64,000 bases of DNA from Watersipora subatra (taxonomy: Eukaryota; Bryozoa; Gymnolaemata; Cheilostomatida; Watersiporidae). The DNA is taken from the NCBI RefSeq assembly GCF_963576615.1, contig NC_088711.1, forward strand, positions 15,547,869-15,611,868, given 5' to 3'. A program made the position numbers and the translations under genes. The notes under the pieces were generated by a model that saw only the letters and a program-made list of their open reading frames with translations, was not told where the DNA came from and did no database searches. Shown piece after piece: positions 1 to 64,000 of this stretch (the stretch's first letter is position 1; every line of letters begins with the position of its first letter).

Positions 1-238
1 TTATTTCTAATACTGTGCTTTATATATAAAAAACTGATAAATAATTATATTAACATAAACATACAATAGATAATAAACAATAGGGGAAACTTTAGATAAA
101 ATATACTTCCATTAAGTTCTTCAACAATTGGGAATATTTCCAACAGTCATACCTACACCAGAATAAGACTTGCCCTACCTCCAACAAGACAACCAATAAA
201 TAATTGAAAGACTTGGTATTATCATAGAGTGCTTTCTA

Positions 239-890
239 TTGCAATATAATTATATTGCAATACTTTATTGCAATATTTTATTGAAATACTTTATATCAAT
301 ACTTTATATCAATACTTTATATCAATACTTTATAGCAATATATTACAGCAATACTTTACAGCAATACTTTACATCAATACTTTATAGCAATACTTTATAT
401 CAATGCTTTATTGCAATACTTTATTGCAATACTTTATAGCAATACTTTATAGCAATAATTTATAGCAATACTTTATTGCAATACTTTCTAGCAATACTTT
501 ATTGCAATACTTTATAGCGATACTTTATTGCAATACTTTACAGCAATACTTTATAACAATACTTTATAGCAATAATTTATAGCAATACTTTATTGCAATA
601 CTTTCTAGCAATACTTTATTGCAATACTTTATAGCGATACTTTATTGCAATACTTTACAGCAATACTTTATAACAATACTTTATAGCAATACTTTATAGC
701 AATACTTTATAGCAATACTTTATATCAATACTTTATAGCAATACCTTATAGCAATACTTTATTGCAATACTTTATATCAATACTTTATAGCAATAATTTA
801 TAGCAATAATTTATAGCAATACTTTATTGCAACACTTTATTGCAACACTTTATAGCAATACTTTATATCAATACTTTATAGCAAACTTGT
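239..890. repeat. 13-bp minisatellite (caatactttatag)
   Basis: About 48 head-to-tail copies of a 13-bp unit, alternating between caatactttatag and caatactttattg variants. Some copies read caataatttatag. The array lies 3' of the last visible exon of the FKRP-like gene, so probably in its next intron. Short open frames here are by-products of the repeat. Confidence 0.9.
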
Positions 891-1133
891 GAAAATTAAC
901 ATGGCAGCATCTAAAAGGTTATTATATTAAAGGTTTCTGCCCGAGGCAGTGTGAGGAGACGTCTGCAACCCCTTCCTGCATCTCCATGTAATTTATATGG
1001 TGTGATTCCGTAGTAATTAAAAATACACTATTTAAAATAGAAAATGTTCCGCTAATGTGGTACGTAGTACAGATTTCAAAGTCAAAATATAGAGTATCGC
1101 TATTCTGTGATGGCTAAAAATTCCAGCAATTAC

Positions 1134-4100
1134 CTCACAGAGAGTAGAGATGGTTTTAATAGACTCGACGTGTTGACGTCGACAACATTGTGAAGCAGCT
1201 ATCCCGACTCCACCCGATAGGGAGCAGCTCGTTTTGGCCTCCTCACAGTCAAAATACATAACTGAACCGTCGTCAAGCCTGACAGTCTCTACCTGTCGGT
1301 TAGTCAAAACTCTGGTGAAGAAACACTGAAAGAGCTGATAGGGAAATGCTCGAGCTTGACAACAAGGTTAACACCATTTATTGCTTACAAAAACTGTTAG
1401 AAACACTCAAATAATAGACACCAGTATTAGAAGGATGCACACTCGAAAAGACTAAAATTTGATCAGAATAAAGAAATGATAAGAGAAACATCCAGCATTA
1501 TGAAAAAAAGTTAATAAAACAATACACAAAGTAGGGTTAAGCGTAAAACAGTGTAAGAACGTACAAGAAACAGACTGGTATGGTGGAACATGAGAGGTGT
1601 GATACTACTGTTATAAACTGTGGAGAGAGATAGCTGAAAACTTCATGAGGAGAGAGTTAGCAACTGTATGATAAGAGAGTTAAAGACTGTATAACAAGAG
1701 AGTTAAAGACTGTATAACAAGAGAGTTAGAGACTGTATAACAAGAGAGTTAAAGACTGTATAACAAGAGAGTTAGAGACTGTATAACAAGAGAGTTAAAG
1801 ACTGTATAACAAGAGAGTTAGAGACTGTATAACAAGAGAGTTAGAGACTGTATAACAAGAGAGCTAAAGAATGTATAACAAGAGAGTTAGAGACTGTATA
1901 ACAAGAGCGTTAAAGACTGTATAACAAGAGAGTTAGAGACTGTATAACAAGAGAGTTAGAGACTGTATAACAAGAGAGCTAAAGAATGTATAACAAGAGA
2001 GTTAGAGACTGTATAACAAGAGCGTTAAAGACTGTATAACAAGAGAGTTAAAGACTGTATAACAAGAGAGTTAGAGACTGTATAACAAGAGAGTTAGAGG
2101 CTGTATAACATGAGAGTTAGACTGTATAATGAGAAAGTTATAAAATATATATTTGTAAAGTTAATAACTGCAAGGCCAGAGGATCACAAACAGTACCACG
2201 TAGGAGAGTTAGTTGCTGGGACTAGTGTTAGGGGAAGAGATGTATGTGAAAGAGATATGGTCAGTGGCTATCATTCTCGATAGCGACTGACCATATCTGA
2301 GAGGTCTCGGCTACCCACTGTTAGGAAAGAAAAATATAGCCCAAATGTTACTTGAGTGTAATTAGTACATATGAAAATTGAGCAGCTTTGACAGAATTGG
2401 TGTTTTTAATTTCTTTGCGACTGCTGAATGTTTTTCATAATCATTGTTCCGTTGAACAACATAGTTTATATTCGTTCAAACAGAAAAGAAGATTGGGTTT
2501 GCCAGTCGCTTTGGCATTCCGTAAATCCTAGTTTTCTTCTCCGACTTTCCGGATCAAGCTCAAGTCACATGGGTGGGCATATTAGAGTTATAAATGTGAG
2601 TGTGACGAATAACCATTTTAGATTTACCATGCAAGTTACATAGAATCAGTTTCAGCCGCTGATTCATGTTTCGTGTGTCCACTACTAAAATAGATAGCGA
2701 GTCATTATACCAAAACATCTATCATTATTACAATGAGTGCATACATAAAAACACGCTGAAATGATGCCGTAATGAGTATTTACCTGCAGAGCTTCAGCGA
2801 GGCCAAGCCAAGCTTGTTTACTGCTAGCCTCCCGACTCTCATCTGTTACAAAAGACATTGAGTCCGGGCATGTTACCAAACCTCGTTTTTGCTCAACCAT
2901 AGAATGAAACCAGATTGCAAAGCCACTGATAGCGCTTACAGATGATGGGAAGGGAAACTACAAGATGTAACAATATAATGTGATTACTCTATATCTATGT
3001 ACATGTACATGTGTAGATAAATCTAAGTGTCTGTTTGTCTGTCGTATTGTTTGTCTGTATTGTGTCTAATTTATAGTAATTGACTAGAATACGCACGCTT
3101 GCAGCACTTGAACTATTAAAACAAAAGGATGTGCCAACTTCCTCAAAAACTACGTTTGCAGTTAAATGCGCCGCGAAAGATCAAGATGTGTAACAATTAT
3201 AAGCATAATTATTCCAAGCCCTAGCAAGGATACTGCATGGTTTAGTGGTAGTGAACTTGGTTTCACACCCGTGCATCCGATTGCGCGGTGTCGATTCCCG
3301 TGAGATGCAATCTTTAGTAAAGATTTAGGCTAGCTTAAGTTACTCAAGTTCATCAGGTAAAGAAACTTAGTCAATGAGAATTACATTATTTGCAACTGTT
3401 TATAAGCTGTTTTAAAACTTGAGCGAATGTGTAGAATAAGAAGCAAGAAATTTTTTTGTTGAACAAACCGTTTTACTTATGCTTTATATTTAAATTATGT
3501 ATTGGCTGGACATACACAGAAATAAACGAACATCTTCATTTTAAAGTTAGAACGGTAAATGTTGTATATGTTGATTAAAAATTAATTTTCTGCACAAAAA
3601 CATTTTTATTACTAGTGCAATGCGGGGCCTTCAACTAGTAAAATACTATATTATACATTGAAATTATGGTTGAAAGGTTATAATCCTAGTGAGTCCTATT
3701 GTTTCATGCAATGGCCTGTAGCATCAAAAATGCTGTTACAAAAGAACACAAATTCAAGTCTGCTTCCGCATACTTCAGATAATTTCACGCTGCAATGTAA
3801 AGGCTGAACACCACAGAGTGAAAAGACTGTAGTAGATACAGTGGTATACAACAGCGAAGCTTCAATGGCATATGACAGCAAATTTGCATGTATTCAGCAG
3901 TTAATGAGATTTGCCATGATTGGCTTGCGATTAGGCTTTAAAATAAAAGCCATTCAAAAATATTCTCATGTACTAGTAAAATCATTCCGATAAACTGAAT
4001 CCCTAAGAACTTCATGACAAGCGTCGTTATACCCAGCCTTTCTTGAAGATACGTGAAAATCTTCAAAGACGTCCTGAAAAGCATCTGTCAAGTATCACAT

Positions 4101-7100
4101 CATGATGGCGATGAGAGTAGCAGAGCGGCTATTAGCATGAGATAGCTCACCATCTGAGTATAAGACTGTAAATTAAATACTACCTCTTTAAAAACCTCAG
4201 TCTTGGTCACAAAGGGTCCGTGTACATGGTGGCAGACGATACACTCTTCCTTCGACATCTCATAACCCTGCTTGTACTCCAGTGTATAGTTGTGCAGGCG
4301 CGACTGCTCGCATCCCTTGGTCCACTGCAAAATAGAGAACTAAAACTAGGTGAACCATACCTCCCGATTAACAGGTAAGACGAAAGGCTATGCCTGTTGG
4401 ATAGGTTGTCATATTATTATTTTATGTGTACATCAGTAAAGCAGTGTATAGCCAACATCCAGCATAAAGCTGCGTTTTACGGCAAATTATAACAACTGTC
4501 TAAATACAATTCATAGCTTTTAATCCTGCTTGTTTTACATCTCCCAATTGCAATTGTACAGGATGTGATGTCACACAGAAAATACATTATTGTGAGTATG
4601 AGTTCAGCCTCTAGTGAAGCCCATCGTGCGATGGCAGGCACTTAGTTCGATTGATTCAATGTTATAACTCATAAAAATGTGTGTCAATATTATTTTTGGC
4701 GCTACCCATCAAGTGTTGAGTCAACTATTCAATTTGGGTTTTCCTCGGTTATTATCAAATATGACATGGGAAATATTATAAGAGTGAAATTAGGCGATAA
4801 AAGTTTTTTGCCTATATAAAAAGCCTCTCATCAGATAGTCAAGCATTGCTCATCGAATAGTCAATTATCACTAGTCAGATTGTCAATTATTGTTCATCAG
4901 ATTGTCGATTATTACTCATCGGATGGTCGATTATTGCTCATCAGGTAGTCGATTATTACTTTTTAGATAGTCAATTATTACTCTTCGGATAGTCGATTAT
5001 TATTCATCGAATATTCGGTCATTACTTTTCGAATAGTCGATTATTACTCATCGAATAGTCGATTATTACTCATCAGAAAGTCGATTATTCCTCATCAGTC
5101 AACTATTATTCTGTGGATAGTCGATTATTATTCATCGGATAGCTGGTTATTACTTTTCGGATAGTCGATTATTACTCATCGAATAATCGATTACTGCTCA
5201 TCAGATAGTCAGTCTATTACTACTTATCAGATAAATTTCACCAACCTTCCCAGAATGGTAGCCACGGACAGCGCTGGCAACTACATGTACGTCTAGATTG
5301 TTGATCTCTCTCACCAGCCTCTCCAGACGGTCAAACTGGGTGAAGTGTACAGCTTCCCTTCCTATGTACACATACTTGCTTGTGACCTTTGCTATAAGCT
5401 GCCTCCACACATCTGCCTCTGCTTTGCTATTAAACAAGGCAGTCATAACTAAACAGCTCTAGCAGGCTAGAGGAAAAAACTGCCCATCCACTGGTTCTAA
5501 AATTTAAAGAGTGAGCAACTCCAAGTAAAAATGCAATAAACAAAAAAGTACACTGACAAACTTCATGTTTATGGGTGGCTACAAAGTAATATTGCGAGAA
5601 AAAAATAAAAGCGAAAATGGCTTCTTGTACATAAATGACAGAAAGGAATCTTTGTAGAGTTGAAATGTGGTACAAAAAACACTAGTTTAGTTAAAAGCAG
5701 CGCTGAAGTACCTGCTATTAAATGTCACCAAAGTCGTGTGGTCACTACTAGGTACAGTTATAGATGAGTTATGTGGAAGAGCGACCAAAACTTTAATCCC
5801 TGGATAAAACTTTTGAACGGAAGCAAGGAGCTGTGGGACCCTGAGGAGGTTCTCCTGAGAATAGCCAACACAATTATAGGTGAGAGTGAGCAGGGAGCTA
5901 AACATGGGCACTCCTGTACAATTCTCCATGTTGAAACCTGCGAAACGGTTCAAACAGGAAGTTCACACAACAATGCAAATCCTCTCTCCAACCAGTGTTT
6001 GCATCACTGATGCGTCTCCTAAAAATATCAATATGTTAGCCTCTTGTACATACCTATTCAATCAACATATTCAAAAAACACCAAAAAAATCTCTTAAAAC
6101 TTAAGAATAATTGAAATACTAAGGCTAATATGTTTAAATTATTTCTAAAACAGATAAAAAACAATATTGATAGTATACACAGGTACAATACATACAGGTG
6201 CAGTGTACACGTACAGTATACACACATACAGTATACAAAGGTACAGTATACAAAGGTACAGTATACAAAGGTACAGTATACAAAGGTACAGTACACACCG
6301 GTACAGTATACACCGGTACAGTACACACCGGTACAGTACACACCGGTACAGTATACACCGGTACAGTATACACCGGTACAGTATACACCGGTACAGTATA
6401 CACCGGTACAGTATACCGGTACAATATACACCGGTACAAGCTCGATGAAGACCAACCTTTATAGAAGTAAGGATAATCGCCATCTAATTGGTCATAAGCG
6501 TATGGTTCTGGGCATACATCAGGTTTGACCTCTGTTTTGGAAACTTTCTTCTCAGCTTTATCAGTCAATATAGAGATGGGCATATTTTTAATCTATCGAT
6601 ATACATGTTAGCGTTAGCGAATTGGCAGATATTGACAAGCCATGCGGGATGCATTATACAACTGGATGGCAAGCAAACTTTCATTCTTTGACTCTAAAAA
6701 TTAATAAAGCAAGTAGAGCAATTCTGTAAAATCTCATTTCGGGAAAAAATAGAACGTGTTTAGAAATATAGGTTGTTGATAGGAGCGAAAGGATAACAAA
6801 AGGTGAAAAACAGTGATGCAATGTACAACAATCAAATATGAATAGTTTGACCTCTACATATCAAGCTATTTCATTTCAAGATTTAATCCATTTTTCAAAA
6901 TCATTGCATCTCATGGCAAATATATCTCTTGTGAAAACACGGTATTTTATTTATGGCATTTATTATCATAGTATTTTATTTCAAGTGGTTCGAAATCCAA
7001 AAAACCTATCAATAAATACTTTAGGTAATAATACATAGTATACACTTAGCTGCAATATATAATATCAAATAGAAATTATATATAAAATCTACAAAATGTA

Positions 7101-8913
7101 TACAGTATAATATAAATATATATTATACTATATAAAAACTAGTAAAAACTAAACCAATAAAGTAGCCATAATAAATAAAAAGGAGCAAATTGTAATTTTA
7201 CCATAGAGAAACCGAAATGTGAATGTAGGTTTGGTGAAGTGTAGATTCGGAAGCAGAGGAAGCGATCGAAATATGTACTAACAAATTCAACTTTCCTGAA
7301 CCTTCAGCTTTCTCTGCTATAATCTGTCCAACGTTGCTATTATAACGGATGATAGATAATGTGACTCAGAAATTAAAATTAGAATAGGAATCACAAAAGA
7401 TGCCATTCAGAAATTGGGAAAGCTAATGAAAGACAAGAAGATGTCTATGGACACCAAGCTAAGAGCGATGAATTGTTAAAGTATACGCCATCGTAACATA
7501 TGGCAGTGAGCGTTGGACAATTTCAACTCAGATGGAAGAAAGAATGGAAGCAGTAGAAGTATGTTTTAAAAGGTGAATGTTTAGCATATCTTAGACAGAT
7601 CCCATAACAAATATGGGAGTATTAAGAGAATTAGAGAAGAAAATAAACTTGATCAAACCATCAGGAAAAGACAGCTGGAGTATTTGGGCACATAATACAA
7701 AGGGAGAGTCTAGAGAACTTGACGGTAACTGGAAGAATTGAAGGAAAATGGAGCCGGGGCAGACAGCCGCTGACATATTTAGGAAACCTAAGCAAATGGA
7801 TGCCGGCTGACGTACCAGGAGACAGAGAACGGAGATATCAGAGCAAGCATTGTTAAAAAGAACAAGAGATGGGAAGTTGTGGATAACCATGATCACCCAC
7901 ATCCTCACAGGACATGGCACTTAGAGAGAGAGAGCGATAATCAGACCATCAGTTTGAAGCCAGGGTTGGAGGCAGTGATAAAAGACCGCTTTGCACAGGT
8001 CTGGAACTCACAACACTCAGCTCACTATCACAACACTCTAACACTTGCACTAACTGATCTCCTTCCAGTATTTCAGAATAATTGTGTGAATACTTATTTT
8101 TTTGTGTTTCATTGGCATACCTGCGATTTCCAATGGTACAGTAGACTGATTAGGTACTACTAACGTAGTAAACCTACATAGGAATGCTATGTTCACATTA
8201 CAAGTAAATGGACCAATTGCAGAAGATTGACAGTGCTTCTGTTATAGCTGGCTTCTTCTGCTAAGCCTTTAATCTCCAGTCTAATAATTTTAAAGTGTAA
8301 AAATCAAATGACAGAAATGAAGGTTTGATTCAAAAGCTTGAATTTGCTGGTTTAAACAAATTGAAAAAATGGTCGGTAATTTAGACAGTAACTCAACTTA
8401 CATGAGAGATGACTGCTTGAATCGGAACCGGTACGGCACCCAAAGGTGATGCAACTCCAGTATTTTCTAGGCTGTTCAAAACTAATGTAAGTTTTTCAGA
8501 TACTTTCTGTTTCATCTCCTCATTCATCACATTATGTTTCATAGGACCCAAGTTGCTGTAAACCATGAAATACATCTAGATATAAAGCATTATTTAAAGT
8601 ATTGTAAAACCAAAATATGTATATTATTTACAAAAACCACATAAAAAATCTATAAAATAGGTCCTTGAAATATCATGCAATCTATTTTCTTCTATTACAA
8701 ACTAATAAAAAGGATGCAAATGCATAACAGGTGAGCAGCAGTCGGCAGCAATAAAAGTCAGGATTCAACAGGCTCTTCAGCATAGTAAACATTAGTATAA
8801 GAGTTGTCCAACCTCGTCATGGGCAGAACAGCCTTGAGCATCCAACAAGTTCCAAATACTAAGACTAGGATCACCAGCCATCTCATAAAGGTCATACTCA
8901 CTCCATGTTGCAT
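1134..8913 (-). CDS. FKRP-like (LicD/fukutin-related) glycosylation protein, partial, 9 exons
   Basis: Coding exons on the minus strand, 5' to 3': 8913-8813, 8555-8402, 6592-6457, 6018-5993, 5854-5712, 5426-5246, 4324-4184, 2957-2784, 1292-1134. All have AG/GT edges and matching phases, giving about 405 residues. The protein starts MQHGVSMTFMRWLVILVLVF, a type II signal anchor, followed by a variable stem. The middle resembles the glycosyltransferase-like half of fukutin-related proteins: YPGIKVLVAL, then YVYIGREAVHF, then GCEQSRLHNYTLEYKQGY, then a cysteine pair (EECIVC) and GPFVTKTEVF. The last exon has LDDGSVMYFDC and a CC motif, which in the family precede the LicD ribitol-phosphate transferase domain. 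That catalytic part is not in the window and should lie left of position 1. The family transfers ribitol-5-phosphate to alpha-dystroglycan glycans in the Golgi. The family call rests on remembered similarity. The first donor (GTTGGA), exon 6592-6457 and the 26-nt exon 6018-5993 are the least certain parts. Confidence 0.62.
1640..2135. repeat. 23-bp minisatellite in an FKRP-like intron
   Basis: About 20 copies of a 23-bp unit built on gagagttaaagactgtataa followed by caa, with gagagttagagactg, gagcgttaaag and gagctaaagaatg variants. The variant order repeats in part (about 1840-1930 against 1950-2040), which suggests block duplication within the array. It lies between exons 2957-2784 and 1292-1134. 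Confidence 0.9.
2253..2298. repeat. Near-perfect inverted repeat (hairpin)
   Basis: The 19-base arm AGATATGGTCAGTGGCTAT faces ATAGCGACTGACCATATCT across the 8-base loop cattctcg, with one mismatch. It is intronic in the FKRP-like gene. Confidence 0.85.
3228..3638 (+). mobile_element. SINE/Helitron-like element with a tRNA-like cassette
   Basis: The segment 3228-3310 has a tRNA-like layout: an A-box-like tggtttagtggtagtg and, after about 40 bases, a B-box-like ggtgtcgattcccg, followed by gagatgca. The distal part (about 3548-3638) resembles the tail of the element ending at 12711 and finishes with gcaatgcggggccttcaacta then g, a CTAG end next to T as in Helitrons. Class is uncertain. Confidence 0.5.
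4840..5215. repeat. 21-bp minisatellite in an FKRP-like intron
   Basis: About 18 copies of a 21-bp unit around tagtcgattattactcatc, many imperfect (tagtcaattattactct, tagtcgattattattcat). It ends some 30 bases before exon edge 5246, next to its 5' splice site (minus strand). Confidence 0.85.
6190..6440. repeat. 15-bp palindrome-rich minisatellite
   Basis: About 16 copies of a 15-bp unit: gtacagtatacaaag in the first part, gtacagtatacaccg in the rest. The second form contains the palindrome taccggta at unit junctions. The array starts about 16 bases beyond the 5' splice site of the exon at 6592-6457 (minus strand). Because 15 is a multiple of three, several frames stay open on both strands; none is a gene. 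Confidence 0.9.
7371..7934 (+). pseudogene. Decayed LINE 3' end (RTE-like)
   Basis: Reading on the plus strand through several frames gives the C-terminal region of a LINE reverse transcriptase: a YGSERWT-like stretch near 7500, conserved 'EAVE...RR' spacing, LGH near 7690 and GRQPLTY near 7765. The last frame ends near 7925 with ITHILTGHGT and a stop, the typical end of RTE-type ORFs. Frameshifts and stops break the frame, and the endonuclease and most of the RT are missing, so this is a 5'-truncated dead copy upstream of FKRP-like exon 6592-6457. Confidence 0.6.
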
Positions 8914-9047
8914 GGTAATTGTGTTAGAAACTATCTGTGAATAAACATATAGCTCGGTAAGAATCTAAAAATGCTGTGAAGCTTGCTTATTAATCAAAAA
9001 AATAACTACAAGCCACGAAGTATAGCGATAGTTTAAATAATAAATAT

Positions 9048-9163
9048 ACCGCAAGTCCTCATGCTCAAGCCGCACGGCTTGCGCTCAAGCCGCGGCCTAT
9101 GACCTTGAACCAGAAGCCGCGCCCAATGACAAGCCGCGCGGCTTGAGCATAAGGACTTACGGT
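9048..9163. mobile_element. Short GC-rich palindromic MITE
   Basis: The left arm begins ccgcaagtcctcatgctcaa and the right arm is its inverse (ttgagcataaggacttacgg), with about 3 mismatches over 33 bases per arm. The centre repeats caagccgc(g)cggcttg palindromes. The 116-bp block is far more GC-rich than its surroundings. No clear target duplication was found. Confidence 0.6.
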
Positions 9164-9471
9164 GCACTAAAGCAAAATTTAAGCGCCGACTATCTCATTA
9201 GGAGTTATCATCTCATGGTTAATTCATGCGAATCTGTTAGAACCTCAATTACTAATGGTGAAAAAAATAAAAGGCTAACACCTCACACTTTCACTTTTGA
9301 CGTGGCTTGAATAAGTTCCTCACTTGACATTTTCTCACGAATTTAAGCTTTGCCTATGTTTAATCTAAGGCGAATATAAAGCTAGTCTAGAATATGCGTG
9401 CGTACATAAATTCTTGCGAAAAAAGGTGAACAAATGCAGTGCTTCACCTGATGCTTCTCACAAATATCTTT

Positions 9472-9727
9472 AAAGGTTGACTTGCAATGAAATTCACATT
9501 ACAATTATTTGGTATCAAAAGATTCACCATGTCTTACTCTGTTGTGTTGTAGGTGCCAAATATGTGGAAATGTGATTACAAGCTCTTAAAAGCTCAAAAA
9601 CGAAAAGCGGCCGTAGATTGGAATCTCTTTATTTCGATGACGTAACCACGAAATTTGGTTATCGTCTCGTCACATATGTTCTCACGTGAATTGAAAGGCT
9701 AATACAAAGCTCAATATAAAACTTCTC
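9472..9727 (+). mobile_element. Copy of a foldback/MITE family (related to 36634-37475)
   Basis: The segment starts aggttgacttgcaatgaaat and matches the left arm at 36634 (caccatgtcttactctgttg). It then continues through gccgtagattgg, tttcgatgacgt and ttctcacgtgaattgaaagg, which match the reverse complement of about 37255-37390. It is bracketed by the 11-base direct repeat atatctttaaa (9464-9474 and 9728-9738), a possible target duplication. Confidence 0.6.
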
Positions 9728-10320
9728 ATATCTTTAAACAAAAGATTGATGATTGAGGAAAAACTTAGTCTGATTTATGATACACTAAACACAGGTTTGC
9801 ATGAATGTTGCAGAAAACTCAGTGTTGGTATTTCATAGACATATGGACATGGACCAATAGAGCCAAGGTCCATGAGTATTATTTTATAGATTAAACAACA
9901 ACAAAACTGAAACAAATGTAAAAAAAATTGTTTTAGTCATGAAAAAAGTTTTTAAGAGATGCTGATGCTAGTTGATTTGAAGCGAATGTTCACTTTTTTT
10001 ATCCGTAACATTTCAACCACCAATGCTTGTTGTTCTTAGATTGGGCAATAATGAAATACAATTTTGTTTTGCCGTCAGGATAAATTGAAGTAACAAAAAT
10101 TTGAACAATATTATGACTACTTTTTTTAACGATCAGGATTTTTTTGCTGCTCACTAGTAAGCAAAGACCTCATAATTATAAGATATAAGATTATAAGATA
10201 TATAAGATATACATTATAAGATAAAATAAGTATAATAAAAATAAGTTATCTCGTAAGCAGTTTCCACAAAACGTCAACTTTGCGTGTCTATTTATTGATT
10301 AAAAAATTATTCGAAAAAGA

Positions 10321-11530
10321 ATGGAAAACCATTTTATAAAATCTACTATCATTTCTGTATTGTATTATAAAATATATCCAACCTCCAAATATCAACCCCA
10401 ATATGCAGGCGATTGTTCAGTTATCTGCTCAAGACCAAATGAAGACCTACTATATCAAACAACGGAAAGTAACTGCATGAAGCTCACGCACTGGCTAGAA
10501 CAATGGAGCAAGATAGCAAACTGTTCCAAGACAGATACAATTTGGTTCAACCGCAACCCAAAACAAACTTCAAGTCAGCGAAGAAAACCTACACTAACAA
10601 TTCAAACAAAGTTTGAGGTCTAACCCTAACCCTAAGTTAAAATTCAACACACAAAGAGATGAAACAAAAGCGATATTGGCCAAAAAATAGAGACTACTTC
10701 TTCCATTCGTCAAATGCAGGGTTAAAGCCATACTATTCTAAAAAGATACTAGACTCAACCATAATACCCAAAGTATTTTACAATAGTTATATATGGGTCC
10801 AAAAGGCTGGCATTTCTCTCCATAGCTGTTTGAAAGCCATACTGAGAGCAAAGACTAACCCCTCGACGGGAGCGCACTACTACGTCACAAACACACCTAC
10901 AGCTGAGTCTCTAAGCTCCAGAGACATATACACATACTATACAATGGCAATAGAACAGAGCTATCTCGTAAAAACTTTGTTATCTACAAAAAGCAAACTT
11001 TAGAAGAAGACACACTCTCACATTGTAAACCTAAATAGTTGAAACACAACTATAGCAGATATGACAGCAAGTCGTTTTACAAAATCCTCTATACAAAAAC
11101 AACTGAATAATGATCGGCAACGCCGATGGAGAACTCATCTGATAGCAGGACACTGCTCCATTATTTATTAAAGGACCTAGAAGCAGAACAGCTGGAGAAA
11201 AACCCAATTCCACTTTTATTACTAAGAAGACAAATATCAATTTTAACCGGTCTCTTCACAGGTGCACAACCTTACAATATCACCTATATAAACTCAATTT
11301 AACATTTACACCAACACGCACATCCCTGGATGAGGACGAAACAGTACACCATTACCTATTATACAGATGCTGAAATTACACCAAGCTAAGAAAGAAAAGA
11401 TTCCCTGACACTCACAACTATCAACATCTGCTTGAATTTATACAAGAAAGCAGCGATTCAATTGAAAACTTAATTAACCCACTGCAGATAGACCATAAAG
11501 GTGAACATCGTTGATACTCACACAGACAGA
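10321..11530 (+). pseudogene. Decayed non-LTR retrotransposon (LINE) fragment
   Basis: The first open stretch contains QYAGDCSVICS, a degenerate form of the YADD catalytic box of reverse transcriptase. It is followed by LTHWLEQWSKIANCSKTDTI, the thumb-proximal pattern seen in jockey/CR1-like LINEs ('L..W...W.....KT..I.F.R'). The next stretch (about 10659-11003) has ILRAKTNPSTGAHY, resembling post-RT sequence. Frames change several times and no endonuclease is seen. A 15-base taaccctaaccctaa run lies at 10621-10635. Clade is not assigned. Confidence 0.5.
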
Positions 11531-11730
11531 TGATACAGACCATGTTATAGTCATCCAATTATTAATTAACCATTGATCTTGCCACAATCAATACTCATAG
11601 AGAATCTAGTCTTCAGACATGAACACTTGTATATAGTGTCAATCAATTTATTGTTGTATAAGTTATCCCGCATAACTTATTTAAAGTCATTCTCCCATGT
11701 AAATCTTCTTTTAAATTTTTACGCAAATAA

Positions 11731-12711
11731 TCTATATATATATAAATCTCAAAGTTTGTGTGTTTGTGTGTAGTCCGGTGTGTAGTTCGGTATGTACAGC
11801 TATAATTATTAAAATCTTAGAATTAAAAGCTCACATTTTGCTGGATTTGAACTTACGATGATCGCAACCGCAACCAACTGTCTAGCCACGAGTCTACGAA
11901 TGCTCTTACAATTCACAGCTTTTACGATATACTGTATACACCCTTTTCTCTATTGCTCGCGCTAAATGACGTATTAATTAAAACTCTATGAACTCTATAA
12001 AACACGAGGCTTTTCCGTGTTTTCGTGAACTTCTATTTCCGGTTTTTTGTAAGGTTCAATTGCTAAATCGCAGTCAAGGCTAATTTTTTTCACTCGAACA
12101 ATTGTATTATCTCAAGTAGGAACAGCCTCTACATTCTCTCTCCATTCGGCCAAACAAAGACAGTCCGATATCTCATTTTTATATTTGTACTAGTATTGAG
12201 GGGTGCTAGTATCATCATATTCAAAGTTTTGATGGATAGCTTATGCTGGAACAGTAACCTTTTTTATACACACATACTTCTATGCACGAATTGTTATTAT
12301 TAATTCAACATATTCAGGATTTTTATTTTGTTTTTTCAGTTCGTATTAATTGTATCATTACCAAATCATCTTTTATTGTAATCGTAGCAAAACTGACTTA
12401 ATTTAGCTATTACTTGCTAATTCTTTCATACTTACACTTAAACCCTTTTATAGTTGCTTTATTCTGTTTCTTAATTTATTTGACCTGCACGAAACATTTT
12501 CCTCACGATATGAAGTTTGAAAGTTACAGTCGTTTGACAAAGTTGGAAAACCTTTACAGTTGTTTATATTTTTTCTCTTAATTTATTTAAACTGCACAAA
12601 AGACTTTTCTAATGATATGAAGTTTGAAAGTTAGAATGGTAACTGTTGCTATATGTTAAATGAAAATAAAATTTCTGTGCAAAGACTTTTATTACCCAGG
12701 CATTCAACTAG
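11731..12711. mobile_element. Helitron-like non-autonomous element, copy A
   Basis: The element begins A|TCTATATATATATAAATC and ends cattcaactag|T, matching the Helitron 5'-TC and CTAG-3' pattern with A/T insertion. An antisense tRNA-like cassette (tgctggatttgaactt near 11840) lies close to the 5' end. The 3' part contains an internal duplication around gatatgaagtttgaaagtta (about 12508 and 12616). No protein is encoded. Confidence 0.45.
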
Positions 12712-13116
12712 TATTATATAAATCTCGGTGTCTGTTCATCAGTCTGTGATTCCACCTGTACAGCTATAGCTCTTAAAATCTTGGAATGAAGAATCCGTAT
12801 TGCAGAAGACTTGATCTTAAAACCTCCAGATATCTAAATGACTACCTAACCAATTGAGCTATGTGAGATGCATGTATTTATCGGGCAATATAAATCGGTA
12901 TCTAGGTTAAAATATGTATGTATAGTGACTATGATACGACACAATGTCACTAAAGCTTGCTCTCATTGCTCATATTAGTAAGTTTAACAATATGGATACT
13001 AGCTCAAATTAGCCATTGGCAATGTGCCATGATAATGGCAAATGGCAGGTAACTACATTACCTGCCACTGTTTATAAGCTGTTTTAATACCCGTGCAACG
13101 CCGGGAATTCGGCTAG
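12712..13116. mobile_element. Helitron-like non-autonomous element, copy B
   Basis: The copy begins tattatataaatctcggtgt directly after copy A and ends cccgtgcaacgccgggaatt then cggctag. The hairpin-prone cccg...cggg followed by CTAG fits a Helitron 3' end. It also carries an antisense tRNA-like cassette: the reverse strand reads tagctcaattggttag (A box) and, further on, ggttttaagatca (B box). Confidence 0.45.
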
Positions 13117-14270
13117 TCTCAAACTAAACATCAATTGTTCACTGCTATCTTGTATTCAGGATAATTTTACAGTTTCCATTTTATTTGATAATATGCCAGC
13201 AATTAGAGGCTTTTTGTTATTTTGTTATTAACAAAATAAAAGATTACTAGCAACCAACCTAAATAACTTATTGTCGGCTTATCGCACATATAGAATAGAA
13301 ACATAATTGGAACAACTTCATGTTCATAATTGTTCTAAGCAAGTAATGATGTAGTACCAATGTAATCAGAATTTTAGCTATCAGTGATCAGAGTAACCTT
13401 ACAGCTTTTTACATACTCTATCAAGATGCAAGCAAATATGTAGGGTGCAATAAATACCGACACACGACATACAACTAAGGTAAATAAACTAAACATCTGA
13501 AATTGTAGCACGATGCGTTGGTAGCAATCGGCTATTTCATAATGAAATACAGTACCACATATTTTAAACACGTACATGTATTATGAAAAAGCTGGTACGA
13601 GAAAGCAAGTCGGAAAGCTGCAAGCTACTGTACGATAAAATGATATTACCTGATTTCCTCTAACATAACACAATATTTTACTGATCCTGCTATTTGAAGT
13701 GTAGTCGCCCGTTTATTTAGTAGTTTAGACTGGACACTCGCTTATTCGGCAAATAATCTCTGTCTACACTGGACACGCAGTTATCTTTTACGTAGTATAG
13801 ATGCACAAAGAGGACTCGCTAACAATAAGTAAGCCTTAGATCTTGAAAATGTCAGGGTATCCTAAGAAGGTGCTGATGATTAATGTTAGAAGCGTACCGT
13901 TGTACAAGAAGCAATGAATGAACGCTTTCAAGTGAGTAGCGAAGTTCTAAATCGTTACAAGCATTTAAAATTAGCGGTTTTTGTAGTATGAATAATTAAT
14001 TTAAATACAGCGAAGTAACTACGTGGTAATTTTATCACAACTGTTTGAGTTTACAGTATACGCCTGAAACTATACAGAAGCATTTGTGTCAAACTAATTT
14101 GTGATTCATCATTAGTTTGGAACTAACACGCCAGTACTGCAATCTCATGTATAAAATATAATTTTAGTACTGAAGCATTATCGACTCTGCAATTTTCCAG
14201 TCTCACGAGCTAGTTCAATTTGGCATAAGAACGTGCTGGTATAATGCTGTTTCTACGATTACCTAGAATG
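13117..14270. other. Intergenic stretch with no recognised feature
   Basis: AT-rich unique-looking sequence between the Helitron-like copies and the LTR element. No splice-framed coding segment or repeat array was seen. Confidence 0.5.
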
Positions 14271-14275
14271 ATAGT

Positions 14276-14513
14276 TATCGTGTTTTGTATATATTAGTTT
14301 AGTTAGAATTATTGTCCAAGTAGCATTTATTTTAGTCCAGGATACAAGAGAAACAACCCGTCTGTTTTTTTAGTAAGCCAAAAACCAAGAATGCCGGATG
14401 TGAGTAATGAACAAGTATATGCAATCTATACAGGAAATACCTCACTGAGCATGTGCATGTCATCACCATGGTAACAAGTAAATATATAAGTTTGTAAACT
14501 AAAAACTGTTACA
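14276..14513 (-). repeat. 3' LTR of the Ty3/gypsy element
   Basis: A 238-bp terminal repeat that, read on the minus strand, begins TGTAACAGTTTTTAG and ends CACGATA. It is nearly identical to 18866-19103. Confidence 0.9.
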
Positions 14514-14624
14514 TCTCCTTTTCCATGGAAATATTAAAGCATACACAAAATCATTGGTAAGTACAATGGTATGAAATATGATGTGAACATGTAACAATGT
14601 CACTGGTTTGGACTTCTAAGTTGG

Positions 14625-17600
14625 TTAGAACATCAGATAGTCAGCGTATCGGGAGGGAAGTTTTCTATTCCGGGGAGGCAGAACACGTCTAGGGGTTTGG
14701 TCCGGGACACTGCTATCAGAGGCTGGCTCAGATAATGGTAACGAACGTGGAGATTCTGGCGGGTTGTTGGGAATGGGTACAGTGTCGTTTGAGGCTGATC
14801 GAGAACTATCTTGGGCTGTTTTTCTTGCCTGGGTACAAAGATTCTCAGCCTGTTCTGGGAAATGGTCAGCCAGGGTATAACTCTGATTCTGCGGCGCAGG
14901 AAGCTGTGATACCCTTATGTCTTTACGGTTACGTCTTACGGTACAACTACCTGTCGATAAATGGTAACTGCGATCCCCTGCTATGTCAATTATCCGTCCT
15001 GGTTTCCACTCACCTGACGCAGCTCTGAAATACACGGACTGTTCTGGTTCGAGGGGAGATTTCTCGCTACCTGCCCGTCTATCGTGATAATACTTATCAG
15101 AACTCTTCATACTACCCAACTTGTTTCTAACATGCTCCAAATCATAACTGTTGACTTTGTATCTCTCAGTAGATACTGGCATTGAATCTCTCAACAGCCT
15201 ACCTTGAAGCAGCTCAGCCGGAGATGGTAGGCCATCACATACTGGTATATTACGTATCGTTACCAGACCACCTAACTAATCGGTACCTTCATCTGCACAC
15301 TTAGCCATCATTGATTTCACTGTACCAATAGTCCTCTCGGATTGACCATTACCTGATGGATGCAGAGGTGAACTTGTTTGATGAGATATTTTCAACTCAG
15401 TACAGAATCTCTTGAACTCATCACTAGAAAACTGAGGACCGTTGTCCGATACAATAACATCTGCCTGACCGAAATCAGCGAATATCTCTCTCAAGCACTT
15501 GATAACGACACCACTACTTGTACTCTTAGGCAAATGTTTCACTACAGGCCACTTTGACAAATAGTCAACTAACAGAAGATAATCACTTCCATTCAGATGA
15601 AACAAATCTACACCGACCATCTCAAATGGCGTGTTGGGAATAGGAAAAGGCATTAATGGCTCCTTCTTTTGACAGCCTTCCGACTTGAGGCACGCCTGAC
15701 AAGACTGACATTTGTCCTCTATGCGACGCCTGAGACCAGGCCAGAACACAGACTGCATAGCTTTCTGTAGAGTCTTCGTGACCCCTTCATGAGCCATATG
15801 CAGCTGGTTCAACACATCATTCCTCAACTGTGTAGGAATGACCAATCTCTCACCATAGAACAACAATCCATCCAGTTCACAGAGATGATTACGCAGATTC
15901 CAGAAAGCCAGACCACGAGCACCACACGACTTTTTGTGTGTGGGCCAACCATTCCTTACATACTCTAGCACTACCTGCAACTCCTCATCCTGAGAAGTAG
16001 CGTTTTGATACTTGTCCATAACTCCATCACTACGAATTACAACAGAACACACAGATCTGAGAGGATCTACACCCAGGTCATCATAGCTGTTCGCGCCCTC
16101 TGGACATGATCGACTTAATGTGTCTGCCAGGACCATATATTGACCAAGCTTGTACAACAGCTCTATAGAATAGCCCAGCAGTTTTATCCGCATGGCAGCT
16201 AACCTTGGAGATAATTGATTGATATCCTTAGACATAAGACCAATCAGAGGGAGATGGTCAGTCTCAACAACCACTCGTTTCTGACCAAGGCAGTAATATT
16301 TGAATCTCTCACAAGCGAAGACCACTGCAAGCAACTCTTTCTCAATCTGACCATACCTTGATTGACATTCTGTCAGGGACTTAGCAGCAAACTCGATGGG
16401 TTTACCATCTTCTAGTACTACAGAGCCGATACTGTGCGATGATGTGTCATTTCTCAGGGTCACCTCGCCTCCTGAGTAATATGCTAGAGGAGGGGCATGT
16501 ATAATCAGGCTCCTGAGCTTTTCAAATGCCTGAATGTGGGCCTCCTCCCAGATGAACTGCACATTCTTCTTACACAGATCTCGGAGAGGCTTAGCATGCT
16601 CACTCAGATTTGGAATGAACTTAGCAAGATAGTTAACAAAGCCAAGATACTTCTGAACACCTTGCTTATCAACCGGAGCAACCATATCCTTGATAGCCTC
16701 GACTTTTGAATGACTAGGTTTTACACCCTCAGCTGTTAACTCATGACCAAGATATGACACAGAGTCCTTACAAATCACAGTCTTATCAGGATTCAAAGTC
16801 AACCCAATCTCTCGACACCTCTGTAGGAATTGTCTCAGAAACTTGTCATGCAGCTCTTTCGATGGAGCGTAGATGACAACATCATCTACATAGACCTTCA
16901 CGAATGGCATATCGGCGAAACTGTCAACCATTCTCTGGTGAAATATCTCTGTGGCGTTACAGATACCCATACCAAGTCTTACAAATCTGAACTTCCCAAA
17001 TGGAGTGACAAAACTCAATAGCTTAGAGGACTGCTCATCAAGCGGAATCTGATAGAACGAAGATTTGACATCTGTAGTGGTGAAATATTTCAAACCAGAC
17101 ATACTTGAAAATATTTCAGTGGTGGTCGGTATTGCACATTGAGCTCTTACCAGTTGTGTATTCAAGTACTGCGGATCTAACACTAGCCGTAACTCACCAT
17201 TAGGTTTATTCACCAGTACCAGTGGTGATAGCCACTCTGTTGGTGATATATCCTTTACTATCACACCCTCACCTAGTAGTTTATCTAGCTCTCGTTTTAG
17301 TTGTTGTTTGAGTCGGTGGGGTACAACACGAGGAGGTGCAGCCCTTGGTTTAGCATCATGTTTGAGTTCTAAAGTAACTAGTTCACCCACCTTTCCTAGA
17401 CCAGTGAAAACATCAGAGAACTCACCACCTAGCACTTCATTCACTTGGTCAACAACTTTAACATTAGACAACAATCCTAGATCTTTGATAGCCGGCATGC
17501 CCAATAATGTTTGATTATCATCATCGGTGACATAAAATTTGACCAGTGCGGATTTACCATCTTGTAGCTGCACATCTAGTTTTACTCTACCAACTACAGT

Positions 17601-17891
17601 GATCTCTTTGTTACCGTACCCAGTTAGCTTAGTATTGGTTCTAGTAACTTTCTTACCTCCTAGTTTAGTGAAGAGGGAAATGGCCATAGTACTAACTTGG
17701 GCACCAGTATCGACCTTTATTCTCACTTCATGATCTAAAATGTTTACTGTCAGTAGCCACTTGTTCTCATGAAAGACACCATTAGTTTTGACATCAGCCA
17801 TATCCAGTGTGTGCACGTTGAACGTCATGTCATCATCTGAGCTAACGTCACCATCACCCGCTTGTAGAAATGACACTCTGAGTTGTAGCAT
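14625..17891 (-). CDS. pol: pol region of the Ty3/gypsy element (protease, RT, RNase H, integrase)
   Basis: The order on the minus strand is: aspartic protease (VDTGAQVSTM), reverse transcriptase (TTDVKSSFYQIPL, then YVDDVVIYA), RNase H (ETDHLPLIGLM region), the integrase zinc finger (H...H...CQSCQAC), the DDE core (VGVDLF, then DNGPQFSSDEF) and a C-terminal tail. This is the Metaviridae gene order. Pol starts in a frame that overlaps the end of gag, as in family members that use programmed frameshifting. It is a fossil with about one apparent break. Confidence 0.9.
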
Positions 17892-18735
17892 TACTCTTCT
17901 TCAGACCAGTACACTTTTTTTTTAAATGCCCTCGTAAGTGACAACCGTTACATGTCTTATTATAAGCAGGGCATCTACCTTTGACATGATCATAGCCACA
18001 GAATGAACAATCTGTGATCATGTGATTAGCTGCTGCATTATTCTGGCTTTGCGGTGTATAGTTTCTAGGCTTATATGGATACGAGCCTACTGGTTGTACT
18101 GAACGAACACCATCTAGTTCAGCCTTTTGGTTCCTTGCGATTACTTCCTTAGTACGCATTTGCTGCTTTATCTGCTCAAACGTTATGTCTGCACGTAACT
18201 GTAGCTCACGACTCAACTCCTTATCCTTCATACCTGCCAAAAGTCGAGTGCGTAACATATCCTGTCGGTGTCTATCATCCCAATTGCTACATTTCACAGC
18301 CAGTTCATGCACGTTCCTTATGAATTCCTCATTACTCTCATCAGGAAGTTGAACTCGGGAACCCAGCAGCACTGCGTAATGCAAGTGATTATCACAAGGA
18401 GTGAAGTAATTATTCAAAGCTTCCACAGTTCTATCAAACAACGTACAATCTGCGTCCTCAGCTGCAATACCGGCATCTGGATTAGCCACACGGGGAGGGC
18501 GCACAGTCAGCTGACCATATATACTCTCCGCCTCCTCGCCCATACAGTACAGCAGCATGTCTACCTGACGCTGAGCATTCCTTTCATTCAGTCCAGAAGC
18601 ACTGCGATATCTCAAAAATCTCCTCTTCCATTCCGGCCAGCTCTGCGGTGCAGAAAAATCCATCTCTTTCGGAGCAGACACCTTGAAGTCACCCATAATG
18701 TTGTTGAATAAGACACCAAACCAGACTAACACCAA
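17854..18735 (-). CDS. gag: gag of the Ty3/gypsy element
   Basis: A single 293-residue frame on the minus strand. The N-terminal part reads MDFSAPQSWPEWKRRFLRYR, typical of retroelement gag in this lineage. The middle has the capsid-like helical pattern (LPDESNEEFIRNVHEL). Near the C terminus are two zinc-knuckle-like cysteine clusters (CSFCGYDHVKGRC and CNGCHLRGHLKKKC). It overlaps the start of pol by 38 bases in another frame. Confidence 0.88.
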   Translation of the reverse strand: MVLVWFGVLFNNIMGDFKVSAPKEMDFSAPQSWPEWKRRFLRYRSASGLNERNAQRQVDMLLYCMGEEAESIYGQLTVRPPRVANPDAGIAAEDADCTLFDRTVEALNNYFTPCDNHLHYAVLLGSRVQLPDESNEEFIRNVHELAVKCSNWDDRHRQDMLRTRLLAGMKDKELSRELQLRADITFEQIKQQMRTKEVIARNQKAELDGVRSVQPVGSYPYKPRNYTPQSQNNAAANHMITDCSFCGYDHVKGRCPAYNKTCNGCHLRGHLKKKCTGLKKSNATTQSVISTSG

Positions 18736-18865
18736 AAGTCAGTCACAATTCAGCACAAACACGCTGAAAAACAACGGGCCTATTCAAACTCCAACAATCT
18801 CACTTCAAGTAGTATTCAGTCCAGCTATACATCCAACAAAGCAATGTTCGTCGCCTACGACGCCA

Positions 18866-19103
18866 TATCGTGTTTTATATATATTAGTTTAGTTAGAATT
18901 ATTGTCCAAGTAGCATTTATTTTAGTCCATGATACAAGAGAAACAACCCGTCTGTTTTTTTAGTAAGCCAAAAACCAAGAATGCCGGATGTGAGTAATGA
19001 ACAAGTATATGCAATCTATACAGGAAATACCTCACTGAGCATGTGTATGTCATCACCATGGTAACAAGTAAATATATAAGTTTGTAAACTAAAAACTGTT
19101 ACA
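18866..19103 (-). repeat. 5' LTR of the Ty3/gypsy element
   Basis: A 238-bp repeat, matching 14276-14513 except at about 3 bases. It is the promoter-side LTR because gag and pol run on the minus strand. Confidence 0.9.
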
Positions 19104-19447
19104 ATAGTGTAACTAGGAACTCTCATACCACAAAACAAGCAATCTCTAGCTCATCAGCCACGCCTTTTTCTGATCATCTAATTGGCTTTAACTAGGGCTC
19201 AATAATACACCATATGAATTAGAAGCCTAGCAGTCGTGGCGACTGCTTCGATTGCTAAAGCATCTGCATTCCCTTTTTCATGTGCAAATGCACATATTTC
19301 TGTTTCATTTGCTTCGGACTAAAATATATTTAAACATAGTTTAAAGACTAAGTTTGGCTCATAAGTTATATGATAGTTTTATAAGTGATTTTGTACAATT
19401 TATGTAAATATGTTGTCCAGAAACAAGTCTTACTTTTATATTTGCAG

Positions 19448-22400
19448 ATTATGAGTTTATGATCCTCGTCCTGTCGTCCAGTAAACTTTATTACAAGATG
19501 ACAGAGAACGAATCACAAACAACAACTGAACTGTTGCTTTGTTTTGATGTCAGCAAGCTGAGTCGGGTGTCACAGTTTCTGTTGTCCAGCACTGTTGTGT
19601 TAGCATGTTTCCTTGTATATGGATATTTTTTGGTATGTCAGCTTCTATTACAGTTTTGAAAAAACATCATTTAAAAATGATAAATTGTTATTTGCCGAGA
19701 TCGTTTGTAAACACAATAGCTAGACTAATCGAAGTTCAACAATCTTTCTTTTCTATCAACTTCTTGAATTATTAGTATTAGTAAAGCATTTAACTTTTCG
19801 TTTATCTCTCACAAAAAATCCAACTAATTGTTATAAACAGTAGTAAAATATGTTTGTTAGTTTGAAGATTGGATGAAAGTTGAGTACAAAATGCATGCGA
19901 GTGAAAGGTATCTATATTGTACGAGAATTTATTTGTTAGGAGTTGTTGTTCCGCCTGGAAGGAATGAAAGATCACAGCTGGTATCTGACCATGATTCAGT
20001 TTCTGCAATATGTAATTTTTGGACTATTCGAGAGGTCTGCAATGGGTTACAGCAATAAACAACGAAGGTAGGTTACAGCCTAGCCAGTGGTATTCTGTGT
20101 ACCTAAAATTTCTATATTCCATCCAGTATTCTCTTTGACAGCAGGTTCTTAGATCAATTTTTATGCTTTCGCTAATCATCTAATCAGAGTTCTGTGGTTT
20201 GAGCGCTTTGCTCAACCTTTTGACTTGGTCCAACCAAGTTTCATATCTGTTCGAAATGTTTCCAGCGGTGTGCATTTCATTTTAGCAATTTATTTATTAT
20301 AAAATGTATAAATCTGCTTTACTAATTCTATAATTGATATTTTGCTGCATCTTAAAATCTCTCATTTCTATACATGTGTTCTTTGATGGAGTCTATATTT
20401 CAGCTGTATGCTTGCCATAGAAGCACATCTGTTACGTAGATAGCATTTCAGTGCAGTCTTTTACGAATTTCGTTGCAATACACAACACGCTGTAGAAATT
20501 CAGAGAGTATACATGTTATAAACATGTCAGGTGTATGGATTATGCTTACTTGGTAACTGCACACAGCTTAAGTATGCGCTGTAGATGTACTCACATATAT
20601 GCTAAGTGTAACCTTATTATATATACACACGTTTTGTAAGAATACGCTTCATACATGTTGTAGAGCCCCTCTGAGTATATATATGCTATTGGCAGCTTTA
20701 ACAGTTGCTACAATTGGCTTTTCCAACATGTCTGTTGGCTACCTCAACTATCCAACTCAAGTCATTTTCAAGTGTTGTAAGCTGATTCCAGTGCTGATTG
20801 GTGGAATTGTCATACAAGGTAGATGCGCTAGTTTATATCATGTTATATAGATGTTGAAGGGGTAGTAATAGGACTTGAGCAGATCTGATAAAGGTAGGCA
20901 AGTGGCATATACATGATACCCTTAGTAGCAATGGTACCCATAGTAGCAATGGTACCCATAGTAACAATAATACCCATAGTAGCAATGATACCCATAGTAG
21001 CAATAGGAACCATAGTAACAATGATACCCATAGTAGCGATGATACCCATAGTAGCAATGGTACCCATAGTAGCAATGATACCCATAGTAGCAATGATACC
21101 CATAGTAGCAATGATACCCATAGTAGCAATGGTACCCATAGTAGCGATGATACCCATAGTAGCGATGATACCCATAGTAGCGATGATACCCATAGTAGCG
21201 ATGATACCCATAGTAGCGATGATACCCATAGTAGCGATGATACCCATAGTAGCAATGGTACCCATAGTAGCAATGATACCCATAGTAGCAATCATACCCA
21301 TAGTAGCGATGGTACCCATAGTAGCGATGATACCCATAGTAGCGATGGTACCCATAGTAGCAATCATACCCATAGTAGCAATGATACCCATAGTAGCAAT
21401 GGTACCCATAGTAGCAATGGTACCCATAGTAGCAATGATACCCATAGTAGCAATGATATGCAGAATGAGCCAAGTAGTCTAAATACATTCACAAATAGAG
21501 CCAGTCAGTTAAGTTCAATAAATGAGTATTATTAGTTATATGTTAGTGTGTGTTTTTAAGAGCCATTATAAGAAGATTTCTGAAAATTCAGGCCACAAAA
21601 ACCTAGCATATCAGCTGATATTGGGTTGAATAAGTTTATATGGTTCATAAACTGAATGTTTGATTTAATTGCTATTTAAAGATAGCCACCTTTGCATTCA
21701 CTGTCGTTTGACTAGCAGTGCATGGGCATGGACTAAAGATAGCCACCTTTGCATTCACTGTCGTTTGACTAGCAGTGCATGGGCATGGACTAAAGATAGC
21801 CACCTTTGCATTCACTGTCGTTTGACTAGCAGTGCATGGGCATGGACTAAAGATAGCCACCTTTGCATTCACTGTCGTTTGACTAGCAGTGCATGGGCAT
21901 GGACTAAAGATAGCCACCTTTGCATTCACTGTCGTTTGACTAGCAGTGCATGGGCATGGACTAAAGATAGCCACCTTTGCATTCACTGTCGTTTGACTAG
22001 CAGTGCGTGGGCATGGACTAAAGATAGCCACCTTTGCATTCACTGTCGTTTGACTAGCAGTGCATGGACATGGACTAAAGATAGCCACCTTTGCATTCAC
22101 TGTCGTTTGACTAGCAGTGCATTGGCATGGACTAAATTACCTTAAGAGCCATATGTAGATGTTTGAAAGTTTGGTCTATACTAGTATTAGTATATGAGTT
22201 CTAATAGTAGTAGTAGTACTATTAATAGTAGGAGTAATAGTACTAGTGGCATTAGCAGGAGTAGTGACTTGTAGGGAGACAGATTTGCTGCCTGGGTTTT
22301 CACTTTTTCTGTTTAACCAAAGGGTAGATTATAGAGGGTTTAGTACCTTAATATGTGCATGTATATACATAAATATATATACAGCTACTCAAACTCTCAG

Positions 22401-25400
22401 GTCTCTGGTATGAGACCTGGGAGTTTGAGCACTCACCTGAAAATCTTGGCCGTTCCCATTAGCACACCTTTCTACAACTGGCTTGTGTTTATTCACATCG
22501 GTATTTGAGCAAGCCACATTTGATGTGCAGGTGTTATTGCACCCAATGCTCATATATATAAACCTGAGGGATGACACAGTGGGACATATCTACCCTTTAT
22601 GCAATCAGCGTTGTATGACCAATAAACATGCACACTTTAGTCCAATTATAATAAGCATTGGGAAATTAAAGATAAATGTGCACAAAATTTTAGTGGATTT
22701 TATCAGAAAGTATCAGTATTTTTCTATAATTTGCGATTGTATTTGATGTTTGAGGTGATCTGACTGCCAGGATGTTTTAAGATTAAAATCAACAAAACTT
22801 GATCTTGATTAGGATGCTTGGGTCAAGCGGAAGTGCAATTTTATGACGCCTTTAGTTGCAAGGAGACCAACAGAATAGAGACGCGTAATGTTGCGACTTG
22901 AATAGCCGATATCAACGATAGCAACTAGTGATGTCATTTCGCACGTATTTATCATCTGAGCATGTTAACCGTGATCAAGTTTTGGGGACTTCAATCTTGA
23001 AACATCCTGGCATTCATATTAAACATCAAAAACAATTATAAATAAAAGAAAAATTTCGATACTTTCTGATAAAATCTACTGAAGTTTTGTGTCTGTTCAT
23101 CTCTAATGCAAACTCAACAATCACCACACACCCCAAGGTTAACCAGCATTTATAAACCTAGAAATCAGCTGATGGTTTATCTCCCCTCGTTATTCGCTAT
23201 TGCTTGCACTTTATTTGTTTGTATATTGACGAGTTTCTAGTCTCTGCAAACAAAACCTCGGTTGAGGCATTGAAATTTCAACCAACTTTTTTATCTTCTC
23301 TGTAGGGAAGAAATATGGAGCTATCGACTTTCTTGCGTGCCTTTCTATGAGTGTTGGTCTCATACTGTTCACGCTCGCTGATAGTGAGGTTCAGCCCAAC
23401 TTTAATATTTACGGTAAGAGCATGGTTCCAATAAGCTGTTGCCAGCCGTGATTAGCTTGTCTGAAATATGCGTCAGCTGTTATAAGAACTGTGTCATATT
23501 GTTAGCCTAAAATGACACTTGTTTATTCAGACTAAACTGATAGAAGTTGAGGCATGGTTTTCACGTAGATTACAGATATGTACATGTAGTATTACAAGTG
23601 CAGTAGCCAAATGCTAAGTATTTATTGTAAGAAGTCACTTGGTCCTGCTCTGCTCTTTCATATTACATATCTATTGTCTTGTGTTATATTTATCAATGTG
23701 GTGAGGTGAAATTCATCTTATATTTTTCGGGCTTTTAATACTTTACAGTAGACGCCCCTATCACATAAATAATCCATTTCATTCTGTTATAGGGATTTTA
23801 CTTCTGTTTAGCAGTAAAATACATGTAAATTGCCTAATCCATTGTAACGCCTTTCCAAACTCACCTCTTTGGCCCTTCAAAAATGAAGAAAAATTTAATT
23901 TAATGAACTTTACTATTATTGGTTTGTATTGACAATTTTTTTTATTTCTATCACTTACGCTTGGTTTAGTCTACATGATTACAGCATTTTACATTAAGTC
24001 AAGGGGAGCGCATACCCTCAATGTCAATTTATATTCATTTTTTCACTATTTTCTCACAGAGGATCATGCTGAAAAAAAATTTTTATGATTGTCTAAAATA
24101 AAGTAAAAGTTTATATATATATAGTGTATTTCTTATGTGTCGTTTTCTCCGTGCTACAAGAGAGAAAACAATACTTTTAAATAAGGTGAATTTATTTGTT
24201 AAAGTATATATAACCGAAAATGCCGCGCTTTGTTGGCTTGTGCTACAAAAAATTTTGGACCAATAAAAAGATGTTGTTTTATGTTTGCTTTGTTAACAAC
24301 AATAATAGGCGATATTCAGTTGTGCAATTAGCCATAGTGATGATTGCTATGGAGTTAGGGCTGTAATAACATTAACAAAAGATATTTGAAAAAGCTAATT
24401 AATCATTGACAAGAGAATGTAACTCCTAAAAGAGTCATTATGAATTTTTAGAGGCTGAAAATGTTGGAAATATGAGACTGGTGTAAATCAGTTATTATAA
24501 TTTGTGTGAATTAGGTATGTCTAGGCAGAGAATTTGGGAACAGCAGCAAGTTTTTGTGACTAGTGACTCGTGGCTTACTATAGATGGGTTAAAAGTCACC
24601 GTGACCACAGTCTAAATTACTCTACTAGCAATCCTACACATCAGATCCTCTCAGAGTAGCCTGTCAATGGCTTTTATCAGTGAATCAATCAGTTACTGAC
24701 AAAATCCATTTGCTCTTTAATGTTACTCCAGAAAATTCTAAGATTTAACAGACTACAGACTGCATAATTTCACTGATTTGCTTCAGTATCTCTCATAGCA
24801 TATACGTATAACTGACTCATTGTATTTCTCAGGTGTGATAATCATATCTTGCGCTCTGTGTGCTGATGCAGTTATAGGAAATTTGCAAGAGAAAACACTG
24901 AAAGCTTGGACAGCATCCAATGCTGAAATGGTGAGCCTATGTATGTAATCATATCACATAAAATTCATGAACATTCTGTACATGCGATCAGTTACCTCCG
25001 ATTTCAGGTTACGGTTAGATAAGATTAGGAGTTAGAAATGTTTACTAACTGTCTTGTTTCTGTTTTTAGATATTATACTCATATGGGATTGGCTTCATAT
25101 ACATTCTAATAGGGCTCCTCCTCTTTCAACGGTTTGTTCCTGCCTTCATCTTTTTTTATCAGGTATTACATCATTTAGAACCTTCTGGAGCCTGTTAGAT
25201 AGTCATTACAGTTGCAATGGTTTCACTATGTTTATGGATATTCACTTGACATAGTTGGGTGCAGATCTACAAGTCATTTATAAGCGTAAGCGGACATTGC
25301 TTGGGATTTTTTAATTTTCAATGCAAGTTGCTGCTCTGACTTCACGACAACAATCCATGAACACGCTCATTGATGGTGATTATCCTCAGCACATGTGACA

Positions 25401-28400
25401 GCACATGTGACAGCACATGTTTGAGTTTCTAATCAGATAGATTGCTGCTCGTTTATATAAAAACACAAGTTTTAAGATTAACACTTGAGCCCGACATTGC
25501 GTGGGGTGAGTCTTTATTCTGTAACTCCTTACGGGTACCATTGCATTACTGTTTAGTAGATCTCTTGTTTAAAACTTAGAGTGCAAGTCATTTCCTTTTA
25601 CTACGGGAACTTTTGTCAGGTTTTCCGCCATGTATTTATTATCGATTATTTATAGCACCCTCTAGAGACCTACGGATATGGAGTAATCTTCTCTTTTTCT
25701 GGATATATAGGAGTAAATGCTGTACTCTCTCAGGTGAAACTATTTGGAGCCCTGTCAGCAGTTACAGGTCAGTAAGAGTATATACAAGTTCTCCAAACAT
25801 GGCGGTAAACTTATAGCAGATACTTATCTTGATATATAAAGTAGTTTCTAATATATAGCAACCAAAATTTCCTAAAATGTTAGTTTTATAAATAAAAAAC
25901 ATAAAAATCTGGTAGAAAGTGGAAAAAGCATAAAATTAAGTTAATTTAAGCTATATCTGGTAGAATTTGTAGCTCATTTCTATTACCTACTCTACCACCA
26001 AACCTGTGCGTTGCCAAAGCTGCTCTTCCATTCAGGCGCCTCTCTAAGGTAAACTAACAACAAAAACTTCTTTTGACTAATTATTACGTTTTTTAATTCA
26101 GTTTTGTAAGTAAAAATTAAAAATCTGGTAGAATTTGGAAAAAGCATAAAAATGAATCAATTTTAGCTCCATCTAGCGGGAGTTCTAGAACATTGCTATC
26201 GCTCACACTACCAAAACCTACTCTAGCTACCAATCAAGCGTCTCTAAGGTAAATCTTTACCATATTAAGAGTTGGGTCTGTCTGAAGCTACAGTTAAAGG
26301 TTGATAATTGAAGATTCCTCATACAGGATTTGAACCCAAGACATTCAGTTTAATAGGCAAACACTTAAACCACTGCACCAATCAACCACCTTCTTCCATT
26401 GCCGAATAGTTGTACGCCTTCCTACTCAAAATAGCAGTGTAGATAATTACTCTCAGCACTTCATTGGTAAACCTGACGATCTTTCATTGCATACGCGACT
26501 GCCAGGGTACTAGTTTATCTTTTGACTGATTATTATGTTATTAATTTAGTTTGCAATTATTATCTATGTTTTGACATTTGGTTTTTGCATCATTTTATAT
26601 AGGCTTATACATTAGTTTTTTTTTGCCCTAGAAGAAGTTGAATAGAATAAAATTTATTTTTAAAAGATTATTTTTGTCAGCGTGTGATCATTCTGACACT
26701 GATTTTGAGTGACAAATCATTTTGGCACTCGAAAATGACACTGTGAGCATTTTCACACTCTTTAGCACTTGGTGCTAAACATATTAGCACCAAAAAACTG
26801 CAGGAACTGCATTTTGGTGTTAAAATGTTCAGACCATAATGGTGTGTAGCATTCCTAGTATGTTCAAGTTGTACAAGTAGGTGTCAGATTGTGGTACTCA
26901 TCTACGTGGTCAACTGCCCTTTTATTTCTTTACAGTCACAACCTTTTATTTCTTTACAGTGACAACCTTTTATTTCTTTACAGTGACATCCTTTTATTTC
27001 TTTACAGTGACAACCTTTTATTTCTTTACAGTGACATCCTTTTGTTTCTTCACAGTGACAACATTTTATTTATTTACAGTGACAATCTTTTATTTCTTTA
27101 CAGTGGCAACCTTTTATTTCTTTACAGTGACAACCTTTCATTTCTTTACAGTGACAACCTTTTATGTCTTTACAGTGACATCCTTTTATTTCTTTATAGT
27201 GACAACCTTTTATTTCTTTACAGTGACAACCTTTAGGAAGATGATAACCATTATTCTGTCTTTTATCTTATTTTCCAAACCTTTTACCATCAGGTGAGCT
27301 AATTGAACTTTCCTATCTAACGTTGTTCTTAGAATTTAATATCTGGGGTTTTCACAGAAAAACACATAATTTTTTCCGTATTCTATAGTTTTCTAGTCTA
27401 AGACTCTGTAAAACTATTTGTATCTCTAATCTACATCTGCTCCGCTTGTCATACACCTGCTATGCCTGTCACACATATTTGTTAAATTTAGCTTGTTAAA
27501 TGCTAAGTACCCTAGGACACTTATGTATTCGCCTCATCTAACTTTCGCGTTTTCGCGGAGACATCCTCTCGTGAAAATTTCATGCGCAAAACTAATCTAT
27601 CATAACGCACGAGCGAAAACGCGAAATTAAATAGCTTTGTTCATTGATAGACTATCAATGATAGTCCAAGAAACAAATGGTAGCAAGCGATCAAATTGCA
27701 TTATCGACCTTGCCCACACCATTCTACCTGCGGTTCACAATTACAAACTAGTCCCAAATTGAAATTTTTTTTTATCGGTGAACTGAACCTGAGGAATCTA
27801 ATTATTTTTGTTCCACAGCATTTATTTTCACATCATTATATTTTCCGCACACATCAGAGTTGCGAAATTAAGTTGCTGCGAAATTTTACTCTGTATGCTA
27901 CTCACAAAACTAAATACTAGCGAAATATAAGTGTCCTAGGGTATACAGCTGTTCATCAGCCTGTCTTGCTAATTAGCGTTCAGTTTGGCCCATGCATGTT
28001 TATTCTAGTTTGTGTAAATGGTAAATGATTAGTCACATGACAACTAAATAAATGCTTTCAAAGTACGCATTTCAAATTGCCAAGAAATGGTCACATGGAT
28101 CAGATGTGAAATCGAAATATATAATGTGGTTTTGTTATTGATTTCACCTTATGCATTTCAAATTATGAATAACTTCATTGTTTGGGACAAAAAGGGTGAA
28201 TATTGGATTTGTCACTGATAAGTTGTACAATCAAACTTGAGTTTTAGTTGCACTTTGCAGAACTTAGCATGACCGAACTCATTCAATCATAAACTTTTAG
28301 GCTATGATCACTTCGGCTGCTTTTCCCAATTGGAGCCTCTGACCTTTGACAGTTTTTGGTTTGGTTGTCATGCACGCGTGCCTTTGAGCTAGACTGGCCA

Positions 28401-29150
28401 CGGGATTATGTGTTACACTTAAAATACTACAGCCTAGTTGACCATGCAGCGTGCCTAACTAGGTATAAAACTAAGTTGTCTTTGCATCCCTTTTATTAAC
28501 CTGCCATAGGTGTCATATATATTATTAACCTGCCGTACGTTTCATATATATTATTAACCTGCCGCAGGTTTCCTATATATTATTAACCTGCCGTGGGTGT
28601 CATATATATTATTAACCTGCCGTAGGTGTCATATACGGTATGTGACAGATGTCATATATATATTCATTGGGATGTGAGTTCAATTGTGAGTAGTGACGCA
28701 TCATGAAGTTTAACATTGCTTGGCCTGAATACTTTCTATGGTGCTTTAAACAGTGTTTGCTGTTTAACACTGACAAAGTCTCTATTACACCGAGGTTTGG
28801 GTAGACTGTGTACAACATTGCAACATATCTCAAGGAAACAAAGTTTCATTTGCTGTTGCCAGCGACAACGATTATGGTGTGAGAGAACAACTCTGCTGTG
28901 GAGAAAAATGGTCTGACACCTCTCTGGCACCCATTAGATCTAGTCCGCGTACATGAACAGTTATTCTATGTTATGTTCTTTCTATTGTAGATACGTGTGG
29001 TCAGGGCTAATAGTGCTCGCTGGAATATACCTGAACCTTTATAGTAAAAATAAATTATATGTAAATGGCAAGATAGCGAGGCTTTTCAATAGTATACATC
29101 CCAAGTCACGGTCATTGGTCATAGAGCCAACTCATGATAACATTGTTTAG
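19448..29150 (+). CDS. SLC35B3: PAPS transporter, SLC35B3 family, tandem copy 1
   Basis: Nine coding exons: 19448-19632 (start ATG 19498), 19940-20067, 20664-20818, 23306-23413, 24833-24930, 25070-25162, 25656-25767, 27224-27293, 28991-29150. All junctions are GT-AG and in phase, giving about 352 residues. The protein is the multi-pass Golgi antiporter that imports 3'-phosphoadenosine 5'-phosphosulfate for sulfation. Diagnostic blocks are LEGMKDHSWYLTMIQF, GYLNYPTQVIFKCCKLIPV, ADSEVQPNFN, SCALCADAVIGN, HPLETYGYG, VTTFRKM, LSFILFSKPFT and YVWSGLIVLAGIYLNLYSKN. SLC35B2 lacks these blocks. ATG 19498 was preferred to 19459 because it aligns with the start of copy 2 (MTENESQ against MLESGTQ). An upstream non-coding exon is likely, since an acceptor (tttgcag) precedes 19448. 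AATAAA at 29422 is a possible poly(A) signal. Exon 8 is preceded by an array of duplicate acceptors, so the actual protein length may vary. Confidence 0.92.
20916..21458. repeat. 18-bp minisatellite in intron 3 of SLC35B3 copy 1
   Basis: About 30 copies of atacccatagtagcaatg, with gtaccc, gcgatg and caatca variants. The flanks (ggtaggcaagtggcatata and atgcagaatgag) match intron 3 of copy 2 near 36185-36240, where only about one unit is present. Open frames on both strands are by-products of the 18-bp period. Confidence 0.92.
21677..22134. repeat. 57-bp minisatellite in intron 3 of SLC35B3 copy 1
   Basis: Eight nearly identical copies of a 57-bp unit (taaagatagccacctttgca ... agtgcatgggcatggac), with only a few single-base differences, so expansion or homogenisation is recent. 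A single diverged unit occurs in intron 3 of copy 2 near 37656-37725 (taaagataaccacattg ... taaactaaattac). Confidence 0.92.
25895..26255. repeat. Diverged direct duplication in intron 7 of copy 1
   Basis: Two related segments (about 25895-26056 and 26098-26255) share aaaatctggtagaa, ggaaaaagcataaaa and the closing tctctaaggtaaa, with many differences. This is probably an old tandem duplication. Confidence 0.55.
26300..26400 (-). mobile_element. tRNA-derived SINE head, intron 7 of copy 1
   Basis: Read on the minus strand: ggttgattggtgcagtggtt (A-box region) and, about 35 bases later, cttgggttcaaatcctgta (B-box/T-arm). The spacing and motifs are tRNA-like but the stems are imperfect, so this is a SINE or tRNA pseudogene rather than a working tRNA. 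Confidence 0.6.
26921..27223 (+). repeat. 24-bp array of duplicated 3' splice sites before exon 8 of copy 1
   Basis: The unit is ccttttatttctttacag followed by tgacaa. It contains a pyrimidine tract, the AG acceptor and the first bases of exon 8 (TGACAACCTTT). Thirteen AGs lie at exact 24-bp spacing from 26934/26935 to 27222/27223; the last is the standard acceptor of exon 8. All thirteen keep the AG (one reads tatag). The exon 8 frame is open through every unit, encoding VTTFYFFT repeats. Copy 2 has a single acceptor at the same place (42244). Confidence 0.93.
27510..27941. mobile_element. MITE with TA target duplication, intron 8 of copy 1
   Basis: The terminal inverted repeats ccctaggacacttatgtatt and its inverse (aatataagtgtcctaggg) bound 432 bp. 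TA flanks both ends (27508-27509 and 27942-27943), as in Tc1/mariner-type MITEs. The interior is rich in gcgaaa/cgcgaa motifs. No transposase is encoded. Confidence 0.8.
28491..28640. repeat. 29-bp minisatellite, intron 8 of copy 1
   Basis: About five copies of ttaacctgccgtaggtgtca followed by tatatatta. Confidence 0.85.
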
Positions 29151-30819
29151 TCATAGAATGGTTATAGCATAATTGTTAATGGCATGAAACAAGGTTTTAT
29201 TTTACATTGTCCATGTTTTCTCATTCACTCTGTTCTTTTGTATCTAACTTTTTAATTCTCAGTCGTCTTATCATCACTGAGGTGAAACCAGCTCTTGCTA
29301 GAGTGAACCGTCGCAAATTTACATATATTTGTGCAAAGAACGTAAAATATTGTATAGTGAGTATCATGTTTTATTTTTGTTGTTAGTGTTAGTATGTCTA
29401 TAAATATACATAAATGAATACAATAAACGCGATAAATATACGTATCAGTATTACCTCACAAGAATTAGTCATTTCTGTGTCATGCTTTCCGGGTTTACAG
29501 TTGATGCAAGTCCCTTGTCAAAGACTTCTTTGCCATCTGTGCTTAATAATTAGTGGGTTTCTTATAAGTCCATACATTAAGAAATGAAAGGTAAAAGGTT
29601 GAATTTAATTTTCCTCTGTATTTGACGCTATATATTAAAGGTCTTGTGACATGTGGCGCTGCATTCACTAACTACTTAATCACACAAATTGGTAGCGAGA
29701 CATATTTGGCACCCCTTTGGATGTTTCTAGCGTCTTATATATCTTGCTGTACGTCATACTGATCATTCCTATGGACTTATCATGAATTATGTGCGAGTAC
29801 TCACAACATTATTGCATACATTTTCTTTTCAAATGATCAGTGACAGAATAAATCAAACCAAAGATAAAAACAATTTGCATAACATTAAATATTTTACTCT
29901 GGCATATCTGTGGCTTGCATCCTTAATACATCAGCTTGTTTACAAAGTATTGGTGCAGTAATCACTTCTCCCAATGGCTGAATTGCACTAAACCTCAATA
30001 TTGTCGGTATATATAATGTATTTGCTAAGTTTTAAATGTTGATTATGGAGATGTGCTTTAAAAATAGTGCTCTCCTAAGGCTGTAGCATGCGCAGGATTA
30101 GTCCAAATTACTGTGTGATGATGACTATATATAAATTAAACATGTCCTGGATTTGAATAATCACACCTGCTTAAGCAACCGCAAATATGTTCAGAAATTT
30201 TCTTTTTTTTTCCAAAATTCCATAATAAATTGGAATTTAGTTTCATCCATGCATCATCACAAGTTAATAATTAGGTCACAAAATAGTTTGTACTATAAAC
30301 TAAAACTGGCCTAACTCTTCATAAAAAAATATCATTGAGTGACTATTATAGATTTACCAAATCCTTATTGTAGCCTTTTTGGTAAACTGGTATGAAGTAA
30401 AACCATAATATGTTATATTCAAGCTGATGCCTTTGCTGTAATTCAGTCAGCCGGTTGGATGTATGTTATTAGTGTGGCAGGAGCGGTAAGGATCAACAAT
30501 TATACTTGTCTTTTCAAAATTTTTGTAATACGTACTTATGAACAAATAATAACCAAGCAATAAAGGTAACGCACAATACCATTGGCTGATTTAAGTAGTA
30601 CGAAATAATGCTTTTTATTATGGTTAAGAGGATGTTTGTAAGCAATGTTTTTGGGCGTACATGTAAGTGCGATACAATGATATAGCTTTAACAGATAGAA
30701 AAATTATAATTTTTGACCCATGTAATATGCATAGAAAAGCTCATAGCCTGTTAATCGCCTGCCAATACTCACTACTTGTGAAATCTGAAATCTCGCTGCT
30801 TTATTTCAGTAAAAGTAAA
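29151..30819. other. Downstream region of copy 1, no further gene seen
   Basis: AT-rich sequence with AATAAA at 29422-29427 as a candidate poly(A) signal for copy 1. No coding exons or arrays were recognised. Confidence 0.45.
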
Positions 30820-31638
30820 TAGCAGTGTGGTTGTATAGCAACATACTTTGCTATAACACCAGTGTGGTTGTATAGCAACATACTTTGCTATAACACCAGT
30901 GTGATTGTATAGCAACATACTTTGCTATAACATCAGTGTGATTGTATAGCAACATACTTCAATATAACACCAGTGTGATTGTATAGCACCATACTTTGCT
31001 ATAACATCAGTGTGATTGTATAGCAACATACTTCGCTATAACACCAGTGTGATTGTATAGCACCATACTTTGCTATAACATCAGTGTGATTGTATAGCAA
31101 CATACTTTGCTATAACACCAGTGTGATTGTATAGCACCATACTTCGCTATAACACCAGTGTGGTTGTATAGCACCATACTTTGCTATAACACCAGTGTGA
31201 TTGTATAGCAACATACTTCGCTATAACACCAGTGTGGTTGTATAGCAATATACTTCGCTATAACACCAGTGTGGTTGTATAGCAACATACTCCGCTATAA
31301 CACCAGTGTGATTATATAACAACATACTTTGCTATAACACCAGTATGATTGTATAGCAACATACTTCGCTATAACACCAGTGTGATTGTATAGCAACATA
31401 CTTCGCTATAACACCAGTGTGATTGTATAGCAACATACTTCGCCATAACACCAGTGTGATTGTATAGCACCATACTTCGCTATAACACCAGTGTGATTGT
31501 ATAGCACCATACTTTGCTATAACACCAGTGTGGTTGTATAGCAACATACTTCGCTATAACACCAGTGCGGTTGTATAGCAATATACTTCGCTATAACACC
31601 AGTGTGATTGTATAGCAACATACTTCACTATAACACCC
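30820..31638. repeat. 37-bp minisatellite between the SLC35B3 copies
   Basis: About 22 copies of a 37-bp unit: accagtgtgattgtatagca followed by acatacttcgctataac. Each unit contains tatagc and gctata as inverted half-sites, so every monomer can fold. Variants (ggttgtatag, caccatac, tttgctata) are interspersed. Confidence 0.92.
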
Positions 31639-32006
31639 AGCAAGGTTTAAAATCTAGTTCCTGCTTGTAGCCTGTTTAAATAAAACTGACAGGCTTATGT
31701 CGTGGTCTCTTTTTCTAAGCCAATTCGTTGAGGATGCAACAATCGGAAAAATTCAATCACAATTTAAATTCATTCATGTGATTATTAACTTGCTACAAAT
31801 AGCAGAGAGATGATAATAAATAATAAAATATCCTGTCCGAAGACACAGCAAAAATATTGTTGGTACAAACTTGCTACTACACACGAGCTAACAAGCATGT
31901 TGCTTGCTTGCATGAAAGAAATCGCTGTACATGTATAAGTCAATTTGTTAGCAAGTGATGATGATTGTTTGTAGGATATTATGTGAATATCAGAGGCTGT
32001 ACTGTG

Positions 32007-32110
32007 ATTGGCCAGTAATAGAAAAGCTGGCTTCCATGGAAAGCTGGTGACTGGCTAACAGGACGTGCTATATAAAGCGGTGAACCAGTGAGAAGCTTGG
32101 TGAAAGAGAG
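32007..32110 (+). promoter_or_regulatory. Core-promoter-like block upstream of SLC35B3 copy 2
   Basis: An inverted CCAAT box (gattgg, about 32006-32011) is followed about 60 bases later by TATATAAAG (32069-32077). The region from about 31970 to 32400 is less AT-rich than its surroundings. It sits about 700 bases before the ATG of copy 2, so it could drive a non-coding first exon. It could equally be the promoter of a solitary LTR; no matching second copy or target duplication was found. Confidence 0.35.
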
Positions 32111-32768
32111 CAGAACATGTGAATTGTGCTACCGAGTTGCTGGGCTTTCTCTTTTGCTGACCAGTAACCTTCAACCTGTGGTGGTCTGAACAGACAGGAT
32201 CATGTGTAGCATCAAAGGCTACTGAGCAGTATAATTGGCTTCCGCATAGGAATTTGTAGCAGTAACTGCCATATTTGGGTAGGTTGTAGCTATTGTGTTA
32301 CGGTTGTTGTGGTGGTTGTTGTGGTGATCAAGGCTGGTGGCAAATGGAGATTGGTGTGCCATCATTGCAGCTTAGGGCTCCATAATAACTTTTCGTTGTT
32401 TTACTCAGTATTATAACAATCTATTAGATAAAAAGGAAATGGCTTGATGTGTGTTTAATAATTTGCATAAAATGCTGAAAATATTGTGACAGCATCACAT
32501 GCTCTTATACACCCTGACACTTGTTTAGCGTAAATCAAACATAAATTAGATGCTGTCACCAATATAGTATTGAGTTTCAGATAACATAGGGTATGGAATC
32601 AACACAAAACAACAAATAATTCATTCCAATTTGTATACTTATGCTCAAGTAATTGGTTTTTACATTCTCCACATTATGCTGCATGTACTTGGCCTAGTTT
32701 CTGAATATTGCATTTGTTAGCAGGCAACCCACACTTTCACGCTGCTAAAATTTAGATTCCGCTACACT

Positions 32769-35200
32769 ATGTTAGAAAGTGGCACACAAGACTCTCGCAT
32801 TCTACTATGCCTCGATATCAGCAGACTCAACCGAGTGTCACAATTTCTGCTATCAACAGCTCTTGTGCTAGCCTCCTTTCTCATATATGGATATATTCTG
32901 GTACGAATTACACCCTGTTACTTAGTCTTTTTATAAATCTCAAATTTCTGGATCGCTTTTAGCTCGTAGTTTAAACTCTACACAAGACAAGGAAATCACT
33001 TTTTCGATTTAATCTGTTCATATAAAAATTTTTCAGTTTTTGAGTAGTAATTGAAGGTGCTGTTCTATACATGTTAAGATGAGTTCATAGGTATTACAAA
33101 GTAATTAACGTATTAAACTTTTTCAATTGATTGGAAAAACCATTGTCTAAGATACTTTTAATCTTTTTGAATGCTGGTTAAGATTTTAACTCCACCTGTT
33201 GTCGACCATAATGAAAAGCATTATTTCGTACTACTTTAATCAGCCAATGGTAGCATGTGTATTATCTTTATCAGCCAAGGGTATCATGTGTATTATTTTT
33301 ATTAGCCAATGGTATCAGGTGTGTTACCTTTATCAGCCAATAGTATCATGTATAAATATTTAGTGTACCAGTTTAATAACAGTATAAACTTTTTTGTTTC
33401 ATCTTGACAAAGTCTTTATAAGAAAACAAATAAAATAACATGTAATATATAAGAAACTAGATGAATTTCCAGCGCCGCACAAGTAATAAAATAATTACCC
33501 AATGAATTTGAGAAATATACCTGGCAAGCTAGTGAAATTTTTACTATAATAATAGCCGTGTCAGAAGCTAATTTAATAAACGTTACATCGTGCGTACTGA
33601 TCAAGCGTACTAGTTGATAGCCCATGAGTTAAGCGTGAGTAATGAATGTCATCACAATCATTCATCGCTACGGTTAGTTGGATGATGTAGTTTAAAGGAT
33701 TGGTTTCCTGGTCTGCAGATCTAGAAGTTCTGAGCTCAAATTCTCTGCCAAGTGGATTTTTTGTTCCTAAAACCTTTTTCACTATAACTGGATTGACGAT
33801 TGACAAACACTGAGATTTATGTATACAAATCTTAAAACTGAGAGCTTTGCGAAACTGGCCTTAGCTCACAGGGAGAAAGTTATTACCGCTATACTTTTAT
33901 GTTATAAGGAAATGACATTCCATCTAGAAGGAATGAAGGAATATAGCTGGTATTTTACAATGCTGGAATTCTTACAGTTCTCCATATTCGGATTGGGTGA
34001 AAGAGTTGTTAGCCATCGTTGCGGCCTCTTGAAACACAAGTATGAACATATATTCGCGGGTACATTACATATGCAAGTATTTTTATCTCTGCGTGTATGT
34101 ATGACATGTTGTATGAGTACATATTCAAATAAGATGTATAGGTGATAAGTAAATACATCCTTGTTAAAGGTTTAAAAGAAGCTTGACCATAATCAAGCGT
34201 TTCAGAGACTCAATCCAGTAGTCTTAGCTTTGGCAGAGGTTCAAACCATGCTATGGTCTATCTTTTTAGTAATGATCTAATACGGTAGTAGGCGTTTCAT
34301 GCTTGATCACAGTTGCTCTTATAAACCATTCCTTAGATGTTCACTTAGGCAGAAGTGCGAGTGCGCAAGTCTAAGTCAAGCTGCAGACAAACTTGCTGCG
34401 TAGGTAAATATTGTTTCCTTTGGTGTCCATTTAGGCAGAAGTGCGAGTGTGCAAGTCTAAGCCAAGCTAAATTCAAACTTGCTGCATACATGAAGGTAGA
34501 TATTGTATGGTGGACTACTAATATACAAGTTTAGAATATACCTGTAACAGTAGTACACTATGATAGTACACATGTGATATACACCATTACAATGTATTAA
34601 ATATATGTTGTAGAGCCCCAATGAGTATATATATGCTGCTGGCAGCTTTAACAGTTGCTACGATTGGCCTTTCCAACATGTCTGTTGGCTACCTCAACTA
34701 TCCAACTCAAGTCATTTTCAAGTGCTGTAAGCTGATTCCAGTGCTGATTGGTGGAATTGTCATACAAGGTAGATGCACTACCTTTACCTCTTGAAACTTT
34801 GCTTTGTTTAAATATAGATATGTTGAAGTGGTGGTGGTGGTAACAGTAGTAGAAGTAGTACTACTAGTAGGAGCATTAGTACTATAGTAGTAGTATTAGA
34901 TATAGGAGTAGAACTACTAGTGATACTGCTAGTAATATTGATCGTAGTATTGGTAGTAGTATTGGCAGTAGTATTGGTAGTAGTATTGGTAGTAGTAGTG
35001 TTAGTAGTAATAGTAGTGGTAGTAGTATGGGTAGTAGTATTGGCAGTAGTAGTGGTAGTAGTAGTAGTATTGGTAGTAGTATTGGTAGTAGTAATAGTAG
35101 TGGTAGTAGTAATAGTAGTGGTAGTAGTATTGGCAGTAGTATTGGTAGTAGTAGTGTTAGTAGTAATAGTAGTGGTAGTAGTATGGGTAGTAGTATTGGC

Positions 35201-35255
<55 letters not shown>

Positions 35256-35643
35256 TTGGTAGTAGTATTGGTAGTAGTAATAGTAGTGGTAGTAGTAATA
35301 GTAGTGGTAGTAGTATTGGCAGTAGTATTGGCAGTAGTAGTGGTAGTAGTAGTGGTAGTAGTATTAGTAGCAGTGGTAGTAGTATTGGTAGTAGTAGTGG
35401 TAGTAGTAGTAGTGGTAGTATTGGTAGTAGCATCAGTAATAGTATTGGTAGTAGTATTGGTAGTAGTATTGGTAGTAGTATTGGTAGTAGTATTGTTAGT
35501 AGTATTGGTAGTAGTATTGGTAGTAGTATTGGTAGTAGTATTGTTAGTAGTATTGGTAGTAGTATTGGCAGTAGTAGTGGTAGTAGTAGTGGTAGTAGTA
35601 TTGGCAGTAGTATTGGTAGTAGTAGTGGTTGCAACTTGTAGAA

Positions 35644-35707
<64 letters not shown>

Positions 35708-36417
35708 CCCTATTTAGCTGTGGAGTGTTTATTAAGCTGGCATGAATTTACCAACAAGTTGATGTTTATCACTTTGAGTTTGTTGATTTGGCTTTGAAAT
35801 TTATTAACAGCTTAGTGTGTCACTGTATTTGCGGCTAACATTGGTCACCTATACATCGTTATTTGTTATTTTTACATTATTGCCTGAGGAAGCAACTTTG
35901 CTTTTTATGGCTATTTTTGTTAAACAGTTCTTCTTTCCTGACCCTTACAAACAAGCTACCGGTATAACTATAAAGTTTATAAATAGTTATTTTAGCTGCT
36001 TATTTAAGTCTGTCATAGAAATTGCAACTTGTTGGAACAGAAAGAATTACATGTGCTAGCTCACAGTATGAGATAAACCTTTGAGTTGCTAGTTTGGAGT
36101 GCAATAAGGACTTGTTGGTTTTTGTTTGTCGATTGCTACCTAATTGAGCATATATTAAAAATTGTTGAGCAGATCTGATTAAGGTAGGCGAGTGGCATGT
36201 ACAGCATACTCATAGTAATAATAATATTATGCAAAATGAACAGAAAAAATCCAAATATATTACAACTAGAGCCAGTCATTTGAGTGGGATAATTAAGTAC
36301 CATTAGTTATCTGTTAGAGTGCGTGCGCTTTAATGTTTATGTGCCATATGTAGATCTCTGAAAATTTGGCCTATACTACTACTAGTATACAAGTACTAAT
36401 AGTAGTAGTACTATTAA

Positions 36418-36479
<62 letters not shown>

Positions 36480-39400
36480 CTATTAATAGTAGTAGCAGTA
36501 GTAGTAGTATTACTAGCAAGTAACAGCAGTAGTAGTGATAGTAGCAACTTGTAGCAGGGAGACAGATTTTGTTGCTTTGGTTTTCACTTTTTCTGTCTAA
36601 CTAAAGGGCAGGCTATAGAGAATTTATTACCTTAAAGGTTGACTTGCAACAAGATTCACATTACAGTTATTTGATATGAAAAGATTCACCATGTCTTACT
36701 CTGTTGTGTTGTTGGTGCAAAATATGTGGAAAAGTGATTACAAGCTCTTAAAAGCTCAAAAACGAACAGAAAATCGCAGCCACACGAGACCGCTGTAGTT
36801 TGGATTCTCCTTCCAAAACTGCTCAAATGTGACGCAGTTGTGAGAGATGGTTTCTGTTTAAACTTTCATGCAACCTTATTCGTTGAAATATTTTCACAAA
36901 TATACTTCACGCATTTAATAAAACCATGTCTATTGTTCGTACGCGTCTGTTTTATCGTCATCGTAATGCTGTCACTTTTAGCAGTGATATCTTATAACTT
37001 ACCGTAAAAATTCGTTTAATTTTTCAGCCTCAGCTTGAAGGAGTACATATCATTGTCTGATAATCATGACGAGCTTGTTGGTCACTTGTGATAATCGAAA
37101 AGTGCTGCAGAAATTATTTGCGAAGTATTGGGTCGCATGATCTGATTACGACTTGCCAATTAGACCAAACCGAAACAAAACTGTAAAGTAGCGAGCATCT
37201 ATATTTGATACGGGGTCTTCGGTGAAACCCGAATTGTTTGTCATAAACTAGTGCTACGATAAGTTTTATATTGAGCTTTTGATTGGCCTTTCAATTCACG
37301 TGAGAACATCACATGACAAGACAATAACCAAATTTCATGACCACGTCATCGAAATAAAGTGATTTCAATCTACGGCGGCTTTTCGTTTTTGAGCTTTTAA
37401 GAGCTTGTAATCATATTTCCACAGTTTTGGCACCTACAACACAACAGGGTAAGACGTGGTGAATCTTTTGATAAATATACATCTCTATGCATCTGTATAA
37501 TATGTAGATCTATATATGTATGTACATTTACATACATATTTATGTAAGTAGATTCATCTCTCATTCATTTCGCCGCCTCAACCAAAAATATCAGCTCATG
37601 TCATTGAATAAACTTTCATGGTTTATGTGCTTTGTACTCCTCTTTTAATTGTTATTTAAAGATAACCACATTGTTTGTATCTACAATATCTTGATTATCA
37701 ATGTACGTGTATAAACTAAATTACTTCAAGACTTGTTCTACTTCCCATTTGTAATGATTAGATTCTCTCTTTTGAAGGGAAGAAATATGGAATAATCGAC
37801 TTTCTAGCGAGGTTCACCATGAGCGTTAGTCTCATACTTTTTACACTCACTGATAGCGAGATTCAGCCCAACTTTAATATCTATGGTAAGAGAGGTCTCA
37901 CTGGGCACCCATGCTAATCCTTTTTTCATTTATTTATAGATATGGCTAGATTATAGCAAACCAGGGTTATGCTATATAAAGCAGGTTGCTATAGAAAAGC
38001 ATGATTCAACTACGTGAATTAGTTGCAGGATACCGGTGCTTGATAAAGGTATATTACAAATGTTGATCATATGCATTACATAGCAAGGGTTCATGATACA
38101 ATGGTATATTACAAATGTTGATCATATGCATTACATAGCAAGGGTTCATGATACAATGATATATTACAAATGTTGATCATATGCATTACATAGCAAGGGT
38201 TCATGATACAATGTAGGTTCAAGGCATATGACATGAGTTTTCAACATGTACAAATGACAAGAATTCATAATATTGTTCTGAGATAGATAGATTCATGAGA
38301 AGCATCATCCAAGGTTTTGTTTGAATTCTAACAAAAGTATTAGATTGGAAAGGTGATAGCTTGTAACAGTCAGATTAGTAGTTGCTGAAATATTTTAAAC
38401 AGGGTGCTAAACATATCTTAAAAACGTCAAACAAAGCCCAAAATTAAACACTTGCTGTATTTCCAGAATGTGGATTCAAACCTTGATATCATGTTTTTTG
38501 ACTACCGCTTTCATTTTACAAGTTTCTTATCATACATTTTTATGTAATACACGTTTGTGAAAGGACCAGTTTACGGATTTGTGTAGGCAAGAACAAATGG
38601 AAAGCATCCTTGCCCACTATAGGTATCGTGATCATGTCTGGTGCATCTTTCATGTGTTACACGAGTAGTGATCATGACTGGTGCACCTTTCACATGTTAT
38701 AGGTATAGTGATAATGTCTGGTGTTCCTTTCACATGTTACAGGTATAGTGATCATGTCTGGTGCACCTCTCATATGTTACAGGTATAGTGATCATGTCTG
38801 GTGCACCTTTCACATATTATAGGTATAGTGATCATGTCTGGTGCATCTTTCACATGTTGCAGGTGTAGTGATCATATCTGGTGCTCTTTGTGCTGATGCA
38901 GCTGTCGGAAATGTGACGGAAAAAACTCTCAATGACCATAAAGCAACTAATTCTGAGCTGGTAAGACCAGCAAATTTGTGGCTACATGGAACTCCTAACA
39001 AATAGTTTTTCTCTTTTATAGAATGTTACTCATGCTTGTGAATACTTCCTGGATTAGTGAATGTTTTACTATCCCTACCATAAGCATATCTTACCATATA
39101 TTTATTGCTAAAATCTAAACCTAAACTTAATTTAAATATTTACTCTTGTTTACCAGCCCCTCCCTCCATCTTACTGGAATTTTTAATCCGTTTATCTACT
39201 ATACAAATAATCATTCTTTTCGTTTTTAAAGAACAACCTTGAGTTTCTGTAGCCCAGCCATACTGTTGGGGTTACCAATTTTATCAATAGGCTTCTAGAC
39301 CAATCACAACCTGCTTAAAGAGCTAACAAGCCAATCACAGTTTAATTTTGAGATTATGAGACCAATCAGTCTGGTTGGAACATTGCAAGACCAATCACGG

Positions 39401-42400
39401 CTTGATTAGGCATTTTTAGACCAATCAGATTTAAAATCATCCTATTTCATATGACGAGTTTTTCTTAACTTTTTAGAAACCATAAAATGTGATGGTTTTC
39501 AGTGTCAAAATATAAAAATGAATCAATTTATATCATGGTACTTTGTATTTCATCTGGGAAGCAATGGTATAAGCACAAGCAAAGATTTTCGCAATTTTAA
39601 TAACAACGAAACTATCTCTATCTACTCGCACAATTTGCGCTTAAATTTTTACACGTCTTAACATGCTCTGTTTGAAAATGAGCTATATGAATATATTTAG
39701 CTATTCTGTAACCAGATTAACACAAAATAATCTGATGCATTTTATTAACCCATTTAGCACCAGCATAGATAATATCGGTAGAAAAGTATTCCGTTTTTCC
39801 AATGGAAAGTTTCACTCATAAATCAGGTTTGCAATAGAATTTGCACTTTTTGGTGGATATTAATAATCTTGGCATGGTTTCAAAGAGCAGAATATAAAGG
39901 TTTGAATGATACAGTATGTAGTTTCATGTTTATTACAAGCTGCAAAAAGCCTAGGAGACCAGAAGACGTTAGACTTTTATTCAATACTTATACGCTGGCA
40001 GTCTCATGAGCCGTGAGAGATAATCATATGTAATAAGTATGTGCCCAATTATTCCAGGAAGCTTCAAGGTAGTCCAGTGGTGTAGTTGGTAGTGCGCTTG
40101 GCTGCAAGCCAAATATCTGAGTTCACGTCTCATGAGATGCATATTTTTCCAACCTCTTAGTGTGGCTTCAGACAAACGGACGGACACGGCTCTTATTATA
40201 GTAAAGATCGGGTAAATAGGCTAGCACAGTGATTCATAGCAATTTAGGTTGGCATGGACTGGGTTAAATATATACGCTTACTATCCCTTACAAGGGTACA
40301 TTAAATATACTAAAAAGAACTGTGTAAATCTCAGCAATGAAAATGTGTGCTAATTGCAGATAACATCTATACAAGTTGATTACAATATTCATACAATATT
40401 AAACATAGGAATTTCTTACATTTTTTTGTCACATGCTCTAATTAAATTTTATTGTAAATGTTAGAATATGTAATGCAGAACATACAAGTATGTATACTAG
40501 ATTGTGTTGGATTCAACATACTTATTCTCAATGAAGGTTTTTACAGCTAAAGATGTCGTAATATTGTCTTCTGCAGTGGTTTTCTGGTCTGAACTATAAT
40601 ACCGATGTGTCCTTCAGACAAACCATTTGTGTCACAAAAGCTGCAAATATTAAGTCTATAGACTTATCTTTTAAGGAAAAATAGTAAAAGATTAATTTTG
40701 CTTCTGAGCATTCTTGCAGAATCACTACATAGAGAATTAGGTACTTGCCACTAGTGCATTGTAGAAGTTAGTTGTACAAAAAGAATAAACGTTTCTCACT
40801 TAGGAAAAAAGGTTTTAGATGTGTGAGCTTTTATAACTTTTGTGTAGATCAGTTAATAGCAACAACCCTGTGTAATTATTTCCTATCATGCCTTTATATA
40901 TAGAACTTGCCAACATTTAATAATGAGAAGATAACTACCATAACAACACAAATACTTCAAAACTGTGTAGTCAGCATAGCCAAGACTACTTCACAAAGTT
41001 GTCCTCATATGTATTTAAAGCATTACAACTAATCAAAGTATGCATCTCCAGCCATTCTTTCTTTTTATTGCACAGTATTATTGTGTTAGGTTAATAATGG
41101 GGAGACAACTACCAAATAATAATAATACAATAATAAAATAATTTTTCAAGAGCCCTCATTATACAATTTAATTTTATGGTGTGGTCTCTGAAAAAATGCT
41201 CCTTTAATTATTTATGCTTTATAATTATAATATAATTCTCTTGAAGAATGCTGCTGATTCTGATCTTGTTTAAATTGTTTTTTAATTAGGCTGATTTGAA
41301 AAAAGATTTTGACTCACAGCACTTTTGATTTTAATTGATTAATTTTTTTAAACAACACATCAAACTTTTTTTTCAGATTTCTTTATTTGTGCTCAGACAG
41401 GTTAGATAAATTGACTGAATTTTTAGAAGCTCGTTGAAGCAATCTTGTAATGCACTTGAGTCTTTTTGCTAAAGTTACTAACTTGTACAACTTATAAGCA
41501 ATGGGTTGGCAGCATCCAAAAGATTTTCAGTGTTATTTTTACTATATTTTCAGATACTCTTTTCATACAGCATTGGATTTGTGTACATAATGTTTGGACT
41601 ACTGCTATCAGCCCAGCTTGCTCCAGGATTCATGTTCTTCCAGCAGGTAATTTAGGCTATTTGACTTGCACTAGTGTTATATATTTGAAATATTCTATAT
41701 GATCACTGAAGTTTTTTAAAAAAACATAAAACTTACGATGTATGTTTTTCAACAGTCTGTTTCAATTTACAGCATCCCTTGGAGACGTATGGTTATGGAG
41801 CTGTGTTCGCTATCACGGGATATGTGGGTCTAAATGCTATACTTTTCCAAATAAAACATTTTGGTGTACTTGCAGCTGTAACAGGTACGTACGCCATGTT
41901 GGGTTATTATATCTATGGGTAGAAAAATGTTTTGTTGAGATGAGCCTAGACAGTTCTTTAATTATAATATTATAAGCAATTGCCTCAGTGCCAAGTGCGG
42001 CAATATCTCCCATAATCAATTATGTAAAAAGCCATCATCTAAACAATTAAAAACCATTTCAAAGACAGATTAGCATAAGCTCCTAAAGGTGGTGTAATTC
42101 TATAATTTGTTTATTTAAACAAATACATATGAAATAGAACAAGCAGAGGTGTTGTCTTGTTGATTTAGTGTGTTTGTTTGCTAAGTATGACACATTGATA
42201 AAATTTATCTAGTTGGGTTGATAAATCTCACATGTCTTTTGCAGTGACAACCTTCAGAAAGATGCTGACTATAATTCTGTCATTCATTCTATTCTCAAAG
42301 CCCTTCACCTTTCGGTAAGGTTAATGAATCTCTCAAACAGCTTTATTTGCATTTCAATTTTGTCATATTAAGCAGTGTTTTAAATAATCTAAAATTTCAA

Positions 42401-43391
42401 CTGTTTCTGGTTGAGCTTTAGTGTTGAGAACAAAAATAGAATACTATTAATTTAAATGAATGTTAATAATTGTCAACAGATTTTCAATAAGGATTTAAAA
42501 CTGCCTAGTTTGAATATTTTCAACTGACCACAACCCGATTTTCTCTTCTGCTGACATGTTTGAAGCAGGCGCATCAGCATGCATGCACATAATTCATTTT
42601 CTCATCCACTAAAAAACAGAAAAAAACTATAAAAATTCCAAAATGGTAAAATTTTTTTACAGCATTCAAAGTTACCAGCTTTCTTACATCAAAAACTATC
42701 TTCACCATGAGAGCAATAGAGTTATTCACAGTCTATCATAATATCAGTTTTAACAGTCTCTTAGGAATTAGAAGACATCGTAATGAAAGTAAGTCATGAG
42801 CAATGCATGGCTAAAATCCATGTATCTATTCAGTCCTACTCAACGGGTACTGAAAAGTATATTTCACTTGTTTCTACTTATACAGTAATCCTAATATACT
42901 GTGGTAGATATATGGGTCACTATTGTCCCCACACCCAACCAGCTCTTATGTGCAACTTTATGATCTTCAGCAGTATTGCTGACAAGGGACTAGTAGTTAC
43001 AAAAGACTCTATTGCCATTTTTTGCATTGAGTTGCTTTTTGCAACGAAAGTGTAAACTTATCACACCGTTAGCTTTCATACAAGTGTCGTAGATTATGAC
43101 TCATTTTACAGAAATAGAGTCTTCTTTGTAAGATGCCTTAATTTTACACTTTTTAATTTTATTGCTAAATTTTTTTCAAGTGTTATTAGCATAAGATAGC
43201 TTTAAAAGGAGACCCATTGTTGTAGATACATTTGGTCCGGTCTGATTGTCCTTGGTGGAATGCTTCTCAACTTTTATAGTAAGAAGAAAGATATTATAAA
43301 CAATAAATTTTCAGCTTTATACAAGCAAATGTGCCAGAAGAAAGAAGCAGCATTGTTAGATCAGCAAAATGACTCCATTGACCACATTTAG
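32769..43391 (+). CDS. SLC35B3: PAPS transporter, SLC35B3 family, tandem copy 2
   Basis: Nine coding exons: 32769-32900, 33909-34039, 34614-34768, 37778-37885, 38863-38960, 41554-41646, 41773-41884, 42245-42314, 43226-43391. They have the same phases as copy 1 and predict about 354 residues. The function should be the same Golgi PAPS import. Diagnostic blocks are LEGMKEYSWYFTMLEF, GYLNYPTQVIFKCCKLIPV, IQPNFNIYG, SGALCADAAVGN, HPLETYGYG, VTTFRKMLTIILSFILFSK and YIWSGLIVLGG. The C-terminal tail differs completely from copy 1 (ending NDSIDHI). Exon 3 is almost identical to copy 1 (7 differences in 155 bases), whereas exon 4 has about 20 in 108 and the other exons more. An acceptor before the ATG (aaaatttag) suggests an upstream non-coding exon. 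No stop or frame break was seen, so both copies look functional. Confidence 0.92.
33238..33352. repeat. About 32-bp imperfect tandem repeat, intron 1 of copy 2
   Basis: Four imperfect copies of atcagccaatggtatcatgt followed by gtattatcttt. Confidence 0.75.
33664..33810 (+). mobile_element. tRNA-derived SINE-like segment, intron 1 of copy 2
   Basis: An A-box-like tagtttaaaggattgg is followed by ggtctgcagatc (resembling a tRNA-Cys anticodon arm, loop ctgcaga) and a B-box-like gagctcaaattctc. The segment continues into a pyrimidine-rich tail. Stem pairing is imperfect. Confidence 0.5.
34331..34510. repeat. Two-copy direct repeat of about 95-100 bp, intron 2 of copy 2
   Basis: Both copies contain ttaggcagaagtgcgagtg and tgcaagtctaag, then acttgctgc. 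They differ at several bases. Confidence 0.8.
34880..35640. repeat. TAG/ATTGG-type microsatellite block, intron 3 of copy 2
   Basis: Compound array of gtagtagtattg, gtagtagtagtg and gtagtaatagta units, all multiples of three. It contains an internal block duplication (about 34990-35080 and 35160-35290). Long polyvaline-, polyserine- or polyleucine-like frames here are artefacts. Confidence 0.9.
35646..35702. repeat. (TA)n microsatellite
   Basis: About 28 uninterrupted TA dinucleotides directly after the TAG block. This is a self-complementary, cruciform-prone tract. Confidence 0.95.
36397..36545. repeat. (TAG)n microsatellite in intron 3 of copy 2
   Basis: About 25 TAG units with ctattaatag interruptions. 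Intron 3 of copy 1 has a short counterpart at about 22204-22250 (taatagtagtagtagtacta), with matching flanks (gggagacagatt, ttttcactttttctgt). Confidence 0.92.
36634..37475. mobile_element. Foldback element with long inverted arms, intron 3 of copy 2
   Basis: The left arm (36634 to about 36765: aggttgacttgcaa, caccatgtcttactctgttg, ttacaagctcttaaaagctc) faces its inverse at about 37380-37475 (gagcttttaagagcttgta, caacacaacagggtaagac). The right arm ends about 45 bases short of the full terminus. The interior is non-coding. The family also occurs at 9472-9727. Confidence 0.65.
38048..38213. repeat. 55-bp tandem repeat, three copies, intron 4 of copy 2
   Basis: Three almost identical copies of ggtatattacaaatgttgat ... 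gcaagggttcatgatacaat. Confidence 0.9.
38621..38862 (+). repeat. 40-bp array of duplicated exon 5 acceptor, copy 2
   Basis: Units start at 38621, 38661, 38701, 38741, 38781, 38821 and 38861. The last is the genuine acceptor of exon 5. Each unit carries an acceptor-like AG followed by gtatagtgatcatgtctggt, which mirrors the exon 5 start GTGTAGTGATCATATCTGGT. The AG context is degraded in the second unit. The 40-bp period breaks frame, and the three-unit option (120 bases) reaches a stop. Confidence 0.9.
39290..39430. repeat. Decayed repeat with five accaatca-type motifs
   Basis: Five occurrences of (g)accaatca or gccaatca lie roughly 29-33 bases apart in intron 5 of copy 2, embedded in poorly conserved sequence. 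This is probably an old minisatellite. Confidence 0.55.
40062..40215. mobile_element. SINE/Helitron-like element with tRNA-Cys-like cassette, intron 5 of copy 2
   Basis: The plus strand has gtggtgtagttggtagtgcg (A-box region), cttggctgcaagccaaa (an anticodon arm with GCA, as in tRNA-Cys) and gagttcacgtctc (degenerate B box). It ends with gacaaacggacggacacgg and ctcttattatagtaaa, which is the inverse of the 5' ends of other copies. The 5' part is similar to 3210-3310. Confidence 0.5.
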
Positions 43392-43759
43392 CTTAGAATA
43401 GTTTACTTATCTGTGCATAGTTGATAATGACAACTTGTATGTTGATTTTTATATATTTTTTATGTTAATTTTGTATATTTTTATGTTGATTTTTATATAT
43501 TTTATTTTTATTGCTAATCGTTTTTATTAGTATTGCTCGCTCAATTGTTATAGAATTTTTGATACATAATAGAATTTTGCTATTACAGTAGTTCTATATT
43601 GACACAGAGCAGGATAGCCTGAGGCGCTTAGCAGCTCAATTGTTCAATAATGGCTTGTTATTACAATAACTGTGTAAATCAGTTATTTTTAGCAACAGTA
43701 GATATTGACAGTTTTGAGGTGTACTTATTTAATGCTTACATATTCGTGCTAATCTTTAT

Positions 43760-44565
43760 GTAAAGGTTATATAATGATAAGTTGAATGGCTAACATATCA
43801 TATTTTGCTAATCATATTTCAGCAAATTATTTAGTAACAAGTTGAATGACTAACATGTCATATTTTGCTAATTATATTTCTACAAGCTAGTTAGTAACAA
43901 GTTGAATGACTAACACGTCACATTTTGTTTTTCCCATTTCTACAAGCTACTTAGTAACAAGTTGAATGACTAACACGTCACATTTTGTTTTTCCCATTTC
44001 TACAAGCTACTTAGTAACAAGTTGAATAACTTAAATGTCATATTTTGTTTTTCCCATTTCTACAAGCTACTTAGTAACAAGTTAAATGACTAACATGTCA
44101 TATTTTGCTAATTATATTTCTACAAGCTAGTTAGTAACAAGTTGAATGACTAACACGTCACATTTTGTTTTTCCCATTTCTACAAGCTACTTAGTAACAA
44201 GTTGAATGACTAACACGTCACATTTTGTTTTTCCCATTTCTACAAGCTAGTTAGTAACAAGTTGAATAACTTAAATGTCATATTTTGTTTTTCCCATTTC
44301 TACAAGCTACTTAGTAACAAGTTGAATGACTAACAAGTCACATTTTGTTTTTCCCATTTCTACAAGCTACTTAGTAACAAGTTGAATGACTAACATATCA
44401 TACTTTGTTTTTCCCATTTCTACAAGCTACTTAGTAACAAGTTGAATGACTAACATGTCATATTTTGTTTTTTCCCATTTTTACAAGCTACTTAGTAACA
44501 AGTTAAATGAATAACATGTCATATTTTGTTAATCCAACAAGTTTCTTAATAACAAGTTAGTCAGC
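43760..44565. repeat. 60-bp minisatellite 3' of SLC35B3 copy 2
   Basis: About 13 copies of a 60-bp unit (ttagtaacaagttgaatgac ... cccatttctacaagctac). They are nearly identical in the middle and decay at both ends. The array starts about 370 bases after the stop codon of copy 2. Confidence 0.92.
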
Positions 44566-46980
44566 TAACGTGTCAGGTTCAAATCCTATGATCTGAGTGA
44601 TGCTCTGATACTTTCAACTAAAAGTATGGTCTAGAGCTAAACTTACATTTAGTCTGAAAATAAACACTTGCTTTAAACTAACAAAAACTTGACTCCGTTT
44701 TGGATAATTGAAGTCCATGTTTACATACTCTGTGAAGGCACCTGATTAGCATTGAAACAGTTGAACAATAGATTATACTATATTTTTTACACTGGAGGTA
44801 CATTGATAGTGCTGTGCAAAAGAATTTAGTTAAGATTACCAAATAGTTTTATGAATTTTATTCCCTCGAGTGTCAAAAATAAAATCGGCAAAGAAACGAG
44901 GGATAAATACTTAACACTTGAATTACTTCACTATCAAAGATTAAAGATGTTCTCATCATTCTTGTCTCCGTATAAAAAGAGAGAGTGCTGTAGATTTTAA
45001 TGAGATTTTCGTTTTATATAATGTATATAATAATGAAAAACTATCTCAACCTATTCTGTACAACCTATATTACTTGTCATAGGGTGTTGAATACTTACAA
45101 AGTAGGTATGAAAACGGGCCAATATTGACAAGCTACAAATGAACATTAAGATTTGCTGCAGTACTCCGTACTTGAACAAAGGATTTTTACAGCTACATGT
45201 AAGTTCAACTTTTAGGTTTCTCAAGTAGGTTGTGATTTGCTCTATTATTCTTTCATTTAGACATACTGTTTATTGATAATATTTCACTGACTAATTTGCC
45301 AGAATTGCAAGTCTCAAAACTATTTATCGCTTACACTTTATATTAAAGAGAATATATGTTAACAAAACGACAATGAGAATAGATAAAAATTTAAATGCAT
45401 ATTAGCGATTTGTAGCAAAAGTTAAAATTATATGCTAGCAAAGCAAACCGTAGTTTCCAACATGCTCACAATTAATCTGCCAGTATAGAGTGTAGCAACC
45501 AGATTGAGCATAGATCCTGCGTAAGTGTATCATAGGTTAGCAAGCCTAATGGGCAGTTCCCTTTGTTTTAGCTTATAAGATCTACAAAATAATAATTATA
45601 GCCATTTGAAGTGGCATAACAGACAATTAAGCACAAAACGCTACAAGAATGATAACATAAACGAAAAACACAAACAGTTACAATATCATAATTGCAGTCG
45701 GTGTGGCCATTAAGGGAGAAACGTTGCAAAGCAGACAACATAAACAAAATGCATTAATTATCTGAATATCTGGGTAGTAGTCGTTGTGTCTGTATACAGA
45801 GTTAGAAGTTCACGCAAAGAATGTGCAGGCAGCATGCTATACTTACAAACAATACTGTAGTTAGAGGCAGTCAATGATCACCGCTATGAAACATAATAAA
45901 TGATAACCGTAATTAAAATGTGCTATAACAGGAAAAAAGAGCTTTCTTTAATTACTGCTGCAAGTAATATGGTCACATTCTAAAGTCATTCAATGTGGCA
46001 AATCTAGACAAAGTCAAGTCAGCGAGCTTTTGTGTTGCTGTGAGTTTAAAAGATTATCTTAAAACGCCAAAGCACAACATTTCTCTATAAAAAATATTAG
46101 TAGTTAATCAGCATTTCAAAGGCGACCAATTTAAAAGGTGTATATAAAACTTCAAAGCTTAGGATTTATTTAGATTCAAAATCAAACACTTGTATTTGTC
46201 TCAGAAAGATATTAAATTGTGAAATAGGAGAAACTTGAGCACAGGATGTCATGTCAAAAGGTCAGGCTTAAAGCTAATGAATTTCTGCTAGCAACTAAGC
46301 ATGGGGCTTATTCAGCTTGCGAGTGAGGCAAGCCTTTAAAGATGGGAGTTGTCTGCTCTGCCATTATTATTCATATAGGGTGTAACCAAATTATTGGCCA
46401 CACCCTATATGCTGGAATGGTATTATAATTAAGATAGCTCTTTGTGAGATCATAGCCTACGAGTTCTAGCCGGTTTGAAAAATGTGTAGCTGTGTTGACG
46501 ATTATAGTACATTCCACAGTTACTTATTATAGTTATTATTATTATTACTATTATTATTATACTTATTATTCCATAGTTAGTTACTATAGCTACATTATAG
46601 TACACAATTTATTTCTGTGTACATTCCGCAATCGAGTTAGGAACTGCAGGCCAAAAACTCACAAATAGTTATCTTTTTTAAATTTTACCCTATATGCTAG
46701 TAACTGAACAAGAGTTTATTCTTATGAACATGGAGTTGTCTGCTCTATTGTCATACAATGGCTGTGGCCAAGTTAGTAGGTAGCTTCTCTGGGCTCTTTG
46801 TTTAGTTACAATATAAAGTATTCTCAATTCATCTGATGTCTAACACAATACTATATGTCATACAAATCATCTTTCTTTTCGAAAAATTATAAGCTGATAG
46901 CTCAATAGACAATAAGCAGAAAAAACCTAATTGACCTTTACATAGACATGTAGGTGTGTTAAGGCAAAACTATAACATGG
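44566..46980. other. Gap between convergent genes, nothing coding seen
   Basis: AT-rich sequence between the 3' end of SLC35B3 copy 2 and the last visible exon of the minus-strand gene. The one structured feature is an inverted repeat at 46372-46411 (catatagggtgt facing acaccctatatg, ccaa/ttgg inside). Later exons of the minus-strand gene could lie here but were not recognised. Confidence 0.45.
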
Positions 46981-46985
46981 CACAA

Positions 46986-49900
46986 CTACAGCTTCCAGAA
47001 AGAAATTTGCAAACTTACAACACTCTGTGCCCTGAGAGCTCGGTTGGTCCTCATAAGCCGCAGCTCTGCCTCTATCTCAGCATCCTCACTGTTTGGTGTG
47101 TACCTACTAAGCAGGGCACCCTGCTTGGCTAAATTTTCCTGAGCTTCAGCGAGCCTCAGTTTGAGTGCGAGAGTTCCCGATGGACTCGATAAGTCAACAC
47201 ACTCTCTAGCGTGCATTTTCTCCTGAGTATATAAAACACGCAGGAATACTACTGTTAGCTCCAGCCATGCATTCTGATCTATATAACAATGCACTGAGCC
47301 TCACACTCACTGAGCAGACAACTCTAAAACAAGGCATTAACTTTGATACAGGATGGATGCAAATGGCATTTCATAAGCATAGAGCCATAGGTTTTGTGTT
47401 ACATAATTCCTATGACCAGGCCTGTAATAGATCACTTCCCAACACCGAAATTATTTTAAGAATCTATGGTGACAAAAGGCTGCAATAAATTAATTAACAC
47501 AAAACTATTTTATTACTTGTTGCTACCATGCAACGCACTGCACATGTGTATGAAAAAGGATATCCTGCAAGCATTTTTAAACCATGATTTGTTAGTTATT
47601 CTTTTGTGTCTTCACAATGGTAATAAGGTGTAAGAGTTTTTAGTAAGTGTTGTTTATGGAGAGAATATTGTGTGAGCCACACTGAATATACTATAATGTA
47701 AAGAGAGCACTTATCAACAAAAAGCTCTAGCAAAAAGAACCTAGTTGTTAGTGCACTCTGTATACAAACAGGTGAGAAGTCGTGTCTGAAACGATGCATA
47801 AAGCTTTAAGTATAAAAAACTTAAAAAATCTGATGATAAGTTATGTCCATGTATAATAGCCACATTAAAGTCAGCTTTTTAATGTATTTAAAAATGACTA
47901 TCTACCTTTTGGTGTTTCAACTAGTACTGACCTTGCCAGTGAGTAGTTCAGAACCTTTATTCACCGTCACATACTCGCATTGTGTCTTAGGCAGGGAGAC
48001 CTGGTAGTACAAGTCATTCTTAGCCGGCCTTGCTACCGGTCTGTTCTTTACTATTATACGCGCTGGCTGCAAAAGTTAACAAACTAATTAGGAGTTGTCT
48101 TCATAAGGAGTTGTCTATATTGTTTTTATTAAACAATTTGAAACGCAGTGTACAGAACATTCTAGAAATTGAATTTGTACCAACTACAAAAAATCGCAAC
48201 AAATGACCACAAAAGAAAATCTGCTTCTACAAGCATTTACTGGTTATGGAAATTTTAAATTAGAGTCAGTCTACATTATTATTTACTTGCACTAAGTGCT
48301 GACACTTGTGCTGTCAGTCAAGTGCTGACAAGGGAAACTTGCTTGCGTGTAGTTTATATGCATTGCTATTCAATCACCTTTCCAGTCTTTTGTGTTGTGC
48401 TGATAGTGTTATATCGGCGTTGAGGAGGCACTGATGATGCTCTTACGAAAACTTTCTGTTTAGGCGATGGGTTTCCAATATCAGCCTGCAAGTAATAAAA
48501 CACACTCTAAATTATTCCTACTCGTATATGGTATGAGCCAATATACGTTTGAATCCATTAGCCCGCATTGTTCCATTACAAAGCTGTAACTGTTTAGTAG
48601 GCGCTGCATTTTTACTAATAAAATCACTAATTAGCTACCAATCAACTCTCTGGAGTATGAAGGAATGCTGAAGAGGGACTACAGCTGCTCTAACCCCTCT
48701 CATATCTATAGTGTTATACTCCCAGATCAAGTTAGCCTGAGATTCAACCGTTTAGGGATTTTATTGACATAACTGTGTAAATAAATTATTCAAATAATAG
48801 TACATTTTGACTCGGTGTACTCATCTGATCCTTAAATAAAACTTATAGCAAAATAAATGGAATCGCTAACTTAGCATAGTTGTGTTAATCCTTGATTAGA
48901 ACTCATATCACCAGAGGTTAGATAATCAGCATGTCAATTTACATTGAGGTTATACTGCAACAAGCTGAACAATTAACAAGTCATATTCCTGCTAATTTTT
49001 GGTTGCAAATTGTATTATAACACACAGGATAAGTAACATTTTTAAAAAACTGTTTTTTGTGTGAGAATGGAAAGAGTAGCAAATTCTTCACCCTTGGAAG
49101 TAAAAGAAATATCTGTATAAATTTAGATCACAAGTTTGGCTCAATTCTAAGCCAATCAGGTAGCCCGTTACAGAACTAGTTTCAATTGTAAGCCAATCGA
49201 GTAGCCTGTTAGTAAACTAGTTTCTATTCTAAGCTAATCCGGTAAGCCTAACCCGTTACGGAACTATTTTTTATTAATAGAACCAGTTTTAATTTTAAGC
49301 TAATCAGGCAGCTGGTTACAGAACTAGTTTAAATTCAAAACCAATAATTCAGCCTTTCACATTAATCTGCAGACCTTATAATCCTAAAATAAAAATTTCT
49401 TGTACAACACTATCCACCATCTTTTAAGCCTATTTTATGTTTCTCCCTTTCTTAAAACTATTGCATCAGCTCATGATGACAACATTCAGTCCTGCTGCTG
49501 CCAGTTTCTGAACAGCCCACAGAAGAATAAGACAGCCCAAAAAGGCTCATTAAAGAAAGTGCAAGAGAAGCAATAGCAAGGAGATATTCATTATAGAAAA
49601 ACATGCACGAACTTTCAAACACGCTGGAAGGTTAACAGTAATTACACGTATTAGTATAAGCTTGGCATTTGTGTTTATCGTGTAATAACATACACATTGC
49701 TAATGCAGCTTGTAATCACCTACACCCACTGTTGCCGGTGACATCAGCTGTCTGCCGAAATGGCTGCTCATAACAATCGCAGTTAATTATATTTTCTGTT
49801 TGAAAACAATGTCACTCTCTTTAGTAAATTATAACTCCCGTGAGGTTTTTGGGCAAAAAAACCATACTAAAGCAAACTAGAGTTATTTCATCTAAAAACA

Positions 49901-52900
49901 AGAGAGATATAGCAAGGAATTAGCAAAGCTTTGAACATGCAAAGAAAACTAACAAAATTTTGCTAGCTGTAAAAAGTAAGGAAGCAAATATAAAGAAAGC
50001 AAAGATGAGGTATTGCAAAAGGAAAGGAGTAGAAAGAGAATGAACCAACTCACAATAGTCTTGGCGACATTACGGAGGGCTTGGTTGTCTCTCCTGACAG
50101 ATGTTGATATTAGGTCATCGCTGTCATCCATTGTGGCTCCTGCAATTTTGTAGGCGCTGTAGCTGTCCCTTCCATAGCCAGGCAGGTATGATATACCGTA
50201 CACCTCCTCTGCAACCAACAAGCCTTACAGTTAAACTGACATTCGCTTCAAGTTACGCAAAATAAAACTATGTCCTTTAGTAACTTTCACAACTGCATGT
50301 AGCTAATTTTGGACTGGAAATACTAGGTCCAACTATGCATCCAAATCCAAGTTTGCACTGAAGCTCACTTTTAGTGTATAAGATTCGCTAAATATAATCA
50401 TGGCTGAGGTTTTGAAAATCCTAGTGAAAACCTTTGATATTCAACACAAATCATGCTCAAATATTTAAGTTGAGGCTTCAAAGCTAGATGGCTTAACTTT
50501 AGCATCACATAAACATCTATATGTAGGTTTGTGTAGGTCTATATAACTATGTAACACATCTAAGTCTGTGTATAGGCCTATATGACTGTATAACAGAAAT
50601 GGGTTTTGTTCACTCCCATAACTGAAGATTCCAACGAAATGCGTGAGGTGCTGAGCCTCAACATATAGAATATTTCAAGCGGCTTAACAAGCTAACGTTT
50701 GAGTTCAGTGGCTAATTCAAACAATTTCGAAACAGTCTCTCAAGGTAGGTTACATTACAATTTGATGAGAATGATCTAATGGTAGACTATATTGTTAGAC
50801 TATGACTAGGTTAAAGAAATTGTTTACCAGAATTTATGATCAAGGCATTTGAGCTCCCATTATAATTTTCAATTTGATGGGCGATCCATGCCAATTTCGA
50901 CAAAGCTTTGTATCAACATTGCCCACTACATTATTTAAATCTCTGGAAAGTTGGCATAAATCCAAGAAGACTAACAATTTTTTACCGGAGAAGAATATTT
51001 TCTATTTTGCCATATGTAGCTAGTGTACATATTTATCAGATGAAGATATAGAGAAGGTAAAAAGGCTACAAAGACTTTGGGTTAGAGTGATGATGCCTCA
51101 CAAGGAGAATTATGACCAACGACTGAAGGCCTTTGGGCTCAATAAACTTTCAGAATGCTTGATTCTCTGCCATCTAAAGTACTGTAACAGACTACCCTGT
51201 ATACCCAACCATCCACTTCATAGCTACACCTCACAAAAACCGCTGAACACTCCAGATATAAACATCTTGATTGTCCTATATCTAGAATATTCTTAAATCA
51301 TGGCAATCTTTTTTAAATACTAGTGAATTCCCATGCTATTTTTTCTATACAGCTTGAATTGCTTTTGTCAGCATTGGCTAGTGAAATAAAGTTAAAGTCT
51401 AATCAAAACAGTTGATACAAAGAATGGTTACTGTTGCATCTTTCACACTATGCAGGAGAGGGCTGCATTAAAAGCTTCATTGTCATATATATATTGCTTT
51501 TTCTATAGAATTTTATAGCTAAATCACTGATTATTAATAATCTATAAATATTTATATTTTATAAAATATTTACCATAAATCTCAGGACGTGTCATTGATG
51601 CTGCCGAAGATCCCTTGCTCAGCCTGGTTCCAAATGTACGGGTAGGGTAGCCGAGATCAAAGTAGCGTGTTGATGTGAGTGAGTGTGGCGGTGCTACAGC
51701 GACCCGAGCTTTGTTAGGAGTCTGGTATAGAGCCTTGGAAACAGGTTTAGCAGGCCTTGGGCAAGTAAAACCGTAGTACTGCCCTTGAGCCGGGCAGTAT
51801 GATGGCAGCCTCCTAGACTTGACGATAGGAGGTTGTGACAGGCTGCCAACACTTGAGCTCTGGTAGAGAGCCGCTGGCTGTTAGACAAGGAGTGTAACTT
51901 TATAACATAAGTTAAATTAAGTTATAACATATTCACTTAAGGATAACTGATGAACCAGTTCTCCACTCGCCTTGATAATGTATACTTTTAAAAAAATTTT
52001 TTAGCGTCAATATCATCGCCTCCAAAAGAATGTTTTTTATAGTTAAAACATTAAATCATAATTTAAGGAAAAAATAAATATAACAAGTTAGATATTCAAG
52101 AAATTGCTTTCTGAATAATTCTGATGTATTTTAGCAGTTAAATATACATGTAGTGGCAATGGTATTATTACCGCAAGTCTATCTGTAGGGTGGAGAAGTA
52201 AGTAGTTGTCTCTCCTTGGATAATGATGCTGGTTCGATGCAAAAAGATCAGATATGTAACTTGGACAGTCTATTTAAAATCTATGATCATAGACAGAGCA
52301 AAAGTATAAATGTATAAATACAGAAAAGGAAGAATGCATAGATGATGGCCCAAGTCAGTAGTACATTAGTGATAACTATCAACGCATATTTTTGATATAT
52401 AAATAAAAAGTCTCTAAGATATTTAGGACATAAAATGAATTGTAATAAACTTCTATACCATAGATAAAATAGCTATATATGGATTAATAATAAAACTGCT
52501 GCGCCGGGATGGTCAATAAGCTTCTAGATGAGTGCAATAGGTTTATAGTTTTACTGATTGTGGCTGTCAACTATTCTACATGACTATTCTATAACATTGA
52601 CTTGTTAATACAGAAACCTTCCAATTTTGTCTCATCAGTTACTCTATATGGTGACATACAAGTGTGAGTGTAAAGAGATTTGGCTTGAAGCATGTAAATG
52701 CTGGAAAATTTAAATTAGCTTTAATTTAACTTTCATCCATTGACAGACAATGATTGAAACTTTGAAAACAAATTTATTACATAATATGAAGTTATTGAAG
52801 ATGAATTCATCAAAGTCTCTTATTTATCCATATAGCATCAGCAGAACAAAATGATATTGCTGATGTGAACATATGTTTTGCTGAGAAAGCTTAAAACCAC

Positions 52901-53222
52901 AAAGCGTCTGATGTATGACTTCCCAAAACACATCCCATTTTTAAGTTTAACAATTCAAGTGCAACTGGTCTGTATGTATCCTCAGTCAAAATGGGTGTGA
53001 TATATCCGAGACATAATAAGAGAGGATATAAAGCGAATAGCGAGTCCAAAACAGAAAAATCTCATCATTTTGTAAAATCACTGATAAGGTTCAACAAAGC
53101 CGAGGGTTGACCACCTTCTATAGCAATTAATTAACAAGTTTTATTTAATGTAACATGCACACAGCGTATTTAACAAAGAAAGAACTTACCACAGAGCCAC
53201 TTCTGTAGAGTGCGTATCCCAT
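46986..53222 (-). CDS. Unrecognised multi-exon gene (about 345 residues visible)
   Basis: Exons on the minus strand: 53222-53190 (MGYALYRSGSV), 52269-52172, 51877-51574, 50208-50054, 48485-48378, 48066-47932, 47222-47019. Junctions from the second exon onward are GT-AG and in phase. The first exon ends in phase 0 but the second needs one more base, so a small exon may be missing between them. The N-terminal half is rich in Tyr, Ser, Pro and Arg (YYGFTCPRPAKPVSKALYQT, VYGISYLPGYGRDSYSAY). A basic Pro/Val segment follows, and the last exon is a predicted helix or coiled coil (LKLRLAEAQENLAKQ, AEIEAELRLMRTNRAL). No signal peptide, membrane segment or catalytic motif was seen. If the last exon is not spliced at its GTAAGT, a stop follows at 46986; otherwise more exons lie to the left. 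Low-complexity Tyr-rich sequence plus a coiled coil would suit a cytoskeletal or ciliary protein, but that is a guess. Confidence 0.65.
49140..49350. repeat. Decayed repeat of about 45 bp in an intron
   Basis: Four to five poor copies of taagccaatcaggtagcc ... gttacagaactagttt. This is an old, degenerating minisatellite between exons 50208-50054 and 48485-48378. Confidence 0.6.
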
Positions 53223-55137
53223 GACTACCAGGCCTGACAGCTTACTTCCCAAATATGATCAGCGGCAAATGATCAATCCGTGCACTAATTTAATGTGCAT
53301 GCTTGTGCCTCATACACTATATAATATAATTACTGCACGTACCTACATCAGACAGGCAGGCTTTTAGTGCTCACTAGAATAGCCAGCTTTTTTCAGTAAT
53401 TGATAGCTGTGTATACCACGCACCTATCTTACAGTGATATAACTTGCAGTACTAGTGAGAAAACTTGAATTTGCATGTGAAAATTCTACATAACATGGAT
53501 AGGAACAATATTCAACCATTTTTCAAAGCATATTATTTATGTTTGAGAAGTAGAGTCTGTACAACCAATGGGTATAACTACTTGTATATATTTAATAATT
53601 TTTTAATCAGCAGCTTTTGAGTTTTATTTAACGCTCTAACAATGATAGGATACCTGACAGTTTATGAATCCAAACGCCTTGTCACAGAAAGGGATTTGAA
53701 TCAATCCATTTAATTGCTCCAGCGTATACTGTGGGTTTGGCTATAAATTATTAGTGATACACTATATCTATGTGGAGCCATACTGTTCAAATCATTGAAG
53801 AAAAATAAACTCTTTGAATAAAGAAACTAAACAATCTGTTGGCGGGAACAAAAACTTTCAATACTTTTACCAACTACCCACAAGGTGGGTCGGTGTATTT
53901 ACGTGTCCCGTCTATTTGCTAAAAGATTTAATACAATTTATCTGTAGTTTCAAGGACTACTTAAGGAATAGATTTGATGGCAATTATCTCATTTTTAGCG
54001 AAGCTTTGTATTGACATACTTACCCATAGCAATGCATGCTGCTCAATGTGTTTTGAACAGCGCAAAAGACTTGGAATGTTCTAGATCTAGAACATGTAGA
54101 TATTGGGGAGTGTATAAAGTGCATACTGAAGGCTTTATAATATAGCTTACACAATGAGCCACTAGCATCACATAAATTTGATCAACAAGAAGGCCGTTAT
54201 TTATAAGTTTGGTAAAACGATAGCCATAAACACCTAGTGATAGTTAAAATTCACAGAAACTTGGTCAATAGAACTTTAAAAGGCTGAGCTTGTCACAACA
54301 ATATTGCTAATTTATTATGGCCGATTCATAACAAGAGCAATAATTGGTAAAGAAAAATATAACGCAATAGACAGGTGCCCACTTTGCAAGCCATGTATTG
54401 CCATGCTGAGTATAATAACAAAATGTGCTTAAAGAGTCCCTACTGCTGAAGCCTGAGAGCATAATTAGCAGGCATCTGTGGCCCATTAAGGCCAGGATAT
54501 AATCTCTATTGAGCAATCGACTACGAAGTGCGCAGCTCACCGTTGCCAGACCATAAAAGGCAAAAAGATAAAATAACAAGGATTGAATGTAGGTTAAGTC
54601 ATTTGTAGGTGGCTGAATTGTTCTCAGTTGAACACAGAAAACAGCTAATTACATAGACATAGATATTATGTAAGTAAATACAGTAAACTCTTTTAAATTG
54701 TACAAGTTTTTAATAGATTGTTAGATGTGCAGCGAACGCACCATTATGCTTAAAAAATCCTATCTATGTAATGCGTATTATTAATACTACTGTAGTACCC
54801 TGGCAGTCTGCTGTGCCGTTAGAGATTGTCAGGAATAAAGCACAGATACTAAGTATAAGCACAACTAATCTAAATGACATGTACATGTGGGCCAACAACA
54901 ACCGCAAGTAGTAACATGCCGGTATGCTAAGCCCAATGTTCCAATCCCTTACAATGCAATCTTTTTTCCAACCTCCACCCAAAATTTTAAAAAGATAGAC
55001 ACAGCTTTAACTATAGTAATTATCACATAGAATGTTTTTTATAATAAGTTCGATATATCTATGTAATAGATCCATATACCTATGTAAAATATAATATAGG
55101 AGATAAAAAGCTCTATTTCAAAGTTCATAGTGCGCAT
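53223..55137. other. Intergenic stretch between two minus-strand genes
   Basis: It should hold the promoter of the unrecognised gene (ATG at 53222) and the 3' UTR of ZSWIM7. No convincing TATA element, array or coding exon was seen. Confidence 0.4.
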
Positions 55138-56950
55138 TTAGGCAGGAGACTCATCAAACATGAAGGATTTAATGAGGCGTAAGAAATGGGAGTTGTCAGC
55201 TATGTTTCTCACTACTACTCTGTCCAAATGCTGAGCAAGTCTTATAGCGAGGAGATGCTTGCACATAATGGATGAAGTCATTCTTGAGATGTTGGCTTTA
55301 AATTCAGTGCAATAACAGCTCAGGGGCTCCACATCAAAACAGTGAAACAAGCCTGATGGACTGGAAACCTGCAGTAATATTAGTTGTACACTGTGGACAG
55401 ACAACTCGAATATTTTTCAGAAAAGATCCAGTGTTTTGAGTTAAGCGATTCTGATTAAACCTTTAATACGTAATTAGCCAATAACATCAGTTGTCTGTAA
55501 AATATCAAGAGTAAAAAGAAGAACCAAAGAATGAAAACAGAAATCCCAAATTATCAATGTTTAGCTCAACTTTTAATGTGAAAAATTGGGGACATATTAA
55601 CAAAACAATAAAACGTTTTCATGAGACAAATAAACAAGAACTATAAAGTTATGAAAGGAGGCTATATACAAAGTTGTTCAGGAACCACAAAGCAACAAAT
55701 ACTTCACTGAAAGATAATGAGCCAGACAAAAATAAGATTGTTTTATGATCCATAAAGTGATGAAGGCTGGGTACAGCCATAATTGTTTATGATCCATAAA
55801 GTGATGAAGGTTGGGTACGACCCCAATTGTTTATGATCCATAAAGTGATGAAGGCTGGGTACAGCCATAATTGTTTATGATCCATAAAGTGATGAAGGTT
55901 GGGTACAACCATAATTGTTTATGATCCATAAAGTGATGAAGGTTGGGTACAACCATAATTGTTTATGATCCATAAAGTGATGAAGGTTGGGTACAACCAT
56001 AATTGTTTATGATCCATAAAGTGATGAAGGTTGGGTACAACCATAATTGTTTATGATCCATAAAGTGATGAAGGTTGGGTACAACCATAATTGTTTATGA
56101 TCCATAAAGTGATGAAGGTTGGGTACAACCATAATTGTTTATGATCCATAAAGTGATGAAGGTTGGGTACAACCATAATTGTTTATGATCCATAAAGTGA
56201 TGAAGGTTGGGTACAACCATAATTGTTTATGATCCATAAAGTGATGAAGGTTGGGTACAACCATAATTGTTTATGATCCATAAAGTGATGAAGGTTGGGT
56301 ACAACCATAATTGTTTATGATCCACAAAGTGATGAAGGTTGGGTACAACCATAATTGTTTATGATCCACAAAGTGATGAAGGTTGGGTACAACTATAATT
56401 GTTTATGATCCATAAAGTGATGAAGGTTGGGTACAACCATAATTGTTTATGATCCATAAAGTGAGTAAAAGGTAACGTAGATAGATCAAATTAAACCACA
56501 AATAATGAAGAATTTAAACCATAAATAATGAAGTCACTAATAATACTAAAAACATCCACTTACTATCGCCTTTGCATACCCACATCACATAAATTTGCAC
56601 GAATGTTTGTCCTGACATACAAAGGCAGTTCCAGCATGTGAAGCATGAAAATTCTCGAATTATTCCAGTTTTAGAAGTGACAAAGCTGCTAGCGATTTTA
56701 ACATAAAACATAATAAAAACATACATTGGAGATATTTTGGATTATAGCTATTATTTTCAATTGAAACTTCAATTGAAAAATTATTTATCTATTTCATGTA
56801 CATACTTTTATAATGAGAAAAGACGACTCCAAATTGAGTGGAATTACCTGGAAGATGTGTCTCCCTGTTAAAGTCTGAAGTTTAACGATGTGACCCTGGT
56901 CAAGGATGTCTAGAGCTCCAACTGTGATTCCAGGAAAGAGGATATTGAGA
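55138..56950 (-). CDS. ZSWIM7: ZSWIM7 (SWS1-type SWIM zinc finger), C-terminal two exons
   Basis: Exons on the minus strand: 56950-56848 (103 nt, opening with the third base of a codon, then LNILFPGITVGALDIL) and 55368-55138 (ending at TAA 55140-55138). The first ends TGRHIFQ in phase 0; the second begins VSSPSGLFHCFDVEPLSCYC. The SWIM motif CxC...CxH is intact: CYC, then MCKHLLAIRLAQ. Length and order match human ZSWIM7 (LKFLFG, ALDLVDRQSI, SPSGRRVYQV, CSC, LCKHLLAVYLSQ). ZSWIM7 forms the Shu-like complex with SWSAP1 and promotes RAD51 loading in homologous recombination, notably in meiosis. The upstream coding exon or exons (about 40 residues) were not found; they may lie beyond the satellite at 57.4-61.1 kb or outside the window. 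The intron between the two exons contains a 44-bp array. Confidence 0.85.
55740..56465. repeat. 44-bp minisatellite in the last ZSWIM7 intron
   Basis: About 16 copies of a 44-bp unit: ttatgatccataaagtgatg then aaggttgggtacaaccataa then ttgt. Most are identical, so expansion or homogenisation is recent. The segment ggttgggtacaacc can fold as a short hairpin in every unit. Confidence 0.93.
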
Positions 56951-57366
56951 CTAGAATATAATAAAAGGCAGGCAATAGAATCATATCCACAGTACCATAG
57001 TCATTAACTAATTAACTACTACTTTAGTTTACAACCATAAGTAAGGCCGATCAGCTTTAAAACTTCATACTTGAATGGTTGCGCTACGACGGAAATGAAC
57101 ATCATGTGAGATCGTAAAAACTCCAAAAACAACTTTTTTCAGCTGAGGTGATAGCCTAATCTCCACAAGGATGATTAATAAACCCCACTAATTAGCATGC
57201 CTTCCACCATTTAAAAACAATAACATTCATTAGAAATCTTTTTTTTATTGAGGTCAGAGGGCTATTTTTAACACAACCTAGCCATAATAATATTAGTTTA
57301 GCTTATAGTGCTTGGCTGACATCTTCTTGCAGCCCACTACAAAATAATGATGATACCTAGATGAGT

Positions 57367-60300
57367 ACATCATGGCAAAATATTACTACACCATAGTAAA
57401 ATATTACTACACCATAGTAAAATATTACTACACCATAGTAAAATATTACACCATAGTAAAATATTACTACACCATAGCAAAATATTACTACACCATAGTA
57501 AAATATTACTACACCATAGTAAAATATTACTACACCATAGTAAAATATTACTACACCATAGTAAAATATTACTACACCATAGTAAAATATTACTACATCA
57601 TAGTAAAATATTACTACATCATAGTAATATATTACTACACCATAGTAAAATATTACTACACCATAGTAAAATATTACTACACCATAGTAAAATATTACTA
57701 CACCATAGTAAAATATTACTACATCATAGTAAAATATTACTACACCATAGTAAAATATTACTACACCATAGTAATATATTACTACATCATAGTAATATAT
57801 TACTACACCATAGTAAAATATTACTACACCATAGTAAAATATTACTACACCATAGTAAAATATTACTACACCATAGTAAAATATTACTACATCATAGTAA
57901 AATATTACTACACCATAGTAAAATATTACCACACCATAGTAAAATATTACCACATCATAGTAAAATATTACTACATCATAGTAATATATTACTACATCAT
58001 AGTAAAATATTACTACATCATAGTAATATATTACTACATCATAGTAAAATATTACTACACCATAGTAAAATATTACTACACCATAGTAAAATATTACTAC
58101 ACCATAGTAAAATATTACTACACCATAGTAAAATATTACTACATCATAGTAAAATATTACTACACCATAGTAATATATTACTACACCATAGTAATATATT
58201 ACTACACCATAGTAATATATTACTACACCATAGTAAAATATTACTACACCATAGTAAAATATTACTACACCATTGTAATATATTACTACATCATAGTAAT
58301 ATATTACTACACCATAGTAATATATTACTACACCATAGTAATATATTACTACACCATAGTAAAATATTACTACACCATAGTAATATATTACTACACCATA
58401 GTAAAATATTACTACACCATAGTAAAATATTACTACACCATAGTAAAATATTACTACACCATAGTAATATATTACTACATCATAGTAATATATTACTACA
58501 CCATAGTAATATATTACTACACCATAGTAATATATTACTACACCATAGTAAAATATTACTACACCATAGTAATATATTACTACACCATAGTAAAATATTA
58601 CTACACCATAGTAAAATATTACCACGCCATAGCAAAATATTACCACATCATAGTAAAATATTACTACACCATAGTAAAATATTACTACATCATGGCAAAA
58701 TATTACTACATCATAGTAAAATATTACTACATCATAGTAAAATATTACTACATCATAGTAATATATTACTACATCATAGTAAAATATTACTACACCATAG
58801 TAATATATTACTACACCATAGTAATATATTACTACACCATAGTAAAATATTACTACACCATAGTAAAATATTACTACACCATAGTAAAATATTACTACAC
58901 CATAGTAAAATATTACTCCATCATAGTAAAATATTACTACACCATAGTAATATATTACTACACCATAGTAATATATTACTACACCATAGTAAAATATTAC
59001 CACACCATAGTAAAATATTACCACACCATAGTAAAATATTACCACATCATAGTAAAATATTACTACATCATAGTAATATATTACTACATCATAGTAAAAT
59101 ATTACTACATCATAGTAATATATTACTACATCATAGTAAAATATTACTACACCATAGTAAAATATTACTACACCATAGTAAAATATTACTACACCATAGT
59201 AAAATATTACTACACCATAGTAAAATATTACTACATCATAGTAAAATATTACTACACCATAGTAATATATTACTACACCATAGTAATATATTACTACACC
59301 ATAGTAATATATTACTACACCATAGTAAAATATTACTACACCATAGTAAAATATTACTACACCATAGTAATATATTACTACATCATAGTAATATATTACT
59401 ACACCATAGTAATATATTACTACACCATAGTAATATATTACTACACCATAGTAAAATATTACTACACCATAGTAATATATTACTACACCATAGTAAAATA
59501 TTACTACACCATAGTAAAATATTACTACACCATAGTAAAATATTACTACACCATAGTAATATATTACTACATCATAGTAATATATTACTACACCATAGTA
59601 ATATATTACTACACCATAGTAATATATTACTACACCATAGTAAAATATTACTACACCATAGTAATATATTACTACACCATAGTAAAATATTACTACACCA
59701 TAGTAAAATATTACCACGCCATAGCAAAATATTACCACATCATAGTAAAATATTACTACACCATAGTAAAATATTACTACATCATGGCAAAATATTACTA
59801 CATCATAGTAAAATATTACTACATCATAGTAAAATATTACTACATCATAGTAATATATTACTACATCATAGTAAAATATTACTACACCATAGTAATATAT
59901 TACTACACCATAGTAATATATTACTACACCATAGTAAAATATTACTACACCATAGTAAAATATTACTACACCATAGTAAAATATTACTACACCATAGTAA
60001 AATATTACTACATCATAGTAAAATATTACTACACCATAGTAATATATTACTACACCATAGTAATATATTACTACACCATAGTAAAATATTACCACACCAT
60101 AGTAAAATATTACCACACCATAGTAAAATATTACCACATCATAGTAAAATATTACTACATCATAGTAATATATTACTACATCATAGTAAAATATTACTAC
60201 ATCATAGTAATATATTACTACATCATAGTAAAATATTACTACACCATAGTAAAATATTACTACACCATAGTAAAATATTACTACACCATAGTAAAATATT

Positions 60301-61086
60301 ACTACACCATAGTAAAATATTACTACATCATAGTAAAATATTACTACACCATAGTAATATATTACTACACCATAGTAATATATTACTACACCATAGTAAT
60401 ATATTACTACACCATAGTAAAATATTACTACACCATAGTAAAATATTACTACACCATAGTAATATATTACTACATCATAGTAATATATTACTACACCATA
60501 GTAATATATTACTACACCATAGTAATATATTACTACACCATAGTAAAATATTACTACACCATAGTAAAATATTACTACACCATAGTAAAATATTACTACA
60601 CCATAGTAATATATTACTACATCATAGTAATATATTACTACACCATAGTAATATATTACTACACCATAGTAATATATTACTACACCATAGTAAAATATTA
60701 CTACACCATAGTAATATATTACTACACCATAGTAAAATATTACTACACCATAGTAAAATATTACCACGCCATAGCAAAATATTACCACATCATAGTAAAA
60801 TATTACTACACCATAGTAAAATATTACTACATCATGGCAAAATATTACTACATCATAGTAAAATATTACTACATCATAGTAAAATATTACTACATCATAG
60901 TAAAATATTACTACATCATAGTAAAATATTACTACATCATAGTAAAATATTACTACACCATAGTAAAATATTACTACACCATAGTAAAATATTACTACAT
61001 CATAGTAAAATATTACTACACCATAGTAAAATATTACTACATCATAGTAAAATATTACCACGCCATAGCAAAATATTACTACATTA
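57367..61086. repeat. Satellite of 21-bp monomers with higher-order structure
   Basis: About 177 copies of a 21-bp monomer (atagtaaaatattactacac plus c), with variants tagtaatatattac, ctacatcatag, ccacaccatag and ccacgccatagc. The landmark accacgccatagcaaaatat recurs at 58621, 59713 and 60763, that is 1092 and 1050 bases apart (52 and 50 monomers), with the same variant order between. Many monomers hold the palindrome agtaatatattact. Very long open frames on both strands (1266 and 1241 codons) arise only because 21 is a multiple of three and the unit lacks stops in those frames. Confidence 0.95.
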
Positions 61087-61159
61087 CTATTGCATGATAG
61101 TAAGAGACTATCTAAGCAGTGTAGTGGCATCAACAAGTGTCCCAGGCAGCTGACCATCT

Positions 61160-64000
61160 AATTATAAAATAGAGGTCATATTCAGTCTGATGAACTAACA
61201 GTTTTTAAATGTGAAAAAATGGGCTCCTTTTCGTTAATTTGCTGTTTAGATTAGTTTGTGTTACGAAGTGCCTGGATGCAGTGATAATAGTGAGAACAGA
61301 GATCCACAATACTTATGCAGGGGTGAGGTACATCAATAGAAAGATTATTTTATGAAATAGTATTGAAGATGTTACGTTTAGGGCTTCTTATTATGATACA
61401 AAGCTGGAGAATCTACGGTTCAAAAAATCTTTGGCATAATAAGGAAATTTCTCAGTAGCTATTCCACTGTACAGCATCAAAGATGAAGTATTCAACAAAA
61501 TGAAGTTGAAATATGAATTTAGCGAAAAAAATTCAATAAAAAAATTAAACATGAGAAGCGTTGAAGAAGCAAATACTTGTTGTATGGTGTCAACAATCTT
61601 TTGAGTTTTTAAGAACCAACATTTTTCAAATAGCAGATATTTTATTAATGCAAATAAGCAAACTGCAAAAACACAGGATTTCCTGCAAACGTGAGCCATT
61701 CGAACATAATATTTACTCTAATATGTTAAACAAAAGCGTCCTTATAAACTGCCACTACTTTACAGTGCTGTCAGAAATTATGAGACCACCTAATTATTCT
61801 CCCCATTTTTCATCTTTGCACCTAGCTGAAACCATGTTAATTCATCTAGATACCATATATTGCACATTATTACATGCAAAAATGCTTTTTTCTAGCAAAT
61901 TAAAGGAAAACTATTTTATTTTTCTTTTCCAATAGAGGCAAAACAATTAGTGCCATCAAGTTATCTGTTTAGTGTCCAATCATAAATATTGTTAGTGGTA
62001 AAACACAATATTATCCATCTGTGTTAAACATTCTGTAATCCCACAACGTCTTATAGTTAGTAAATAGGGTTTGATTCCGCTGACTATATGTTATAGATTT
62101 CGACCTTCACATCTAGTTGAGATTTAGCGCATGTTGATATATACATGTACATATTGATCTGCAGCCCAGCCAAGACTAGCCAACTCAACTTTAAGAGATT
62201 TTTTGACACTACAGTCTTCTATGGAAATACTAGCCAAAAGCAAATAGGCAAAACCATGAGCAGCTCGGGTAACACCATCCCATGTAAACTTGGTCTTTGA
62301 GAAAAGGGGCAATGAGTTAATGCTAACTAGTTACAGATATACAAACCACTTAGATGATTATACCTTGAAAGGGCATCCATATAATCTACAAAAATACAAA
62401 AAAACACAGTGTGTAAAGTAACCAAATGTATTCTAACGGTTGATTCCTTTGATCAAGTGACACTTCTTAACAGGTGTTTCCTTTTATAGCAGACTTAGTA
62501 GAGTGACCTTGACTCATGCTTTTACTGATAGACTCTGTGTATAATTACAATAATAAAACTCTTAAATAAACTGATATGCTAGTACAGAGTCTAAAATACC
62601 ATCTTGTGCCAACATTCCAGGCTGCACAAACCTCCATAAAGTCTGTAAATCATTAAATTATACAAATTATTAAAAGGTTCCTTTATTATTATATATTATT
62701 TTATTTATTAAGGTTACTATTATAGGTATATAATTAGGTTATTAATTAACACTATTGGGTGGTTTGAAAAAATTTCCATCTCATATTTGACATCAGTTGT
62801 AATTTTCTATAAAAATCACATTGACGCATAGATAAAAAGCGAGATTTAGAATGTAAAGGCGTACACAACCCAGGTTGCTTATCAATGCATCGTTCAACTA
62901 ATTACATACTACATACTTAATGGGCCTGACTGGGGGCATGAATGAGAACATATAATAAATATATCATCTAGTTTACATGCCTTGCATATTTAAAAAACCC
63001 TAATTGGAAATTATTATCCAATGTATTTAAAAATGTTTCATTGTCCACAAAAGTGTTGGTCCATATATTTAATTCCCAAAGTACTTGCTAATTCCATGTC
63101 TAGTCTTGTTAATGCTAACTCTAGTAATTCCTAGCGCTAGCAAGCCAACCAAATATATCTGCACTAGCATCAAATTCAACAGCGACATCCGTTTGCCAAA
63201 AATTATTTATTTATATTTCTGTTTTAAAAGAATTGTTTTGAAGAGTCACACCAAGTGTTATCATCTACCTAACTGTATCTAGTATCAATATATGGCACAC
63301 AAAGAACCCATTACCATGGACCAAATTTGAGTAGAATTATCAGTTTTTAACTTTCCTTTAAAAATATTTTAACTTTCCGTTAAAATAACCAAGCATTCAT
63401 ATTTGTAAAAGCATGCATTGCAAACTTCACATTCAGTAAATTTTTTTCTGGAATTTCAAAATCTACTTACTAAATGTTTTAAAAATGTTTGCATAAAACT
63501 TTTATTCATGCTTGCCGTCAGCGCCTAAATCTCTACATCATGTGTTAATCTTTCTATATAAGTTTCTAGGAAAGACGATGTTCATGTATTAATTTGCCAG
63601 TACGTTATACGGTCATGTACTTAATATCCTATAATTATGCATTGCTTTCTCGTCAGCATTTCAAATGCGTATTTTCCCTGATATGCAAGTGCTTGTGAAT
63701 TAGAGAGCAGTATAATTGCTACAATAATACGTTTGTATAATGCATGTATATGGCTTAAAATAAGCTAATAAAAATGTATGTACTGTGATCATATCTGTAC
63801 AGCTTGTTATCTTCAACCAATAAAATTAGAAATGTTTAAAATTTAGCCTACGTGATCACTCAAAAAGATAATTTTACAGCTGCTTGGTTTTCATATTTAA
63901 AGTCAGGACAAAATAAAGATTAATTTAACGTACAATTTATGGCTATTGACTAAATTTGCAATGAGGAACAATGCCGTAGATAAGAATTTTAGTTTTCCAA
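61160..64000. other. No recognised gene or repeat
   Basis: AT-rich sequence with only short, uncharacterised open frames (longest about 124 codons, plus strand, 61561-61935). I saw no splice-framed segment with homology and no array. Upstream exons of ZSWIM7 could be here but were not identified. Confidence 0.4.

Follow-up and report, generated by a model that had tools for sequence, protein, structure and literature searches.

A 24-bp minisatellite repeats the predicted exon 8 acceptor of a bryozoan SLC35B3-like gene in frame

Two SLC35B3-like genes in the window

The window, i.e., the whole stretch of 64,000 nucleotides of Watersipora subatra DNA that was analyzed, contains two neighboring genes whose products belong to the UAA transporter family, with PF08449 scores of 260.8 bits for copy 1 and 238.7 bits for copy 2 against a curated cutoff of 26.2 (Table 1). 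Following the earlier note and sequence motifs, we provisionally term both SLC35B3-like. Exon limits were placed manually with both copies in view, which makes the agreement between their exon structures partly built in, and all predicted introns are GT-AG. The predicted end of exon 7 in copy 1 agrees with the donor that had been placed at 25767 in the earlier note.

The two predicted proteins are identical at 231 of 348 aligned residues (dN 0.232, dS 1.41, NG86). Exon 3 (20664-20818 in copy 1, 34614-34768 in copy 2) is 95.5% identical between the copies, and the other exons of equal length (4 to 8) are 61-82% identical; either recent gene conversion or strong constraint in exon 3 would account for its high identity. 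When the entire assembly (783.7 Mb, 239 contigs) was searched with the protein, neither a third gene copy nor a retrocopy that could record the spliced junction emerged, as all 16 matches (20 candidates scored) fell inside the two genes of the window. For another gene family, PF00153, a profile search gave 108 exon matches in the genome.

Table 1. Positions of the predicted genes, exons, and repeated splice signals in the window
Feature	Position	Strand	Description
Copy 1, SLC35B3-like gene	19498..29150	+	PF08449; nine coding exons predicted; protein of 352 residues if the last AG is used
Exon 7, copy 1	25656..25767	+	predicted; donor after 25767; joins exon 8 within a codon
Stretch upstream of the array	26889..26917	+	holds CTCAT, branch-point-like, 36 nt before the first AG
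24-bp unit, 13 copies	26918..27229	+	consensus CCTTTTATTTCTTTACAG followed by TGACAA; intron end (18 nt) and exon start (6 nt)
AG dinucleotides, 13	26934..27223	+	exact 24-base steps, 26934-26935 to 27222-27223
Exon 8, copy 1	27224..27293	+	predicted, from the exon-adjacent AG; 70 nt, no multiple of 3
Copy 2, SLC35B3-like gene	32769..43391	+	PF08449; nine coding exons predicted; protein of 354 residues
Array across the acceptor of exon 5, copy 2	38621..38884	+	40-bp unit, 6.6 copies, 85% match (Tandem Repeats Finder)
Exon 5, copy 2	38863..38960	+	predicted; any other start in the array runs into an early stop
Exon 8, copy 2	42245..42314	+	start TGACAACCTT same as in copy 1; single acceptor, no array

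Thirteen copies of the exon 8 acceptor

Across the boundary of intron 7 and exon 8 in copy 1 runs a tandem array whose 24-bp units each combine a pyrimidine tract with an AG and six bases of the exon. Tandem Repeats Finder reported it as one row (26918-27234, period 24, 13.2 copies, match 91%, indels 0%). The AG is intact in 13/13 units, the AGs starting at 26934 + 24k with k from 0 to 12, which confirms the earlier description of thirteen AGs at exact 24-base intervals before exon 8. The anatomy of the unit also supports the view that the acceptor was copied in tandem together with its tract and the first exon bases. The site context is AG/TG or AG/TC (the slash marking the boundary), and the first 6 to 10 bases of exon 8 (TGACAA CCTT) are echoed in the units. 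Beyond the array the exon runs on as CCTTTAGG; as CCTTT is common to the start of the unit and to the exon just past the array, it represents a plausible point of slippage. Among units 2 to 5 of the array (26918-27229), TGACAA alternates with TGACAT, which hints at a 48-bp doublet step in its growth. Exon 8 of copy 2 starts at the homologous base without an array, which shows that the exon-adjacent AG of copy 1 holds the ancestral position.

With at most three mismatches allowed, a 21-base core of the unit occurs 13 times in the window, versus a mean of 0.01 in 100 shuffles, and no further copy of the 24-bp unit was found elsewhere in the window with up to six mismatches. As expected, no related sequence was found in prokaryote genomes, viral contigs, or phages. 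Tandem arrays are error-prone, and this one might have been created or mis-sized during assembly. That is hardly credible here, given nine distinct unit types among the 13 units and a single full-length place in the genome (one assembly), inside a 67-Mb contig.

An open frame and a neutral pattern of substitutions

With the remaining predicted exons held constant, every one of the 13 acceptors yields a coding sequence that stays in frame and has no stop but the terminal one. The protein would range from 352 to 448 residues depending on acceptor choice, and the proposal that any choice stays in frame and adds 8 residues per step, up to 96, therefore holds for all 13 coding sequences. The 96 extra residues (34 F, 30 T, 13 V, 10 Y, and no charge) amount to a translated pyrimidine tract, and the insert falls where copy 2 has none.

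The array differs from its consensus by 13 substitutions in 312 cells. Read as coding sequence, 3 of these are synonymous, 10 are replacements, and 0 lead to a stop; the synonymous share (3/13) compares with 22-28% expected without selection, under which the chance of seeing no stop is 0.69-0.83. Random substitutions would miss both AG columns with a chance of 0.32 (0.38 for the 11 distinct variants), and indel-free arrays are common, 12 of the 17 array rows of the window being without indels. Neither splice-site constraint nor coding constraint is shown by these data, because the substitutions, the stop count, the unhit AGs, and the lack of indels are all chance-like. The copy 1 array as a whole looks neutral. 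The earlier statement that every AG is preserved amid variable neighbors holds to the letter (13/13 AGs, 11/24 variable columns), but the constraint that was suggested as a possible reason is unsupported for the AGs (P = 0.32) and likewise for the coding frame, the pattern being that expected without selection.

Branch-point-like motifs within and upstream of the array

A UnAy motif is found 22 nt upstream of 11 of the 13 AGs, where it derives from the TGAC of exon origin in the preceding unit; for the second AG the motif is TCAC, and for the ninth it is lost. The strict form, yUnAy, was not found at 22 nt before the array AGs, the motif at that place being the looser UnAy. Since TGAC thereby provides a branch-point-like motif for these 11 AGs, most units appear to be complete 3′ splice-site modules. 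The remaining 15 predicted acceptors of both genes have their closest upstream AG at a distance of 14-47 nt, which is 24 nt or less in six cases, so that a module of 24 nt falls inside the local range. Few minisatellites resemble acceptors: the copy 1 array is one of only 2 among 58 array rows whose unit has at least 10 pyrimidines in the 12 positions before a YAG on either strand. The rows, with periods of 10-100 and at least four copies and with overlapping rows counted apart, were drawn from the window together with twenty samples of 10 kb each from the same chromosome.

The first AG has CTCAT at 36 nt in place of the 22-nt motif. This is the best branch-point-like site upstream; it precedes the array, in a stretch that we infer to be the pre-array branch-point region, and was passed over in the earlier note. 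The 46 nt preceding the first array AG are free of AG, the nearest upstream AG being at 48. The spliceosome is reported to prefer the AG that comes first downstream of its branch point (PMC7317903, PMC1431707), and by this rule CTCAT would favor the AG at 26935, which argues against use of the exon-adjacent one. If the branch point stayed at CTCAT, 26935 would be the main acceptor and the array would be coding, so that copy 1 would normally yield 448 residues or be a spare. The AG-free approach and the frame open across every unit are consistent with such use of the first AG, but it would add an insert that copy 2 lacks at the corresponding point, codon-level constraint is not seen, and the ancestral exon start is the exon-adjacent base. 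We regard it as improbable.

An out-of-frame acceptor array in the paralogue

A second array, overlooked by the earlier note, straddles the acceptor of exon 5 in copy 2 and is a natural control for acceptor choice. It presents seven acceptor positions between 38622 and 38862, six with AG and one with AC. Six of the seven read AG/GT, so that each of these could also resemble a donor. As its 40-bp unit is no multiple of three, the array is out of frame: splicing to any of the six positions upstream of exon 5 (five of them AG) would place the first stop in copy 2 at residue 199-203. The reading frame of copy 2 is intact despite this array.

If copy 2 had been neutral over the divergence of its array (18/240), 3.2 stops would be expected and none would be found with a probability of 0.036, in a test that uses array divergence as a clock, assumes uniform substitutions, and ignores homogenization of the array. 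The same test on copy 1 is weak (1.9 stops expected, none with a probability of 0.15). The divergence of the copy 2 array may not be a measure of time, and copy 2 may not be expressed, which counts against the control. With these limits, the intact frame in the presence of upstream AGs that give stops indicates that an exon-adjacent acceptor apparently can win over its near-copies, and suggests that it can supply enough mRNA amid near-identical upstream copies. The two arrays together suggest that acceptor-straddling arrays arise in these genes irrespective of frame.

Use of the exon-adjacent acceptor as the preferred reading

The evidence on AG choice points both ways. The paralogue, with an out-of-frame array at exon 5 and an intact gene, argues for exon-adjacent use in copy 1, and we consider it somewhat more probable than its negation that a neutral minisatellite engulfed the exon 8 acceptor and that the exon-adjacent AG is dominant, perhaps with a minor in-frame ladder. 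A tandem duplication across the intron-exon boundary would have given rise to the minisatellite, and repeated slippage or unequal exchange would have brought it to 13 units. The choice of AG would be set by which module has its branch point and tract bound, the next AG then being taken. The exon-adjacent module (27222-27223), aided by the exon and its donor, would supply most of the mRNA, and hence the 352-residue protein, while upstream modules used at a low level would generate the minor ladder of in-frame proteins, with 8 more residues at each step.

A minisatellite that includes an acceptor needs no special cause at this locus, because tandem arrays cover 16.1% of the window, versus 4.8% across 200 kb sampled from this chromosome, and only 2 of the 32 junctions of both genes lie within arrays, versus 4.9 expected by bare coverage of 12 arrays picked by hand from the tandem-repeat list. 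An enrichment of arrays at splice sites was rejected for these two genes on the same figures.

Many of the 13 near-equal modules might instead be used substantially and stochastically, giving proteins with 0 to 12 extra octapeptides over a range set by allele length. All 13 frames are open, tract and AG are nearly identical across units, and the tandem array of UBC, whose splice sites are dual-specific, yields laddered RT-PCR products when studied in human cells (PMC10809524). Against such extensive use stand a would-be coding repeat without selection, a 96-residue uncharged insert within a membrane protein, and the array at exon 5 of copy 2, tolerated where comparable use would wreck the protein; we therefore hold it to be unlikely, though a serious contender. 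Slightly more doubtful still is the further reading of the locus as a dial, i.e., a polymorphic in-frame acceptor minisatellite whose 13 near-equivalent modules would produce a ladder of transporters in octapeptide steps, and whose length mutations would change the protein repertoire without a frameshift. If true, it would make the locus a natural laboratory for the spliceosomal choice of one among many equal acceptors.

Engineered duplications are the usual means of studying whether splicing settles on the first AG, on the one nearest to the exon, or on any of many equal modules. Copy 1 provides a natural experiment, with 13 near-identical in-frame acceptors paired with an out-of-frame acceptor array in the paralogue, in which scanning for the first AG, exon-adjacent use, and stochastic choice could be told apart. 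The locus also shows that genes can tolerate a tandem duplication spanning an acceptor, a point of relevance to the evolution of minisatellites and exon boundaries.

Comparison with known repeated splice sites

Splice-site-straddling minisatellites are already known for donors. In human ABCA7, a 25-bp minisatellite (VNTR) of intron 18 straddles a splice site, with the first, exon-adjacent GT as the canonical donor; length variation and splicing were measured, and retention of one unit was 2 ± 1% (PMC5954066). The copy 1 array is similar in straddling a splice site, but it concerns an acceptor and is in frame, whereas the ABCA7 array as described there concerns a donor and is out of frame. In the same source, skipping of ABCA7 exon 19 rises with VNTR length (PMC5954066). 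By analogy, the repeated tracts of copy 1 might trap splicing factors, so that exon 8 would be skipped and output lowered as the array lengthens; skipping would shift the frame, as the exon is 70 nt long. However, ABCA7 has its array at the donor, with the affected exon at the far end of that intron, and we think interference of this kind very improbable for copy 1.

In intron 7 of human F7, only the most upstream, exon-adjacent donor of 37-bp repeats is normally used (PMC6627357). Both donor precedents speak for use of the exon-adjacent AG in copy 1. The F7 units, variable in number, are near-identical and each resembles a functional splice site, as in copy 1, but they form a donor array and are out of frame. 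Similarly to both human arrays, the copy 1 unit includes a predicted functional site and abuts the exon, the acceptor of the last unit being homologous to that of exon 8 in copy 2. As the straddled site is an acceptor and not a donor, the array represents a variant of the ABCA7 and F7 kind, not a member in the narrow sense, and the donor-array precedents are no proof for acceptors.

The UBC array likewise has equally spaced repeated splice sites at a multiple of three, any choice being in frame; it differs in its 228-nt coding units, in which AGGT serves as both donor and acceptor (PMC10809524). The copy 1 units measure 24 nt, are mainly intronic, and carry AG/TG sites that lack the AGGT of UBC and would act as acceptors only. 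NAGNAG and other short tandem acceptors also change the protein by whole residues through alternative acceptors, but they typically comprise two sites 2-12 nt apart that share one branch point and tract (TassDB2; PMC2423196). The 13 sites of copy 1 are spaced 24 nt apart, farther than the 3 nt, or about 12 nt at most, of the NAGNAG type, and most have their own branch-point-like motif and tract.

In the literature searched, we found no acceptor-straddling minisatellite, in frame with 13 intact sites or otherwise; this is no proof of absence, and on that basis an in-frame acceptor-straddling array appears new. A 2007 study by Zhuo and colleagues, to judge by its title, concerns the origin of alternatively spliced introns from tandem arrays, and would resemble the present case in that duplication copies splice signals.

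Other arrays and elements in the window

An 18-bp array of 30 copies occupies 20913-21458 in intron 3 of copy 1, with a plus-strand frame open through it (20879-21532). It expanded after the gene duplication, since the homologous flanks in copy 2 (36165-36217 and 36206-36324) meet without an array. At 4827-5221, a 22-bp array with GTAATA-like donor motifs in its units adjoins an open frame on the minus strand (5204-5458) at the donor end of that frame. This array may straddle a donor, although another possible donor is found just before it; the pieces of this locus submitted to Pfam gave nothing above the cutoff.

The region 14628-18738 harbors retroelement open frames on the minus strand, with a protease-like motif recognized by eye. 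The element may be bounded by direct terminal repeats, to judge from similar peptides read near 14275-14471 and 18841-19061. Finally, a 21-bp array of 177 copies extends over 57366-61083, and one minus-strand frame (57360-61157) is open throughout.
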